In this document: positions 1-64,000 of the stretch, piece by piece
Layout of the letters: each line of letters starts with the position of its first letter
How positions within the stretch are numbered: the first letter of the stretch is position 1
Source: Sedimentimonas flavescens
Lineage (GTDB): Bacteria; Pseudomonadota; Alphaproteobacteria; Rhodobacterales; Rhodobacteraceae
Assembly: GCF_019264375.1 (NCBI RefSeq)
Contig: NZ_JAHVAI010000003.1
Location: 62,001-126,000, forward strand
Reading direction: 5' to 3'
Length of the DNA stretch: 64,000 nt
The notes under the pieces: model-generated
Told to the model about the DNA's origin: nothing
Database searches by the model: none
What the model saw: the letters and a program-made list of their open reading frames with translations, nothing else
Made by a program: the position numbers and the translations under genes

Positions 1-1
1 A

Positions 2-490
2 TTGGTTCATGCAGTGCGCCCTGCGGCCGTGTCCGTGGCGCTGCGCGAGATCACATTGGACGCTGAGCCGGCCGAGACCGCCCGCTTCTTCGGCTTTTGC
101 CACGAAGCCGGGATCGAGGTGCAGCATATCCTCTACGATGTCGCGGATATCGAGCACCTTGCGCGCCTCGTCGGTCAGGGCGATGTGCCGCGCGCGGGCC
201 TTCGGGCGTTGATCGTGCTGGGGCGATACAGCGCGGGGCAGAAATCCGCTCCCTCCGACCTCGATGCGCCCGCCGGGGCGCTGCAGGGGCTGCTGCCGGA
301 TACAGATTGGGCCGTCTGCGCATTTGGCGCGCAGGAAACGGCGTGCCTGATTGCGGCGGCCAAGATGGGCGGAAAGGCTCGGATCGGGTTCGAGAACAAT
401 CGTCTCAATACCGATCTGTCCGTCGCCGCAACGAATGCCGAGCGCGTGGCCGAGCTTGCCGCTGCCCTCGAAGCTTCGGGGCAAAGCTAG
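2..490 (+). CDS. Beta-keto acid cleavage enzyme (BKACE/DUF849), C-terminal part
   Basis: This is the last 162 residues of a BKACE (formerly DUF849) protein whose beginning lies before the window. These are zinc-dependent TIM-barrel enzymes of about 270-310 residues. They condense a beta-keto acid with acetyl-CoA, the best known acting on 3-keto-5-aminohexanoate in lysine fermentation. The visible part holds the second half of the barrel and the C-terminal motif GGKARIGFENN, which is characteristic of the family. The zinc-binding histidines and the specificity residues would lie upstream, so the substrate cannot be read. The convergent neighbour is a LysR regulator 13 bases away. Confidence 0.85.
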   Translation: MVHAVRPAAVSVALREITLDAEPAETARFFGFCHEAGIEVQHILYDVADIEHLARLVGQGDVPRAGLRALIVLGRYSAGQKSAPSDLDAPAGALQGLLPDTDWAVCAFGAQETACLIAAAKMGGKARIGFENNRLNTDLSVAATNAERVAELAAALEASGQS

Positions 491-503
491 GCAGGCTGCA
501 CGC

Positions 504-1472
504 CTATCGGCGCCAGCCCTCACGAGGCAGCAGGTTCCAGCGATCCGCCGATTTGCGCTGCCCACCCCACAGGTCGGCATCGGCGCCGAGCGTGTCGTAA
601 AGGAAGGCCATCATCGCCCGCACCCGCGCCGTGTTGCGCAGATCGGGATGGGTCAGGACCCAAAGCTGCATGTCGAGATGTGCGAGCGGGTCCGACACGC
701 GCGCAAGCCGGGGATCGGCATCGCCGACATAGCAAGGCAGGAAGGCGATCCCCAATCCCTCGGCCCCGGCGTTTTGCACCGCGCGCGAGGCCCGGCACTG
801 AAAGACCGCGCAGTCCTCTCCCTGCTGGCGCGATTTCCACACAACCGGAACTAGCCAGGAGGCCGTGCCCTCAATCAGACAGAAGGCGTGCTCGGCCAGA
901 GGGGTGTCCGCGCGGCGCTCCATATAGGCGGGGGAGGCGTAGAGCGCGAAGCGGAAGGCGCAGACCTTGCGCCCGAAGGTGGTCTCGGGCGGCGCCTTGG
1001 TCGCGCGGATGGCCACTTCGGCCTCGCGGCGGCTCAGGTCGGCCGCGCCGTGGCCGGGAATAACATCGACGCGGATATCGGGGTGCTCCGCCATGAAGCG
1101 CGCCATCAGCCCGGGCGCGTGGTCGCTTGCGAAAACCTCGGGGCAGGTGACGCGGATGCGCCCGCTGAGGCGAGTGTCCTGCCCGAGGATCTCGCGGCTC
1201 ATGGCGTGAAACTCGCTCTCGACCCGCTCGGCATATTGCAGCGCAAGACGCCCGGCGTCGGTGGGGACGTAGCCGTTATCGAAACGGTCGAAGAACCGCA
1301 CGGCGGTTTTCTCTTCGATCGCGGTAATATTGCGAAAGATCGTCGAGTGCGTCTTGCCCAAGGCCCGCGCAGCCCCCGACAGGCTTCCCGCACGGCCGAT
1401 GGCAAGAATGATCGCCAGATCGCTCCAGTCCAGATCGCGGCGGCTAAGGGCGGCATCATCGGTCTGAGGCAT
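504..1472 (-). CDS. LysR-family transcriptional regulator
   Basis: A 322-residue LysR-type regulator. The N-terminal winged helix-turn-helix (about residues 12-70) contains LAIGRAGSLSGAARALGKTHSTIF-like sequence typical of the family, followed by a periplasmic-binding-protein-like effector domain. The start chosen is the ATG at 1472, which places the HTH about 12 residues in; an in-frame start at 1529 would add 19 atypical residues and reach towards the divergent gene. It is divergently arranged with the YdhR-like monooxygenase gene 125 bases away, so that gene is its most likely target, although the BKACE gene is also close. The effector is unknown. Confidence 0.93.
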   Translation of the reverse strand: MPQTDDAALSRRDLDWSDLAIILAIGRAGSLSGAARALGKTHSTIFRNITAIEEKTAVRFFDRFDNGYVPTDAGRLALQYAERVESEFHAMSREILGQDTRLSGRIRVTCPEVFASDHAPGLMARFMAEHPDIRVDVIPGHGAADLSRREAEVAIRATKAPPETTFGRKVCAFRFALYASPAYMERRADTPLAEHAFCLIEGTASWLVPVVWKSRQQGEDCAVFQCRASRAVQNAGAEGLGIAFLPCYVGDADPRLARVSDPLAHLDMQLWVLTHPDLRNTARVRAMMAFLYDTLGADADLWGGQRKSADRWNLLPREGWRR

Positions 1473-1597
1473 GTTTGACCTGTCCGTTTTTGCAAGCTGA
1501 CATTTCCACATTAACGAATTCTGGCGCAAAAATAAACATGCAAGACTTCTCTCATGGCCGGAACAGACCGGCGCAAACGCAACATGGGAGAAGACAG

Positions 1598-1912
1598 ATG
1601 ATCGTCCAGTTCGTGCAATTCGAAAGCGCCCTGACCGAGGAAGAAGCCATGGCCGTCGCCAAGGAGCGTGTGCCCGCCTATGCGGCGACGCCGGGCCTCG
1701 TGCAGAAATTCTACCTCAAGCTCGCCAAACCCAACCATTTCGGCGGTTTCCTGATCTGGGAGTCGGTCGAGGCCATGCAAGCCTTCGCCAAGACCGAGTT
1801 GGCCCGGACCATTCCCTCTGCCTACAAGGTGATCGGCGCCCCTGACGTGGATATCCATGAGCTGCTCTTTTCGCTGCATCAGGGTGTCGTCTATGACGCC
1901 GCGGCCGCCTGA
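1598..1912 (+). CDS. YdhR-like putative monooxygenase (dimeric alpha/beta barrel)
   Basis: A 104-residue protein resembling the YdhR/antibiotic-biosynthesis-monooxygenase group, small ferredoxin-like proteins that dimerise into a barrel and may oxidise aromatic compounds without a cofactor. The pattern GLVQKFYLK followed by FGGFLIWES is typical of the YdhR group. The ATG at 1598 is preceded by GGGAGAAG at proper spacing, so it is preferred over an in-frame TTG at 1475. It lies divergent from the LysR regulator and is probably controlled by it. The physiological substrate is not evident. Confidence 0.8.
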   Translation: MIVQFVQFESALTEEEAMAVAKERVPAYAATPGLVQKFYLKLAKPNHFGGFLIWESVEAMQAFAKTELARTIPSAYKVIGAPDVDIHELLFSLHQGVVYDAAAA

Positions 1913-1931
1913 GCGTACTTCAATCAGTGCC

Positions 1932-1963
1932 GGGGCCACTCGCGGTTGCTCGCGGGTGGCCCT
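1932..1963 (+). terminator. Hairpin downstream of the YdhR-like gene
   Basis: A 13-bp inverted repeat (1932-1944 with 1951-1963, two G-U pairs) with a 6-base loop lies 19 bases after the monooxygenase stop codon. There is no T run after it, so it is a weak terminator candidate or an mRNA 3' stabiliser. Confidence 0.35.
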
Positions 1964-2067
1964 GTGCGTCATGACGCGTTAACACTATGGCAGGATGCAT
2001 TATCCGAGGCCGATGCCGCGCCGAAGGCGCCGAGTTACGGCCCCGCCTGAGTTGGAGGGCTTCCGCC

Positions 2068-3609
2068 ATGGGATTCGTAAGAGTTCTGCTTTGGATTGTG
2101 ATCGTGGTCGCGGTCGGCGTGGTTGTCATGCGATGGGCCTTCCCTCTGCCGCCGCGCGACGAGGACGCAGTATCGCGTGCCATTCCGCTCTCGGATCAGA
2201 CGCCGCTCGGGGCGCAGATGTCGGCACTGGCGGCGGATCATCCGGGCATGGATGGTGTGGCGCCTCTTGGCGCGGGCGAAGCGGCATTCGCCACGCGGGT
2301 CGCGCTGGTGCGGCAGGCCCGCGAAAGCATCGATGTGCAGTATTACATTTGGCAGACCGACACGACCGGCTGGATGCTGCTGGACGAGCTGCGGCAAGCC
2401 TCCGAACGTGGCGTGCGTGTGCGCCTGCTGCTTGATGATAACGGCGTCCCCGGCCTGGATGCGGCGCTGGCCGCGCTTGATGCGCAGCCGAATGTCGAGG
2501 TGCGGCTGTTCAACCCCTTCACCTTCCGTTCGCCCAAGATACTTAATTATGTCTTTGCCTTCAGCCGGTTGAACCATCGGATGCATAACAAGTCGATGAC
2601 GTTCGACGGGGCGGCGACCATCGTTGGCGGGCGCAATATCGGCGACATCTACTTTGCCTTTGGTGAAGAGACCCAGTTTATCGACCTTGACGTGCTGGCC
2701 GTGGGCCCGATCGTGGGGGAGGTGCAAGCCTCGTTCGACGCCTATTGGGCGAGCGCATCGGCCTATCCTGCCGCCGCGATCCTGCCGCCGGCGCCGGAGG
2801 GCCTTGCCGGTTTGCAGGCGCAGGGCGCGCATACGCGCGAGAGTCTGATGGGATCGAACTACGTTCAGGCGATCGAGGCCTCGCCCACGGTCCAAGGGTT
2901 GCTGTCGGAAACGCCCGATCTGGAGTGGACCACGATTCAGATGGTGGCCGACGATCCGATCAAGGCATTGGGGAACGCGCCACCCGAGGCGCTGCTGATC
3001 AACCAGCTTCCGAAGCTGCTGAATCACCCCGAGGTATCGCTCGACCTCGTCTCGGCCTATTTCATTCCCGGCAAGAAGGGCGCGGAACTGCTTGGCTCGC
3101 TTGCGCGCAAGGGTGTGAAGACGCGGGTGCTGACCAATGCGCTTGAGTCGACGGATGTCTCGCTCGTCCATAGCGCCTATATGAAATACCGCCCCGCGTT
3201 GCTTGAGGCCGGGGTGCGCGTTCTGGAACTGCGCGCCGAGCCCGATGTCGAACGGCAGAAAAGCGTCGAGCATCTGCTGCACAGCTCGGCCTCCAGCCTT
3301 CATGCAAAGACCTTCGGTATCGACGGCAAGCGTGTTTTCGTAGGGTCGTTCAACTTCGATCCGCGCTCGGCCGCGCTGAATACCGAGATGGGCTTTGTCA
3401 TCGACAGCCCCCGTCTGGCGCGCGGTCTGTCCGATGAGTTGGACCAAACGCGCGCTGCCTATGAGGTCACGCAAGCGCCCGATGGCACGCTTCAATGGGC
3501 GCCGCTGGATGGTGTCGGTCCAAGCCACACGACCGAGCCGGGCGTGGGGCCGATCAAGCGCTGGCTGATGGTGGCGCTGCAATACCTGCCGCTGGAGTGG
3601 ATGCTCTAG
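2068..3609 (+). CDS. Phospholipase D family protein (cardiolipin synthase-like)
   Basis: A 513-residue membrane-anchored phospholipase D superfamily protein. An N-terminal hydrophobic helix (residues 3-22) is followed by two HKD catalytic motifs, HNKSMTFDG starting at His173 and HAKTFGIDG starting at His412, each followed by the GG/GS-R-N/D stretch. The arrangement resembles ClsC/YmdC-type cardiolipin synthases, which act on phosphatidylglycerol plus phosphatidylethanolamine at the inner membrane. The start at 2068 has GGAGGG upstream and begins the hydrophobic helix directly; an in-frame start at 1987 would add unlikely residues. Its TAG stop shares four bases with the stop of the convergent GntR gene. 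A nuclease role is possible for the fold, but the anchor favours lipid metabolism. Confidence 0.88.
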   Translation: MGFVRVLLWIVIVVAVGVVVMRWAFPLPPRDEDAVSRAIPLSDQTPLGAQMSALAADHPGMDGVAPLGAGEAAFATRVALVRQARESIDVQYYIWQTDTTGWMLLDELRQASERGVRVRLLLDDNGVPGLDAALAALDAQPNVEVRLFNPFTFRSPKILNYVFAFSRLNHRMHNKSMTFDGAATIVGGRNIGDIYFAFGEETQFIDLDVLAVGPIVGEVQASFDAYWASASAYPAAAILPPAPEGLAGLQAQGAHTRESLMGSNYVQAIEASPTVQGLLSETPDLEWTTIQMVADDPIKALGNAPPEALLINQLPKLLNHPEVSLDLVSAYFIPGKKGAELLGSLARKGVKTRVLTNALESTDVSLVHSAYMKYRPALLEAGVRVLELRAEPDVERQKSVEHLLHSSASSLHAKTFGIDGKRVFVGSFNFDPRSAALNTEMGFVIDSPRLARGLSDELDQTRAAYEVTQAPDGTLQWAPLDGVGPSHTTEPGVGPIKRWLMVALQYLPLEWML

Positions 3610-4280
3610 CCGCTTGCGGCACGTTTCTCATTCAGACGGGTGAGCAGAGAGGTTTTCGCATCCTCGATGTGCTGAGCGGTCAGGCGGGCCGCCAGATCGG
3701 CGTCGCCGTTTTCGCAGGCCGCAAGGATTAGCGCATGTTCGGCCACTGCTTTTTGCTGGCCGTCCGTCAGCGACAGCTGCGCGCGCAGGTAGCGGTCACT
3801 GAGGTTCAGCAGGTTCTCGATCACGCCCATGTAGTGGCGCTGCTGGCCCGCGCGGTAAAGCGCGCAGTGAAAGCGGCGGTTCTGCTCCATCCATGCGGCG
3901 GGGTCGGTGGCCTGCGCGAAGGCGTCATGCGCCGCGCGGGCCTCGGCCAGGGCGGTGGGGTCCATGTCGACTACCACGCGGCGGATCGCATCGCTTTCGA
4001 CCAGCGCGCGAAGGCGGAAGATCTCTTCGATCTCCTGGATCGGCAGGTCGGTGACGAAGGCGCCCTTGTAGCGCCGTGTCTCGACTAGACCGAGTTGTTC
4101 GAGCCGTGCAATCGCCTCGCGCACCGGAATGCGGCTGACGTTGAAGGCTGCGGCGATCTCTTCCTGACGGAGCTGCGCGCCGTTCTCCAGATCACCCTTC
4201 ACGATAGCATCGCGCAGCGCCGCGAAGACGATATCGGCGGCGGATCGGGTCTGCGACAGGTCGGTGCGTTCGAACTTCAT
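3606..4280 (-). CDS. GntR/FCD-family transcriptional regulator
   Basis: A 224-residue regulator with an N-terminal GntR winged helix (about residues 10-75, including NVSRIPVREAIARLEQLGL) and a C-terminal all-helical FCD ligand domain with the metal-binding pattern (Asp/His residues around RRFHCALY and the later EH and H positions). Such regulators usually sense small organic or amino acids. It is divergent from the hydroxyproline dehydratase-like gene, with a near-perfect palindrome between them, so it most likely controls 3-hydroxyproline or related catabolism. The start at 4280 removes 24 atypical residues of the longest open frame. Confidence 0.93.
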   Translation of the reverse strand: MKFERTDLSQTRSAADIVFAALRDAIVKGDLENGAQLRQEEIAAAFNVSRIPVREAIARLEQLGLVETRRYKGAFVTDLPIQEIEEIFRLRALVESDAIRRVVVDMDPTALAEARAAHDAFAQATDPAAWMEQNRRFHCALYRAGQQRHYMGVIENLLNLSDRYLRAQLSLTDGQQKAVAEHALILAACENGDADLAARLTAQHIEDAKTSLLTRLNEKRAASG

Positions 4281-4342
4281 GGGGCGGGTATGCCTGAAAA
4301 CTCCGCTTTGGGCTACGGGGAGAATAGCATGGCCGGCCAAGA

Positions 4343-4359
4343 TTGGATACAATATCCAA
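4343..4359. promoter_or_regulatory. Palindromic operator candidate for the GntR regulator
   Basis: A perfect 7-3-7 inverted repeat, TTGGATA-CAA-TATCCAA, lies in the 134-base divergent gap between the GntR gene (start 4280) and the proline-racemase-family gene (start 4415). Size and symmetry fit FCD-type GntR operators. Binding is inferred. Confidence 0.65.
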
Positions 4360-4414
4360 AATAAGAGATTCGTCCCTGTAAGGGCCTGCGGCGGATCGCA
4401 GAACGGAGAAAAAC

Positions 4415-5449
4415 ATGCGAAGCACCAAGGTTATCCATGTCGTCTCGTGCCATGCCGAGGGGGAGGTGGGCGATGTCATCGTCGGCGGGGTCGCGCCGCC
4501 CCCCGGTGACACGATCTGGGAGCAGCGCAAATGGATCGCCGAGGATGAGGTGCTGCGCAATTTTGTGTTGAACGAGCCGCGCGGCGGGGTGTTTCGCCAT
4601 GTGAACCTGCTTGTGCCCCCCAAACACCCCGAGGCGCAGGCCGCCTGGATCATCATGGAGCCCGAGGACACCCCGCCGATGTCTGGCTCGAACTCGATCT
4701 GCGTCTCGACGGTTCTGCTCGACAGCGGCATTCTGCCCATGCAGGAGCCGGTGACCGAAATGGTGCTGGAGGCGCCCGGCGGCCTCGTGCGTGTCCGTGC
4801 CGATTGTGCGAATGGCAAGGCCGAGCGGATCTATGTCGAGAACCTGCCTTCGTTCGCGACCCGGCTGGGGGTGCCACTCGAGGTGCCGGGGCTGGGGGTG
4901 ATCACCGTTGACACGGCCTTCGGAGGGGACAGCTTCGTTGTCGTCGATCCCGAGGCGCTTGGCGTCGATCTGATCGCCGAGAATGCGCGCGAAATTGCCG
5001 CGCTTGGTATTCGGATCACCAATGCCGCGAACGCGCAGTTCCGTTTCGAGCACCCGGAAAAGCCCGATTGGGCGCATCATTCCTTCTGTCTTTTCGCGGG
5101 CAAGATCGCCCGGCATGGGACGGAACTGCGTGCGCTCTCGGTCGTCGCGATCCAGCCCGGCAAGCTCGACCGCTCGCCCACCGGCACCGCCGTCTCGGCG
5201 CGCATGGCGATCTTGCACGCGCGCGGCGAGATGGGGCCGCAGGACCGCTTCACCGGCGTGTCAATCATCGGTTCGGAGTTCCACGGCCGCATTCTGGGCA
5301 CCACCAGGGTGGGCACACGCGACGCGATCCGCCCCGAGATCAGCGGCCGCGCCTGGATCACCGGGACGCATCAGCACATGCTCGATCCCGGCGACCCATG
5401 GCCGGGCGGCTACCGGATCTCGGATACCTGGCCGCGGCTGTTCAAGTGA
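4415..5449 (+). CDS. Proline racemase superfamily protein, probable trans-3-hydroxy-L-proline dehydratase
   Basis: A 344-residue proline racemase superfamily protein. The two catalytic positions, normally Cys in racemases and epimerases, are Ser90 (motif MSGSNSIC) and Thr256 (motif DRSPTGTA). Loss of the second Cys to Thr is the hallmark of trans-3-hydroxy-L-proline dehydratases, which remove water to give delta1-pyrroline-2-carboxylate. Ser at the first position is seen in some epimerases, but the Ser/Thr pair is not one I can assign with certainty. The ATG at 4415 has GGAG eight bases upstream. A downstream partner able to reduce the product is encoded at 11301-12338. Regulation by the divergent GntR protein is likely. 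Confidence 0.8.
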
Positions 5450-5453
5450 AACA

Positions 5454-5484
5454 AGGGCCTGCCGGAGCGGATCGGGCAGGCCCT
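5454..5484. terminator. Hairpin between convergent genes
   Basis: A perfect 10-bp stem (AGGGCCTGCC at 5454-5463 with its complement at 5475-5484) fills the 40-base gap between the convergent dehydratase and dehydrogenase genes. There is no clear T run on either side, so bidirectional termination is inferred from position. Confidence 0.5.
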
Positions 5485-5489
5485 GCGCC

Positions 5490-6740
5490 TTAGAAGCGAC
5501 GCATGTCGAAGGGGCCGAGCGGGATTTCCACCTCGCGCCGTGCAACAAGGGATGCGACAAGCTCGGCCGTGCCTGCCGATTGGGTCAGGCCCAGATGACC
5601 GTGGCCGAAGGCATAGATCACGCGATCCGAGCGGGGCGAGCGGCTGATGATCGGCAGGCTGTCAGGCAGCGAGGGGCGGAACCCCATCCATTGCGTGCCG
5701 CCGTTCGGGTCGAAGCCGGGCAGGAACTCAACCGTCTTGCGCACCAGCGTTTCGGCGCGCTTGTAGTTCGCCGGCAGTTCCAGTCCGCCAAGTTCGACTG
5801 CACCGCCCACGCGCAGCCCCTCGCCGATGCGGCTGACCACGAAGCCGTGGCTGCTGAACGACAGATGCGTGCGGACATCGAAGCTGGCGGTGGGGAAGGT
5901 GGTGTTGTAGCCGCGCTCGGTCTCAAGCGGGATCTTGTCGCCAAGGGTGCGCGCAATCCGGTGCGACCAGGCGCCCGCCGCGATGACGACCTGATCGGCC
6001 CGGCGCGGCCCGGCATTGGTGGCGATCTCGATGCCCGAGGCGGTCGGGGTGATCGACTGGATCTCGACGATCTCGATCTGGCCCCCGGCGGCCACGAACT
6101 GGCGCGCAAGGTGTTCAGTCCAGAGTGCCGGATCGGTCACGTTCAGCCAGCTTGGGGTGAAGCCCGCATGCGTGAACCGGGGGTTGAGGCCAGGCTGGAT
6201 CTCGGCGATAGCGGCGGGGGTTTCGAGCAGGTCGAAGGCGATGCCGTGCTGGCCGCGCAGCTTCCACGCGGGCAGCGATGCCTCGAATTGTGCGCGGCCC
6301 TCGTAAAGCTGCAATTGCCCCTCGCGGCGCATGAAGGCTTCGCCATTGACGCGCGGAATCAGCCGCTCCAGCGCCGCTTGCGACACCCGCATCAGCGAAG
6401 ATTGCGCGGCGACGGCGGGCTCGTAGCGGTCTTTCCAGCTGGCGCGCCAGAAGCGCAGCATCCAAGGCGCGATCCGGGCGGCATAGGCCGGGCGCAGCGA
6501 CAGAGGGCCAAGCGGGTCAAGCAGCCATTTTGGCGCCTTGCGCATGATGCCGGGGGTCGCCAGCGGCTCGACCTCGGGGAATGCGAAGGCGCCCGCGTTC
6601 CCGCGCGAGGTTTCGGCGGCCACCCCCTTGCGGTCGAGCAGGCGCACGCGGTGCCCCTGCGCCTGAAGCGCAAGCGCGCTGGTCACGCCGATGATCCCCG
6701 CGCCGATGACGAGGATTTCAACTTGTTCGGATTGGGTCAT
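5490..6740 (-). CDS. FAD-dependent D-amino acid dehydrogenase, probable D-hydroxyproline dehydrogenase
   Basis: A 416-residue DAO-superfamily flavoenzyme. The N-terminal dinucleotide-binding motif VIGAGIIGVTSALAL is followed by the usual R-G-N-A-G loop, and the C-terminal FGHGHLGLTQSAGTAELV closes the FAD site. In this neighbourhood it should oxidise cis-4-hydroxy-D-proline to delta1-pyrroline-4-hydroxy-2-carboxylate, step two of trans-4-hydroxyproline breakdown, passing electrons to the respiratory chain. It follows the epimerase gene on the same strand after 69 bases that contain a terminator-like hairpin, so expression may be reduced relative to the upstream genes. General DadA-like D-amino acid activity is an alternative. 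Confidence 0.85.
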   Translation of the reverse strand: MTQSEQVEILVIGAGIIGVTSALALQAQGHRVRLLDRKGVAAETSRGNAGAFAFPEVEPLATPGIMRKAPKWLLDPLGPLSLRPAYAARIAPWMLRFWRASWKDRYEPAVAAQSSLMRVSQAALERLIPRVNGEAFMRREGQLQLYEGRAQFEASLPAWKLRGQHGIAFDLLETPAAIAEIQPGLNPRFTHAGFTPSWLNVTDPALWTEHLARQFVAAGGQIEIVEIQSITPTASGIEIATNAGPRRADQVVIAAGAWSHRIARTLGDKIPLETERGYNTTFPTASFDVRTHLSFSSHGFVVSRIGEGLRVGGAVELGGLELPANYKRAETLVRKTVEFLPGFDPNGGTQWMGFRPSLPDSLPIISRSPRSDRVIYAFGHGHLGLTQSAGTAELVASLVARREVEIPLGPFDMRRF

Positions 6741-6770
6741 GGCGGACCTCGGTCGGGCTGGAAGTGAAAC

Positions 6771-6800
6771 GAAAATGCCCGGCGCCTGCATGGCGCCGGG
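6771..6800 (-). terminator. Terminator or attenuator after the epimerase gene
   Basis: On the minus strand a perfect 9-bp GC stem (6792-6800 with 6778-6786, 5-base loop) is followed by CATTTTCGTTT. This is a plausible intrinsic terminator placed between epimerase and dehydrogenase, allowing partial read-through. Confidence 0.65.
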
Positions 6801-6809
6801 CGGCATGGA

Positions 6810-7742
6810 TCAAAGGACGATCCCTTTGCTGAACGGGTCTTGTGGCAGGAAGATCAGTTTGCTTTCCGCCATAACATAGGCCTTGCCGGTGATCGAGGGG
6901 ATCACCCCGCAGTTCGACCCCTCGCGATAGGACAGCCGATAGGTGCTGCCGATCACGCTTTCCTGCACGATCTCCTGCCCCTCGGCGAGGCGGCCGTCGG
7001 CGGCAAGGCAGGCCAGTCGCGCCGAGCAGCCGGTGCCGCAGGGGGAGCGGTCGTAGGCATCGTCAGGGCAGAGCACGAAGTTGCGGCTGTGGCCTTCAGG
7101 CGTCTCTGGCGGGCCATAGAAGATCACGTGATCGACCGGCGCGCCGTTATCGCAGCCGTAGCCCTGCGCCAGAAGCGCCTCGCGCACGGCAACCGTCACA
7201 TCCGTCAGTTGGCGGATATTCGTGGCGGTGACCGGAATGGGGCTTGGATCGACGAGGAAGAAGCAGTTGCCGCCATAGGCGATGTCGCCGGTCACGGTGC
7301 CGATGCCGTCAATCTCAACCGACACGCTTGTGCTGCAGCGGCGGCTTTCGACATTGGTGACGGTTACGGTATTGGCATCCAGAACGTCCACCGTAACGAC
7401 GCCGACGGGCGTCTCGATCCGGTGCTGACCCAGACCGATGCGCCCCATGTGCACCAGCGTCGCCGCGAGGCCGATCGTGCCATGACCGCACATGCCCAGA
7501 ACCGCCTCGGAGTCGAAGTAGATCACCCCGGTCACGCAGCTCGGATCGACCGGCTCGACCAGCAGCGCACAGACCATCGCGACCTGACCGCGCGGCTCAA
7601 GGATGACCGAGCGGTAGAAATCGCGATACTCGGTCGCAAGCCGTTGCGCGCGCTCGGCCAGCGGGCCGGACCCAAGGTCCGGGCCGCCGTCGAGGATAAC
7701 CCGCGTGGGCTCTCCGCCGGTATGGCTGTCGATCACATGCAT
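6810..7742 (-). CDS. lhpA: 4-hydroxyproline 2-epimerase
   Basis: A 310-residue proline racemase superfamily enzyme with both catalytic cysteines present: Cys85 in MCGHGTIG and Cys235 in DRSPCGTG. It opens with MHVIDSHTGGEPTRV, typical of 4-hydroxyproline epimerases. It converts trans-4-hydroxy-L-proline to cis-4-hydroxy-D-proline, the first committed step. The start at 7742 overlaps the end of the upstream deaminase gene by 10 bases, suggesting translational coupling; the longer frame from 7784 would overlap that gene further. The Cys/Cys pair contrasts with the Ser/Thr pair of the paralogue at 4415, supporting a split between epimerase and dehydratase. Confidence 0.92.
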   Translation of the reverse strand: MHVIDSHTGGEPTRVILDGGPDLGSGPLAERAQRLATEYRDFYRSVILEPRGQVAMVCALLVEPVDPSCVTGVIYFDSEAVLGMCGHGTIGLAATLVHMGRIGLGQHRIETPVGVVTVDVLDANTVTVTNVESRRCSTSVSVEIDGIGTVTGDIAYGGNCFFLVDPSPIPVTATNIRQLTDVTVAVREALLAQGYGCDNGAPVDHVIFYGPPETPEGHSRNFVLCPDDAYDRSPCGTGCSARLACLAADGRLAEGQEIVQESVIGSTYRLSYREGSNCGVIPSITGKAYVMAESKLIFLPQDPFSKGIVL

Positions 7743-8692
7743 TCGGCGATCACTCCGCCCTGTTTCGACCAGTTGGCGAACCATCTGTTGAACTGATGGA
7801 ACTGCGCCTCGCAGAACTTCGCCTGCGAGGGCGAGAGCGCATCGGTTTCGTAGATGTTGAGGCGGTATTCCTCTTCGCCCTTCAGCACCATGAGATGCTT
7901 GAAGTACAGCACCAGGTCAACGCCCTCGTCGAACTTGGCCAGAACCGAGAAAGCCTCGGCCAGTTCGCGGGCGCGTAGGTCGGCCTCGGGGCAGCCCTCG
8001 GCGGCGCGGCGCGACAGGGCGACCTGAAGCAGCGCCTCTTTCGGGAAGATCGTGCCGATGCCAGTGATCGCGCCGGCCGCGCCGCATTTCGCGAAGCCGT
8101 GGTAAACCTCGGTATCGACGCCCACCATCAGGATCACCTCGTCATCGTGCGAGGTGATGTGCTCGGCCGCATAGCTCATGTCGGCTTTGCCGCCGAACTC
8201 TTTGAAACCGATCAGGTTCTTGTGCTCGGCGCGGAGCGCAAAGAACAGATCGGCGCGGGTGGCGTAGCCATAATAGGGGCTGTTGTAGATGACGGCGGGC
8301 ACATCGGGGGCCGCGTCGAGAATGGCCTTGAAGTGGTTGCGCTGCGCCACCACCGATTGACCGCGCGAAAGTACGCGCGGAATGACCATGAGGCCCGCAG
8401 CGCCGATCTTCTGGGCATGTGCTGCATGGGCGACGGCGGATTTGGTGTTCACCGCACCCGTGCCGACAATCACCGGCACACCAGCCTTGGTCAGGCGCTC
8501 GACGCCCTCCATGCGCTGCTCGTCGGTCAGCAGCGGCCAGTCCCCGCAAGAGCCGCAGTAGACGACGCCCGACATGCCGGCATCCATCATTTCCTGACCC
8601 TTACGCACCAGCGCGTCGAAATCGGGTTGGCGGTCGGCGGTGCAGGGGGTCAGCAGCGCGGGGATCGTGCCGAAGAATACGTCTTTGTTCAT
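7733..8692 (-). CDS. lhpC: DHDPS-family delta1-pyrroline-4-hydroxy-2-carboxylate deaminase
   Basis: A 319-residue member of the dihydrodipicolinate synthase/N-acetylneuraminate lyase TIM-barrel family. The Schiff-base lysine is Lys164 (LIGFKEFGG) and the conserved tyrosine is Tyr136 (VIYNSPYYGY). Within this operon the expected reaction is deamination and dehydration of delta1-pyrroline-4-hydroxy-2-carboxylate to alpha-ketoglutarate semialdehyde. It sits between the aconitase X gene (54 bases upstream) and the epimerase gene (10-base overlap). Gene order and family assignment agree with known bacterial hydroxyproline operons. Another aldolase-type activity cannot be excluded from sequence alone. 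Confidence 0.9.
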   Translation of the reverse strand: MNKDVFFGTIPALLTPCTADRQPDFDALVRKGQEMMDAGMSGVVYCGSCGDWPLLTDEQRMEGVERLTKAGVPVIVGTGAVNTKSAVAHAAHAQKIGAAGLMVIPRVLSRGQSVVAQRNHFKAILDAAPDVPAVIYNSPYYGYATRADLFFALRAEHKNLIGFKEFGGKADMSYAAEHITSHDDEVILMVGVDTEVYHGFAKCGAAGAITGIGTIFPKEALLQVALSRRAAEGCPEADLRARELAEAFSVLAKFDEGVDLVLYFKHLMVLKGEEEYRLNIYETDALSPSQAKFCEAQFHQFNRWFANWSKQGGVIAECM

Positions 8693-8746
8693 CCGAAGGA
8701 CTCCGTTGGTTGTTCTGGGCGCGGAGGGAGTGCCGCGATTGTGTGT

Positions 8747-10435
8747 TCAGTGGCCCTGTCTGGCGATCCAGCCGGGCGGCGACGAGGGGGCGAGACCGCT
8801 GCGCGCGGTCTCGGCGCATTGCGCAAGGGAACCGAAGCGCACCGCGCGGTTGCTCAGGCCGGGCGCGTAATGGGCGTATTTGCCCGAGTTGGTCATCAGC
8901 ACCTTGGCGCTCGGCGGGAAGACCGGCTCCGAGATCGAGCACCAGCACAGGTCGGGGATGATCTTGACGCCTGCCGCCTCCAGCCGCGCCTTCACACCGT
9001 TCTCGGTGATGGTGGTCAGCGTTCCCCGGCCAAGGGTGACGATGGTCGCCACATCGGGGTGCGTTTGCGTGCCATCCATCAGCGCGGCAAAGGCGGCGCA
9101 TTCGCTGGCCGAAAAATGTGGGCTGCCAAGCGCGACCAGATCGACCTGCTCAGCGCCCTGGTTGAACTCGTCCCACAGGCGGGCGAAATCGGCGGGGCCA
9201 ATGCGGGTGGTGTCGGCGTCGGGGGCAGGTGGCAGCGAGGCCTCGGGCGTGATGCCCGCGATATGCAGCATGGGCGAGGCCGAGGTCGTCCCATAGGCCG
9301 CACAAAGCGCCTTGAGATCGTCGTCCGAGGGGGCGGTGCCCTCAAGCCCTCGGATCAGCGGAATGCGGTCAGGCGCGGCCTGACCGACAAGCCAGCCGAG
9401 CATCGGCCAGAAGGCATCGTCATAGCCCTCGGGCAGCGCGACGTCGATGATACGCCGGGGCGCGCGGTTTTGTTCAAGATAGACACCCGCGCGGGCGGCG
9501 CGACCGGTCAGAGCGATGCACAGATCCATGAAATCGGCGTGTTTCACCGTGCGCGCACCAAGCACGCTGTTGGCATAGATCACCGCGTTGCTTTCGGCCC
9601 AGGCGATATCCTCGCCCGCTGCTGGACGGTCTTCGAGAAGATAGGGCGCGCAGGTGAAGCTCGGCCTTGCGCCCATTTCGACATAGGCATCGGCAAGGCC
9701 CGCGGCGGGGGCGCCGAACTCCTCGCTCACCCCCTGCGCGCGCCAGTTCGCATGATCGACCGAGATCGCGTTCATCGTGGTCGGGACGCGCACCCGCCCG
9801 CCCTTGTCGGCCATCGCGCGGGCAAAGGTGAGGAAGGCGGGGCTGGCGTAGATACAGCCGTCGATATGCACGCGGCTGACATCGGTCAGGCGCGTGGCGC
9901 CCTGTGCCGTGGCCATCGTGGCGATGATCTCCATCGCCAGTCGCGCGGCCTCGCCATGCGCACCGTCAAGGAAGGCGCAGTCGCTTTCGGTTAGTTCCAG
10001 CGGCGCCGACCCGGCGGGGTGGAGCGGCCAGGCATGGGTTCCCGCCTTCAGATGCGTTTCGGTGATCTCGGCGGAGGTCTCGCGCGCCAGCACGTCATAT
10101 TCCGCCGCGCTCAGGCGCAGCACCGCGATCGCGTGGCCAAAGAGACGCCCGGCGATCAACGCACCAAGGGTCAGGATGTCCTCGCCCTCGCGGAAGATCA
10201 GCGCGCGCGGGGCTGCGCCCGCAAAGGCAAGGCCCAGAAGCACACCGCTGCCGGTGCACGATCCGCGGCTTGTGGGCATCATCACGATATGCCCCGCAAG
10301 GGTGCGCCCGTGCTGCGGGTGATGCGCGTCGATGATCTGGCCGGTGGACGGGTTCACCCCACCCCAGACGCTCAGACCCTCCTCGCAGACAAGGAGCGGC
10401 CCCTGAACGGATGCTGAAACGATCTTGGTTGCCAT
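8747..10435 (-). CDS. Fused aconitase X, probable cis-3-hydroxy-L-proline dehydratase
   Basis: A 562-residue single-chain aconitase X. The N-terminal swivel (DUF126, about residues 1-135, with the PTSRGSCTGSGVL loop) is joined to a large DUF521 domain (about 150-562) with cysteines expected to bind an iron-sulfur cluster. Fused bacterial AcnX proteins are known as cis-3-hydroxy-L-proline dehydratases forming delta1-pyrroline-2-carboxylate; archaeal split forms act in the mevalonate pathway. It is first in a minus-strand operon with the deaminase and epimerase genes. The divergent XRE-cupin regulator 164 bases away is the likely controller. Together with the reductase at 11301 it would feed 3-hydroxyproline into proline. 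Confidence 0.9.
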   Translation of the reverse strand: MATKIVSASVQGPLLVCEEGLSVWGGVNPSTGQIIDAHHPQHGRTLAGHIVMMPTSRGSCTGSGVLLGLAFAGAAPRALIFREGEDILTLGALIAGRLFGHAIAVLRLSAAEYDVLARETSAEITETHLKAGTHAWPLHPAGSAPLELTESDCAFLDGAHGEAARLAMEIIATMATAQGATRLTDVSRVHIDGCIYASPAFLTFARAMADKGGRVRVPTTMNAISVDHANWRAQGVSEEFGAPAAGLADAYVEMGARPSFTCAPYLLEDRPAAGEDIAWAESNAVIYANSVLGARTVKHADFMDLCIALTGRAARAGVYLEQNRAPRRIIDVALPEGYDDAFWPMLGWLVGQAAPDRIPLIRGLEGTAPSDDDLKALCAAYGTTSASPMLHIAGITPEASLPPAPDADTTRIGPADFARLWDEFNQGAEQVDLVALGSPHFSASECAAFAALMDGTQTHPDVATIVTLGRGTLTTITENGVKARLEAAGVKIIPDLCWCSISEPVFPPSAKVLMTNSGKYAHYAPGLSNRAVRFGSLAQCAETARSGLAPSSPPGWIARQGH

Positions 10436-10543
10436 GAGTCACCTCGTTGCGGGCAAGAAATCCGGCATTTCGGCCATTTTTCCGGAATCGGAAGAGTGAA
10501 GCCGCGTTTTTGGATTCCCTTTGCTTTTGGCTACTTGCTAATC

Positions 10544-10554
10544 TTGCGCTCACT
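10544..10554 (+). promoter_or_regulatory. Shared 11-base motif TTGCGCTCACT
   Basis: TTGCGCTCACT lies in the divergent gap between aconitase X and the XRE-cupin gene. The identical motif occurs reversed at 16677-16687, in the other divergent control region of the locus. It may be the binding site of the XRE-cupin regulator. The region is otherwise AT-rich with no clear core promoter. Confidence 0.4.
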
Positions 10555-10599
10555 ACAAAAATATGCTTAAACGATCACAACTGGTAAGAAAAGAAAAAT

Positions 10600-11247
10600 A
10601 TGTCGCAAACGGAAAAATCTTCGCATGGTGATGTAGCACCCGAGGCGGATGATGCTTGGGAAGCGGAACGCATGCAATTGCGCTCGGATCTGGGTGCGCG
10701 CATGAAGGCGGTCCGCCAGGCTTGCGGCTTCACGCTTGAGGTTGCAGCCCAGAAAACCGGCCTCGCGCTTTCGACGATCCACAAGATCGAGAACGGGCGC
10801 GTCTCGCCGAGCTACGAGAACCTGGTTCGAATCGCACGGGCCTATGACATCGGTATGGAGCGGCTGTTCTCGGCCGATCACGAGGCGCATCAGACCACGC
10901 GCATGACGGTGACCAAGGCGGGGCAGGGGCGCAAGGTGCGCTCGAAGAACTTCGAATACGAAGTGCTCTGCAATGCGCTGGCGGAAAAGAAGATCATCCC
11001 GCTGGTGACATTGGTCGATCAACGCGCGCCGCTGCGCCCCGAGGATCTGGAATCCCATGATGGGGAAGAGACGCTCTATGTCCTCTCGGGCCGGATCGAG
11101 CTGGTGGTCGAGCATTACCAGCCCGTCATCCTAGAACCCGGCGATTGCGCCTATTTCGACAGCACGCTCAAGCACGGGCTGCGCGCGCTGGACGATGACG
11201 AGGCCAAGATCTTCTGGGCCTGCACCTATATCGACGTGGACAAGTAG
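10600..11247 (+). CDS. XRE-family regulator with C-terminal cupin domain
   Basis: A 215-residue regulator with an HTH_3 domain at about residues 28-85 (GFTLEVAAQKTGLALSTIHK, SPSYENLVRIARAYDI) and a cupin_2 fold at about 140-210 (ESHDGEETLYVLSGRIELV, LEPGDCAYFDSTLKHGLRA). XRE-cupin proteins commonly control amino acid or amine catabolism, with the cupin pocket sensing the substrate. It is the first gene of a probable two-gene unit with the reductase 53 bases downstream and is divergent from aconitase X. Self-regulation and control of the divergent operon are inferred. The ribosome-binding site is only weakly purine-rich (GAAAAGA). Confidence 0.93.
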   Translation: MSQTEKSSHGDVAPEADDAWEAERMQLRSDLGARMKAVRQACGFTLEVAAQKTGLALSTIHKIENGRVSPSYENLVRIARAYDIGMERLFSADHEAHQTTRMTVTKAGQGRKVRSKNFEYEVLCNALAEKKIIPLVTLVDQRAPLRPEDLESHDGEETLYVLSGRIELVVEHYQPVILEPGDCAYFDSTLKHGLRALDDDEAKIFWACTYIDVDK

Positions 11248-11300
11248 GGCGCTCGCCTGCGCTTGGCCACATTCCAAATCCGCAAGGGAGACTGCCGAAT

Positions 11301-12338
11301 ATGGCTGAGCAGAATACCGTTACCTTCGATGCGCTTCTGGCGCGCGTCGAGGCCATCTTTGTGCGTGCCGGGGTGCGCCCGGAAAGCGCGCGCGACGTTG
11401 CGCGCGTGATCGTTGCGGGAGAGCGCGACAACTGCAAGTCGCACGGGATCTACCGCATCGAGGGCTGCCTGCGTGTGCTGGCGGCCGGCAAGGTCGAGCC
11501 CCTCGCCGTTCCCGAAGTTCACGATGCGGGCACATCGGTGATCGAGGTCGATGCGAAGGGCGGGTTCTCGAACCCTGCGTTCTATGCGGCGAAAGATCTG
11601 CTGGTGGCGCGGGCGCGCGAAACGGGCCTTGCCGCGCTGGTGATCCGCGACTGCCTGCATTTTTCGGCGCTCTGGCACGATGTCGAGGCGCTGGCCGAAG
11701 AGGGGCTGGCCTCGCTGTCGATGTGCCCGAGCTATTCTTTCGTGGCGCCCGCGGGCGGCAAGGAGCCGCTGCTTGGCACCAACCCGATCGCCTTCGGCTG
11801 GCCGCGCCGGGGTGAGGCCCCCTATGTCTTCGACTTCGCAACCAGCGTCGCTGCGCGCGGCGAGATCGAGTTGCACCGCCGCGCGGGCACGCCGATCCCC
11901 GAAGGATGGGCGGTCGATCGCGACGGCAACCCCACGACCGACCCCGAAGCGGCACTTGAGGGCGCGATGCTGACCTTCGGGTCGCACAAGGGCTCGGCGA
12001 TCTCGACGATGGTCGAGTTGCTGTCCGGCGCGATGCTGGGCGAGTTCATGAGCAAGGAGGCGCTCGACTTCATGGGCGGCACCGACCTGCTGCCGCGTCA
12101 CGGCGCGCTGGTGCTGGCGCTCGATCCGCAGGTCTTCGCGGCGCGCAGCGGGCGCGATCCGATTGCCGAGGGCGAGCGGCTGCTGACCGCGATCAGCGGG
12201 CAGGGCGCGCGTCTGCCCTCGCAGCGCCGCTTTCAGGCGCGCGCCAAGGCGCTGCGGGACGGGATTACCCTGAGCGATGCCGAGCTCGCGCAGCTTGCGC
12301 GGTTCGAGACGCAGGGTCTGGCCGCCGTTTCCGGCTGA
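11301..12338 (+). CDS. Malate/L-lactate dehydrogenase-family reductase, probable delta1-pyrroline-2-carboxylate reductase
   Basis: A 345-residue member of the Ldh2/DpkA-type NAD(P)H-dependent oxidoreductase family, which has a fold unlike the classical Rossmann dehydrogenases. Motifs CKSHGIYRIEGCL, GTNPIAFGWPR and DFATSVAARGEIELHRR are typical. DpkA-type members reduce delta1-pyrroline-2-carboxylate and delta1-piperideine-2-carboxylate to L-proline and L-pipecolate. Here it lies beside aconitase X and close to the Ser/Thr dehydratase, both expected to make pyrroline-2-carboxylate, so it probably completes 3-hydroxyproline conversion to proline. AGGGAG precedes the ATG. A hairpin terminator follows at 12387. 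Confidence 0.88.
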   Translation: MAEQNTVTFDALLARVEAIFVRAGVRPESARDVARVIVAGERDNCKSHGIYRIEGCLRVLAAGKVEPLAVPEVHDAGTSVIEVDAKGGFSNPAFYAAKDLLVARARETGLAALVIRDCLHFSALWHDVEALAEEGLASLSMCPSYSFVAPAGGKEPLLGTNPIAFGWPRRGEAPYVFDFATSVAARGEIELHRRAGTPIPEGWAVDRDGNPTTDPEAALEGAMLTFGSHKGSAISTMVELLSGAMLGEFMSKEALDFMGGTDLLPRHGALVLALDPQVFAARSGRDPIAEGERLLTAISGQGARLPSQRRFQARAKALRDGITLSDAELAQLARFETQGLAAVSG

Positions 12339-12386
12339 GCGACTCTGCCCCTATCTGATGGGGGCCGCTTGATTCAGATAGTTGCG

Positions 12387-12428
12387 ACGCCTGCCAGGAT
12401 AGCCTCCTGGCAGGTGTTTGTATTTTTG
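12387..12428 (+). terminator. Intrinsic terminator after the reductase gene
   Basis: A 13-bp stem (12387-12399 with 12405-12417, one G-U pair) with loop TAGCC is followed by TTGTATTTTTG. It ends the XRE-cupin/reductase unit 49 bases after the stop codon. Confidence 0.85.
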
Positions 12429-12525
12429 AAAGAAATGCCTCGCGTGACGCTCGGAAAGATGCATTAATCCGATCTGCTAATGCGTGCATTGTACGCCAAG
12501 TTATTCTTCATAGAGTTGAGTAGCG

Positions 12526-13041
12526 ATTTCCAAGAAAACGCGCCTGTCCCCTGTTGCCCTTTGCTGTGCGGGTCTTCTCGCGGCCTGTATGCCGGCCCCT
12601 TCTACCAATGCCGGTTTTCGGAGCGCGCCGTCGATCGTTGGCAGCAGCTCTCACACAGTTGCGCGTCCTGCGTCTGCGGTTGAGGCATCGTTGAACCGCT
12701 ATGCACGCACCTGTATCGACGGCAAGGCATTCCAGACGACCACAACGGGCGGGACGTCCTATCAGGTCTCGAAGGATTATTACTACGCGCGCATCGTCAC
12801 CGAAGGGGGGATCCGGAGCCTCGTCATCAAGCGTGAGATGACCGCCCTGAATATGGTCTATCTCGACCCGTCGCATGAGGGGCCGCAGTACTTCGTTCTG
12901 GCCGACATTCGACAGATCGACAGCGGACATACCCGGTTGGATATTCGTAACGTCAAGCTGACCGGCACCAAGTTGCTACCGTCGCTTCTAGCCTGGGCCG
13001 AGGGGAGCTCGCAAAGCTGCCCTGACCTGTCGCGGATTTGA
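12526..13041 (+). CDS. Lipoprotein with no ordinary start codon
   Basis: The frame encodes a clear lipoprotein signal: SKKTRLSPVALCC, then the lipobox LLAAC with the acylated Cys just before a Met at 12589. No ATG, GTG or TTG exists in frame between the preceding in-frame stop (12517-12519) and that Met. ATT at 12526 is the best candidate start and gives a 171-residue protein with a perfect signal length. The mature part (about 150 residues, two cysteines) is of no recognised family. It ends two bases before the next lipoprotein gene. If translation instead began at 12589 the protein would lose its lipobox. A start-codon mutation or sequence error is possible. Confidence 0.6.
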   Translation: MSKKTRLSPVALCCAGLLAACMPAPSTNAGFRSAPSIVGSSSHTVARPASAVEASLNRYARTCIDGKAFQTTTTGGTSYQVSKDYYYARIVTEGGIRSLVIKREMTALNMVYLDPSHEGPQYFVLADIRQIDSGHTRLDIRNVKLTGTKLLPSLLAWAEGSSQSCPDLSRI

Positions 13042-13043
13042 TC

Positions 13044-13526
13044 ATGCGGGCCCGTTTCTCGAAGATTGCCTACGCGCTTGCGGCAGCGGCACTGACCCTG
13101 GCGGGCTGCGTTGGGACGTTGCCTGCCTATCAGGCCCCGCCGGGTCCGACGAATGTGAGGCTGTCCGGCGTGGCGGAAGGCGGCGCGCTCTCCAGCGTAA
13201 GTGGGCGATTCCTTGTCTATCGGCCGAAGGATGCCTGCACGCATACGCTCGCCGGAACCCTTCCGTTCAAGGAGAATGGAGTGACCACGGTCATTGCGCC
13301 GGGGCAGACGGTCTATCTGTCGGTCGAGTTCACCCGCAGGACGCTGAACTCGACCTCGATGATCGACAGCGCACGCTATCTGCCGGTGCGGCCAGGTATG
13401 TTCTATGACGTCCGGGCAGAGTATCGCGGTTCGGGCTATGAGCTTTCGATCCGCGAAACGCCCATGGGAGGTTCCGGCGCGGGCCGCGAGGTCGGGATCT
13501 TGCCGGGGGAATTGCCCGGGTGCTGA
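13044..13526 (+). CDS. Putative lipoprotein
   Basis: A 160-residue protein with a lipoprotein signal (Arg/Lys start, hydrophobic core, lipobox LAGC at about residues 19-22). The mature part contains DACTHTLAGTLPF and a C-terminal GELPGC; no family is recognised. ATG at 13044 is two bases after the stop of the preceding lipoprotein gene, implying coupled translation; a TTG six bases earlier overlaps that stop and is less likely. The two genes probably make a pair of outer-membrane-anchored proteins. Function is unknown, and a link to hydroxyproline use is not evident. Confidence 0.75.
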   Translation: MRARFSKIAYALAAAALTLAGCVGTLPAYQAPPGPTNVRLSGVAEGGALSSVSGRFLVYRPKDACTHTLAGTLPFKENGVTTVIAPGQTVYLSVEFTRRTLNSTSMIDSARYLPVRPGMFYDVRAEYRGSGYELSIRETPMGGSGAGREVGILPGELPGC

Positions 13527-13578
13527 AAAGGGTGACACCTTGGCGCCATGCGTCGGTGGAGCTATCGCTTTAGAAAAA

Positions 13579-13610
13579 AGAAAGGCGCGGGTTGCGACCC
13601 GCGCCTTTCT
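13579..13610. terminator. Bidirectional intrinsic terminator
   Basis: A perfect 14-bp stem (13579-13592 with 13597-13610) with a TGCG loop lies between the convergent lipoprotein and ABC ATPase genes. A-rich sequence on the left and T-rich sequence on the right give a U run in both directions. Confidence 0.92.
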
Positions 13611-13628
13611 TGTTTGCTTGGTGTCCTC

Positions 13629-14351
13629 TCAGCGTACGCTGGCCAGGAACTTCTTGGTTTCCGGGTGCTGCGGGTCGCCGAAAAGCTGCTCGGGCGCGCC
13701 GATTTCCGCCATGATGCCCTTGTGGAAATAGGCTACGCGGTTCGACACGTCGCGGGCGAAGGCCATTTCATGCGTTACGCAGATCATGGTCATGCCTTCC
13801 TCGGCCAGCATCTTCAGCGTTTCAAGCACCTCGCCCACAAGCTGCGGATCGAGGGCCGAGGTCACCTCGTCGAACAGCATGTAGTCGGGCGACATCGCCA
13901 GCGCGCGGGCGATCGCCATGCGCTGCTGCTGGCCGCCCGACAGGCGCGAGGGGTAGGTGGACAGCTTGTCGCCCAGGCCCACGTGCTTGAGCTGCTTTTC
14001 CGCGATGGCCTCGGCCTCGGCCTTGCCCATGCCGAGCACCTTGCGCGGCGCAAGCGTGACGTTCTCCAGCACGGTCAGGTGCGGGAAGGCATTCCACTGC
14101 TGGAACACGATGCCGATCTTCTGGCGCAGCTTGTTGAGGTTGGTCGATTTGGCATGAACCTCGACGCCATCGACAAGGATCTTGCCTGAGTCGATCGGCT
14201 CAAGCCCGTTGATGCAGGTCAGCAGCGTGGATTTGCCCGACCCCGAGCCACCGATCACGGTGACCACCTCGCCTTTTTCGACGGTCAGGTCGATGCCCTT
14301 GAGAACCTCGAGATGGCCAAAGGATTTGTGGACGTTCTGGATCTCAATCAT
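13629..14351 (-). CDS. Amino acid ABC transporter ATP-binding protein
   Basis: A 240-residue ATPase of the polar amino acid (HisP/GlnQ) family. Walker A GGSGSGKST, Q-loop FQQWNAFPHLT, signature LSGGQQQRMAIARAL, Walker B MLFDEVTSALDP and the switch histidine in CVTHEMAFA are all intact. ATG at 14351 overlaps the preceding permease gene by 8 bases; the 13 extra residues of the longer frame are not conserved. It is last in the binding protein-permease-permease-ATPase operon. The likely cargo is hydroxyproline or proline, inferred from the catabolic genes around it. Confidence 0.95.
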   Translation of the reverse strand: MIEIQNVHKSFGHLEVLKGIDLTVEKGEVVTVIGGSGSGKSTLLTCINGLEPIDSGKILVDGVEVHAKSTNLNKLRQKIGIVFQQWNAFPHLTVLENVTLAPRKVLGMGKAEAEAIAEKQLKHVGLGDKLSTYPSRLSGGQQQRMAIARALAMSPDYMLFDEVTSALDPQLVGEVLETLKMLAEEGMTMICVTHEMAFARDVSNRVAYFHKGIMAEIGAPEQLFGDPQHPETKKFLASVR

Positions 14352-14997
14352 TGGACCACCTTTTTTCGAGATATCCGCCGAAACGGGCAAGCGGGAAGCT
14401 GATGAGGAAGTAGAAGGCGCCGCCGATCATGAGCAGGAAAAGCGGCTCTTGCAGGCGCGTGATGAGGATCTGGGTGGATTTCAGCAGTTCGGTGACCTGA
14501 ACCACATAGACCAGCGCCGAGTCCTTCATGACGCCAAGCGCAAGCCCGATCCATGAGGGCAGGGCCACGCGCGTTGCCAGCGGCATCACGATGTAGCGCA
14601 TGTCCTGGCCCCAGCTCATCCCCAGAGAGCGTGCCGCGCGTCGGGTGGTGGCGGGCACTGCGTCGATGCCGCCGCGCACGATCTCGGCGCAATAGGCCGA
14701 GGTGTAGAGCGAAAGCACCATGCAGGCGACGAAGAAGCCCGACAATTGCAGCTTTAGCACCATGCCAAGGAAGGCATTGGCCAGCACCAACTGGATCAGC
14801 AGCGGCACCGAGCGGAAGATGTCGAGCACGAAGGTCAGCGGCGCTGTCAGCGCTGCGCCGAATTGCACGCGGATCACCCCGAAGGCGATGCCGAGCGCCG
14901 TTCCGATCGCGACCGAGATCGCGGTCACCAGGATCGTCATGCCCGCGCCCTTGGCGAGGAAGATCAGATCGGCGGTCGTGAGGGCGGTATCAAACAT
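14344..14997 (-). CDS. Amino acid ABC transporter permease
   Basis: A 217-residue inner-membrane permease of the HisM/HisQ type with about five transmembrane helices and the cytoplasmic coupling motif around RRAARSLGMSWGQDMRYIVMP (EAA loop). It follows the other permease after 13 bases and overlaps the ATPase gene by 8 bases, so the subunits are probably made in ratio. It should pair with the second permease as a heterodimer. Confidence 0.94.
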   Translation of the reverse strand: MFDTALTTADLIFLAKGAGMTILVTAISVAIGTALGIAFGVIRVQFGAALTAPLTFVLDIFRSVPLLIQLVLANAFLGMVLKLQLSGFFVACMVLSLYTSAYCAEIVRGGIDAVPATTRRAARSLGMSWGQDMRYIVMPLATRVALPSWIGLALGVMKDSALVYVVQVTELLKSTQILITRLQEPLFLLMIGGAFYFLISFPLARFGGYLEKRWSND

Positions 14998-15010
14998 GGT
15001 CGGTCCTCCC

Positions 15011-15676
15011 TCAATACCGGAACAGGCGGGCAGCGATCAGCCGTGCGCTCAGGGTGATGGCCTTGGTGATGATGTAGAAAATCACCCCGGCAATCGCGAA
15101 GAGCTCGAACGTGCGGAAAGTCAGCGCGTTGAGATCCTGCGTCACGCCGTAAAGGTCCGAGTTCATCCCGACGGTGACGCCAAGCGAGGTCATCAGCACG
15201 GCCCAGACCATCTGGTTGGTCATCGGCAAGAACGAGATGCGCAGCATCTGCGGCAGGATGATGTAGCGAAACGCCTGCAACTGGGACATGCCCAGAGACC
15301 GGCCCGCGCGGGTCTGCGTGTCAGGAATTGCCTTGAGCGCGCCGCGGAAGTTCTCGGCCAAGTAGCCCGCGTTGTTGAAGGTGATCCCGATCAGCAGCGA
15401 CACGAAAGGGCTGAAATGGATGCCGAAGCTCGCCACCCCGAAATGCGCCATATAGATCTGGAACAGGGCCGGGGTGTTGCGCGCGATCTCGACCCAGCCG
15501 GTCGCGATGGCCCGAAGCGGACGAGAGCCGGACAGGCGCAGAAGCGTCAGGAGAATGGCGAAAGCGATGCCGATCAGCATCGACAGTACCGCCACTTCCA
15601 TCGTCACCACTGCACCGTCCAGCATCTTGGGAAGCCGGGCAAGCGCCTGGTTCCATTGGAAGGTGTAACCGAACAT
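15011..15676 (-). CDS. Amino acid ABC transporter permease
   Basis: A 221-residue permease, again of the polar amino acid family, with the EAA-loop pattern TRAGRSLGMSQLQAFRYIIL and about five membrane helices. It begins 77 bases after the binding-protein gene, with a hairpin in the gap that may lower its expression relative to the binding protein. It forms the membrane channel with the product of the next gene. Confidence 0.94.
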   Translation of the reverse strand: MFGYTFQWNQALARLPKMLDGAVVTMEVAVLSMLIGIAFAILLTLLRLSGSRPLRAIATGWVEIARNTPALFQIYMAHFGVASFGIHFSPFVSLLIGITFNNAGYLAENFRGALKAIPDTQTRAGRSLGMSQLQAFRYIILPQMLRISFLPMTNQMVWAVLMTSLGVTVGMNSDLYGVTQDLNALTFRTFELFAIAGVIFYIITKAITLSARLIAARLFRY

Positions 15677-15703
15677 TGCTGTTTCCTGCCTGGTCGGATG
15701 CGG

Positions 15704-15734
15704 AAGGAAAAACGGCGCGGGGGCTCCGCGCCGT
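15704..15734 (-). terminator. Attenuating terminator after the binding-protein gene
   Basis: On the minus strand a 9-bp GC stem (15726-15734 with 15712-15720, 5-base loop) is followed by TTTTTCCTT. It lies 20 bases after the binding-protein stop codon, a common arrangement that lets the periplasmic protein be made in excess over the permeases. Confidence 0.75.
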
Positions 15735-15753
15735 CATTGGCTCCGGGTTCCGA

Positions 15754-16560
15754 TCAACGATAGGCGTTGGGAACCGTCAGGTCGGGAAGCTCGCCGCCGA
15801 CCCACTTTTCATACAGTTCGGCATAGCGGCCGGTGCGGATCTGCTGGTTCACGAACAGGTTGAGGTAGTTGATCAGCCCGTATTCGTTGCGGCTGGTGAA
15901 CAGCGCCACATAGTCGGTGTCGAAGGGGGCCTTGCCGACCACCGAGATGCCCGGGAAGTTGCCGGTCTTGACGTTGGCCATCGCGACGGTCGAGGTCGAG
16001 ACGGTCGCGTCAAGCTGGCCCTGGCTGAGTGCCAGGAACACGTCGGCCTGGGTTTGGTAGGGGCGGAACTCGCCCTCGCCCCACTCCTGCACCTGCTTTT
16101 CAAGCGCGATGGCCTCGTAGGTGCCGGCGACGGCGCCGACGGTGTGGCCCTTCATGCCTTCATACGAGGCGATGCCTGCGCCGTCATTGGCGGTCACGGC
16201 CATCTCAAAGGCGAAGTAGGGGATCGTGAAGCCCACGGTCTTTGCGCGTTCGAGCGTGTCCGAGGTCGAGGCGACGCCGACATCCACGCGGCCCGACATC
16301 AGCGCGGGGATGCGCTCGGGGAACGGGGTCTCGACGATTTCGGCGCTCACGCCAAGTGCGGCGGCAAGGTCGTTGCAGTAATCGACGTCGAAGCCGACCG
16401 GCTCGTTATTCGCGTCGCGCATCCCCATCGGCGGGAAGTCGAGAACGACTGCGCAGCGCAGTGTGCCCGAAGCGATGATGTCGTCCAGCTTGTCGGCCTG
16501 AGCAGCACCGGCAAAGCCGGTAGCAGCGATCAGCGCGGTAGCCATGATGGTTTTTTTCAT
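15754..16560 (-). CDS. Periplasmic amino acid-binding protein of the ABC transporter
   Basis: A 268-residue substrate-binding protein (SBP_bac_3 type). A Sec signal peptide occupies about residues 1-22 (MKKTIMATALIAATGFAGAAQA). The mature protein begins DKLDDIIASGTLRCAVVLDFPP and includes GFDVDYCNDLAAALG and the SGRVDVG motif that binds the amino-acid group. It is first in the transporter operon and divergent from the semialdehyde dehydrogenase gene. Hydroxyproline isomers or proline are the probable ligands by context only. Confidence 0.93.
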   Translation of the reverse strand: MKKTIMATALIAATGFAGAAQADKLDDIIASGTLRCAVVLDFPPMGMRDANNEPVGFDVDYCNDLAAALGVSAEIVETPFPERIPALMSGRVDVGVASTSDTLERAKTVGFTIPYFAFEMAVTANDGAGIASYEGMKGHTVGAVAGTYEAIALEKQVQEWGEGEFRPYQTQADVFLALSQGQLDATVSTSTVAMANVKTGNFPGISVVGKAPFDTDYVALFTSRNEYGLINYLNLFVNQQIRTGRYAELYEKWVGGELPDLTVPNAYR

Positions 16561-16676
16561 TGGTTGAACCCCTCTGTTGATTCCTGAGCGAACATGAAAT
16601 GTTTTCTTCTTTGTTGCAAGAAATTTTCATATAAGAAAAATGCTGGCGCGTCGAGAAAATTTTGAGTATCGACGCA

Positions 16677-16687
16677 AGTGAGCGCAA
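16677..16687 (-). promoter_or_regulatory. Second copy of motif TTGCGCTCACT
   Basis: The reverse complement of the 11-base motif at 10544-10554 lies in the 238-base divergent gap between the binding-protein gene and the dehydrogenase gene. A short palindrome AACAT-GAA-ATGTT (16591-16603) and a GCAAGAAAT element (16616-16624, also at 10453-10461) are nearby. This suggests shared control of both units. Confidence 0.4.
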
Positions 16688-16798
16688 TTGCTTGAATTTT
16701 CGTTCGAGAAAAAACGGCCGATTGCGGCGCCCAGGGCCGGAACGGCAGCGATCGCGGGCGCGAAAATGCCCTCGCGGCGGCAAATGGAAGGGATTCCC

Positions 16799-18313
16799 AT
16801 GACTTTCACACCCCACGGCAAGCATCTGATCGCCGGAGAATGGCGCGCGACTGAACAGACGTTCCTGTCGGAGCCCGCGCATGGATCGGCCCATGCGTTC
16901 TCGGTCGGGACGCCCGAACTGGTGGATCAGGCGGTTCGCGCCGCCGAGGACGCCTTCTGGAGCTACGGCTATTCGACCCGCGCGGAGCGGGCGGCGTTTC
17001 TGGAGACCATCGCGGATGAGATCGAGGCCCGCGCCGAGGCAATCACCGAGATCGGCACGCAGGAAACCGGCCTGCCCGAAGCCCGCCTGAACGGCGAACG
17101 TGGCCGCACCACCGGCCAGTTGCGGCTTTTCGCGCAGCATATCCTAAAGGGCGATTACCTCGATCGTCGTCACGATGCGGCCATGCCCGACCGGCAGCCC
17201 TTGCCGCGCCCCGAGTTGCGTATGATGCAGCGCCCGATCGGCCCGGTCGCGGTTTTCGGCGCCTCCAACTTCCCGCTGGCCTTCTCCACGGCGGGCGGAG
17301 ATACGGCCGCCGCGCTGGCCGCCGGTTGCCCCGTTGTGGTCAAGGGGCACGGCGCGCATCCGGGCACGGGCGAGATCATCGCCGAGGCGATCCTTGCGGC
17401 CATCGTCAAATGCGACATGCCGCGCGGCGTGTTCTCGCTTGTGCAGGGTGGCAAGCGCGATGTCGGACAGGCGCTGGTGCAGCACCCGTTGATCAAGGCG
17501 GTGGGCTTTACCGGCTCGCTCGCCGGGGGGCGCGCCCTGTTCGACCTTTGCGCGCAGCGCCCAGAGCCGATCCCGTTCTTCGGCGAGTTGGGTTCGGTCA
17601 ACCCGATGTTCATGTTGCCCGAGGCGGTCGCGCGGCGCGGTGAGGCGCTTGGTCAGGGATGGGCGGCGTCGCTATCGATGGGGGCGGGTCAGTTCTGCAC
17701 CAATCCCGGTATCGCAGTGGTTCTGAACGGCCCACAGGCTGACACGTTCGTCGAGGCCGCGCGCGCGGCGCTATCAAAGACGGGCGCGCAGGTCATGCTG
17801 ACCGACGGGATCGCGAGCGCCTATGTCTCGGGTGCCGCGCAAATGGGGGCGCAGTCCGGCGTTCAGGGCCTGCTGACCTCGATGTGCGACCGGCGCGAGG
17901 CGAAGCCGTTCCTGTTCCGTGTCTCGGCGCAGGACTGGATGGGCAACCATGCCCTTGCCGAGGAAGTGTTCGGCCCGCTCGGGCTGGTCGTTGTGGCGCG
18001 CGACATGGATGAGATGTTGGACGTGGCGCGCAGCTTTGGCGGTCAGCTGACTGCGACGCTGCATATGGATGAGGCAGACGCAGGTCTCGCGCGGCGGCTG
18101 ATGCCGATCCTGGAGCGCAAGGCCGGGCGGGTACTGGCGAACGGCTTCCCGACGGGTGTCGAGGTGTGCGACAGCATGGTGCATGGCGGGCCTTACCCGG
18201 CCTCGACCAACTTCGGGGCGACCTCGGTCGGTACGCTCTCGATCCGCCGCTTCCTGCGCCCGGTCTGCTATCAGAACATCCCGGCCAGCGTTCTGCCCGC
18301 CGATCTGGCGTGA
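16799..18313 (+). CDS. Alpha-ketoglutarate semialdehyde dehydrogenase
   Basis: A 504-residue aldehyde dehydrogenase superfamily enzyme. The catalytic cysteine is Cys300 (GAGQFCTNPG) and the general-base glutamate is Glu263 (FFGELGSVNP); the sequence type, with EVCDSMVHGGPYPASTN near the C-terminus, is that of ketoglutarate semialdehyde dehydrogenases. It oxidises alpha-ketoglutarate semialdehyde to alpha-ketoglutarate with NAD(P)+, the final step of trans-4-hydroxyproline breakdown. The ATG at 16799 has GGAAGGG upstream and is preferred over an in-frame start at 16688. It is divergent from the transporter operon and probably co-regulated. Confidence 0.93.
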   Translation: MTFTPHGKHLIAGEWRATEQTFLSEPAHGSAHAFSVGTPELVDQAVRAAEDAFWSYGYSTRAERAAFLETIADEIEARAEAITEIGTQETGLPEARLNGERGRTTGQLRLFAQHILKGDYLDRRHDAAMPDRQPLPRPELRMMQRPIGPVAVFGASNFPLAFSTAGGDTAAALAAGCPVVVKGHGAHPGTGEIIAEAILAAIVKCDMPRGVFSLVQGGKRDVGQALVQHPLIKAVGFTGSLAGGRALFDLCAQRPEPIPFFGELGSVNPMFMLPEAVARRGEALGQGWAASLSMGAGQFCTNPGIAVVLNGPQADTFVEAARAALSKTGAQVMLTDGIASAYVSGAAQMGAQSGVQGLLTSMCDRREAKPFLFRVSAQDWMGNHALAEEVFGPLGLVVVARDMDEMLDVARSFGGQLTATLHMDEADAGLARRLMPILERKAGRVLANGFPTGVEVCDSMVHGGPYPASTNFGATSVGTLSIRRFLRPVCYQNIPASVLPADLA

Positions 18314-18410
18314 AACCGGCGCCGCCGGGGCCCGTGTGCTCTGGCCGCGCCGCAAAAGGCTTGCAAATTGCGCGGTCCCTCCGCACCCTTGGGTGACGGG
18401 GGGACTGAAC

Positions 18411-19109
18411 ATGGCTGACGGACCCAGAGTTTTATCGCTGACCCCGGGGCATGTGGCGCGCGTGCATCGCGAGATCAAGGACGGCGGCCAGCCTGCGGGC
18501 CTGCTTCCCCAGACCGATCAGGATTATGCCGAATGGGTGGATCGAATTCTGGCGAGCCATCCGGCGCCCGATCGCCCGACCCAGCTTTTCGCCTATGGCT
18601 CGCTGATCTGGCGCCCCGAGATCGACCATCGGGGCGAGCAATGCGCGCGTCTGCCAGGGTGGCGGCGGTCTTTCTGCCTGCGGCAATGGCGGTTTCGCGG
18701 CTCGCCGGAGTACCCGGGCCTGATGATGTCGCTCGACCGGGGAGGGGAGTGTCAGGGCGTCCTCTTCGAGCTGCCCAAAGCCGATCTTGAGGCACAGTTC
18801 CACCAGTTGTTCCGCCGCGAATTCACGGTGAAGCCGATCACCAATATTCCCACATGGCTGCGGGTTGAAACCGGGGACGGGCCAGTCAACGCGCTGGTTT
18901 TCGTGATGAACCGCGAGTCACCACAATATGCCGGAGACCTGACGCCCGGCGAGGTTGCCGATGTGCTGTCGCAAAGCTGTGGTCATCTGGGAACCGGTGC
19001 CGAATACCTGCTGAACACGGTCACGCAACTGGAGGCGCGCGGGATGCATGACGAAGGTCTGTGGCTTTTGCAGGAACTGGTGGCACAGCGGATCGACGCG
19101 CGTTCCTAG
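18411..19109 (+). CDS. chaC: Gamma-glutamylcyclotransferase (ChaC-like)
   Basis: A 232-residue ChaC-family protein. The substrate-binding YGSLIWRP motif is at about residues 63-70, and the family signatures RSFCLRQW, G-V-L-F-E and EYLLNTV are present. ChaC enzymes cleave glutathione into 5-oxoproline and Cys-Gly in the cytoplasm. A separate start 97 bases after the dehydrogenase gene suggests it is not part of the hydroxyproline unit, although read-through is possible. Its TAG stop overlaps the convergent potassium-channel stop by four bases. Confidence 0.92.
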   Translation: MADGPRVLSLTPGHVARVHREIKDGGQPAGLLPQTDQDYAEWVDRILASHPAPDRPTQLFAYGSLIWRPEIDHRGEQCARLPGWRRSFCLRQWRFRGSPEYPGLMMSLDRGGECQGVLFELPKADLEAQFHQLFRREFTVKPITNIPTWLRVETGDGPVNALVFVMNRESPQYAGDLTPGEVADVLSQSCGHLGTGAEYLLNTVTQLEARGMHDEGLWLLQELVAQRIDARS

Positions 19110-19468
19110 TCTTTGGCGGGTTCTTTCGCCGTGGGGCTGTCTGCGGGTTCCTCGATTTTCAGCAGGGCGCGGGCGAGTTGCGTGAAAAGCGCCACGAAAA
19201 CCCCTACGCCGACGAAGATATAGACCACGGTGAACAGCTTGCCGACATTGGTCTGCGGCGTCAGGTCGCCAAAGCCCACGGTCGACATCGTCGTGGTGCT
19301 GAAATAGAGCGAGTCGATCCAGGACCAGCCCTCGGTTTGGTGATAGAAGACCGTCCCGGTGAGCAAGAGGATCCCCGCAAGGCTGAGGGTGGCGCGAAAC
19401 GTCGGGATGCGCCAGGAGCGAATGATCGCTTTGAACAGCCTCAGAATGTTGAGCAGGAAGGATAGCAT
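19106..19468 (-). CDS. Two-transmembrane potassium channel protein
   Basis: A 120-residue ion channel of the Ion_trans_2 type. TM1 is at about 26-42, the pore helix at 52-62, the selectivity filter TVGFGD starts at Thr63, and TM2 is at about 77-101. It has a short charged C-terminus and no regulatory RCK or cyclic-nucleotide domain. It should form a tetrameric K+ channel in the inner membrane. The filter matches potassium selectivity. Convergent with chaC. Confidence 0.9.
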   Translation of the reverse strand: MLSFLLNILRLFKAIIRSWRIPTFRATLSLAGILLLTGTVFYHQTEGWSWIDSLYFSTTTMSTVGFGDLTPQTNVGKLFTVVYIFVGVGVFVALFTQLARALLKIEEPADSPTAKEPAKD

Positions 19469-19504
19469 TCGTTCTCTCCGGATGGACGGCCCGGTAGTCT
19501 AAGA

Positions 19505-19942
19505 TCAGACCTGCCGCCCGTAAATGCGCACAGTGGTGGTGCCGCCCACGGGCACGCGCTTGTAGATGATCTTGATCAGGCGAATTCCGCGCACGAGGCC
19601 GGGCAGGAGCATCTTGCGGGTGCGGCGCCCTTCGCTGATGATCGAGCGGACTGCAAGTTCGGTCGTCTCCCCGTTGCTGAAGGTGACTTCCACGCTTTCG
19701 ATGAAGATCGGGTTGTCGACCGCTTCGATCACAAGACCCGCAAAAAGCCCCTTGTTCAGGGTGACAGGGATGATCGAGAAGTTCTTGAGCAGGTTGATCT
19801 TGCTTTCGGCCAGCACGATCCAGTCTTCGCCCAGATCCTGATCCGCATGAGCCGCAAAGGGAAAGGCCGCCGCAAGGGCGATGAAGCTGCGGCGGTGCAA
19901 TCTCTTGCGACCGACGCTGGACTGGGGTGTCTGGTCAGGCAT
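19505..19942 (-). CDS. Exported protein of unknown function
   Basis: A 145-residue protein with an N-terminal RLHRRSFIALAAAFPFAAHA signal, which has a twin-arginine and hydrophobic core and an AHA cleavage site, so export by Sec or Tat is expected. The mature domain is beta-rich (NPIFIESVEVTFSNGE, KIIYKRVPVGGTTTVRIYG) and resembles small periplasmic beta-sandwich proteins. I do not recognise the family. It lies 44 bases downstream of the outer membrane barrel gene on the same strand and may be its partner. Confidence 0.7.
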   Translation of the reverse strand: MPDQTPQSSVGRKRLHRRSFIALAAAFPFAAHADQDLGEDWIVLAESKINLLKNFSIIPVTLNKGLFAGLVIEAVDNPIFIESVEVTFSNGETTELAVRSIISEGRRTRKMLLPGLVRGIRLIKIIYKRVPVGGTTTVRIYGRQV

Positions 19943-19986
19943 CTGTCTTTCTCCCGTAACTACGGCTCACGCTGCGCCCGCGCATC

Positions 19987-21174
19987 TCAGAATCGCTGGC
20001 CCAGGGTGATGTACAAGAACTCCTCCTGCGCGTCGTTGCGCGCATAGTCGATCGCATAGTCGAGCCCGAACTGCTTCGATATCCGGTAGCGCAGGCCAAA
20101 CCCCGCAGCAAAACCGCCCTGATCGAGCGACATGTCGGCGAAAGTGTCGCCGCCGATGCCAAGGCCCGCAAAGCCGACATAGCCGATGCGTTCGGTCAGA
20201 CGCCCGCGATACTCGACCTGGGCGCCCGCCGACCAGGAGGCGAGATCATCGAGCGTGCCGAAACCGCGCAGCCCGTTTGCCATGCCGACGCCGCAGCCGT
20301 CGAAAAACGGTGCCGAGTCGGAGGCGCCGCAGATCGAGGCATTCGCGGCCAGAATGCCATTCTTGCCCAAGGGCGCATAGCGCGATGCGGAGGCCACACC
20401 CTTGGAATAGTGCCGGTCGATCACAGGGATCTCGCCGTCGAAAATCGCGTCCAGTTCTTCTCCATAGGCGAGCGAGCCTTTGATCAGCGCACCCTGCGTG
20501 GGGAAGAAGGTGTCGTCGCGGGTGTCATATGCCGCGTGAATGTTGATCTTGCCCACGGTCACATTGGCATCTGGCCTCAGGATCGGGGGCAGATCTTCAA
20601 AGCCGGGCACGTCAAGACCAAGGGTTGAGTCCAGATAACTGAGCGACACTCCCGCCGACAGCTTGCTGTTTACCGCCCGGCTGACCGTGAAAGCATATAG
20701 CTTGCCGGTCTGCTTCAGGGGAAGATCGGCCGTATTGCTCAGCGGGAAGTCATAAAAAAGGGTGGCCTCGCCGCCGATCAGGCCCACCGACCAAAGGCCG
20801 TCCGCGAAGTTCACGTTGAAGCCGCCGCCAATCCCTTCGCTACCGTTGCTGGTCTTGAGGGCGGCGATCCCTGCGCCGGAGGGCTTCGAGCCGGGAAGGT
20901 TGAACAGGTATCCTGCGCCAAGGGTCAGCCCGTGCTCGATCATCGGGTTCGAGAAGGGGATCGGGGCGATGACGACAGAGCCCTTGCTGATGCCGACGTC
21001 CGTCTGCCCCATCACGGCGGCATTGGAGAACTCGCGCTCAAGTATCGTCTCCTGAGCAGTGGAGGCGCCTGCAGACGCAATCAGAAGCGCTACCGCGATC
21101 GCGAGGCCGCTCTGATGGGCAGGAAGGGCCGCCGTGCCGCGTGCTGCGGATCTCTTGAGTGCTGCGAACGTCAT
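19987..21174 (-). CDS. BamA/TamA-family outer membrane beta-barrel protein
   Basis: A 395-residue protein with a signal peptide (about residues 1-40, cleavage near STAQE) and a C-terminal Omp85-like 16-strand barrel. Features include INIHAAYDTRDDTFFPTQG, the NGLRGFG element that matches the conserved VRGF-type motif, GLRYRISKQFGLDYAIDYA and a terminal phenylalanine for assembly. There are no recognisable POTRA domains, so it is a short, barrel-only member. It could transport or anchor the exported protein encoded next to it. The ATG is at 21174. Confidence 0.85.
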   Translation of the reverse strand: MTFAALKRSAARGTAALPAHQSGLAIAVALLIASAGASTAQETILEREFSNAAVMGQTDVGISKGSVVIAPIPFSNPMIEHGLTLGAGYLFNLPGSKPSGAGIAALKTSNGSEGIGGGFNVNFADGLWSVGLIGGEATLFYDFPLSNTADLPLKQTGKLYAFTVSRAVNSKLSAGVSLSYLDSTLGLDVPGFEDLPPILRPDANVTVGKINIHAAYDTRDDTFFPTQGALIKGSLAYGEELDAIFDGEIPVIDRHYSKGVASASRYAPLGKNGILAANASICGASDSAPFFDGCGVGMANGLRGFGTLDDLASWSAGAQVEYRGRLTERIGYVGFAGLGIGGDTFADMSLDQGGFAAGFGLRYRISKQFGLDYAIDYARNDAQEEFLYITLGQRF

Positions 21175-21640
21175 GCTGTCTCCTTCTCGGCCTGCGCGTC
21201 GTCATTTTTCGGTCTGTGCCATGGGCCGCATCGCCGCACCCCATCAGTAGCCGATAATTTCCGCTTCGACATCAGAAGAATGTGGCGGTTTCTTCATGTT
21301 GGACACGTGAATCAAGCCTGAGCGATCCGATGAATGGAGCGGTCAGCGGGCTTTCGCGCGAGATCACCTACAGGCAGGCAATCCCCGTGGCGAAGGTGGC
21401 GCAGCCCAATAACAAAGCGCATCAGCGCCTGAGTCCGCCCTTCCGATTCCACTTGCTTTGTCAGGATATCCGATCAGGCCTAGCATTGGTCAGTGGCTGC
21501 TCTTTCCGGCATGCGCTCGCCAGACCAGAAAACCCCTCGCCTAGTGGCGCTTTTCCTGGCCCACCGCTACAGTCCGACGAAGGACATCGGCCGCTGACTG
21601 ATTTAGTCAGCGCGCTGTAGCTTGAATTTATTGGATTTTT
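21175..21640. other. Gene-free backbone stretch next to the island junction
   Basis: I see no convincing gene here; a plus-strand frame at 21282-21620 has unnatural composition. An 8-bp perfect hairpin (21592-21599 with 21605-21612) lies 29 bases from the tRNA fragment and could be the old tRNA terminator or part of an attachment site. Confidence 0.5.
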
Positions 21641-21657
21641 TGGCTCCGGCGGTAGGG
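21641..21657 (-). repeat. tRNA-Asn 3'-end fragment, probable island attachment site
   Basis: The minus strand reads CCCTACCGCCGGAGCCA. This splits cleanly into a T-stem 3' half (CCTAC), a 7-base acceptor strand (CGCCGGA), discriminator G and CCA, and agrees with the 3' end of alphaproteobacterial tRNA-Asn as I recall it. The rest of the tRNA is absent. A 3'-end-only copy is the usual scar left at one end of an integrated island. Its orientation puts the intact tRNA at higher coordinates, outside the window. Confidence 0.7.
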
Positions 21658-21798
21658 CGCAGAGTAACTTTGCACAGCGTTGATTTGAAACGATAATTTT
21701 TCGGCTTCGGTTTGCACGGCACCAGTTTGTGCAACGTTTTGTGCACTGGATTGTGCTCCGTGGCAAGCCCTGACGGGCTTGCCTGTGACGCGACCTGA

Positions 21799-22212
21799 TC
21801 AGGCATTGGTGTGGATCTCTGCCTCGAGGGCACGCATGGCCGCGACCAGATCCCGGACCTCCTGGCGGACATCGCGCAAAGCTTTCCAGCACTCAATCAA
21901 TTGGCGCAGATGTTCGCGAGGCGCCTCGAAGATGAGATGATCACTGGTGTCGTTCATCAGGCACAAATCGCCGTAGCCGGGTTTCAGCGCATTCAGAGCG
22001 GCGCATAGGGCCTTGCCCATGCTCTGGATGGTGATGTCGTCGTGACGGGCCAGAACTTCCCCTTCCCGGAGTCGGGCAAGGGTTTCCTGGATGGGGGCGC
22101 TGTCAGAGGGCTCCGGCCCGTGCTCGCTCCAATCCTCGGCGAGACAACGACCGCGCCGGACGGCGATCAGGATGGCGTTTTCGAGACGCTCGTAGAGCGG
22201 TTGATGGGGCAT
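21799..22212 (-). CDS. Hypothetical protein, helical
   Basis: A 137-residue protein with no recognised domain. The C-terminal half is predicted helical with coiled-coil character (REHLRQLIECWKALRDVRQE, LVAAMRALEAE). The ATG at 22212 has AAGGAG at ideal spacing, supporting it as a real gene. An 18-bp palindrome 114 bases upstream may control it. First gene inside the proposed island; function unknown. Confidence 0.6.
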   Translation of the reverse strand: MPHQPLYERLENAILIAVRRGRCLAEDWSEHGPEPSDSAPIQETLARLREGEVLARHDDITIQSMGKALCAALNALKPGYGDLCLMNDTSDHLIFEAPREHLRQLIECWKALRDVRQEVRDLVAAMRALEAEIHTNA

Positions 22213-22325
22213 GTGGTGAACTCCTTCGCGGGTGAAAACGCGACATGCGTCTTCTCAAGACGCCGATCCTGACAACGTTCAGCGGAGCGGCGGTGCCGGG
22301 AGCGACGGCAAGGTGGGAATGAGCC

Positions 22326-22343
22326 GCAGACATAAATGTCTGC
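22326..22343. promoter_or_regulatory. 18-bp palindrome, operator candidate
   Basis: GCAGACAT-AA-ATGTCTGC is a perfect 8-2-8 inverted repeat upstream of the divergent helical protein gene (start 22212). Its size fits a dimeric HTH repressor site; it lacks a T run, so it is not a terminator. Confidence 0.5.
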
Positions 22344-22782
22344 CGCGCGATCTGGATGTGACAAAGAGGGGCTGCGACCCACGGGCGGAGTGTTTCGGGG
22401 GCGGGCCATTCATGTTTTGCGTCTTGTTCGACGGCTGTGCCGGATGTTTTTCAGGCCGCGCAATGAAGGTCTGGAAAACATCTGGCCGGTCGTCGATCTG
22501 CTGTGCGTCAGATTCTCAACCAATAGAGTCTTAGGGGTATAATGTAGCAGTCTGTGGCGAAGGCGACGGTGTGGACGGGGTTTCGCTCCCACCGTTCAAA
22601 TCGAAATGACTCTACCGCCACTCAGGCGAGTTTCCCTGCTTCGCTCAGGATGGCGCCTCAGCTTTGTGGACGAACTTCCCAAAGCGCCCACCTGGGCTGT
22701 GCCTTCGAAAGATCTCCAACCTCACGCGGAGCAACCGGCGTTGCTTATTTTCTGACGTCTTCCCATAGTTTCGATCCGCGAT

Positions 22783-22817
22783 CGTGCGACAAGGCGAGAT
22801 GAGCACCTTGTCGCACG
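22783..22817. promoter_or_regulatory. 12-bp inverted repeat upstream of the membrane-protein pair
   Basis: CGTGCGACAAGG (22783-22794) and its exact complement (22806-22817) are separated by 11 bases and end 47 bases before the gene start at 22865. This could be an operator or a 5' leader hairpin of the two-gene membrane operon. Confidence 0.5.
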
Positions 22818-22864
22818 CAGACCATTCAAGGATACTTTGAATGCAGGAAGATCGGAGGCAATTC

Positions 22865-23632
22865 ATGAATCGAAAGGTTTCAATTGCCGTAGTGGTAACG
22901 CTCCTTTCTGCACTTTTACTCTATCTTTGGAGACTGACTTACGACTTTTCGGATTGGGCTGCCGTCTGGTTGTTGTTGCTTGCCGCCATGATCTTTCGCG
23001 GCAATTGGTCTATTGTGATGGATCATTGGAGCGCCGAGCGCGGAATCGTGTTGAGGCCCGAGTCTTGGATTTCGGGTTGGCTCACGGGAAGGACCTGGGC
23101 CTTCTTGTCCTCGATGCTCTTGGTGTTGGTCGTGGTGCCTGTTTTGGCCTGGCAAGCGCTCAATATGCTTGCGTTGGAGGTAAGCGTCCTCCTTGCGCTT
23201 GCCTTTTCGTCAGCCTGGCTGTTCCTGTCGATGCAATCCTTTTTGGCACTGCACGTCCGACCACCCTTTGATAAGATTTTTGCTACAGGACCAAGCACTT
23301 GGTTAATCGGACTGCCATTCTCGTCTATCCTCTTTCTCGTGACTTGGTATGCCCCGACCGTTCCAGGTGAAGTGCTTGCGGCCCCCTTTTCCGAGAGCGT
23401 TCAGTCCGCGTTAAGTGAGCTTCCCGAAAGGCGTGGTTGGATAGCTGAGATTCTTGCCCTCGGCTATGCCTTCGAGGCTGCGAAACTCTGGCTGGTGGTG
23501 CAGGCCAGGGAATATCGTCTGGTCACGCTGTTGTTCAATCTGGATACGGCCCTGTTCGGCTTCTTTGCTGCCAGAGCAAGTGTAGTCGTTACACATTTCG
23601 TCGAAACGCATTACGGCAAGGGGGGCGAATGA
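22865..23632 (+). CDS. Polytopic membrane protein of unknown function
   Basis: A 255-residue protein with about six predicted membrane helices (near residues 7-25, 32-46, 75-98, 103-125, 143-165 and 225-243). The start at 22865 has GGAGG seven bases upstream; an in-frame ATG at 22841 is possible. The last four bases overlap the start of the next gene (ATGA), so the two are translationally coupled. No family is recognised. In its island setting it may be a membrane component of a two-gene system with its neighbour. Confidence 0.7.
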   Translation: MNRKVSIAVVVTLLSALLLYLWRLTYDFSDWAAVWLLLLAAMIFRGNWSIVMDHWSAERGIVLRPESWISGWLTGRTWAFLSSMLLVLVVVPVLAWQALNMLALEVSVLLALAFSSAWLFLSMQSFLALHVRPPFDKIFATGPSTWLIGLPFSSILFLVTWYAPTVPGEVLAAPFSESVQSALSELPERRGWIAEILALGYAFEAAKLWLVVQAREYRLVTLLFNLDTALFGFFAARASVVVTHFVETHYGKGGE

Positions 23633-25323
23633 CCCATTCCCAGAATGATCCTCCGCACGAAGAGGCTGGGGCGGGTCAGCCGCAGGCAGGAATGCGAGTA
23701 TCGATCGGGGTCGAGAGAAGAAAGGACCGCAAGGCGCCAAATCTTTCGCGCTGGTTCTGGGGAACGATCGCTTTGCTGTTTATGGTTACGCTCGTTGCGA
23801 AGCTGCTTGCCTCATGGCACGCGGGTCGAAACGACGTAGAGGGTGCCGATGAGGGCAGCCCAGGCGGTCAGTCGGAGACGAAGACGACGTATGTGGAGCG
23901 GGCCTTTACGGTGGCGGAGGAGAAGGCAGAAGGTGCCAGACGCGAAATCGGTCCGTTGCTGGATAAGGCCTATGCGCCGGTCTATCGGGGCATTCCTGCC
24001 TATATGGATTACCACTATTCACTGAAGGGCGAATGGTTGGAACTTGGCTCGGCTGCCTTGGGTGAGATTGGTGTGGGACTGGACAGCTATCTGTTCTCAG
24101 GACTTGAGACGCGATTGACGGCCCTTGCCGTTGAACTGGACCGAGACTTCGATGAGAGATACTCGATAGCGCTGGACGAGGCGCTGGCGAAGGTGCCGGG
24201 CGGTCGCGCCGCGATGGGGTCCGTTGTCACCCGGGCAATTGATGACGCGAAAAGCCGGATGGAGAAGACGGCGGGCGTATTCGCGGCAGGGGCTTTGGGT
24301 GGTGTATCGTTTAAGGCTCTGACAAAGGGTTTTGCCAAAAATCTTGGCACAAAGCTGGCAGCGAAAGTGGCGGCCAAGACCGGAACGAAGTGGGTTACAG
24401 TTGCCAGCGGAGCCGGCATCGGTGCCGGAGCTTGTTCATGGGCCGGCCCAGGAGCAGCGGGTTGCGCCGTGGTTGGAGCGGTGATCACTTGGGTTGGCGT
24501 GGATCTGGCCCTGGTAAAGCTGGACGAATACGTCACGCGAGACGAATTTGAGCGCGATCTGCGTGAGTTAATCGACAATCAGAAGGAAGAGACTTACCGG
24601 GCGCTGGAAGCGATGCTGGACGGAAAGGCGCTGGATGCCGATGCTCGGCGAAAGGAGGCGGTTCAGAAAATCTCGCTCTCCGAGTTGAAGGATGTCGACA
24701 GGTTGGGGGCCTGTCAGGCAGCGCAGGATATCCTTTTTAGCTTTGATTCCATAAGAGAAAATCTTCAGGCACGCTCTTCAGCAAATGTTAAGACTCTTCG
24801 GTGGGCTATCAAGGAGCAGGCGGAAAATCCCCTCTTGGCCCCTTGGGTCGACGGGTTGGAAGCCGTGATCGGCAATAGCGACTTTCGCCCTTGGGTCCGC
24901 AATGAAATTACTCTGACCATTGACCTTCCGCCGGAACTTCGGGAGGAGCACGAGATCCGGGCCACGCTGACACTTGGACAAAAGCCTCTTGAATTCGAAT
25001 GGACACCAGGAAATTCCGTTGGTCATTTCGAGCTCAAGACGTTGCCGCGCGAGAGGATTCTCTTGGATGCGCAACAGCACTACGAACTGACGCTGGTTCA
25101 GGATCGCGGCCTGATAAACTGGAACCGGAGTTTCAGTGGCTCTGCTCGGTTTGATTTGTTCGAGGGTCTTGCGAATGGGTCTGGTCTTTCACCAAGGGCG
25201 AAGATCTCACTCGCCATGCTCTCAGGGAAGTCAGAAGAACTGACGCCTTTCGTGACCTTGGAGCTGCCATTGGCTGGCGTGGTGCTGCCGAAGCAAGAGA
25301 TGCCCGAGTTCTGTTCGAGATAG
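23629..25323 (+). CDS. Large membrane-anchored protein of unknown function
   Basis: A 564-residue protein. One hydrophobic helix lies at about residues 41-63, preceded by a charged cytoplasmic tail. A helical region follows, then a glycine/alanine-rich hydrophobic stretch at about 254-297 (GAGIGAGACSWAGPGAAGC) resembling pore-forming or channel-lining glycine-zipper segments. The C-terminal third (from about 420) looks like beta-rich soluble domains. It overlaps the upstream polytopic protein gene by four bases. I do not recognise the family; the composition suggests a membrane-perturbing or envelope-spanning component. Confidence 0.7.
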   Translation: MTHSQNDPPHEEAGAGQPQAGMRVSIGVERRKDRKAPNLSRWFWGTIALLFMVTLVAKLLASWHAGRNDVEGADEGSPGGQSETKTTYVERAFTVAEEKAEGARREIGPLLDKAYAPVYRGIPAYMDYHYSLKGEWLELGSAALGEIGVGLDSYLFSGLETRLTALAVELDRDFDERYSIALDEALAKVPGGRAAMGSVVTRAIDDAKSRMEKTAGVFAAGALGGVSFKALTKGFAKNLGTKLAAKVAAKTGTKWVTVASGAGIGAGACSWAGPGAAGCAVVGAVITWVGVDLALVKLDEYVTRDEFERDLRELIDNQKEETYRALEAMLDGKALDADARRKEAVQKISLSELKDVDRLGACQAAQDILFSFDSIRENLQARSSANVKTLRWAIKEQAENPLLAPWVDGLEAVIGNSDFRPWVRNEITLTIDLPPELREEHEIRATLTLGQKPLEFEWTPGNSVGHFELKTLPRERILLDAQQHYELTLVQDRGLINWNRSFSGSARFDLFEGLANGSGLSPRAKISLAMLSGKSEELTPFVTLELPLAGVVLPKQEMPEFCSR

Positions 25324-25566
25324 CGCTTTCGGTTGGACGCGGTTTCGGGCTGCCACAAAAGCAAACTCCAACGTCGCCTTCCGCCGCCCATCATGCGCGG
25401 CGCATCCCTCAGACGGAATGCGTCACGGTGAGACGTGTTTGATGAGGCGTGGAAAGGACGCGAGCTCCGATGAGAGCCCATACTCCGGCGCAGAAATGCC
25501 AGAGGCCACCAATCGCCATCCAGTTTAAGAGTCTAAACAGCGATTGGTCATGCTTCTGGAGGGCGA

Positions 25567-26256
25567 TCAATTCAAGCGCGCGAACTCGAGACTCACATTG
25601 AGAGTTGCGGTGTCGCGGTCTGGCCTATTGAAGTTTGCCGCGATCGCAAGATCAAGGGCACGGGATCCGATCTCGACAGTCTCAAGCTGCGAACGGATTT
25701 CCCTCAACCTCCGCTGTTTTTCTTCAAAACGTTCGCGATTTACAGCCTTCGCCGCGCGCCAATCTGAACGCATCCCGCGGCGCAGTCCTTCGATTTCTTC
25801 AATGTCCGCAACCGCACTCAACTCGGTAATAATCTCTTGGTTTGCGGCATCGGCAGCGGCAGCGGCAATCGCTCGAGCATCCGCGGCCTTCTGCAACTCC
25901 AAAGACATTGCGCTGAGATGCTCGCGGATTTCATCCGCACGTGATTTTGCTGCGCGGGCCACGGCTTCAAGATCCCGCTGCTGCGTAATCCGATGTTTCA
26001 TCTCGTTGAGCGCGGCTTGTAAGCGGCGGACATCGGCTTCACTCAGTTCAGCAATCTCCGCCAGTTCGAGGGCCTCAAGAGCGCCAGAAGCCTTCACCGT
26101 GTCGGCCCACTGCTCAAGCCGCTTGGCGGCCGCTTTCGCAACGCTCCATTCCTTGGTCTCCGTGTTCCATTTCGCGCGGGGGAACGCAGCGCGAAACTCA
26201 TCCTTCAGTTCAAAGGGAAAGCTAATGTAACGCGACTCGCGGATTTCAAATTTCAT
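25567..26256 (-). CDS. Coiled-coil protein of unknown function
   Basis: A 229-residue protein. The N-terminal about 50 residues (MKFEIRESRYISFPFELKDE, then KWNTETKEWSV) form a small domain also seen, as I recall, in plasmid-borne proteins. The remainder is a long alanine/glutamate/arginine-rich coiled coil (about 60-205). ATG at 26256 has AGGAG upstream. A long open frame on the opposite strand (25544-26230) is a shadow produced by the coiled-coil codon pattern. Function unknown. Confidence 0.65.
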   Translation of the reverse strand: MKFEIRESRYISFPFELKDEFRAAFPRAKWNTETKEWSVAKAAAKRLEQWADTVKASGALEALELAEIAELSEADVRRLQAALNEMKHRITQQRDLEAVARAAKSRADEIREHLSAMSLELQKAADARAIAAAAADAANQEIITELSAVADIEEIEGLRRGMRSDWRAAKAVNRERFEEKQRRLREIRSQLETVEIGSRALDLAIAANFNRPDRDTATLNVSLEFARLN

Positions 26257-26355
26257 GTCAATCTCCTCTTGGTCTGACTATTCGGAGATGAGTTCGCTCT
26301 GAGAAACCGGGAAACATTTTAAGTTCTTTTTTTCAGGGGATGACGGCCCACAGTA

Positions 26356-26724
26356 ATGAAAAGGCACAGACTGCTTGGTGAGAAAAACCCCTGCCGCATC
26401 GCGGTCGAAGTGGTGGAATACATTGAGGCCAACAAGATCCGTTATGAGCGCGCCCCGCTGTTTCGTCCCCAGACCCAGAGCAAGATTAAGCGCGGGCACC
26501 AGACCCTGCAGAAACGCATCCTGCCGGAGGACTACTTCCTGCCCGGCGATCTCGACGCCTTCGTCGAGCACTACAACCACCAATGCTATCACGAGAGTCT
26601 GGCCAACGTGACGCCCGCCGACGCCTGCTTCGACAGGGCGTCCGCAATGATGAAAACAGCGCGAAAGATCAAGAGACAAACCATCGAGTGTCGGCACTTG
26701 CAGCACCGAAACCTTGCCAACTGA
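26356..26724 (+). mobile_element. IS3-family transposase remnant
   Basis: 122 residues match the C-terminal part of an IS3-type DDE transposase (integrase core): RPQTQSKIKRGHQTLQKRIL, EDYFLPGDLDAFVEHYNHQ, YHESLANVTPADACF. The DDE glutamate region is represented but the Trp of the usual KIERWHQTL is Gly, and a few residues are missing after PGDL. The N-terminal half with the first catalytic aspartates and the OrfA region are absent. It is a dead fragment lying between the coiled-coil and HEPN genes and marks past rearrangement. Confidence 0.88.
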
Positions 26725-26815
26725 CATCCATCTCAAGGCAAAGCGTGCACTCTGCTAATCTACGCTGCGGGTAGCGCCGAATGTCCTGACGACGGACGGC
26801 GCGAACTTTCGAGGT

Positions 26816-27487
26816 TTATGCATCCTCGACCACCGGATAGCTCGCAACGCCCCAATCCTCGTTTGGATGTTCCATCATCAGGTCGACAAAGACCGGCACC
26901 AGAAATTCAAGGATCGCCGCGCCGTCGCGGACCTGATCGCGGTTGACCGCGCCGTGCCAGGTCGCCCCCCCGTGCATAATCTGATTGCGAAGCACATAGA
27001 GCCGATCGAAGACGCAGCTAAGCACCTCGACGGTATTCTGGTCGGCGAAGGCGTTGCGGAAAAAGCTGTCCGATTTTCCAAACCGCTCCTTCCAGTTTTC
27101 GTAGCCTTCAATTCCGTTGTGGTGCGACCAGAACGGCGCAAAAACATACGGGTTTCCCATCAGCAGGCGGATGGGACCTGCAAACCGGATCCATAGCGCG
27201 TTGTAGACCACTTTGCTTTGGTCGACTGCCACGAGTTTGGCGAAATAATCCTTGATGCCGCGGCGGGCCGAAGTCCGGAGCACACTGATCCCGGTCTCGT
27301 CATTGGCATAGGCCGCGTTGAAGGCGATCCAGAGAAAAATGAATTTCGCGTCGTGATCATTGCTCTCGAACTCAGCCCGCTTGATCCATGAAATTGCGCG
27401 GTGCACTCGCAGGCCGTGTGATGGGGGAAAACCATCCCTCAGCGCTCGTTGTTTTGCCTTTAATTCTTCGAAAGTCAAAATACTCAA
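26816..27487 (-). CDS. HEPN-domain protein, putative RNase
   Basis: A 223-residue protein with an ApeA-like HEPN fold. The catalytic R-x4-H motif is intact at Arg167-His172 (RNQIMHGG) near the C-terminus, and an earlier helix carries FLWIAFNAAYAN, typical of HEPN proteins in defence and abortive infection. HEPN proteins with this motif cleave RNA. The start is a TTG at 27487 with AAGGGA just upstream. It is downstream of the WYL gene on the same strand (55-base gap), so the two are probably co-transcribed. Target and trigger are unknown. Confidence 0.75.
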   Translation of the reverse strand: MSILTFEELKAKQRALRDGFPPSHGLRVHRAISWIKRAEFESNDHDAKFIFLWIAFNAAYANDETGISVLRTSARRGIKDYFAKLVAVDQSKVVYNALWIRFAGPIRLLMGNPYVFAPFWSHHNGIEGYENWKERFGKSDSFFRNAFADQNTVEVLSCVFDRLYVLRNQIMHGGATWHGAVNRDQVRDGAAILEFLVPVFVDLMMEHPNEDWGVASYPVVEDA

Positions 27488-27542
27488 TGTCCCTTATACA
27501 GATTGCTTTGCTGCGACGAGTTTTACCTTCTTCGAAAAACAT

Positions 27543-28526
27543 TCAAGGTGTTGCGTCGAAGGTTCGCCTTCCGGGTGCGACCAGTTCGCGGAGCCCTGCG
27601 GGCTCCAGGACCTCCACGTCCGAGCCCCATTGATATAGAAACCAAGCCATCTCCAGCCAGCCGCAGGCTGTGAATCTTACGATGAGGCCACCATCGTCTT
27701 GGTCTTCGAAGATCTGATCGGGATGGAAAACGAAGTTACGAGCGGCTGGAGCCGCTTTTGCCGAGAAGCTCCAGACGACAGGGCCGATCTGACCTGGGTC
27801 GTGATAGGAGCCGAAAGCCTCGGCGGCGTGACGTTCGATTTGAAACTCCGGATCGAGCGCGAACCATTCGTCCGTGCATGTCGCGTGGACGATGCGGTCC
27901 ATTCGAAAATGTCTGAGGTCCCGGTCTTCCGCAACATGCGCGACCAGATAGGAGCGCGGCCCCAGCAATACCCCGTGCGGTTCGATCCGGCGGGTCCTAA
28001 GCTCGCCCGATGCCGGTCGATAGGCAATGTCCAGACGATAAGGCCCTCGCAACGCGTCATAAATAGCCTCCGCGACATCCGGTGCGACACGACCACGCGG
28101 TCCGGGTCGCGCCACATTGGCGATTGATTGCAACACCGCTTCGGCATCGCTTTCGGCAGCGCGTGCACGATTTGCAGGCAGGGAGGACACGATGCTGTCA
28201 CGCAGGCGCAAGAGCGTGCGGGCATGGTGATGACGTCCGGCGTCCTGTGCCTCTCTCACAGCGAGATCCAGAGCTTCTACCGTCTCTACGGGTGGTAACG
28301 ATAGCGGTGTGTCAATTGGAGCAAGCAGTTTCCAGGCATGTCGGCGGTCCGGAAGGACGCGCAGTTCTACATTGGGAAACACACTGGCGAGGGCGTCGGT
28401 CATTCGCTGGGCCGTTCGCTTTTCTATGTTGAAGCGGTCCATGATCTCCACGAGTGTGACACCCGCATGCCTTGCACTCGCCATCATGGCCAATTCAATT
28501 AAATCAGACGCTTTGGAATAAGACAT
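27543..28526 (-). CDS. WYL-domain transcriptional regulator
   Basis: A 327-residue regulator with an N-terminal winged HTH (about residues 5-60, GVTLVEIMDRFNIEKRTAQR) and a WYL domain (about 125-205, LDIAYRPASGELRTRRIEPH, YLVAHVAEDRDLRHFRMDRI) plus a C-terminal WCX extension. WYL proteins bind nucleic-acid ligands and often govern phage-defence operons. The divergent nuclease/helicase operon begins 94 bases away, so it is the likely target. The start at 28526 is chosen because the longer frame runs through the neighbouring gene. Confidence 0.92.
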   Translation of the reverse strand: MSYSKASDLIELAMMASARHAGVTLVEIMDRFNIEKRTAQRMTDALASVFPNVELRVLPDRRHAWKLLAPIDTPLSLPPVETVEALDLAVREAQDAGRHHHARTLLRLRDSIVSSLPANRARAAESDAEAVLQSIANVARPGPRGRVAPDVAEAIYDALRGPYRLDIAYRPASGELRTRRIEPHGVLLGPRSYLVAHVAEDRDLRHFRMDRIVHATCTDEWFALDPEFQIERHAAEAFGSYHDPGQIGPVVWSFSAKAAPAARNFVFHPDQIFEDQDDGGLIVRFTACGWLEMAWFLYQWGSDVEVLEPAGLRELVAPGRRTFDATP

Positions 28527-28620
28527 AATAGACCATGACTCTTTTTGACACCCTCGCAACCTATTCTGGTCCGGAGGCAAAAATCGAGCGAGTCGTTTTT
28601 CAGATGGAGGCTCGCGGGGA

Positions 28621-31600
28621 ATGAAAATTGAAAACGGGGAGTTTTTCTTCTCGGCATCCGATTTGATGCGGTTTGCGGGCTGTGCCCACGCGACCACGAT
28701 GGATATCGCCCGGCTTGAGGGACGGGCGCCGGATCCGCGCGAGGACGACGCCGAGGCGGCACTGTTGCAGGAGGCCGGTGATGCGCATGAGGCTTCGCAC
28801 CTCGACGGGTTGAAGGCTTCTGGCAAGTCGGTGATCGAAATTTCGCGCGAAGGACTGGACCTCGGGGCGGCGCGCCAGACGACCCTCGAGGCGCTTCGCA
28901 AAGGGCCGGAAGTGGTCTTTCAGGCAGCTTTTTCGGGTGCGCGTTGGGGGGGATGGTCCGACTTCCTCGAGCGGGTCCAAACGCCGTCGGACCTCGGCTC
29001 ATTTTCCTATGAAGTCACGGACACCAAGCTAAAACGCAAGCCGGACCCCAAACACCTATTGCAACTGGTGCTCTATTCCGACCTCTTGGCAGAGTTGCAG
29101 GGCGTGATGCCCGAAAAGGCTCATATCGAGCTCGGCAATGGCGAGCGCGTGTCTTTCCGGCTGGCCGATTATGCGTCCTACGCTCGGCGGATGCGGGCGC
29201 GTCTTGAGGACTTCGTCAATAGTCGCCCCGAGACCCGGCCCAAACGCTGCGGGGCCTGCGGTCTTTGTCGCTGGCAAGATCACTGCCAGAGCGTCTGGGA
29301 TGAAGCCGACAGCCTGTATAACGTGGCCAATATCTCGGCCGTTCAGATCGCCAAACTCGAAGCCGCCGGCATCACCACCATGGCTGCTCTCGCGGAAACG
29401 ACCGAGCGTGTGCCTCGGATTTCTCAGGCGACATTGGAACGGCTTGTCGTTCAGGCGCAGCTTCAGCACACCCGCAAGGCTGGTGGTCCCGAGTATCGGC
29501 TGCGTGAAAGCGAGCCGGGGAAGGGGTTCGATCTCTTGCCACAACCGGTTCTCGGTGATGTGTTCTACGACATCGAGGGCGATCCACATTACGAGGGCGG
29601 TCTGGAATATCTGCATGGGATCTGGGCCGATGGGGCCTTTACTGCGTTCTGGGCGCATGATCATCCCGCAGAAAAAGCAGCTCTCGTTGCGTTGTTCGAT
29701 TGGTTTCGCGCTCGGCTCGGGGCCTATCCGCAGGCTCGCATATACCACTATGCGCCATATGAGGTGACCGCGCTGAAGCGGCTCACGACGAAATACGGGG
29801 TTGGTGAGGCGTTTCTCGACCGGCTTCTGCGCGAGCGCCGCTTTGTCGACCTCTACGCCGTCGTGCGCGGCGGCGTGCTCGCATCGGAAAAGAACTATTC
29901 GATCAAGTCGATGGAGGCGTTTTACCGCGGAAAGCGCGATGGGGAGGTGACGACGTCCGGCGGCTCGGTGGTGGCCTATGAAGAGTGGCGGCGCACGCAC
30001 GATGACCGCATCCTCGAAGAGATACGCGCCTATAACGAGGTCGATTGCGTCTCTACCGAAGAGCTGCGCAATTGGCTGGTGTCGATCCGGCCCGAGGGGC
30101 CCTGGCCCGTGTTTGAGGAGAGCGCCGAAGCAAAGGAGGTCGAAGAGGACGAGCGTAACGCAGCCTTGCGCGCGCTACTGGCCGGGTCGGATCTGGACCA
30201 AGCCCGGCAGAGCATGCTCTTCGATCTCGCGCAATATCACGCGCGCGAGGACAAACCGGTTTATTGGTCGATCCATGACAGTCTGGCCAAGGACGAGGAA
30301 GAGCTTATCGACAGCGTCGATGCGGTCGGAGGACTGACGTTGATCGGGGCGCCCGAGGCGGTAAAGAGCTCGAAGATGCAGCGATACGCCTTTCCGCCAC
30401 AGGAGACGCGGCTTCGGGTCGGAGCGATGCCGACGGTCGGCTACAACGACGCGGGCTTCATTCAGACCATGACCCTGATCGAGTTCGACGCCGAGGCTGG
30501 CGAGCTTGCGCTGAAGATTGGCAACAAGTCGGCGCATCTCTTGGCCGAGGTGACGGGCCTTCATCCCGGCACACCGCTCAATACAAAAGCGATCCGCGCG
30601 GCGATCCTACGGGTGATCGAGGATCAATGCGCTGACAAGCAGTTCCGCGCTGCCGAGGCGCTCTTGTCGCGCGATGCGCCGCGCTTTCTCTCCGGCCCCC
30701 GCGTCGATGTGCTCATGGAGCGCGAGACAGTCGAGGGCACCATCGACGCGGTCAGTGAACTCGACGGCTCGGTCCTGCCGATCCAAGGCCCGCCGGGCAC
30801 CGGTAAGACCTATGTCACCGCCCACGCGATTATGGCGTTGGTGCGGGCAGGCAAGCGGGTGGCGGTCGCGTCGACCAGTCACGAGGCGGTGCGGAACGTG
30901 TTGATGCAGGTGATTGCGGCGCAGGGGTTTGATGATCCAGAGTTCGACATAGTCCACAAGCTGTCTGACGACACCTATCCCGACGACTGCCCGGTCCATC
31001 GTGCCTATGACAATGACGATGCGTATCTTTCGACCGCTTCAGTGGTGGGTGGGACTGCGTTTTTGTTCTCACGGCCCGAGTTTGAACAGGCGTTCGATGT
31101 GCTTTTCATCGACGAGGCCGGGCAGGTGGGGCTCGCCAATACTCTTGCGATGAGCACTTGCGCTCGTAACCTGGTCCTTATCGGCGATCCCCGGCAGTTG
31201 CCGCAGGTGGTTCAGGGAGCGCATCCCGAGCCTGCCAACCTGTCGTGCCTCGACTGGATGCAGGGTGACGCCGCTGCGATCCCGAAGGACCGGGGCATTT
31301 TTCTCCCTGTTACGCGCCGGATGAACCCCGATGTGTGCAGGTTCATTTCCGATCAGGTCTACGAGGGCCACTTGCGCAGCCACCCCGACACCGCGCGCCA
31401 ATGTGTCGGGAAGGTGCCAAACCTGCCTTCGACCGGCGCTCATTTCATCGAGGTTCCGCACGAAGGTAACGCTCAGATTGCACGCGAAGAGGTCGATGCC
31501 ATCCGGCAGGCCGTGGGCGCACTTCTGCAAGGCACTTGGACGGACAAGTCCGGTGACACGCGGCCCCTGCGCCAGTCCGATATCATCGTGGTAGCGCCTT

Positions 31601-31929
31601 ACAACCTTCAGGTGAACGCGCTCAGACGGGCCTTGCCCGACGGCATACGCGTCGGCACGGTCGACAAATTTCAGGGGCAGGAGGCTCCGGTCTGCCTCGT
31701 GTCGATGACCGCGTCCTCCGGGGATGAAATGCCTCGCGGAATGGAGTTCCTGCTTTCTCGCGAACGGATCAATGTCGCGGTGTCACGCGCCCAAGGCCTG
31801 GCGTTGGTTTTTGGGTCTCCACGTCTGCTGGATGCGAAATGCACGACCGTGGAACAAATGTGCCTTGTCAATACGCTCTGCGCCTTGGCGGAAATGAGCC
31901 GCACACCCAAGCTGCGCGCGGCTAAATAG
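28621..31929 (+). CDS. RecB-like nuclease/RNase H-like/DNA2-NAM7 helicase fusion
   Basis: An 1102-residue protein of the TM0106 RecB-like nuclease type. The N-terminal nuclease has Cys21 plus Cys210-213-216-221 (RCGACGLCRWQDHC), fitting a Cas4/AddB-style iron-sulfur cluster, and a PD-(D/E)XK core Glu131/Asp134/Lys136 (EVTDTKLKRK). Next is an RNase H-like exonuclease region with Asp317/Glu319 (FYDIEGDP). The C-terminal superfamily 1 helicase has Walker A GPPGTGKT from Gly723, DEAG at Asp831, VTRRMNP, TVDKFQGQE and SRERINVAVSRAQG. It is first in a tightly packed operon and faces the WYL regulator. DNA end-processing or degradation is expected. Confidence 0.9.
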   Translation: MKIENGEFFFSASDLMRFAGCAHATTMDIARLEGRAPDPREDDAEAALLQEAGDAHEASHLDGLKASGKSVIEISREGLDLGAARQTTLEALRKGPEVVFQAAFSGARWGGWSDFLERVQTPSDLGSFSYEVTDTKLKRKPDPKHLLQLVLYSDLLAELQGVMPEKAHIELGNGERVSFRLADYASYARRMRARLEDFVNSRPETRPKRCGACGLCRWQDHCQSVWDEADSLYNVANISAVQIAKLEAAGITTMAALAETTERVPRISQATLERLVVQAQLQHTRKAGGPEYRLRESEPGKGFDLLPQPVLGDVFYDIEGDPHYEGGLEYLHGIWADGAFTAFWAHDHPAEKAALVALFDWFRARLGAYPQARIYHYAPYEVTALKRLTTKYGVGEAFLDRLLRERRFVDLYAVVRGGVLASEKNYSIKSMEAFYRGKRDGEVTTSGGSVVAYEEWRRTHDDRILEEIRAYNEVDCVSTEELRNWLVSIRPEGPWPVFEESAEAKEVEEDERNAALRALLAGSDLDQARQSMLFDLAQYHAREDKPVYWSIHDSLAKDEEELIDSVDAVGGLTLIGAPEAVKSSKMQRYAFPPQETRLRVGAMPTVGYNDAGFIQTMTLIEFDAEAGELALKIGNKSAHLLAEVTGLHPGTPLNTKAIRAAILRVIEDQCADKQFRAAEALLSRDAPRFLSGPRVDVLMERETVEGTIDAVSELDGSVLPIQGPPGTGKTYVTAHAIMALVRAGKRVAVASTSHEAVRNVLMQVIAAQGFDDPEFDIVHKLSDDTYPDDCPVHRAYDNDDAYLSTASVVGGTAFLFSRPEFEQAFDVLFIDEAGQVGLANTLAMSTCARNLVLIGDPRQLPQVVQGAHPEPANLSCLDWMQGDAAAIPKDRGIFLPVTRRMNPDVCRFISDQVYEGHLRSHPDTARQCVGKVPNLPSTGAHFIEVPHEGNAQIAREEVDAIRQAVGALLQGTWTDKSGDTRPLRQSDIIVVAPYNLQVNALRRALPDGIRVGTVDKFQGQEAPVCLVSMTASSGDEMPRGMEFLLSRERINVAVSRAQGLALVFGSPRLLDAKCTTVEQMCLVNTLCALAEMSRTPKLRAAK

Positions 31930-31938
31930 GAGATGCGA

Positions 31939-32346
31939 ATGTCCCAGAACCCTATCATCGCGAAAATCCCGCTCATGACGAGGGAGCAACGCTACGCCGC
32001 AGCCAAGAATGCGACACGTTTTCTGTCACTGGATGATCCCCGCAAGGCCGATGCCGAAGCGATCCTTGGGGCCATCGACGCCTACGAAATCGAGTATTTC
32101 GAGCCGCGGCGAATGACAGTCGGCCTGTTGGAATGGGAGCCTCACGATGGGCAATACGTGATGCGTGGCTTCTACGAAGGAAAGGTCGTTGCGACGATCA
32201 CATATACGGATACGCATACCGCCGGCCGCAAGAACGTGTTCGCGCTCCGTGTCGGCGGCGTCGAACGCGGAGAATTGTTCCATCATGTGGCGGATGCACG
32301 GGAAGCGTCAGCCCGAATCTTTGCCGAAGAACGGGGGACGTCATGA
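31939..32346 (+). CDS. Small conserved-looking protein in the nuclease operon
   Basis: A 135-residue acidic protein of no recognised family, with LLEWEPHDGQYVMRGFYEGK and GGVERGELFHHVAD in a probable beta-rich core. ATG at 31939 is six bases after AGGAG; another ATG at 31933 is too close to the ribosome site. It begins 9 bases after the nuclease/helicase and its TGA overlaps the ATG of the SbcD-like gene. Such tight placement suggests it is an integral subunit or adaptor. Confidence 0.75.
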   Translation: MSQNPIIAKIPLMTREQRYAAAKNATRFLSLDDPRKADAEAILGAIDAYEIEYFEPRRMTVGLLEWEPHDGQYVMRGFYEGKVVATITYTDTHTAGRKNVFALRVGGVERGELFHHVADAREASARIFAEERGTS

Positions 32347-33455
32347 TCCGCTTCATTCATACCTCGGATATCCACCTCGGTAAGCCTTTCGGGCGCTTTC
32401 CCGAGGATGTGCGGGCGCGTTTGCGGCAGTCCCGTCAGGACAGTCTCGACACTTTGGCGCAGGTGGCTCGGTCACAGTGCGCGAGCCATATTCTGTTGGC
32501 TGGCGATACGTTCGACGCCGAAACGCCTGCGCGGACGGTGCTGCGCCACGCCATGAACGCGATGGCGGATGCGGCAGACGTGACCTGGGTTCTCATGCCG
32601 GGAAACCACGATCATCTGAAGGCGGCGGAAATCTGGGACGTGCTGCGCCGTGACGCGCCCGTTAACGTCGTCCTCGCGCTCGAGCCGAGCCCGCTGCCTT
32701 TGGTCGAGGGCGCCTTCTGCCTACCCGCGCCCTGCACGAGCCGTAATCCGGGCCGCGATCTGACGGAATGGTATGACGCTTGCGCGACCGGTGATGCCAT
32801 CCGCATCGGGCTCGCTCATGGATCAATCCGCGATTTTCGCTCGGTGGACGAGATGGGAGGCGAAAGCGGAGCGGTCATCGCACCGGATCGCGCCAAGCGC
32901 GCGGAGCTGGACTATCTGGCGTTCGGAGATTGGCACGGGCGGATCGAAGTGGCGTCGAACACTTGGTATTCCGGCACGCCGGAGGCCGACAGTTTCAAGC
33001 CGCACCAACCTTCGGGCGTCCTGAGTGTCGAGATCAAAGAACGAGGCGCACCAGCGAAAGTCTTGCAAGTCGAAACAGGCAAGATCGACTGGACGACCCT
33101 GTCGATCGACTTGCTCGCTGGTGACAACGGGGCAGAGCAGCTCCGTGCGGCCTTGCCCGACCTGCGTTGTCGTCGCCGGACGATGATCGACATTCGACCG
33201 ACGGGCCAGCTCGGCCTCGGAGCGCGAGCGGCGCTCGAGCAGGCGGTCCACGACACTGCGCCGGACTTCATGTGGTGCGATTACGACCTGTCGGGCCTCG
33301 GCACGGCCCACGATGCGGGCGATCTGGATCACATCGACGACCGAGGTGCGGTGCGCGATGCGGCCGAGGCTCTGGCCAAAGCGGCCGACACCGGCGACGA
33401 GGTCGCCGCAGCGGCGCTGACGCGGCTCTTTTCCTACGCGATGGAGGACAAATGA
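32343..33455 (+). CDS. SbcD/Mre11/YhaO-like metallophosphoesterase
   Basis: A 370-residue calcineurin-like nuclease. All metal-binding motifs are present: SDIHLG (Asp9, His11), AGDTFD, MPGNHDH, GLAHGS and GDWHG. This is the pattern of SbcD, Mre11 and YhaO DNA exonucleases. The ATG lies inside the stop of the preceding small gene, and the end overlaps the ATPase gene by four bases (ATGA). Pairing with an SMC-like ATPase next door is the standard SbcCD/Mre11-Rad50 arrangement. Probably a double-strand end nuclease of this cluster rather than the housekeeping SbcD. Confidence 0.9.
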   Translation: MIRFIHTSDIHLGKPFGRFPEDVRARLRQSRQDSLDTLAQVARSQCASHILLAGDTFDAETPARTVLRHAMNAMADAADVTWVLMPGNHDHLKAAEIWDVLRRDAPVNVVLALEPSPLPLVEGAFCLPAPCTSRNPGRDLTEWYDACATGDAIRIGLAHGSIRDFRSVDEMGGESGAVIAPDRAKRAELDYLAFGDWHGRIEVASNTWYSGTPEADSFKPHQPSGVLSVEIKERGAPAKVLQVETGKIDWTTLSIDLLAGDNGAEQLRAALPDLRCRRRTMIDIRPTGQLGLGARAALEQAVHDTAPDFMWCDYDLSGLGTAHDAGDLDHIDDRGAVRDAAEALAKAADTGDEVAAAALTRLFSYAMEDK

Positions 33456-36073
33456 AACTCCGGTCCCTGACACTCGTAAATGTGCGCAAGTTCGGTGGGA
33501 AATCCGTGTCTATCGAGGGGTTCGGCGACGGGGTCAGCGTGATCTCCGAAGCGAACGAATTTGGCAAATCCACCTTCTTCGACGCGCTCCACGCGCTGTT
33601 CTTCGAGAAATACAGCACCACGGTCAAATCTGTGAAATCGCTGCGCCCGCATGCGGGCGGGGGCGTCAAGGTCGCTGCGCAGGTCGAGATTGGAGGCGCT
33701 CGGTTCGATGTCGAAAAGCGGTTTCTCGCAAGAGCCGGCGCCAGCGTGACCGAGACGGCGACGGGGCGCGTTATCGCGCGAGACGACGAGGCGGAGGCAT
33801 GGGTTGCCGGACATCTAAGTGACGCCAACAGAGGCCCGGCAGGGCTTTTGTGGGTGCGTCAGGGCGTGCTCGGACTTGAACCTGCCGACAGTAAACCTGC
33901 TGATCGAGAAAAACTGGCCGAGGTGCGTCGGGACCTGCTCAGCTCAGTCGCGGGCGAGATTGACCAGGTCACCGGCGGCCGCACCATGGACCGCATCCTG
34001 AGGCGCTGCGAGGAAGACCTCGGAGTGTTTGCGTCTGTCAAGACCCTGAGCCCACGGGGGCCATGGAAGGAGGCGCGTGATCTGGAAGCCGATCTGAGTG
34101 CCGAGCTCTCTGATCTGGACCAAAAGGTATCTGAGCTTCGCGATGCTTTGGAGGCCCGTCGCAAGATCGACGACGAACTTGCCCGGTTGACTGATCCGGC
34201 GGAAACAGACCGCCGGCGATGCGATCTCGACGCAGCCACACAGAACTTGCAGACGGCTGAAGCGCACTCCCGGACCTGCGAAGTGGCTGAGAGCGCCCTC
34301 TCGATGGCGAGGCTTGTCCTGAGGGAAGCTACCAGACGGTCGGACACCCGCCGTGAGGCGGTGGAACAGGCCCGGATCGCTGAAGCCAAAGTGCAGAAAA
34401 CTCAAGAAACCCTTGATCTGTCAAAAGCCGCGCGGGAGGCGGCTCAGGCATCTGAAGGCGAGGCGAGAAACGCCTTGGACAAACTGGTCGCGGCGACGCT
34501 GGACTTGCGCGATGAGCTGCGGCTTGCCGAGCGGCAGGCGGCGGCGCACGAGGCCGAAAATAATCTCGAGCGGCTCATGAGAGTCCATGGTGAGGCTCAG
34601 AAACATCTCCAGGCCATGTCCGAGGCCAGGGCCCGCCTTTCCGACAACAGGGTGACACCGGAGCTGGCCGACACCGTAGATGCCGCTCAACGATTGACCG
34701 ACCGGCTCACCGCGCAGATCGCCGCGCGCCGAGTCTCGGTGACGATTGATTATGTCGGGGCGCGCAGGGTCACCAAGGATGGGGGCGAGGTTCCCGACGG
34801 GGTTCCGGTCGCACTCGCGAACGCTGACGTGCTGATGGTGCCCGGGATCGGCACGCTTCGCTTTGCGCTCCCGGATGCAGGCACAGATGATCTTTCCGCT
34901 CAGTTGGCTGATGCCGAGCGGACTTTGGCAGGCCGGTTGGCGGACTGCGCGGTCTCGGCTGTGGCTCAGGTTCATGAACGGCTCGCTGAACGCAGGCGGG
35001 ACGAAGCCGTGATCGACCTCGCCTTGAATTCGCTCAAGGTTCTCGCGCCCGATGGGACGGAGGTGCTGGACATCGCCATTGCAAAGGCGCGTGGAAAAAT
35101 TGCCGATGCCCCGGAAGGCGACGTGCGGGAGGCTGAAGAGGTCTCGACCGAATTCGAAGCTGCAATCGAGGCGGAGCAGGCGGGGCGGCAGGCCTGGGAG
35201 CAGGCGCGCGAGCGCGTGACCGAGGCGCGGATCGAAGCCGAGGGCGCCGAGGCGAAGATGCAGGCGGCCTGGGACGAAGCGAAACGGACCAAGGCAGCGC
35301 TTGACCGCCTCGAGGACGAAGCCGAGCTCGAGAGCAATCTCGCCGAAGCCCGATTGGACGAGGAGGCCAAGTCAGCAGCACTGAACGACCTGACGCAGGA
35401 CGCGCCCGATCTCGAAACGGCTCAGGCCAATCTGCATCGCGCCAAGACCGCTTTCGACAACGCGCGCAGTCGACTGAGCACTCTGCGTGAAGGCCGCGCG
35501 ACCTTGACTGGCCAGATCAACACCCACGCGGATGGAGGCATTGAAGAGCGCCGTGCTGAAGTCGCCGAACTGCTCGAGGAGGCGACGAAGCGCGCGGCCC
35601 GCTATGCCTTCGAGGTCGCGGCCCTCGTGCGGCTTCGCGATGACTTGCAGGCCGCGCGCGATCAGGCCCGCGAGTTCTATTTCAAGCCGATCCAGACCGA
35701 GCTCGCGCCGCTCCTGCGTATCCTCCACGATGACGCGCAGATCGAATGGGAGAGCGATCAAATTCTTCCCGGGGCTTTGCAGCGGGGTGGCGACGTCGAA
35801 GACTTCGAAACCCTTTCCGGCGGCACTCAAGAGCAGATCGCGATTCTCACCCGTCTGGCTTTTGCCCGGCTCTTGGCGAGGCGCGGCGAGCATGTCCCGA
35901 TCATACTTGATGACGCGCTGGTCTATTCTGATGATGATCGGATCGTGAAAATGTTCACCGCGCTCAATCGGGTCGCAGCCAACCAGCAGATCATTGTGTT
36001 TTCGTGTCGGCAGTTGGCCTTTGCGGGTCTGGGCGGTGAGCGGCCCAGAATTTCGGAAGTGTCAATGGCGTAA
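33452..36073 (+). CDS. SbcC/YhaN/Rad50-like AAA ATPase
   Basis: An 873-residue SMC-like ATPase. N-terminal Walker A in the YhaN style (ANEFGKSTF, Gly38-Lys39-Ser40), a long alanine/glutamate-rich coiled coil at about 200-780 interrupted by a globular segment around 430-500 (TIDYVGARRVTKDGG), then the ABC signature LSGGTQEQIAI at Leu788 and Walker B LDDALVYSDDDR at Asp820-821. No zinc-hook CxxC is visible at the coiled-coil apex, as in YhaN rather than Rad50. It should work with the SbcD-like nuclease encoded just upstream. Confidence 0.9.
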   Translation: MKLRSLTLVNVRKFGGKSVSIEGFGDGVSVISEANEFGKSTFFDALHALFFEKYSTTVKSVKSLRPHAGGGVKVAAQVEIGGARFDVEKRFLARAGASVTETATGRVIARDDEAEAWVAGHLSDANRGPAGLLWVRQGVLGLEPADSKPADREKLAEVRRDLLSSVAGEIDQVTGGRTMDRILRRCEEDLGVFASVKTLSPRGPWKEARDLEADLSAELSDLDQKVSELRDALEARRKIDDELARLTDPAETDRRRCDLDAATQNLQTAEAHSRTCEVAESALSMARLVLREATRRSDTRREAVEQARIAEAKVQKTQETLDLSKAAREAAQASEGEARNALDKLVAATLDLRDELRLAERQAAAHEAENNLERLMRVHGEAQKHLQAMSEARARLSDNRVTPELADTVDAAQRLTDRLTAQIAARRVSVTIDYVGARRVTKDGGEVPDGVPVALANADVLMVPGIGTLRFALPDAGTDDLSAQLADAERTLAGRLADCAVSAVAQVHERLAERRRDEAVIDLALNSLKVLAPDGTEVLDIAIAKARGKIADAPEGDVREAEEVSTEFEAAIEAEQAGRQAWEQARERVTEARIEAEGAEAKMQAAWDEAKRTKAALDRLEDEAELESNLAEARLDEEAKSAALNDLTQDAPDLETAQANLHRAKTAFDNARSRLSTLREGRATLTGQINTHADGGIEERRAEVAELLEEATKRAARYAFEVAALVRLRDDLQAARDQAREFYFKPIQTELAPLLRILHDDAQIEWESDQILPGALQRGGDVEDFETLSGGTQEQIAILTRLAFARLLARRGEHVPIILDDALVYSDDDRIVKMFTALNRVAANQQIIVFSCRQLAFAGLGGERPRISEVSMA

Positions 36074-36188
36074 TGAGCTCTTGAACTTAGAGCGACGTGT
36101 TCGCTCTGGTTCGGCAGGCGCGAGTTGAAATGAGTCTTTTGCGGTGCATGCAACGCGCACGGCAGTCAATACCTTGAGGAAACGTAAA

Positions 36189-39100
36189 ATGCCAGATCAA
36201 GCGTCGGACGCGATCATTGTGCGAAGAGGTGATCGGGTTGGATCCGGTGAGGTAGCATCAATGTCTCCCCGTGCCTTCGTCGAAACACTGGCCTCAAACA
36301 AAATCAAAGGTTTCCTGGGGACCATCGACGCAGACGGCACCTATTTGACCGAAATGGCCAAGAGCTTGACCGCGCAAACGACGAACGTGGCAACAGATTA
36401 CCGCGACCGTTTTCTGGTCGAGCTTATTCAAAACGCATACGACGCGCAGCCCGCCGGACAGAGTGACGGTCGGATTAACGTTACGCTTGATCTCAGGGCG
36501 GGCGAACACGGGGCTCTCTACATCGCTAACACGGGCCTGCCCTTTACGTCTCACAACGTAAAGTCGCTTTCCGACATCGCTTTGTCGGCTAAGTTCGTCG
36601 GTCAATCTATAGGCAACAAGGGCCTCGGATTTCGTAGCGTCATTCAAATCACCGATGATCCACAGATATTTTCTCAGAATATGGACCGGGTTGCTCGTGA
36701 CCGTTTTCAGGGCTTTTGCTTTAGGTTCGCCGCGCAGAGGGACTTTGACACGCTGATCGAGAACCCCATCCATCGAACCCTCGCCAAGAAGGATTTGCCC
36801 AAATTCAACATTCCGGTCTGGTTGGAGGAGCAGGACCAAGTGGTTTGCGAGTTTGCGCGGCAGGGGATGTCTACTGTGATTGTCTTGCCATTCCGGGACG
36901 CCTCCGCGACAGACGCTACGCTTCGGAAAGTCGAAGAGCTTGAGGCACAGGACGTTCCTATGCATCTCTTCCTCGACCGGATGTCGGAACTTAAGGTGCG
37001 CGTCATTTCCGATGCCGGTGAGCTCATGAAGAGTTTTTCGTTCTCACGCTCCGAAGAACGGCACGAGTTGCTCGGTCTTACGTTTTCGCGTGTCGCGTTG
37101 GGGGCGAGCGGCAATTATTTAGTGGCCCGTAAAGATGTGAGCGAAGAACGGATGAAAGCCACAATTGCGAAAGCGGTTGAGGTTAATGAGTTGGATACCT
37201 ACTGGAATGAGTGGCGCGGAGCAGGGGATGTCGCCGTGGCTGTTCGTCTCGATGCACCTCATCCGGCGTCCCGTATCTATACCTATCTCCCGATGGGGGA
37301 ACAGGCCGAAGCCCCGTTCTCCGGTTTTTTGCAGGGCAGTTTTTTTCCGTCTTCAAACCGGAAAAATCTCGACGCCGAGCATCTTCTCAACGCGTTGATC
37401 CTGGAGAATGCGAGGATTTTGGTCGCCGACAGTATCTGGCACCTTGTTGGTGCATCTGGTGCAGATCTTCCTGTTTCGTTGAGCGACACAGAAGCAGCCA
37501 CCGTGGTGGCAGAGCTGATGTCGTGGCGTGCCGTAAGCAGCCTCAAAACCAAAACGGATCTCTGTGAGGCAATGGCTGAGGTTCTGGTTGCCCGCTTTGA
37601 CTGCAAGAAACTGGATCAGGCTATCATCGTGCCTTGCGTTGAAATGGTCGATGGGGAGCGTCGACTTGTTTGGAAGACGCCGGAACATGCGCGAAACTGG
37701 CCCTCAGGGCTATCGGTCTTCGGAGACGCGGCGGTGGCTGAAAGGGCGCGGGAAATGCATCTGTGGCCTATTTGGCCGATGTCCGAAGCGCTAAGGGCGA
37801 GATTGAGTGAATTCCTTGGTCAGGGTTGCGAGGCCTATCGCGAAACGCCAAGCGGCGAAGAGCGTGCTCGCCTGGTCGAAATTGTCGCTAAATGTCTTTC
37901 GTCGTCTTCGCCAAAGAGCACGACGAAATGGACGGACTACTTCTCAGAATTGCCGGTATTCATGGAAACCTCAGCGAAGAGCCTCGAGGGATTGCGGGTT
38001 CTGGTCGGGGAGGATGGCACGCTCTGTCGCGCGATGTCTCATGCGCCGAATTCGGTGCCGGGGAAAAGAGATAATAAGCGCCGTCGCAGAAAGGAAATCG
38101 CGGTCTTTTCACCTCCCGATCGACGGCGACTTGGCGAAGCGGATGACCTTGAGATTGAACCTCCAGCCAGGCTGAGAGAGCGTTTCGACTTTTTGTGGAG
38201 CGAGCTGTCATGGCACGATGATCTTTCGAAAACCCGTCAGTTCCTACAAGACAACAGTCTCGTGGAAGAATTTGACCGGGAGGCCATCTTCAGGCGCCTT
38301 GATCAGATGTTGCGAGATGAGGGCAACAAGGAGGTTCTCCGAGGGGGGCTGCGCTGGGCCTTCGAATTATGGCGACAAGCGCGCTCATCTCCCCGGCCGT
38401 TTCGGATGCAACCAACGTTTCGGTTTCGTGTGCCTGTCCAAAATGGAGACTACGTTGACGCGAAAGAAGTGATCTTCTCGGCGAGCTGGCCGGAAGAGAC
38501 GTTGGGGTCGCTGCTCGAGGGATTTCTCGATGTCGCACCAGACGCTCTGGACGAAATCAAAGGCGTTCGCCGACAGCTATTGGCAGAAACGAAACACCAT
38601 GCCTTTCTTAACAGGCATATTGAGGATTGGGTCGCTTTTCTCTCTGAACTCGGTGTTCGCCGAGGGCTTCACCCAATTCGAAGGACTTCCCGCAAGGCTT
38701 TGTTCAGAGCGGGTGAGATCCAAGATTTTTCGTTTGTCGAGCATTATGGGGTGATGCCTGCTTTCGGCAGCTTCTGGCGAAGCTATGTCCTAAGCGAGGA
38801 TCAAAATGCCCTCAGTTTACAACATACGACGAATTACCTAATTTCCGAGCCTTTGTTATGGTTCCCCTGCCAAGGCGACTTTGAGGCATTCAGCCCGGCT
38901 TGCCTGCAAAAGTATGCGATGCTCGTCTTGAAATGGTTGGAAGCGAAGCCCGATTTCCCTTCGCATGTAGAGGTTCATCATCAGCATTACACCTATGCTG
39001 ATACCAGACATTGGCCTATGCCGCTTACCGCGTTCCTCCGAGCTGCGCCCTGGCTGCCGATGGAAGGGGGAAAGGCGTCTGAAGATGCAATAGCGTCGAC

Positions 39101-41750
39101 CCTTACTTCAGACATCTGGCTCGGCGATATCGACAAAGAGCTCTTTTTGCCGTTCCTGCCGCGCCCGAGGATAGAAATTAGGCGGTTGATCGAGCGAAGT
39201 GGGGCTCAACTCCTCCTGAGCCTGCGAAACCAAGCCGGGTTTAATCAGATAGGTAAAGACAATACGTTGGCGGATCAGCTCGCCATGCTGTCCAATTGTT
39301 TTGTCGCCGGAGAGTTCGATCCATTCTATCGGCAACGCTTGTTTAACCTGTATTCAGAGACTTGGCGTCGGTTTCTCAAGAACGTAGCCGCTTCTGGCCG
39401 GGCGGCGGAAGGCATTCGAAGGCCGACGGAGGTTTTGGTGCAGCGTGGCCAGCAGGTGGAAGCGGTCAATCTTCATGATCAGGACGACGAGAATCTGAAA
39501 GATCCTGTCTATATTTGCGATACGGGTCGACTTGGCGATCTCGATCTCTTGATGGCAAGCGGTCAGCTTTTCTTCAATTTGCCGGACTTTGACGGTGAGA
39601 CGACAGGGGAAATGTTCGAGGCCCTATACGGAAATCGTGTCCGCCGGGTTTCGAAAGTCGAATACACGCTTCAGGCTGACCACAGAGAAATCGCGGACGT
39701 GACCGGTGAGCCGATCAGAAACCTGGTGCCGGAGCTGCGGGCAATGATTGCGGTCGCCATTGAGGCATTGAAGGGCACCGAAGCACAGAGGCTGCCGTCG
39801 AACCGCTTGGAGGTGCTACGAAATCTCGATCTGATCATGCTCGCGCAAGCCAAAACCGTCCGCTTCTTTATCGACGGGATTAGCATTGCTATCGAGGATC
39901 TGAACCGAAAATCGTTCAGTTTCACACGCAACGATGGCAAAACCTTGATCTTGCTCAACGCGACAGGTGAATTGAATTGGGAGATCCTGGACGGTTGCAT
40001 TCTTCAGATCTGTGAGGCTCTGGGGCATGTCAGCCTTGCTTCGCATCTTCGATTGCTCGTATCTAAGCGCGGTTCGCGCGACCTTGGCGCGCCGGGCGAG
40101 AGTATTCAGGATCAAGTCTCTGCGATGGCCGATACTTTGTTCTTGTCGCAAATTGAAAAGCGCGCTGCGCTCGCTACTCTTAGCGAAGGGTTGGAAACAC
40201 GCGTGCCTCTCCTGCGCGCGGTTATACATTACGCTGCGGGATCGGATGCCCTTCATAAATTTGATGATCAGTTCGAGGCATTGGACAATGATCCAAGATG
40301 CCTCCGGACACTTTGGGAAGATCTGTTGAAGGATACCCCACTAAGCCCGGACATGTTGGACGAGGTGATACGAGATGGTCACTCAGCACGGAACTTCAGG
40401 GAGATCCTCGGGTTAGAGTTTGCAGATTTCAACAAAAGCATGTTTGCCGTCGGGGAGGAAATGGATCTCTATCCCGAGCAGCATCGCCGGGCCTTGGACG
40501 CATTTGTGCGCGAGAACGCCCTCAGAATCACGCAATGCATCTTGTTTTCAGCGCGCACCTCACTGGAGGCAATTAAGGCGTTTGCGGGTTATGGCGACCT
40601 ACGGTCAGCCATTTATGAAATCGAGCCGGACGGGTCGTGGCTGGAGTTATACGAAGTGCCGCCCGAGGACCTGCTTAGAGGCCGCGTCAATGCGTGGCTT
40701 CAAGAAAACGGCGCGCTTGTCATGGATGATGACTTGGCGAACCCAAACGAGTTGACGGATGTTCGCTTCCACAACGGGACGCTTTTTCTGAACTTCTTTA
40801 AGAAAGCCGAGCCGATTGTGCGAGCGTGGTGTGCCAAGATGGGCGCACTTAATCGGGGAGGCCATTTCACGCAGCAGAATTCGGCTGACGCCGTTCGTAA
40901 GATGTTAGATCAAGTCGGCGCCCTCGACTTCAAGAAGCTCGACGAGGACATGCTCGTGCGTTGGTGCATTGAGATCGGCGTGTGGCCAGACGGCATGAAA
41001 GCATCCTTGAAGCTCGATGAGCTTGGGCTCTCCGACGATGACCTGAAGCAAGAAGAAGTCGAGGCGCGCAAGGTCAGCGAAGAGCGAAAGCGCGCTGCGC
41101 GCTCAGTGCCATTTAATGGTCGCATGATCGATCCCGAAGGCGGCGTGGACTTTGGAGTCTTGACCGAAGAAATCCGCGCGTCGCTGCCCAAAGGCGAGAT
41201 TTCTCGTTCTCTGAGTTTTCAGGCTTCTCTGGCGGCGACTGAGGACGATGATCATCGGCCGATCGGATCAAAGAAGAGCAGGAAAAAGCATGGCTCAGGG
41301 GGACTTCCGCGGAGCCCGGCCGAAAAGACTGAGTTTATTGGGCGGATAGGTGAAATCGTCGTGTATTCTTGGCTGAAGAATATCTTGAAAGGTCAAGATG
41401 TCGATGCAGCTTGGAAGTCGAGAAACGGCGGCTACATCACTGGTCGAGATGGCGATGACGGACTTGGATATGACTTCGAGGTATCATACGACAAGCAAAC
41501 TTGGCGTATCGAAGTCAAAGCCAGTCTGAACGATCCTCAGGCATTTGAGCTTGGCGAGACGGAGGTCGCTGCGGCGAGGGAAGCGGCAAAGGGTAGGAGC
41601 GGTGTCCGATACAAAATCGCCTACGTCAGCAATGTGTCGGATCCCAAAGAAACCCGAATTGAGCTTCTCCCAAACCCGATGACCGACGAGGGGGCTTCCT
41701 GTTTGAAGATGCGAGGCGAAGGAATTCGTTACAGTTTCAAGCGGCTGTGA
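36189..41750 (+). CDS. Giant sacsin-like HSP90-type ATPase with C-terminal nuclease-like (DUF3883) domain
   Basis: An 1853-residue protein. An N-terminal GHKL/HSP90-like ATP site shows the N-box LVELIQNAYDAQ (Glu78, Asn82) and glycine motif IGNKGLGFRSV (Gly142-147), as in sacsin repeats. A very long middle region (about 350-1680) has no domain I recognise. The C-terminus (about 1720-1853) is a DUF3883-like PD-(D/E)XK fold, with IGRIGEIVVYSWL, Asp1762 (GYDFEV) and Glu1775-x-Lys1777 (RIEVKAS). The ATG at 36189 follows GAGGAA. It starts 115 bases after the ATPase gene on the same strand, so it may belong to the same system or a joined unit. Codon use seems more AT-rich than its neighbours. Confidence 0.85.
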   Translation: MPDQASDAIIVRRGDRVGSGEVASMSPRAFVETLASNKIKGFLGTIDADGTYLTEMAKSLTAQTTNVATDYRDRFLVELIQNAYDAQPAGQSDGRINVTLDLRAGEHGALYIANTGLPFTSHNVKSLSDIALSAKFVGQSIGNKGLGFRSVIQITDDPQIFSQNMDRVARDRFQGFCFRFAAQRDFDTLIENPIHRTLAKKDLPKFNIPVWLEEQDQVVCEFARQGMSTVIVLPFRDASATDATLRKVEELEAQDVPMHLFLDRMSELKVRVISDAGELMKSFSFSRSEERHELLGLTFSRVALGASGNYLVARKDVSEERMKATIAKAVEVNELDTYWNEWRGAGDVAVAVRLDAPHPASRIYTYLPMGEQAEAPFSGFLQGSFFPSSNRKNLDAEHLLNALILENARILVADSIWHLVGASGADLPVSLSDTEAATVVAELMSWRAVSSLKTKTDLCEAMAEVLVARFDCKKLDQAIIVPCVEMVDGERRLVWKTPEHARNWPSGLSVFGDAAVAERAREMHLWPIWPMSEALRARLSEFLGQGCEAYRETPSGEERARLVEIVAKCLSSSSPKSTTKWTDYFSELPVFMETSAKSLEGLRVLVGEDGTLCRAMSHAPNSVPGKRDNKRRRRKEIAVFSPPDRRRLGEADDLEIEPPARLRERFDFLWSELSWHDDLSKTRQFLQDNSLVEEFDREAIFRRLDQMLRDEGNKEVLRGGLRWAFELWRQARSSPRPFRMQPTFRFRVPVQNGDYVDAKEVIFSASWPEETLGSLLEGFLDVAPDALDEIKGVRRQLLAETKHHAFLNRHIEDWVAFLSELGVRRGLHPIRRTSRKALFRAGEIQDFSFVEHYGVMPAFGSFWRSYVLSEDQNALSLQHTTNYLISEPLLWFPCQGDFEAFSPACLQKYAMLVLKWLEAKPDFPSHVEVHHQHYTYADTRHWPMPLTAFLRAAPWLPMEGGKASEDAIASTLTSDIWLGDIDKELFLPFLPRPRIEIRRLIERSGAQLLLSLRNQAGFNQIGKDNTLADQLAMLSNCFVAGEFDPFYRQRLFNLYSETWRRFLKNVAASGRAAEGIRRPTEVLVQRGQQVEAVNLHDQDDENLKDPVYICDTGRLGDLDLLMASGQLFFNLPDFDGETTGEMFEALYGNRVRRVSKVEYTLQADHREIADVTGEPIRNLVPELRAMIAVAIEALKGTEAQRLPSNRLEVLRNLDLIMLAQAKTVRFFIDGISIAIEDLNRKSFSFTRNDGKTLILLNATGELNWEILDGCILQICEALGHVSLASHLRLLVSKRGSRDLGAPGESIQDQVSAMADTLFLSQIEKRAALATLSEGLETRVPLLRAVIHYAAGSDALHKFDDQFEALDNDPRCLRTLWEDLLKDTPLSPDMLDEVIRDGHSARNFREILGLEFADFNKSMFAVGEEMDLYPEQHRRALDAFVRENALRITQCILFSARTSLEAIKAFAGYGDLRSAIYEIEPDGSWLELYEVPPEDLLRGRVNAWLQENGALVMDDDLANPNELTDVRFHNGTLFLNFFKKAEPIVRAWCAKMGALNRGGHFTQQNSADAVRKMLDQVGALDFKKLDEDMLVRWCIEIGVWPDGMKASLKLDELGLSDDDLKQEEVEARKVSEERKRAARSVPFNGRMIDPEGGVDFGVLTEEIRASLPKGEISRSLSFQASLAATEDDDHRPIGSKKSRKKHGSGGLPRSPAEKTEFIGRIGEIVVYSWLKNILKGQDVDAAWKSRNGGYITGRDGDDGLGYDFEVSYDKQTWRIEVKASLNDPQAFELGETEVAAAREAAKGRSGVRYKIAYVSNVSDPKETRIELLPNPMTDEGASCLKMRGEGIRYSFKRL

Positions 41751-42012
41751 GTGAACAGGTGTAAATCACTGACCACCCTTGGATTTTCCGGAGGCGAATT
41801 GCGCTTAGTTGCGCGGCGATGTTACTTTTCAGTGTCGCGTAGAATTGACGAACATGCCCCGCGTCGCTGAAAGGTGCCCGCGTCTCGCCTCATGGTGAAC
41901 TGCCTGACGCAGTCGTGAGGGGGGAGGCCATGACTGGCGCGGTCTGTTGGGGGCGGAAATGCGGTCAGGCGAGTTCAACCGTTGGTTCTGACAGGCAAAA
42001 CGAAGCTTGGTC

Positions 42013-42366
42013 TCATGCTCCGGGGTCAACCTCCGCACGGACGATATTGCCGGCGGCATCAATGCCGACTCCACGTCCGAGAGACCGGCGCTGAGTAAAG
42101 AAGGCATGCTCGACGGCCGAGACTTCGCCCATTTTTTTGGTGAAGCTGTCGAGCCAGACACATTCTTCTTCGCCCAGATCTGTCGTGTCGAGCCTGCCTT
42201 CGAGTGCTGCGGTAATCCTGGCAAAATTGAAGGAGTCCGAGCTCTCGGCTGCCCTGCCGATCTTGATCCAATGCGTGATCTGTGCGGCAACTGACCGGCT
42301 ATTAAGTTCGGCTTCGCGCCGGACCAGAGCCATAATGTCATCAGGAAGTTTGACAGATTGAGCCAT
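42013..42366 (-). CDS. ParD-like antitoxin family protein
   Basis: A 117-residue protein whose N-terminus (MAQSVKLPDDIMALVRREAE, then RSVAAQITHWIKIG) is a ribbon-helix-helix of the ParD-like type, about residues 5-50. Such proteins are found as antitoxins or stand-alone regulators. A strong AGGAGGGG lies before the ATG at 42366. No toxin-sized gene follows on the same strand: 41751-42012 holds no supported frame, so it appears to be an orphan. Confidence 0.75.
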   Translation of the reverse strand: MAQSVKLPDDIMALVRREAELNSRSVAAQITHWIKIGRAAESSDSFNFARITAALEGRLDTTDLGEEECVWLDSFTKKMGEVSAVEHAFFTQRRSLGRGVGIDAAGNIVRAEVDPGA

Positions 42367-42619
42367 GTTCCCCTCCTGTTCCAGCTTGAGGCTGGCAAGA
42401 TGGCACACTTAAGTCAAGTTCAGAACATAAACGCTCAAGCTTTGAGTTTTGTCAGGCATCGACAGGAAGTCCATAACTTCCTTTCAAAATTTCTGAAAAG
42501 ACCTGCAAGAATCATGGCGTTCTTTGTGTGACGACAAACGCCCAGGCGTCTTTGACCATCGCGCTGTGTGCGTCAGTGAGGCCGTCTTCGCAGATCAATC
42601 TCTTAATGTGTGGTGCACC

Positions 42620-44965
42620 TCAATCCTTCTCCGGAACATGCGATCCGGAGCGACGCGCGAGATCCATCGCCCGCTTCCCAACGACTTCGATGAGCTCGGG
42701 GCGTCTTAACAAGTGTCGTTCTAATCGTTTTCTGGAAAGAAGGACCGCTCTTACCCCTGGAGCAAGAAGCGCCGCGGTGACGATCAATGAGGGAACGTCT
42801 GCCGCTGTGCGCGGTGGTTCGCCCATGCTGGCGAGTTCTTCAATCGCCGCTATAAGGTCGTCATCTGACCGAAGGCCGAGCCATCGACCAAAGGTGCTGC
42901 CGTCGCGGGCTGTTCTGGCGCGGATTGCTTCGGATCTCGCGCTCAGTTCCCTGATGCGTGCTTCTGTGGCAAGGCGAAGTTGGGCATGCAGGTCAGCGGC
43001 CAGTGAGAGTAGCTCCACGTGCCAATCCCGTAACAAAACCCTGGTCGCGGCACCTTGTAGGGGCATTGCCCCGATCAGGGCCGCGCATGCGACCGCGGGG
43101 CCGAAGATCACGGCGCCGGCCGGACCGACGGCAACGAGGCCGGCGAGCCAACCGACTTTGCCTCCGGCGAATGCGAGCACCCCCTTGGCTCCCGCGTTCA
43201 TGATCATCCAAGCCGGGAGATCCGTTAGTGGGACCCTGCCGCGCCACGCCTCGAGGCCTCCCCTCAGCAAACCAAGCTCCAGCGCGAGCTCAACGACGCC
43301 CGGATCCGCGATGGAGGCCGCGTGGCCAAGTGCTTCAACAAGGTCAGCCTCTATGCCGGCAATCTCGAAGCCGGGCACCGTGCTGACGAGGTCGGCCCAG
43401 TCTTCGCCCCGTTCCCAGGCTTGAAGTGCAAGTTCGGCATTTGCGATCACGGGAATGTCGGGATATTTTTCGAAGTGCTCGGTGAGGTTCGAGATGTTCC
43501 CGCCACATTTTATCTGCACCGGCGAGCCGTCAACCATCAGATCCAACCCGGCCGTGTTACTGTCAGGTGCAAGCGACACCGCGCGGCCATCGGCTATTAG
43601 ACGGTTCATGACAAGGCGCTCAGCCGTGTATCCACGCAACGAGTAACCCGCGGCGTCGGAGGCGAACATCTGTGCGTTTGCCGCGAAAGATACGGGATCG
43701 CCGAGATCGTCAATACGACAGAAATCCGCGGCTGCGATGACATCCGGGTTAATCGATGCGGCGTGCCAATACATCTCTCCGGCTGTGAGTGTTCCGGCCA
43801 GAAGTGCATCAGTAAGGCCAGCCTTCGTCGTCGTCGGAGGTAGTCGTCGATTCCATGGTGCAGGAGGTGTTCCGGCTATCGTGAAGATTGGCTTTCCGAG
43901 ATGGCGGGTAACGATGGCCGCGTGGCGTCGAAAAGCGCGCCGTTCGGATTTGGAAAGATGCGCCATCTTCGACTCGGGCGCTCGTGTCAAAGTCCGCATT
44001 GAGTCGAGAAAGCCAGCCACCCCTTCTTCGGGTTTCTCTTGCCCGCCGATGGCCAGTAGGACGCAGACCCTGGACGCGATTGCTGATCTGACGACGTCCC
44101 CGGTTTTGCCCGCGCCGAGCCAAACGATGGCCCCAAGGCCGACGATAAGCGTGACTGGGCTGACCAGGACGGCGAGAAGCGAAACCAGCGTCTTGCCGCC
44201 GACCAATGGGACCCACGCACTGGCTTGAGCCGCAAGAATGTAGGGAGTGAAGCCGGCGTTGGCGACGATAGCTGCAAACATTGCCCATCCGCCGCCGGCT
44301 GCCATGGCAAGTTGCGCAGCCTGGTGCGCTTCTTTTACGGCCTCTGCCAACTGTGGATCCTTCGTCGCGGCTACCTGCTCCGCCTGTTCCATGATCGCGG
44401 TATCTTGCATCAATGCGAGGATTTCTTCCTCGACGATCGTTGGGAACGGCAGCGGCTCGGTGCCGTGCAGAAGACTTTTGAGCTTCCGGACCCTGCTGGC
44501 AGCGTTGGCACCCAGTTTTTCCGACCACGATATGTTGTGAGCAATACACGAGTTCGTCCGTTTCTCCTCCTCAAGCTCCCGGGTTTTGCGGATTGTCGGC
44601 GAAAGCCGCTCCGAGGCGCGCACGGCAAGAGCCGAAGCGGACATCCGGGCCGAACGAGGCGAGAATGGGGTCTCCCCCTGAGCATCGAGACTTTTCGTCA
44701 GGGCAACCCAGAGGTGGTGGCGCAGTTCATCGTCGGTTACGGGAGATGCCGTGATGGTCTGGATACGATCTTGCATCTGCGCCGCAGTATCTTCCTCGAG
44801 CAGCCGCAATTTCTTACCGAGATCTTTCACCGCACCTTTCATGATGGTGAGACTGTCACCCGCAGCGAGAAGCGCGAGGTAAGTTGCGATCAGCACTCGA
44901 TCGGCCTTTCCGATCCCTGACAGGATGGCCTCGGGCGAAATGGTGGCAGTATGGGTGTGCTTCAT
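42620..44965 (-). CDS. Large membrane protein with embedded PD-(D/E)XK-like nuclease motif
   Basis: A 781-residue protein of no named family I recognise. Residues 1-200 are helical and charged. Hydrophobic, glycine-rich segments at about 218-300 and again at about 590-640 look membrane-inserting. Between them lies a restriction-nuclease-like pattern: Glu449 (TAERLVMNRL), Asp475 (AGLDLMVDG) and Gln484-x-Lys486 (VQIKCGG), the spacing of Mrr-type E/D/QxK sites. A nuclease held at the membrane would fit an anti-invasion role, but this is inference. The neighbours are an orphan antitoxin and a small acidic protein. Confidence 0.65.
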   Translation of the reverse strand: MKHTHTATISPEAILSGIGKADRVLIATYLALLAAGDSLTIMKGAVKDLGKKLRLLEEDTAAQMQDRIQTITASPVTDDELRHHLWVALTKSLDAQGETPFSPRSARMSASALAVRASERLSPTIRKTRELEEEKRTNSCIAHNISWSEKLGANAASRVRKLKSLLHGTEPLPFPTIVEEEILALMQDTAIMEQAEQVAATKDPQLAEAVKEAHQAAQLAMAAGGGWAMFAAIVANAGFTPYILAAQASAWVPLVGGKTLVSLLAVLVSPVTLIVGLGAIVWLGAGKTGDVVRSAIASRVCVLLAIGGQEKPEEGVAGFLDSMRTLTRAPESKMAHLSKSERRAFRRHAAIVTRHLGKPIFTIAGTPPAPWNRRLPPTTTKAGLTDALLAGTLTAGEMYWHAASINPDVIAAADFCRIDDLGDPVSFAANAQMFASDAAGYSLRGYTAERLVMNRLIADGRAVSLAPDSNTAGLDLMVDGSPVQIKCGGNISNLTEHFEKYPDIPVIANAELALQAWERGEDWADLVSTVPGFEIAGIEADLVEALGHAASIADPGVVELALELGLLRGGLEAWRGRVPLTDLPAWMIMNAGAKGVLAFAGGKVGWLAGLVAVGPAGAVIFGPAVACAALIGAMPLQGAATRVLLRDWHVELLSLAADLHAQLRLATEARIRELSARSEAIRARTARDGSTFGRWLGLRSDDDLIAAIEELASMGEPPRTAADVPSLIVTAALLAPGVRAVLLSRKRLERHLLRRPELIEVVGKRAMDLARRSGSHVPEKD

Positions 44966-45398
44966 GGAATCGCCAATATTCGCAAAGCGTTACCGTTCAG
45001 TTTTCACGTAATGCAGTCGTGTGCCAAGAGGATACGGGCGTCTTTCCTGTCGCGATCTTTTGGCTTGGTAAATCGTGGCGCCCTTCCGCGCCGCTTACAG
45101 CACGCGATGGGCTATCAACGCTGGAGGAAGATTAGGCTACTGGATGGCAAAAAGCTTGGCCACTTTGGGTTGCGAAGTGCGGTGCACGCGACGGCGTGGT
45201 GTGTCTCACTCCCTGCTGACGAATTGCCCTCAGCAGTATCGCGATAATGAACGCGGTGAGCCGCTTGATATCCTAAGCGAGGCGGAGATGTAATCAGATC
45301 CCGGAAATCGCCGGGATCTGATGGTCGCGTTTTTTGGGTGAGTGTTCAGTGCCTTGATCGTTTGAACTGGAAAGGCACCTTCTTTCACAGGCTCTCCG
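44966..45398. other. 433-base gap with a plus-strand terminator
   Basis: No certain gene. A GTG-started plus-strand frame at 45075-45293 ends with the natural-looking tail RGEPLDILSEAEM directly before a good terminator, which hints at a small or decayed gene; its first half looks unnatural. Confidence 0.4.
45293..45335 (+). terminator. Strong intrinsic terminator
   Basis: A perfect 12-bp stem (ATCAGATCCCGG at 45293-45304 with its complement at 45311-45322) is followed by GGTCGCG and six T residues (45330-45335). It points right, yet no well-supported plus-strand gene precedes it. Confidence 0.85.
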
Positions 45399-45677
45399 TT
45401 ACCAAACGAGCGCGGCCTTGTCGAACAGGGCAAGCTCTTCCTCCAGGAGCGCAAGGATTGTGTCGTAGTGCGTGGCGGCAAAGTCCAACGCGTCTTCGTC
45501 GGTTTCCTTCCAGACGGCATCATCGATATGGACAGCAATAGGACCCAGAGCCCGTTCGGCTTCGACCAAAAGGGGCTTGTCGACGCCGCCGATGTTAGCC
45601 GTGAAGTCGGCTTGGATGTAAAGGCCATCAGAAATGCAGATGCTCACGAGTTCGAGGATGGAAGCCTTGTTCGTCAT
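45399..45677 (-). CDS. Small acidic protein of unknown function
   Basis: A 92-residue acidic protein (MTNKASILELVSICISDGLY, DALDFAATHYDTILALLEEE). ATG at 45677 follows AAGGAA at good spacing, which supports translation. No family is recognised. It lies upstream of the 781-residue membrane nuclease-like gene on the same strand, but 434 bases away, so an operon is doubtful. Confidence 0.55.
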   Translation of the reverse strand: MTNKASILELVSICISDGLYIQADFTANIGGVDKPLLVEAERALGPIAVHIDDAVWKETDEDALDFAATHYDTILALLEEELALFDKAALVW

Positions 45678-46140
45678 ATTAGTTTCCTTGATGCTGGGTC
45701 CTCGGTTTTCGAGGAATCCCGTCTGTGTTTTTAATCAGGCAATTCGCCTTGACCGCAGCAGTTGACGGAGTGCGCGCTGCTACAGGGAGGAGATGGGTCT
45801 CTATTCTCAACGCGGAAATTTTTTGTTTGACCCGCTTTCTGGTGATCGAACTACTTCGCAATGCGTGCGCTGGTAGCCGGTTTTGCGTTGTTAGTTGCGC
45901 AGTCATATCTTCGGCTTCCTGAGCCGCGTAGGGGGTTTGACCCTGTTTCGCGGCAGGAAAGCTCTGGGTCGGTGCGAGTCAGCGCTCAGCGCAACCCACC
46001 GCATCCACCGCGATCTGCACCGCGTTTTGCGTGCGAGTGCGCACTTGCGAATGAGCAAAGTTAGTGTTTGGGCAATAATCTGATCTCGGGGGGCGTCGCA
46101 GGTGATTGATCAGGCTGCGCGATCAGTTGATTCCCGTCGA
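45678..46140. other. 463-base region without a supported gene
   Basis: Several short open frames exist on both strands, but none has a convincing ribosome-binding site, domain or composition. Nothing else distinct was seen. Confidence 0.5.
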
Positions 46141-46635
46141 TCAAGGTATGTTTCGTGAAATCTGCAACGCTCTGAGCCATGCTGTCGCGAGCCGTGCTGA
46201 GTCTGGCCCTGCGCGGTGTGGCGGTTTTGATCGCTCAAGCCGCTCATACAAGTAATCCAATGCGGCCCCCGAAAAAGTTCTGGCGGCATGCTCGTGATAG
46301 TTCTCCAGGGGGCATGATGCCTCCACAAGCTCTTGAAGCCACGCGCCGTCGTAGTCTGGGGCGTCTGATATCACCAGTTCGCCACCCACGATGTGACGGT
46401 ATGTATCGGCAACTTTAGAAGCTAACGGAGCAAGGTCGAGCTCTTTGCGTGCAATGCCGTGTATTCGGTTCGCCGTTGGGTCCCACGCACTGTCTGGCCA
46501 CTGGGCGCGAGGTCGGATCAATGACGACCACGTCTCCACGCGGCCATGGCTGATCCAGGACAGCCCGATTTCGATCGGCCAGCCCCGTAGTGACGATGCT
46601 TCGAAGTCGATAAAGAATATCGAGGACTTTTTCAT
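46141..46635 (-). CDS. DEDDh-type 3'-5' exonuclease
   Basis: A 164-residue RNase T/DnaQ-like exonuclease. Exo I is FIDFEASSL (Asp and Glu), Exo II is represented by SDAPDYDGAWL, and Exo III by HRAGPDSARLA, whose His-x4-Asp marks the DEDDh type. It is slightly short, but all four acidic residues and the histidine are present. It lies downstream of the tandem recombinase genes on the same strand (88-base gap) and may be cargo of that element. Confidence 0.82.
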   Translation of the reverse strand: MKKSSIFFIDFEASSLRGWPIEIGLSWISHGRVETWSSLIRPRAQWPDSAWDPTANRIHGIARKELDLAPLASKVADTYRHIVGGELVISDAPDYDGAWLQELVEASCPLENYHEHAARTFSGAALDYLYERLERSKPPHRAGPDSARLATAWLRALQISRNIP

Positions 46636-46723
46636 TGTTCAGAGCTTGGCCTCTTCGCAAATATTTCTCCACGAGTTTCCATCAAAATTGCAGCTTAGCG
46701 CGTGCGCGGCCGCCCCTGATCCG

Positions 46724-48115
46724 TCAGATGAAAGCGAACATTCCATGATCCGCCGCTTTCGTAATGTCTTGAAGTTCTTGCTGTGCGCGCATCCGCTGCG
46801 CCATTGTTAGCGCATCACCCTGGTAAGCTGCCGCAGTCTGATGGCTGGTCTGGCCACAGGCTGACATCGCCATATCTGTTCCGGCCTGGCCAAGTTTGAT
46901 GCCGAGAAAAGTATGTAACACCGTTCGGGCGATATGCTCGCCAGTGCCCACCTCTCGACGCCATGCATCGGAGACATAGTTGTAGGCGACCGGTTTTCCG
47001 GCATGCGTGATGAACAGGGCGCGCCTGGAGGCGAGGCAGTCCTGCCGCATCTGGTCCAGCCAGTCTGGGTCGCACCCTCGCAGGATCAGCGCATCGATGA
47101 ACGTGTTCAGTCGTGTGTCAATCTTTGCTGCCCAGTGATAGCCGGTTTTCGACAGTCGAGCATCTATGGCATAGGCCTTGTCGGCCCAGAATAGGGTTTT
47201 CCCAAATATCAGTCGCGTGTCAGCGAGTCGCACAGGCATCACCGAAAAAAGCGCAATCGCCGCGGCGCGGTTTCGCTGCGCATGGCGTTCACGCGGGCAA
47301 GGGAGCGCTTGGGCTGCGGCGAGGATCGTGCTTGCTTTCTCGATTAGCGCCACGGGCGAATAGCCGGTGTTCTGAAGATGCGCGAATTTCTGCTTCGGCG
47401 CCTTGGCCGCCTTTGCCTCGTAGGTGCGGCTGAGCTCTGCAAGAAGATCCACGGTCGCCTCGTCGGCGCCAGTGTAGCGCGCGAATTTCAACAGAGCGGA
47501 GAACGAGGCGCGCAGCGTGGCCGCGGCGAGTTGCCGTTCGCGCAGGTCTCGCGCATAGGCGCGCACGGCCGCCTCCGAGAGCTGGTCTGGCAGGTCGGCA
47601 TCGCGTGCGGAGCGCAGAAGCTGCCGTGCCTTCATCTTGAGCGTTGGCAGCATACCTGCGCTCGGTGCTGTCTCGCGGTTTCGTTCGAAGCCCGCCTCCA
47701 TGGCGGTGAACGCGTCCTGCCAAGTTTCTGGCAATTGCTCATAGGGCACCGATTTATCGATACGGCGCGGGCGCTTCGTCGCGTTAAGGGCTGTCCCGAG
47801 ATAGGCGCGCATCTTGACGAGGATCGCTGCGCGGAGCGCGATCGTCGACGGGTGTCCGGGAAAGACCGCATCAATCGCGCGGTTCAGTCTGAGAAGTCGG
47901 CTGTGAGACCTGCTATGCTGATCGAAAGTCAGAAAGTCTTGCTGGCTCAGGGCGCGTGTATCTGCAATCTTGAGGTCCTCGATGTATCTCAGAAAATCAT
48001 CAAGGATCCGAAGGTTGTCGGTCGAGGCCGCGTCGAGTCCGGGATCGCCGATCAGCGGATCCCAGCGCGCATTTTGCAGGATCTGCGCCTTGGTCCGTCG
48101 GTCGCGCGCGGTCAT
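46724..48115 (-). CDS. Tyrosine recombinase, second of a tandem pair
   Basis: A 463-residue integrase-like protein. The catalytic region shows Arg296 (VMPVRLADTR), His394-x2-Arg397 (EHIARTVLHTFLG), a following His, and Tyr431 (TSHQTAAAYQGD), a somewhat divergent R-HxxR-H-Y set. The N-terminal part is helical, as expected for core-binding. The ATG at 48115 overlaps the stop of the upstream recombinase by four bases (ATGA), so they are made together. Paired tyrosine recombinases usually act jointly to move a mobile element. Confidence 0.8.
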   Translation of the reverse strand: MTARDRRTKAQILQNARWDPLIGDPGLDAASTDNLRILDDFLRYIEDLKIADTRALSQQDFLTFDQHSRSHSRLLRLNRAIDAVFPGHPSTIALRAAILVKMRAYLGTALNATKRPRRIDKSVPYEQLPETWQDAFTAMEAGFERNRETAPSAGMLPTLKMKARQLLRSARDADLPDQLSEAAVRAYARDLRERQLAAATLRASFSALLKFARYTGADEATVDLLAELSRTYEAKAAKAPKQKFAHLQNTGYSPVALIEKASTILAAAQALPCPRERHAQRNRAAAIALFSVMPVRLADTRLIFGKTLFWADKAYAIDARLSKTGYHWAAKIDTRLNTFIDALILRGCDPDWLDQMRQDCLASRRALFITHAGKPVAYNYVSDAWRREVGTGEHIARTVLHTFLGIKLGQAGTDMAMSACGQTSHQTAAAYQGDALTMAQRMRAQQELQDITKAADHGMFAFI

Positions 48116-49875
48116 TGGCGGATCTCCGAGAGATCGAGAACGTATTTCTGCACCTCTTCGCGTTGAGCCCGAGCGTTTACCCAAGCATAGTTTTTCCGCA
48201 CGGTGCCGGGCTTGTCGTCAAGCAATCGCTCGAGCAAATCCCACCGTCCGGGGTTCTTCTGCAAAAGCAGGGACGCAAGGCCGTGGCGGAACTTATGCGG
48301 GGTCATTGGGATTCCGGCGGCACGCGTGAGGCGTTTGAACCAGATCAAAAATGTTTGATAGAGCAGGGGGCCACGACCACGAACGCCGGGAAAAAGGTAG
48401 GAACTGGTGTCGTTGCCAGCGTAGAGCGGGCGGATCTTCTTGAGATACCAAAGAATGGTCTCGAGACCATTCAGGTTGCCGGGCGCCATGGGGGCCCAGA
48501 TTTCGACGTTGTTCTTGGTGTGCTCGGGGCTCAGCTTGATCGTCGCATGTTGAGTTTGCGTGGACGGCAGAAGAAACGTTGCCTTCGGTCCGCGGTAGAC
48601 GAGGTTCAAGGCACTCTCGATGCGAAGAGGCGCCCCGCGGGTTTCGATCGCACAGAGGGCGGCAACCGTGCCGAGTTGGCGGATACGGTTCAACTCGAGG
48701 GTGGTTGGAACCCAGTCTCGATCGCTGATTTGCTGAAGCAGTTCTTCGGCATCGTTGCGAAACCGCACGTGCAGCGAGAGGAAAGTCATGGTCTGCCGCG
48801 TTGAGCCCAGCAGATTCTCACAGAATTTCCGTGATCGATCTGACATTTCCCCACTCGCCCTTTTCCCCTGGGTCAGAAAGCGATTGGATCGCAAATGGGC
48901 TTTGATCGGTTCTGGATCGAGACGGTTCCGCGACATGACGACGAAATTCGCTTTCATGTAATCATGGGCGCTTCGGGCAGAGATATGACCTGACTGCCCG
49001 GCATGCTTTGACCAGTAGCGCACGGCGGCGGCACCAGCGTCGGGGGTGAGGAGATCGCCCAACGACTGCTGGCAATCGGCAGCCACCGCGCCACACTGAA
49101 ACAGCGTGCTGACGAATTTCCTAAGCGCGGCGCGCTTGAAGTCACGATCGGATTTCGAAGATGTCTTGACGAATTCCTGCTCAACGGGATCAAACTCCGC
49201 GCACGTTGCGTTTGCGACCCAGTCTTCAATTTCGCTGGCAAGATGCGGAGGAATGAGGTCCAGGTTCTCGAACCGCCGCCTTTTGGGCGCGGGAAAGGGC
49301 TCTGTCGGCAGCAACGCCAGGATCTCCGAAAATGAGCGTGCCCGGTTCAGTGTTCGCAGAGCGTGCTGAAGGGCACGCCATTCGTTCTGATCGAGAACAG
49401 GGATCAACGTGCTCAGCCAGTCTTGACTAACGTCGCGTGGTTCCACCTGGTGCTGGCGCGCGAGGTCGGCCAACTTGCGCACGGGGACCATGACAAATGG
49501 CGGGTGCCCGCCTTTGGCGCAAAGCGCGGGTGCCCTGGCTTCCATCCGTTCCATAAGCATCGACCAAGCATCAGTGCGACAACGTCTCTCCTGCGCGGCC
49601 TCAATTTCTCCCGTAGCGCCTTTGACGGCGGCAATGATCTTGCGCCGCGTGGCCTTGTAGGCGGCTTCAGATTTGTTGCGCGTCGGATCGAACCCTTGGA
49701 GGGGGAGGGCCCGTTTGATCATGAGCAGGTCCGCTGGGGCCTGGCTGAGGGGCGTGCCGTCAGTCAGTTTGGGAAAGCGCGCAACCGCGTTGGCGTAATC
49801 TGTATTGCCTTGCTGGCGAGCCCATTCCTGGACATCTTGCAGGGTCATCGCGGTGATCGGTTTTTGAAAGCTCAT
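48112..49875 (-). CDS. Tyrosine recombinase, first of a tandem pair
   Basis: A 587-residue site-specific recombinase. The catalytic domain holds Arg418 (GAPLRIESALN), His527-x2-Arg530 (TPHKFRHGLASLLL) and Tyr563 (GTVRKNYAWVN), all well aligned with phage-type integrases. The long N-terminal region (1-380) is atypical and probably includes DNA-binding modules. ATG at 49875 follows AGAGG. The upstream 292-base gap carries multiple TGTCATTT repeats, which may be recombinase arm sites. It overlaps the second recombinase gene by four bases. Confidence 0.85.
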   Translation of the reverse strand: MSFQKPITAMTLQDVQEWARQQGNTDYANAVARFPKLTDGTPLSQAPADLLMIKRALPLQGFDPTRNKSEAAYKATRRKIIAAVKGATGEIEAAQERRCRTDAWSMLMERMEARAPALCAKGGHPPFVMVPVRKLADLARQHQVEPRDVSQDWLSTLIPVLDQNEWRALQHALRTLNRARSFSEILALLPTEPFPAPKRRRFENLDLIPPHLASEIEDWVANATCAEFDPVEQEFVKTSSKSDRDFKRAALRKFVSTLFQCGAVAADCQQSLGDLLTPDAGAAAVRYWSKHAGQSGHISARSAHDYMKANFVVMSRNRLDPEPIKAHLRSNRFLTQGKRASGEMSDRSRKFCENLLGSTRQTMTFLSLHVRFRNDAEELLQQISDRDWVPTTLELNRIRQLGTVAALCAIETRGAPLRIESALNLVYRGPKATFLLPSTQTQHATIKLSPEHTKNNVEIWAPMAPGNLNGLETILWYLKKIRPLYAGNDTSSYLFPGVRGRGPLLYQTFLIWFKRLTRAAGIPMTPHKFRHGLASLLLQKNPGRWDLLERLLDDKPGTVRKNYAWVNARAQREEVQKYVLDLSEIRQ

Positions 49876-49890
49876 TTCGACCTCTGATAA

Positions 49891-50138
49891 TGTCCATTAA
49901 ATGACAAATTGGCCGTTATCGTGAAAACCGAAGAGAGAAATGACAAAAACATATGAATTTTCCGACACCGAATATTCAGGGGTGTTTGTCATTTTGTCTG
50001 CTGCCGGTGTCATTGACCGATATTAGAAAATTCTTGCGTCTGAGTGTCATTTTGGACTGGTCGTTTTTGCATTTTGTGGCGCAGGGTGTCGCAAATTCGC
50101 TCATCACCGCGGCAATAATGATATGGGTCCAAATGACA
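49891..50138. repeat. Iteron-like TGTCATTT repeats
   Basis: Six copies of TGTCATT(T/G) occur in both orientations at 49899-49906, 49938-49945, 49987-49994, 50008-50015, 50045-50052 and 50131-50138, plus a degenerate TGTCCATT at 49891 that forms a near palindrome with the first. They fill the AT-rich gap between the HTH gene and the first recombinase. They could be recombinase arm sites, regulator sites or replication iterons. Confidence 0.75.
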
Positions 50139-50167
50139 GCTCCGGGAAACAATTTGGAAAAATCTCT

Positions 50168-50698
50168 TCATGCGCTTTTCGGGGAAAGGAACAGACCGGC
50201 CGTGGGCCGGACATTCCTTCCTGCACGGTTGGGTTTCTGGGCAGATATACCGGCAGAGCTGGTTCCAGGGCGCAGTCCGGCGTGAATGCGTTCGATTGGG
50301 CGCTGAAACCTGGGCGTGCTCCCGGTCAGCCAAGCTTCAAGCTCGAACGGAAAGATCAGCCGCTTTCGCGGGCCCAGAAATAGGTGGTTCACGAAGGTCT
50401 TGTCCGCGTGCCTTCCGTCGAACATGCGTCCGACCGTTTTTTCCGAGACCATGGCAATCTTTGCCGCTGTCGCCACATCTGCAAGGGGTTGCCATAGCGG
50501 GTCATCATCCACAGGACATGGGCCGAGGAAGCCAAGAGCGCGCCAGAGCCGTTGCCGGGAATACCCTCCGCCGCGCTTTGGGATGTCTACCCGGCGCATG
50601 ATCTGCCGCGCCATCTCATTCGAGCAAACGAAGAACTCCGCCAACTGCGACGTCGTAACTTGTCCGGCATGCGCTGTGGGCGCGGCGTGGTGTGGCAT
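50168..50698 (-). CDS. Helix-turn-helix protein of the recombinase element
   Basis: A 176-residue protein with two HTH-like segments: VTTSQLAEFFVCSNEMARQI (about 14-34) and ADVATAAKIAMVSEKTVGRM (about 72-92). It resembles AlpA/excisionase or plasmid regulator proteins. ATG at 50698 follows GAGGAA. It lies just upstream of the iteron-like repeats and the two recombinases, all on the same strand, so it is a good candidate for a regulator or directionality factor of the element. Confidence 0.7.
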   Translation of the reverse strand: MPHHAAPTAHAGQVTTSQLAEFFVCSNEMARQIMRRVDIPKRGGGYSRQRLWRALGFLGPCPVDDDPLWQPLADVATAAKIAMVSEKTVGRMFDGRHADKTFVNHLFLGPRKRLIFPFELEAWLTGSTPRFQRPIERIHAGLRPGTSSAGISAQKPNRAGRNVRPTAGLFLSPKSA

Positions 50699-51374
50699 GC
50701 GAAGGTTCCTCGGTGTTGTGCCGAGGAGGTGGGTCTTTTGTCAGATTTCGGAAAATATTCTGACATCCGAAGGATCGGGGCCGAGGCCGCGGAAAGAGCA
50801 GTTGCTGAGCGTGTTCAGAGATTTAGGTTTGGACCATGAAAGTAATCGAGGGATTTCAAGTGGATCTCTGACAGTTTCAACGGATGTCTGCGTATTCTCA
50901 GAAAACCACCGCCCGTTCTCGCTAAGATTGACCGCGCAGTCTTAGTAAAACTGACCGGAGATCCCCACCTCGTAGCTGCTGTGCAGGCAGCACGCGGCTA
51001 AGGTCCGGTTTGAGGCCGTTCCGGTCATTTACCGACCGCACGCCACTCCCTCCGTCCCTATTGCCAGAGCGGATTTGAAACCAATTTCTCACGCTGCGCC
51101 GATGGGGCTTTGGCGATCCTCGGGCTGGGACACTGTGCTTCTCTTCTGGTGCCAGCCAAATACTAACAAGCAGGTCATGCCGTCGGCACCGTTGATCTCC
51201 GCAGGCAAGTTGATGGACAAGTCGAAGAACTAAACCTGTCAGACAGGTTCACGAGAAGGCCCCGCGATTTGCGGGGTCCTTTTTTGTTGGAAGGGTGCCA
51301 GTTCCGGAAATCTCCATATTTTCGCCTGATCCCCGCCCTGATTTCCGGCCACACCAAAGGCAGAGGGTCCGAAT
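50699..51374. other. 676-base region without a supported gene
   Basis: Only short or shadow open frames are seen. A clear rightward terminator is at 51258-51286. This may be a junction between island modules. Confidence 0.5.
51258..51286 (+). terminator. Intrinsic terminator
   Basis: An 8-bp stem (GGCCCCGC at 51258-51265 with 51271-51278, one G-U pair), a GATTT loop and then a run of seven T residues. No protein gene ends upstream on this strand, so it may terminate an untranslated transcript or be a leftover of a displaced gene. Confidence 0.75.
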
Positions 51375-52409
51375 ATGATGACTGCGCTTTTCCTTTTGTC
51401 GCTGGTGCTGGCATGGCCTACAATGGGCTTGTCTGTTCTCGCGTTCGTCGGCTTTGCCTTTCTTCGCAACTACCTTGTCATCCGAGCGCAGCGGTTCGAG
51501 GCCAATATCGCCCGCGCCCGAGAGATGGTGCGGAACGGCGCATCCTTCTATCCGTCGTGGTTCCACGATGCCGATGAGTTGGACACGTTCCTGCGGGTCA
51601 TTTCCGGCATGGCGCGGAAGAACGGCGTTTTGCAGATATTCATTGATGAAATTCTGGGCGACAGTTTTCAACTTAAGCCGCTGATATATCTCGCCGGTGC
51701 GATGGAACGGCTCGGCGGCTCTAAAACCGAACAACAGGTGGTTGTCTGGGAACGCCTGGTCGAGATGTGGGGGCGTCTGCCCGATGAGATCAAGGAACGC
51801 GCCCGCGCGCAGGAGGTTCGCTTTGCTGCGCAGCAGAAATCTGCGCCGACCTATCGCGCCTTGCGTAAGCGATCGGTTGGTGCGGCCAAAGACGGCGCAT
51901 CGCGCAGGTTGCTGAAGGTCGCCGCCTGGGGGTGGAGCATAGGGGCGACATGTTGGGTTCTGTTTGTTCTGGTGGCTACGGCTTTCCTGTTTGTCGACGA
52001 AAGGCCGATAGACGGTTTCGTGCTTTTCTTTCTCGGCCTCGGTCTCTCCTTGGCCTTTACCGGATTGGTCTGGGTGGCGATCTATGTCACGAATGGCCTG
52101 AAATGCGATTTTGAACGGCTTTTCGTGCGCGTGGTTCTGGGTGATTTCTCAAGCTATTTCTGGTTCGTGATCGGCGTTCTTTATCTGGGTGGTGTCGGAA
52201 CTGCGATCTGGTTCGACGGATCGGGCGGGGGCGGCTTTGAGACCAATTTCGCAACCGGTGTGGGCGGGGCCTTGGCGATCCTTGCGCTGGGATATCCCGG
52301 ATCGCTTTTGGCTCCGGCCAAATATAGACAGGTGGGCCATGTCGTCGGGACCGTTTTTGCCGCCTTGGCCTCCTTGATCGTGGCTCTTAACGGCTTGACG
52401 GTCGCTTGA
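51375..52409 (+). CDS. Polytopic membrane protein of unknown function
   Basis: A 344-residue protein with an N-terminal hydrophobic helix (about 3-27), a soluble helical region (about 35-185, LDTFLRVISGMARKNGVLQI) and about five further membrane helices from 186 to the end. No family is recognised. ATG at 51375 follows GAGGG. It stands alone between the recombinase element and the Ada-like zinc-motif protein. Confidence 0.7.
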   Translation: MMTALFLLSLVLAWPTMGLSVLAFVGFAFLRNYLVIRAQRFEANIARAREMVRNGASFYPSWFHDADELDTFLRVISGMARKNGVLQIFIDEILGDSFQLKPLIYLAGAMERLGGSKTEQQVVVWERLVEMWGRLPDEIKERARAQEVRFAAQQKSAPTYRALRKRSVGAAKDGASRRLLKVAAWGWSIGATCWVLFVLVATAFLFVDERPIDGFVLFFLGLGLSLAFTGLVWVAIYVTNGLKCDFERLFVRVVLGDFSSYFWFVIGVLYLGGVGTAIWFDGSGGGGFETNFATGVGGALAILALGYPGSLLAPAKYRQVGHVVGTVFAALASLIVALNGLTVA

Positions 52410-52654
52410 CCTACCCTCAATGATCGCCGCCCTCGCGAGAAGAGCCGCAAAACTGCCGCGAGCTCAAAGGCAGAAAAATCCGCATCGCCGTCATTTTCAC
52501 AAGTTGCAGGGAACGACCACTTTGATCTTCTGACCGGGTAGTCTTGATAAGATTTGCCGGTCGATCCTCTGAGATTTTGCAATGTTCATTCAGTGCCGTT
52601 TTCACGCATGGGTCTACCTCAAGCACGCACTTTGAAGTTGGTAGAGAGATACGT

Positions 52655-53272
52655 ATGGCACTGCAAAACCGCGTCAATCCGTTCGGTCAAATCGTTGCTT
52701 CGGCTGCGCGGGGCTCGCTGATGGGGAACCGCGGAATTCTACATGATGAGGACAAGAATATTCTCAAGACGCATGCACATCAGAATTGGGTGGCTTGTGC
52801 GCTGAGTTTCAACGGTAACAAGCGCACCCTGATGGCGCCGCACAGCTATACCGAACTCTTCTTCCTCGATGAAGCAACCGCTCTGGCTGCGGGTCATCGC
52901 CCATGCGCCACTTGTCGTCACGAATGCTACCGAGTGTTCACGCAGATTTGGCAGCAGGTTCACGGCAAACCTCCAAAGGGCGCATCGCTGAGGATGACAA
53001 TTGATCGTGCGCTCCACGTCGCGCGAATACAGCGCGGTCAAAAGGTGATCTTCGAAGCCGAATTCGAAGAGCTCCCTGATGGTGCCATGATCTCGATGGA
53101 CGGGGACTCTTTCCTAAGATGGAACGACGCTGGACACCGTTGGAGTTTTGATGGTTATGGGCAAATTCCCGTCCCGATCAGCGGCTCGGTCAGCGTTCTG
53201 ACACCAAAGCCAATCATTGCATTGCTGCATGCAGGTTACCGCCCCGAAATTCATTCGAGCCTGCCCGGGTAG
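52655..53272 (+). CDS. Conserved hypothetical protein with Ada-like cysteine motif
   Basis: A 205-residue protein. The segment FFLDEATALAAGHRPCATCR followed by HEC resembles the metal-binding motif of Ada-type proteins, where clustered cysteines hold zinc. The rest includes a beta-rich C-terminal domain. The start at 52655 is chosen because it begins the conserved-looking part; an in-frame upstream start at 52544 is possible. A DNA-repair or nucleic-acid role is suggested but not shown. Confidence 0.6.
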   Translation: MALQNRVNPFGQIVASAARGSLMGNRGILHDEDKNILKTHAHQNWVACALSFNGNKRTLMAPHSYTELFFLDEATALAAGHRPCATCRHECYRVFTQIWQQVHGKPPKGASLRMTIDRALHVARIQRGQKVIFEAEFEELPDGAMISMDGDSFLRWNDAGHRWSFDGYGQIPVPISGSVSVLTPKPIIALLHAGYRPEIHSSLPG

Positions 53273-53302
53273 CTGCATCCGTTTGCGGCGTCGGCGCTAC
53301 GA

Positions 53303-53950
53303 CTATGGTGTCGAACTGCGGGCTGACGCCTTTACAAGCTCCACCAGGTCCCGTTTCAGGTAGTAGAGCCGGTTTCCTGCTCCTGGGAAGCGCCTTCCCT
53401 TCAAGGAAGACCGCCGGATCCGCTCTCCGGTGCGTTTCGAGGAACATCCAAGGATGTCGGCCGCGGCGAGCAGATCCACATATCCGTGTTTTTCTGGCGA
53501 AATCGGCTTTGTGTTGCGGGTGGCTGCCGTCGTGGGGGGCTGGTATCCCGGTTCGCGCAGCTCGTTCAGGCCCATGCTCTCGGCTTTTTCGAGAACAGCC
53601 TGCCTGGGGTAGAACTGGGTCCTGCGCTGGCCGGGGAAGCTCCGTCCCCTCGCGTTCTCCTCAAGCATCAGCCATTTGACGCGGCATGGCGGGCACATCA
53701 GGATAGCCGCAGCTTCCGCAGTATCCATGTAGCCTTGGGAGCGCGGGTCGATGTTGCGCAGCGCCGCAAGGTTTCGGACCTCTTTTTCGAGGTAGAAGCG
53801 GGTATTGCCGTGTTCCTGGAGGGTGCAGATCTCAAGCCCCGACTTTTGGGCCAGTTTTGCGACATAGAGGGCGGCGCAATCGAGAATGCGTGCCGCCTCA
53901 TCCGTAGAGATGATCCCGATTGGGATCGTTTCCGCTTTAGAATTGTTCAT
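53303..53950 (-). CDS. Protein with three tandem MerR/excisionase-like HTH repeats
   Basis: A 215-residue protein built of three similar units at about residues 13-60, 74-122 and 157-205. Each has a helix-turn-helix opening (ISTDEAARILDC, MDTAEAAAILMC, VDLLAAADILGC), a mid-helix and a RFYL/QFYP/RLYYL-type beta strand. This is a repeated HTH_17-like fold. ATG at 53950 follows AAGGAA; the longer frame to 54148 overlaps the next gene. It lies downstream of the DUF3987-like gene on the same strand. A regulator or DNA-organising role is plausible. Confidence 0.75.
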   Translation of the reverse strand: MNNSKAETIPIGIISTDEAARILDCAALYVAKLAQKSGLEICTLQEHGNTRFYLEKEVRNLAALRNIDPRSQGYMDTAEAAAILMCPPCRVKWLMLEENARGRSFPGQRRTQFYPRQAVLEKAESMGLNELREPGYQPPTTAATRNTKPISPEKHGYVDLLAAADILGCSSKRTGERIRRSSLKGRRFPGAGNRLYYLKRDLVELVKASARSSTP

Positions 53951-54116
53951 GATTGTTTCCTTCGCAACGGGATGTGAAAAGAACATTGGTTCGTTCGCGA
54001 AAAATCGAAAACTCAGATTGGCCCCGAGCGCTGCGATGTCCTGCCGTGCCAAGGAACCCGTAAACTCATCCCCGATTCCTTGCCCAGTCGACGTGTCTCT
54101 TGCCCGAGAATGTTGC

Positions 54117-55715
54117 TCAACGGCTTGATCTGACTCGCGGGAGTTCAATGACGTTAAGCATTCGCTCCACTTCGTAGTCGCTGTCTCTCACGGTATCGTC
54201 GCGCTCGACTCCATTTTCCGCCGGTTCTTGGTCTCGATAAGCCTTCAAGAGTCGTTCCAGCCGCTTTTGATTTCTCGAAAGCTCTTGCTGCTTCTGGCGT
54301 GCTTTATGAGCGGAGTGGCGGGCAAACAACTGGTCAGCGATCTTGGCATCGTTGGGGCACGAGGGCCCAAGCAGATCGGCGGGCATCTCAACTTGTTCCA
54401 GAAGATTGAGAACCTCTCTGATCCGCGCCGAATTCAGTTCCGCCCGGACCTTCGCGCTGAGCCTCCGATTGATGTCTCGTGCAGAAACCGAACTGGCGCC
54501 AGATTCCTTCAGGCGGTCGCGATGTTCGGCAACAGTTCGGATCTGGTCCGCCCATCCGTTATCGTATTCTCGGATCATGGTAAGTGCGCTTTCCATATGA
54601 AATTCAGCATACTTCGTCGCAATTTCCGCAGTCTCGATGTCAATGGGTTGGCGGGCGCGACCCAGCAGAAACTGGATCACCGGAAGGTAGCTGAACACGG
54701 AGTAACCAATGCGCCGGATGAATGACCCAGGCAGTTGGCTATTGCCCCAACTCGGGCGGAGGCCGTGCCACCATGACTCGAGATAGGGCAGAACTTCGTT
54801 GTCGAGCGTGTAAGTGCCACGGCTGTTCGGCTGTGAGCAGAGCGCGAACCACATCTCGCGCAGCCTCGCCTGTTCGTGAGCGCACTCGTCTCCCTTAAAG
54901 AATAGCAGATGGTCAAACATGTCCGTGTCCGTCCGCGGTTCAGCCATGACGTAGTTGAAGCGCTGGCATAAGCCGTCGAGCATGCTTGGCAGGTCCACGT
55001 TCATCTTCCACGTCTCGCGAACCGTCAGGCCAAAGAAGGTGAAATGGGGGTCCTCTATGACCAACTTTTCTTGCTCGCTTTTCAGTCGGTTGGCGACCGT
55101 CTTGTGGGAGTAGGCGTCGAGCATCCAAGGCTTGATCCGTGCATAATTCGATTGAGTGCGGACCTGCTGTAGAAACTGCCCGACCTCGTCCTGGAACCAA
55201 AAGCTCCCATTATTGTGCAGAAGGCTGATGATCCATTCGGCGTCTGTGCAGCCTGTCGGGAACATCTTCACCGGTTCTTTGGCCCCCTCGTCAGCAAGCG
55301 CTTCCGCGACACGCTCGGTCGCAAGTGTTTTGGAGCTTCCAGAGGCAGCCAGGGCGATGGTCCACAGGATCGGACGGAGTGGTGCAAGCCCGGGAATTAG
55401 GGTCACCGCGCCGTTCTGCGTCAGCCAGGAGGCTGCCACCATGATCAATTGAAACAGGGGCAGAGCGTAGCTGGTATCGGTGTTCTTGAAATGCATTACC
55501 ATACGCTCGAGGTAAGATCCGCGCGGAATCAATGGGGTGATGTCCAGTGCCTCGGGACGTTCCTTCACGGCCAGCATGACCGCGAGGTCGCTTTTTTCTT
55601 TGCTGGTGAGAACGCGGGTCTGCCTGCCATCCTTTACGCGAACGCCTGCGAAGATCTCACTCCTCGCGGTGTTGATGGCTTTTTGCGTCGGAGTAGGGGG
55701 GACCTTCTTTGCCAT
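54117..55715 (-). CDS. DUF3987-like (YfjI-type) helicase/primase-associated protein
   Basis: A 532-residue protein resembling DUF3987 proteins of phages, plasmids and islands, which are RepA/primase-helicase relatives. It has a hydrophobic strand then a P-loop-like AASGSSKT (124-130), where the usual Gly before Lys is Ser, and a Walker B-like FWFQDEVGQF. A C-terminal coiled coil (about 450-500) follows. ATG at 55715 has GGAAAG at good spacing. The divergent gap to the R-M operon carries GCCGACA repeats. Replication or DNA maintenance is the likely role. Confidence 0.7.
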   Translation of the reverse strand: MAKKVPPTPTQKAINTARSEIFAGVRVKDGRQTRVLTSKEKSDLAVMLAVKERPEALDITPLIPRGSYLERMVMHFKNTDTSYALPLFQLIMVAASWLTQNGAVTLIPGLAPLRPILWTIALAASGSSKTLATERVAEALADEGAKEPVKMFPTGCTDAEWIISLLHNNGSFWFQDEVGQFLQQVRTQSNYARIKPWMLDAYSHKTVANRLKSEQEKLVIEDPHFTFFGLTVRETWKMNVDLPSMLDGLCQRFNYVMAEPRTDTDMFDHLLFFKGDECAHEQARLREMWFALCSQPNSRGTYTLDNEVLPYLESWWHGLRPSWGNSQLPGSFIRRIGYSVFSYLPVIQFLLGRARQPIDIETAEIATKYAEFHMESALTMIREYDNGWADQIRTVAEHRDRLKESGASSVSARDINRRLSAKVRAELNSARIREVLNLLEQVEMPADLLGPSCPNDAKIADQLFARHSAHKARQKQQELSRNQKRLERLLKAYRDQEPAENGVERDDTVRDSDYEVERMLNVIELPRVRSSR

Positions 55716-55816
55716 GTGCACGACTTTCCTTTGGTTGCGTGCACGGGACATTGATACCGAGAAGAAAATCCGAGAGTCGGGTTTGACCTATTGCTTCGAG
55801 AAAAACGGGGGCGCCC

Positions 55817-55896
55817 GCCGACAGCCGACAGAACTTCTAATATAACGAAAACAATAGAAAAAACTTGCATTCTGATGGCCGACAAGTCGCCGACAA
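55817..55896. repeat. Four GCCGACA repeats in a divergent promoter gap
   Basis: GCCGACA occurs as a tandem pair at 55817-55830 and as a second pair at 55878-55885 and 55889-55896. All are in the same orientation between the DUF3987-like gene and the Type I R-M operon. They are probable regulator or replication-protein sites. Confidence 0.5.
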
Positions 55897-56008
55897 ATTG
55901 CTGCTCGTGTGGCACCCGACGCTTGCCCGCAGCCATAAATTCGCCCACAACTCACCGGTAAGTTGTTTTTCGCCGCGCCAACGGCTTTGAAACCAGTAGG
56001 GACGGACC

Positions 56009-57529
56009 TTGAGTATCGAAAAGACCCTTTTTGCCGCCGCCGACAAGATGCGCGGTTCCATGGATGCGGGCGAATACAAGCACATCGCGCTCGGTCTTTT
56101 GTTCCTCCGCTACGTCTCGATCTCGTTTGAGCGCCTTCACGATCAGCTAACCAACGACGAATACGCCGACCCCGAGGATCCGGACGAATATCTGGCTGAA
56201 AGCGTCTTCTGGGTGCCGGAAAAGGCCCGTTGGTCGACGTTGGCCAAACAGTCCAAGGATTCCAGGATCGGCATCATGATTGACGATGCCATGCGGGCAA
56301 TCGAGGCCGAGAACGAAACTCTCAAGGGAGCGCTGCCAAAGGTCTTCGGCAAGGAAAGCATTGACCGGGCCATGCTCACCGGGCTGCTCGACCTTTTCAC
56401 CAACATCAAATTGCACGGCGACCGTCGGGACTTCGATCTGATCGGCCGCATCTACGAATACTGCATCGGCGAATTCGCCAGCTCCGAGGGCAAGCGCGGC
56501 GGCGAGTTCTACACCCCTAAATCCGTGGTCGATACGCTAATCGAAATGATCGAACCGACGAAGGGTCGCGTCTATGACCCCTGCTGCGGCACTGGTGGCT
56601 TCTTCGTTCAGTCCGAGAAGTTCATCGAGGCGCATTCCGGCCAGCGTAATGATATCGCCATCTATGGGCAGGAGCGTAACCACACCACCTTCGGCCTTGC
56701 CCGGATGAACCTCGCCATCCGCGGCATCTTTGCCGACATCCGCTGGAACTCCGAAGGCACGCTGGTCAAGGATGCCTTCCCGGACGAGCGCTTCGACTAC
56801 ATCCTCGCTAACCCACCGTTCAACATCTCCGACTGGTCGGGCGAGTTGCTGCGCGAGGATGTGCGCTGGAAGTTCGGCTCACCACCCGTGGGCAATGCCA
56901 ACTTCGCCTGGATCCAGCACATCTATGCCCACCTCTCGGCCGCTGGGATCGGCGGCGTGGTCATGGCCAACGGGTCGATGTCGTCAATGTCCGGGGGCGA
57001 CGGCGACATCCGCCGCGCGCTGGTCGAAGGGGGCGCGGTGGACGCCATGGTGGCGCTGCCGGGGCAGCTCTTCTACGGCACGCAGATCCCGGCGTGTCTG
57101 TGGATCTTGGCCAAGGACAAGTCGAACGGCATCGCGAAGGACGCCAAGCTGCGCGACCGGCGCGGCGAGGTGCTGTTCATCGATGCGCGCAAGATGGGCG
57201 CGCTGGTGCCGGGAAGCCGCAAGCAGAAGGAACTGTCGGATGACGAGGTCGCCCGGATCGCGCGCGCCTACCACGCATGGCGGGGGGAGCCGGACGCCGG
57301 CACCTACGAGGACGAGCCGGGCTTCTGCAAGGCGGCCTCGCTGGAGGAAATCGCCAAACACAACTTCGTCCTGACCCCAGGCCGCTATGTCGGCGCCGGG
57401 GCGGCGGAAGAGGACGGCGAGCCCTTCGAGGAGAAGTTCGAGCGTCTGATGGGCGATCTGCGCGGCCAGTTCGCCGAGGGGCGGCGACTGGAGGCCGAGA
57501 TTGAGGCGCGGCTGGGGGCGTTGGGATGA
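56009..57529 (+). CDS. hsdM: Type I restriction-modification DNA methyltransferase subunit
   Basis: A 506-residue HsdM. The N-terminal HsdM_N domain (MSIEKTLFAAADKMRGSMDA) precedes an N6-adenine methylase with AdoMet motif YDPCCGTGGFF (Asp190) and catalytic NPPF at Asn268. The start is a TTG at 56009, supported by the conserved N-terminus and AGGGACGG upstream. With HsdS it forms the modification core that methylates adenines in a bipartite site. The end overlaps hsdS by four bases (ATGA). Confidence 0.95.
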   Translation: MSIEKTLFAAADKMRGSMDAGEYKHIALGLLFLRYVSISFERLHDQLTNDEYADPEDPDEYLAESVFWVPEKARWSTLAKQSKDSRIGIMIDDAMRAIEAENETLKGALPKVFGKESIDRAMLTGLLDLFTNIKLHGDRRDFDLIGRIYEYCIGEFASSEGKRGGEFYTPKSVVDTLIEMIEPTKGRVYDPCCGTGGFFVQSEKFIEAHSGQRNDIAIYGQERNHTTFGLARMNLAIRGIFADIRWNSEGTLVKDAFPDERFDYILANPPFNISDWSGELLREDVRWKFGSPPVGNANFAWIQHIYAHLSAAGIGGVVMANGSMSSMSGGDGDIRRALVEGGAVDAMVALPGQLFYGTQIPACLWILAKDKSNGIAKDAKLRDRRGEVLFIDARKMGALVPGSRKQKELSDDEVARIARAYHAWRGEPDAGTYEDEPGFCKAASLEEIAKHNFVLTPGRYVGAGAAEEDGEPFEEKFERLMGDLRGQFAEGRRLEAEIEARLGALG

Positions 57530-58857
57530 ATGGTTGGCGCAATGAGGCGCTCGGCTCGGGCTCCACACAGATTCTGGATGGCGATCGAGGGAAAAACTAT
57601 CCTTCAAAGCAACAGTTGCTGCCGGCAGGAGATTGCCTGTTTCTGAGTGCCACAAATGTCACCAAACGTGGCTTTGATTTTTCAAAATGCGAATTCATCT
57701 CTGCCGACAGAGACAGCTTGTTGCGCAAGGGAAAGCTTGCGCGCTTCGACAGTGTCCTTACGACTCGTGGCACTGTGGGGAACGTTGCGTATTTTGGTCC
57801 AACAGTTCCCTTCGAACATGTTCGGATCAACTCTGGAATGGTGATCATTCGACCGGACAAAGCGCAAATTTCATCTGAATTTCTATCATTTTTTCTGCGC
57901 TCCGAATTGTTCTCTGATCAAATCGCATCTCTGACATCAGGGAGTGCGCAGCCGCAGTTGCCCATACGTGATTTGAGGCACGTCCAGCTTCCCGTTCCCC
58001 CAATCGAAGAACAACGGGAGATCGCGGCGATCCTTGGGACGCTGGATGACAAGATCGAGTTGAACCGCAAGACGGCGGCGACGCTGGAGGCGATGGCGCG
58101 GGCGCTCTACCGGTCGTGGTTCGTCGATTTCGACCCCGTCTGGGCCAAGACCGAAGGCCGCCCGCCCGCCCACATGGCCCCCGCCACCGCCGCCCTTTTC
58201 CCTGACAGCTTTGGGGATGACGGATTGCCGGTGGGGTGGCGCATGGCACGGATCGACGAGCTTTGTTCTCGAATCTTCAGCGGTGGAACACCAAAAACAA
58301 GTGAGGGCGCCTTTTGGGGGGGAGAGTTCCCTTGGTTGTCTTCAGGCGAAACGAGGCAAAGCCTCATCGTAGATACCGAAAAAACTATCACAGATGCTGG
58401 AATTAAAGGCTCATCTACCAGACGCGCGCGACGAGGGGCGATCGTTGTGGCAAGCGCGGGACAAGGCAAGACAAGAGGGCAAACATCCTACCTATCGATT
58501 GATTGCTACGTGAATCAGTCCGTGATCGCATGTGAGGCAGACACCTCCGTAGTTCCTGATAGCTACCTCTATTGTGACCTGCAGCGCAGGTATGAAGAGT
58601 TTCGCGCGATATCCGATGCAAACAGCTCACGAGGCAGCTTGACCACGAAAATGGTTGGAGGGCTCGAGGTTGTTCTTCCTACTCACGAAATCGTCGAGGC
58701 CTTCGACATCATAGTCGCGCCCATGATCGCTCGTCTTATCAACAATGCACGTGAAAACAAAACACTTGCTACCTTGCGCGATACGCTCTTGCCCCGGCTA
58801 ATGTCCGGCGAACTGCGTGTGGGCGAGGCGCGCGAACTGGCGGAGGAGGTCGCATGA
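57526..58857 (+). CDS. hsdS: Type I restriction-modification specificity subunit
   Basis: A 443-residue HsdS with two target-recognition domains (about 1-150 and 235-385). Each is followed by a helical spacer; the central spacer carries PPIEEQREIAAILGTLDD and LEAMARALYRSWFVDFDPV, typical of the family. It sets the DNA sequence recognised by both modification and restriction complexes. The base composition of the recognition domains is lower in GC than hsdM, as usual for exchanged specificity domains. ATGA overlaps join it to hsdM and to the next gene. Confidence 0.95.
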   Translation: MNGWRNEALGSGSTQILDGDRGKNYPSKQQLLPAGDCLFLSATNVTKRGFDFSKCEFISADRDSLLRKGKLARFDSVLTTRGTVGNVAYFGPTVPFEHVRINSGMVIIRPDKAQISSEFLSFFLRSELFSDQIASLTSGSAQPQLPIRDLRHVQLPVPPIEEQREIAAILGTLDDKIELNRKTAATLEAMARALYRSWFVDFDPVWAKTEGRPPAHMAPATAALFPDSFGDDGLPVGWRMARIDELCSRIFSGGTPKTSEGAFWGGEFPWLSSGETRQSLIVDTEKTITDAGIKGSSTRRARRGAIVVASAGQGKTRGQTSYLSIDCYVNQSVIACEADTSVVPDSYLYCDLQRRYEEFRAISDANSSRGSLTTKMVGGLEVVLPTHEIVEAFDIIVAPMIARLINNARENKTLATLRDTLLPRLMSGELRVGEARELAEEVA

Positions 58858-59666
58858 TTTATCGCGTGCCATTTTTCGAGCGGCACTACCTGCAGCAGCT
58901 TGCAGGTTGGGTCTGGCGCGAACAGGATGACGCGCTGCACTACGGTTTGAAGCTGCAAGAAGAAACTATTACCGAGATGCTTCTTTTGCGGATGGCCCGC
59001 GAATGCCAAGACACCGGCCTTCACATCAAGATGTTCAACCGCATTGAGGAAGGTGGCAGCAAAAAAGACGCGAAATCGGGGAATGGTGCGGATTGGGAGT
59101 GGTATTTTTCCACTCCCTTTTGCCAAGTCGGATTCCGCGTGCAAGCTAAGGTTCTTTCTTCCGGCTTGACCCTCAAGCGTATGGCCCTATCGCGTGGGGT
59201 GTATGGGGGGCTCAAGAAGGACGGCATTCAGGCGCAAGATCTCATCTCCACCGCGAAAAGCGCCGGATACAACCCAATCTATGTGTTTTACAACCATCCT
59301 TGGGTCGCAAATCGAGAGCTCTTCTCCTCGCTCAAGAGTCCTTTCGCTTGCGCCACAACTGACTGGGGATGCGCGGTTTCGTCCGCAACCTTTGTGAAGA
59401 ACAAGGCCGACAACCGGCTCTCGGAATTGATTGATGGTATGATGCCTTGGCACCTTTTCTTCCGCATGAGCAAAGGCTGCGGAGCTAAAGAGGCTCTGGC
59501 AAAGTTTGGTGACGATCAGGAGCTCATTTCAGATTCGCCTCGGCCAGAATGGCTTCAATTCCTTTCGAACCCCGATGATCGGGGTGACGGCGCATCGCAT
59601 ATAAATGAATATCTTGCTAACAGGAATTTGGCGGGCGTCGCCTATTTCGAACTTGATGGCGAATGA
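58854..59666 (+). CDS. DUF6615-like putative nuclease in the R-M operon
   Basis: A 270-residue protein resembling DUF6615. It has the order Glu37/Glu41 (LQEETITEMLL), Asp80 and Glu82 (NGADWEWYF), then Gln97-x-Lys99 (VGFRVQAKVL), which fits a PD-(D/E)XK-type active site. It is joined to hsdS by an ATGA overlap and precedes the DUF4268 gene by 9 bases, so it is co-expressed with the R-M system. A back-up effector or accessory nuclease is inferred. Confidence 0.7.
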   Translation: MIYRVPFFERHYLQQLAGWVWREQDDALHYGLKLQEETITEMLLLRMARECQDTGLHIKMFNRIEEGGSKKDAKSGNGADWEWYFSTPFCQVGFRVQAKVLSSGLTLKRMALSRGVYGGLKKDGIQAQDLISTAKSAGYNPIYVFYNHPWVANRELFSSLKSPFACATTDWGCAVSSATFVKNKADNRLSELIDGMMPWHLFFRMSKGCGAKEALAKFGDDQELISDSPRPEWLQFLSNPDDRGDGASHINEYLANRNLAGVAYFELDGE

Positions 59667-59675
59667 GGCACGCGC

Positions 59676-60811
59676 ATGTTTCAGGTGAACCGCTCCGAAA
59701 ACCGGCTGAGAAAACTTGAAGAGAAACGCTTCGCTGACCTCAATCTGCGGGAACGCGACCACCTGCAGGAATGGCTCGCCAATCAGCCTGATGCACTCGG
59801 CGAGGATCTCCTGATCATCCAGAAGGAGTTCGACGGTTTCGCCGATACGCGCGAGCGTCTGGATCTCCTGGCCATCGACGGTGACGGGCAGTTGGTTGTG
59901 ATTGAGAACAAGCTCGACGATTCCGGCCGGGATGTCGCCTGGCAGGCTCTGAAATACGCGGCCTATGCCTCGAGCCTGACCAAGTCGCAGATCATCGATA
60001 TCTACCAGCAGTATCTCGATCGGCACGAAGGCGGCGGCAATGCGGTGCAGCGCATCTGCGAGTTTTTGGATGTGGAGGCACTCGACGAGGTGGTGCTGAA
60101 TGCGGGGCATGATCAACGCCTGATGTTCATTGCTGCAAATTTTCGGAAGGAAGTGACCTCGACGGTTCTGTGGCTGCGCGAGCACCGCATCGATGCGCGC
60201 TGCTTTAAGGTCATCCCCTATGTGTTTGGTTCAGAACTGTTTGTTGATATTCAACCGGTGATCCCCACGCCTGAGGCTGCAGATTTCATGATCGGGATGG
60301 CGGAAAAGGAAAGCGAAGAAAAATCTGCCAAGGGGGTGCAGCAAAGGCGACACAAACTGCGACTGAGGTATTGGGAACTCGTGCTTCGCGAACTCCGGGC
60401 AGCGGGCCTGAGCAGATACGAGACCGTGTCACCGTCTCGCGAGAACTGGATTTCCTGTGGCTCAGGGGTAGGTTCAATCATTTTCGGCCTTGCATTCACC
60501 CAATCTGAGGCGCGGGTCGAAGTCATTTTTCAGGGGCCGGACAAGGCGCGCAACAAGCTCTTGTTCGACGAGCTTTGCGCTCGACAGGTTGAATTTGACA
60601 GCGCTTTCGGCGCGCCTCTCCAATGGTTGAGAATGGACGACAGCAAGATGTCAAAGATCGTGCAGGTCGCGCCATTTGATGGATTCAACGAGGAAGTGTG
60701 GCCGGAGATGGCCGCCTGGATGACATCCGAGATGTCAAAATTGCAGTCGACTTTCATGAAACCGATTTCGCAACTCAGGGGGCGGAATTCCGGCTCGGAG
60801 GAAGTCAGCTA

Positions 60812-60812
<1 letters not shown>
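59676..60812 (+). CDS. DUF4268-type protein with N-terminal nuclease-like domain
   Basis: A 378-residue protein. The N-terminal domain has Asp63 (ERLDLLAIDGDG) and Glu77-Asn-Lys79 (VVIENKL), a NucS/PD-(D/E)XK-like site, and the C-terminal half matches DUF4268 (about 215-350). Such proteins are common beside Type I R-M genes. Its TAA stop shares one base with the ATG of hsdR (TAATG), which indicates coupling. It may restrict unmodified DNA or repair breaks; no experiment is implied. Confidence 0.78.
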
Positions 60813-63898
<3,086 letters not shown>

Positions 63899-64000
63899 GG
63901 AGAGGACGTCACTCGGGCGGCCCGCGGCGAGAGGTTTGGCGGGATGTGTGAATGCACGTCGCGCGGGCTCGCGCCGTGCGGCATGATCCCGTGCAAAACG

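Follow-up and report, generated by a model that had tools for sequence, protein, structure and literature searches.

Several described defence systems share parts with the locus presented here. Mokosh consists of a full-length MkoA with MkoB, or of MkoC, and Tiamat has been named as a single-gene system. WYL repressors of the BrxR/CapW type combine wHTH, WYL and WCX domains and have their operator at the regulated promoter, and Dna2-like and Mre11-Rad50-like enzymes are generally repair enzymes. Operons joining HEPN genes to McrBC or helicase genes are described as a general theme in PMC3710099, some CoCoNuTs include HEPN RNases according to the text of PMC11090510, and for the BREX-related DUF499 (Hma) systems the text of PMC12839542 gives a helicase-nuclease effector, with a HEPN RNase proposed as last resort. 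Whereas defence catalogues usually list fixed gene sets, a single core appears here with differing partners, some of them kin to Tiamat, McrBC and PsyrT. We read the cassette, with a probability of about one half, as a modular nuclease-helicase system, probably antiviral or anti-plasmid, made of an inducible DNA-end-processing core, exchangeable partners and an RNase arm.

The window is the whole stretch of 64,000 nt analysed (S. flavescens NZ_JAHVAI010000003.1, 62,001–126,000), and all coordinates are positions within it. Frame calls and translations confirmed seven open genes between 26816 and 41750, at the positions and in the order first given by the sequence-only reading (Table 1). An alternative open start of the small-protein frame was present at 31933, and a GTG at 36144 would extend the last gene to 1868 aa. 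The small-protein and SbcD frames, and the SbcD and YhaN frames, overlap by 4 bases, and 115 bases separate the YhaN stop from the start of the last gene.

Table 1. Features of the cassette and their positions in the window.
Feature	Position	Strand	Description
HEPN-like protein	26816..27487	-	223 aa; RNQIMH motif, residues 167–172; predicted RNase arm of the core
WYL-WCX transcription regulator	27543..28526	-	327 aa; strand shared with HEPN, divergent from the nuclease-helicase
Divergent intergenic region	28527..28620	.	94 bp; TTGACACC at 19 nt from the WYL start, read on the strand of the nuclease-helicase
Dna2-like nuclease-helicase	28621..31929	+	1102 aa; putative Fe-S RecB-like nuclease (TM0106 family), RNase H-like exonuclease, SF1 helicase
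Small protein	31939..32346	+	135 aa; adaptor-like position 3' of the nuclease-helicase
SbcD/Mre11-like metallophosphoesterase	32343..33455	+	370 aa; metal-site motifs conserved among relatives
YhaN/Rad50-like ATPase	33452..36073	+	873 aa
Sacsin-type GHKL ATPase, NOV_C/DUF3883 nuclease-like end	36189..41750	+	1853 aa; Tiamat TmtA homologue

The nuclease-helicase matched the RecB-like nuclease family TIGR03491 (NCBIfam) over residues 11–486 and the Pfam models RNase_H_2 (residues 314–487), AAA_11 and AAA_12, and the PDB matches of its helicase half included SMUBP-2 and DNA2. It is called Dna2-like as a RecB-like nuclease fused to an SF1 (UPF1-like) helicase, orthology to Dna2 not being claimed. 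Across 44 aligned nuclease-helicases, residues C21, C213, C216 and C222 were conserved in 98–100%, and K136 and the Walker A lysine K729 were invariant (100%). By analogy, the four cysteines would hold an Fe-S cluster.

The HEPN-like protein had no match among the Pfam, NCBIfam, PADLOC and PHROG profiles, and neither its profile nor its model gave anything significant against solved structures. The HEPN label was kept because the model is all-helical (pLDDT 82), the RNxxxH motif is present in 55/55 aligned sequences, the window's included, and relatives are so named in plasmid records. Zorya-like genes adjoin one HEPN locus, and a PD-(D/E)XK and UvrD pair adjoins two.

The Pfam search matched the WYL and WCX domains of the regulator and no wHTH model. 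Of the 29 loci with divergent WYL and nuclease-helicase genes, 23 contain the element TTGACACC, versus 0/18 other WYL loci; base shuffling gives a chance expectation of 0.1 across the 47 WYL regions. The element may represent an operator or a -35 box. An adjoining palindrome was detected by a loose pattern in 5/47 regions and is absent in the window; no operator is therefore claimed.

The small protein matched nothing in Pfam, PADLOC, NCBIfam or PHROGs, nor among the plasmids searched, and gave two marginal matches among 385 genomes of the class; its model, built from two sequences, was poor (pLDDT 59). The SbcD-like protein carries a Metallophos domain (Pfam), with metal-site residues D9, H11, D55, N88, H89, H159 and H198 in 96–100% of 73 aligned sequences. 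A YhaN homologue adjoins the SbcD-like gene in 72 of the 73 fetched stretches of this family, and the ends of the window's YhaN-like protein are of the AAA_23 and SMC type, with scores under Pfam's cut-off for both AAA_23 and SMC_N. With metallophosphoesterase motifs and an ABC-type ATPase partner, the two proteins form a pair of the MRN/SbcCD type. In one stretch (L200) the pair lies amid transport and peptidase genes.

The last gene matched the Pfam domains SACS and NOV_C. Read as the 1868-aa frame, it scored 1440.5 bits against the PADLOC TmtA model PDLC03971 over residues 38–1867, covering positions 11–1780 of 1782 in the profile, a full-length match. The GHKL/sacsin start and the NOV_C end are common to Tiamat and this gene; the difference lies in its place, last and behind six other genes.

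The sequence-only reading had taken the seven genes for one candidate undescribed cassette outside the named systems. The absence of a name held for the first six genes, for which the search with PADLOC-DB 2023 and NCBIfam profiles led us to reject any complete known system, and failed for the seventh, the TmtA homologue. Our literature searches found no description of a core of HEPN, WYL and nuclease-helicase.

Recurrence was examined on 145 mapped stretches, some of them repeats. The locus counts rest on tblastn maps only, because our home-made gene caller also produced antisense frames. All seven genes were present in unchanged order in a Maritimibacter assembly (L003; protein identity 59–87%) and, more diverged, in a member of the window's own family (L079), where the sacsin gene exceeds the fetched stretch. 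The association is thus conserved rather than due to chance, although the set is not fixed in other loci. Comparison of the loci shows that a core of HEPN-like, WYL and Dna2-like nuclease-helicase genes recurs in the Rhodobacterales, Hyphomicrobiales and Sphingomonadales. Within the close nuclease-helicase clade (27 well-flanked loci), HEPN was within 6 kb in 25/27 (23/25 after removal of L140 and L148, which entered via the HEPN search alone) and WYL in 24/27. Among 394 genomes of the family, the nuclease-helicase (E <= 1e-100) was present in 36, HEPN (E <= 0.001) in 50 and both in 31, for an expected 4.6. HEPN is less faithful to the core, since just 15 of 24 well-flanked HEPN loci have a nuclease-helicase within 6 kb. 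Distances among the nuclease-helicases were correlated with those among the HEPN proteins (r 0.86, n 30) and among the SbcD proteins (r 0.67, n 9, also rare under permutation), values that are inflated by host relatedness.

The genes behind the nuclease-helicase vary. Its tree of 43 rows (matches with <=80% coverage or <=35% identity were left out, as were 11 named loci that were repeats or fragments or, in the case of L128, 41% identical) required 20 changes of module label, or 10 when limited to the 29 rows whose module was recognised; the other 14/43 lack a recognised module, some through contig ends. A fixed seven-gene system was rejected on this tree. McrBC followed the nuclease-helicase in 12/43 rows. 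A PsyrT-like gene (995.7 bits) also occurred there, being a DEAD-type helicase in L159, and one relative had a TmtA-like giant and then DrmD (755 bits). A sacsin-like gene stood directly after the nuclease-helicase, or behind a small frame, in L125, L132, L144, L151 and L152. On the SbcD tree (matches with <=70% coverage or <=35% identity left out), the 12 rows with HEPN or nuclease-helicase needed 10 changes, at least 8 of them forced by supported branches. Shuffled labels needed 11.2, so that the core rows are nearly as scattered, a pattern that fits a loose neighbourhood and repeated recruitment equally well.

Alternatively, the core, SbcD-YhaN and Tiamat would be three independent systems, neighbours because defence islands accumulate genes of this kind, possibly co-regulated and with no common substrate. 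This explanation is tentative, and less probable than ours, with observations on both sides. Close relatives carry different modules, the SbcD-YhaN pair was free of core genes in 53/73 fetched stretches, and on three plasmids the annotation within 6 kb of relatives of the last gene (34–36% identical) lists no core gene. The GC of the last gene (0.543) deviates from that of the nuclease-helicase, SbcD and YhaN (0.616–0.646), although HEPN is also low (0.552). Gene packing argues the other way: the module frame touches or overlaps the nuclease-helicase in several loci (the window, with a spacing of +9 nt; overlaps in L186 and L140; no gap in L124 and L005), although gaps of 90–110 nt exist too (L125, L151). 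The small-protein, SbcD and YhaN frames are interlocked in the window, yet SbcD-YhaN is placed upstream in L085, L088 and L090. A DNA-repair or plasmid-maintenance operon, whose nuclease-helicase, SbcD and YhaN would act in break resection, with HEPN as an addiction toxin keeping the element, is improbable: its Dna2-like and Mre11-Rad50-like parts, the conjugative nature of 15/25 plasmids carrying HEPN relatives and the L200 neighbourhood speak for it, but the recognised modules, SbcD-YhaN excepted, are restriction or defence genes, and the distribution over the 394 genomes is patchy.

A defence role of the modular nuclease-helicase system is supported by the genes found next to the core in other loci, several of which belong to defence systems (McrBC, TmtA-like, PsyrT-like, DrmD). 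The conserved catalytic motifs fit the DNA-end sensing and degradation, with an RNA-cleaving arm, that had been predicted. We propose that the WYL protein would keep the divergent promoters low until infection releases it through a nucleic-acid or nucleotide signal. SbcD-YhaN would then open or clip foreign DNA ends, on which the nuclease-helicase would load for unwinding and degradation, as in eukaryotic resection by Mre11-Rad50 and Dna2. Should degradation fail, the HEPN protein would cut RNA and so bring about dormancy or suicide. The Tiamat-like protein may be an additional, separable layer. If this resection model is right, eukaryotic-like end-resection parts would serve immunity in bacteria. 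It also becomes testable whether Tiamat-, McrBC- and PsyrT-like systems work by themselves or serve as cartridges of a common DNA-end-processing core.

Among known systems, Mokosh gave the best PADLOC match of the nuclease-helicase (MkoA/MkoC, 154.7 bits), a partial one in the C-terminal helicase part (best stretch, residues 899–1094). The remaining nuclease and RNase H-like regions fall under TIGR03491 and RNase_H_2 instead, the gene partners differ, and the PADLOC search found no MkoB among the seven proteins, which places the locus outside Mokosh. The PADLOC models recognised no core protein of Wadjet, Lamassu, Zorya, Druantia, DISARM, BREX or Septu in the seven genes, the matches being weak or partial (LmuB 28.9, DruK 23.1 and JetC 12.2 bits). 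McrBC is not one of the window's seven genes, although it stands behind the nuclease-helicase in relatives, and the main text of the CoCoNuT paper contains no occurrence of RecB, TM0106 or Cas4 (PMC11090510). The DUF499 (Hma) systems differ in that the seven genes have no DUF499 ATPase or methyltransferase (Pfam), and Mre11, SbcD, sacsin, Dna2 and RecB have 0 occurrences in the main text of that paper (PMC12839542).

Outside the defence systems, eukaryotic MRN-Dna2(-RecQ) resection offers a parallel in the window's Mre11-like, Rad50-like and Fe-S nuclease-SF1 helicase parts. A bolder and rather unlikely extension would make the locus a mobile bacterial counterpart of Mre11-Rad50-Dna2 resection turned into an immune system, an inducible core (WYL switch, Dna2-like nuclease-helicase and HEPN suicide arm) with a cartridge slot for proteins that make or open DNA breaks, namely SbcD-YhaN, McrBC, a PsyrT-type helicase or sacsin/Tiamat. 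If so, systems listed separately today would at times be cartridges of a single machine. In contrast to MRN-Dna2, the window has an extra RNase H-like domain, the HEPN-like and WYL genes, and a YhaN-like protein in which no CxxC zinc-hook motif was found by eye. The parts are alike without implying common descent of the set, and the DEAD-type, PsyrT-like helicase behind the nuclease-helicase in L159 adds to the likeness with MRN-Dna2(-RecQ).

All seven genes which the sequence-only reading had placed at 26816–41750 were open, and their places and order were borne out. A gap of 94 bases separates the minus-strand WYL/HEPN-like pair from the plus-strand gene run. In the nuclease-helicase, the TM0106-type RecB-like nuclease corresponds to residues 11–486 and RNase_H_2 to residues 314–487 (Pfam, NCBIfam); compared by sequence with solved structures, the protein was matched over its helicase half by SMUBP-2, DNA2 and others. 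The sequence-only reading had not recognised a named system; this was upheld for six genes, which had only partial or weak matches to PADLOC system proteins plus generic WYL models, but not for the last one, which matched the Tiamat TmtA model PDLC03971 over its full length (1440.5 bits, PADLOC). Close to the cassette lie a tyrosine-integrase-like gene and a fragment of an integrase core, which fits with an island. The GC content is 0.62–0.66 before 20 kb and 0.54–0.64 after. Two more open frames lie between HsdS and HsdR.

Cassette genes and surrounding features in the window
Feature	Position	Strand	Remarks
Integrase-core fragment	26356–26724	+	
HEPN-like gene	26816–27487	-	Open frame
WYL regulator	27543–28526	-	Open frame; WYL + WCX domains (Pfam/NCBIfam)
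Nuclease-helicase	28621–31929	+	1102 aa; TM0106-type RecB-like nuclease, RNase_H_2, SF1 UPF1-like helicase
Small protein	31939–32346	+	Open frame
SbcD-like	32343–33455	+	Metallophosphoesterase (Pfam/NCBIfam)
YhaN-like	33452–36073	+	SbcC/Rad50-type ATPase, weak matches (Pfam/NCBIfam)
Sacsin/DUF3883 gene	36189–41750	+	SACS + NOV_C (Pfam/NCBIfam); 115 bases after YhaN-like
Tyrosine-integrase-like gene	48112–49875	-	
HsdM, HsdS, HsdR	56009–63898		Type I restriction-modification

In alignments including the window sequence, the HEPN RNxxxH motif was kept in 55/55 sequences, the SbcD residues D9, H11, D55, N88, H89, H159 and H198 in 96–100% of 73, and the nuclease-helicase residues C21, C213, C216, C222, E131, K136, D317, E319, D475, K729, D831 and E832 in 98–100% of 44. 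By eye, the sacsin gene kept GHKL-like motifs, and its NOV_C end an ExK motif.

The three genes HEPN, WYL and nuclease-helicase form a core. The SbcD-like, HEPN-like and nuclease-helicase proteins were used as queries against 394 genomes from the family to which the window belongs. HEPN-like matches were present in 50 genomes (E <= 0.001, a few being fragments), nuclease-helicase matches in 36 (E <= 1e-100), and both in 31 as compared to 4.6 expected. Among the 39 tabulated nuclease-helicase stretches (L-numbers designate stretches from other assemblies, plasmids or contigs), 27 belonged to the close clade (>50% identical) and were flanked by over 3 kb at each end; within 6 kb, HEPN was found in 25/27 (23/25 without L140 and L148, which entered via the HEPN search only) and WYL in 24/27. 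Three well-flanked distant relatives (36–43% identical) had none of the six other tabulated gene types nearby. Conversely, of 24 HEPN stretches flanked by 4 kb or more at each end, only 15 showed the nuclease-helicase, 15 WYL and 13 both. The HEPN gene thus also occurs in other settings, which counts against this reading; in L126 and L133 it adjoins a PD-(D/E)XK + UvrD pair. In L158 (1441–9051), a HEPN gene adjoins Zorya-like genes (ZorD 1294.9 bits, ZorA 869.4 bits). Plasmids carry the core in Rhodobacterales (L125, L127), Hyphomicrobiales (L124) and Sphingomonadales (L129). HEPN distances correlated with nuclease-helicase distances (r 0.86, n = 30; 0/5000 permutations as high), as did WYL distances (r 0.72, n = 31); SbcD distances also correlated with them (r 0.67, n = 9; 2/5000 permutations), and host relatedness may therefore explain part of these values. 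The whole core is also seen in L190 (865–6397), a contig of a viral collection. A further WYL + nuclease-helicase pair (64% identity) lies on contig C31 of the window's own genome (L002, 1–4922, a short stretch); its nuclease-helicase groups on the tree with that of the McrBC-bearing L138.

Among 47 WYL upstream regions of 150 nt, TTGACACC was present in 23, on the nuclease-helicase strand and 13–34 nt from the WYL start (19 nt in the window), whereas base shuffling gives 0.1; many of these rows are related, so the occurrences do not amount to 23 independent events. All belonged to divergent WYL/nuclease-helicase loci (23/29, versus 0/18 other WYL loci). The motif could be either an operator or a -35 box.

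The genes that follow the nuclease-helicase vary between relatives. The 43-row tree carries McrBC (12), sacsin-type (5, L006 weakly), small + SbcD-YhaN + sacsin (3), SbcD-YhaN upstream (3), small + SbcD-YhaN (2), and single cases of SbcD-YhaN, small + sacsin, small + RecQ-type and giant modules; in 14 rows none was recognised, sometimes because the contig ends. These labels require 20 changes, where 9 would be the minimum and shuffled labels average 25.4 (none of 200 shufflings being as low): modules are clustered on the tree, yet often changed. Pooled into four kinds, the 29 recognised rows require 10. Junctions are tight in the window (+9 nt), in L186 and L140 (4-base overlaps, the L140 nuclease-helicase being a fragment) and in L124 and L005 (no gap), and looser in L125 and L151 (90–110 nt). 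The L186 gene that overlaps the nuclease-helicase stop encodes a protein of 2480 aa whose start is sacsin-type, and a DrmD match (755 bits) comes next; the helicase gene of L159 matches PsyrT (995.7 bits). In L132 (7623–7949) and L144, the nuclease-helicase and the sacsin gene are separated by a small protein annotated as DUF4357, which may fill the role of the window's small protein; by eye, the McrB frames of L136 and L176 begin with similar residues. In L006 (519–8921), WYL + nuclease-helicase adjoin a different SbcD/Rad50-like pair, which does not resemble that of the window; DUF4007 and a cysteine desulfurase are also present, suggestive of DNA phosphorothioation genes.

The complete cassette recurs in other genomes. 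L003, from a Maritimibacter assembly and the sole relative found when genome contigs were scanned with the small protein, matches the window in the order and orientation of all seven genes (HEPN 87, WYL 82, nuclease-helicase 78, small 67, SbcD 75, YhaN 59 and sacsin 71% identical). The full set is likewise present in L079, which comes from a genome of the same family as the window. Its genes are more diverged (sacsin 41%, truncated where the stretch ends), and an additional open frame separates YhaN from the sacsin gene.

SbcD-like matches occurred in 134/394 family genomes (E <= 0.001). The 73 strongest of the listed places were retrieved: 72 also had the YhaN-like gene, nine a HEPN match (six of these with the nuclease-helicase), and 53 lacked HEPN, WYL and nuclease-helicase. 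On the 74-row SbcD tree (51 alone, 11 with WYL only, 12 linked to HEPN or nuclease-helicase), the core-linked rows require 10 changes, at least eight forced by supported branches (shuffled labels 11.2). The core was thus joined or left repeatedly, the count covering gains or losses without direction. Because SbcD-YhaN and Tiamat-gene relatives also occur without the core, independent systems standing side by side would explain the cassette nearly as well as a joint mechanism.

For such a joint mechanism we propose that release of WYL would open both promoters. SbcD-YhaN would open or clip DNA ends, from which the Dna2-like enzyme would unwind and degrade; if degradation fails, the HEPN protein would shut down the cell, Tiamat being an added, separable layer. 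In eukaryotes, Mre11-Rad50 and Dna2 are a known pairing.

Literature searches on TM0106/RecB/HEPN/WYL/SbcD/YhaN/McrBC defence combinations returned no matching paper, and among the Dna2/Mre11/anti-phage papers listed, no title points to such a system. An earlier description is possible, as most subscription papers and every bioRxiv preprint lay outside the literature covered. The core is not described in the available passages of PMC11090510, PMC12839542, PMC3710099 and PMC4012209. In these passages, HEPN genes share operons with McrBC and restriction genes or are found as fusions with SF1 helicases (PMC3710099); SF1 helicases and nucleases are also known fusion partners of WYL domains (PMC4012209).
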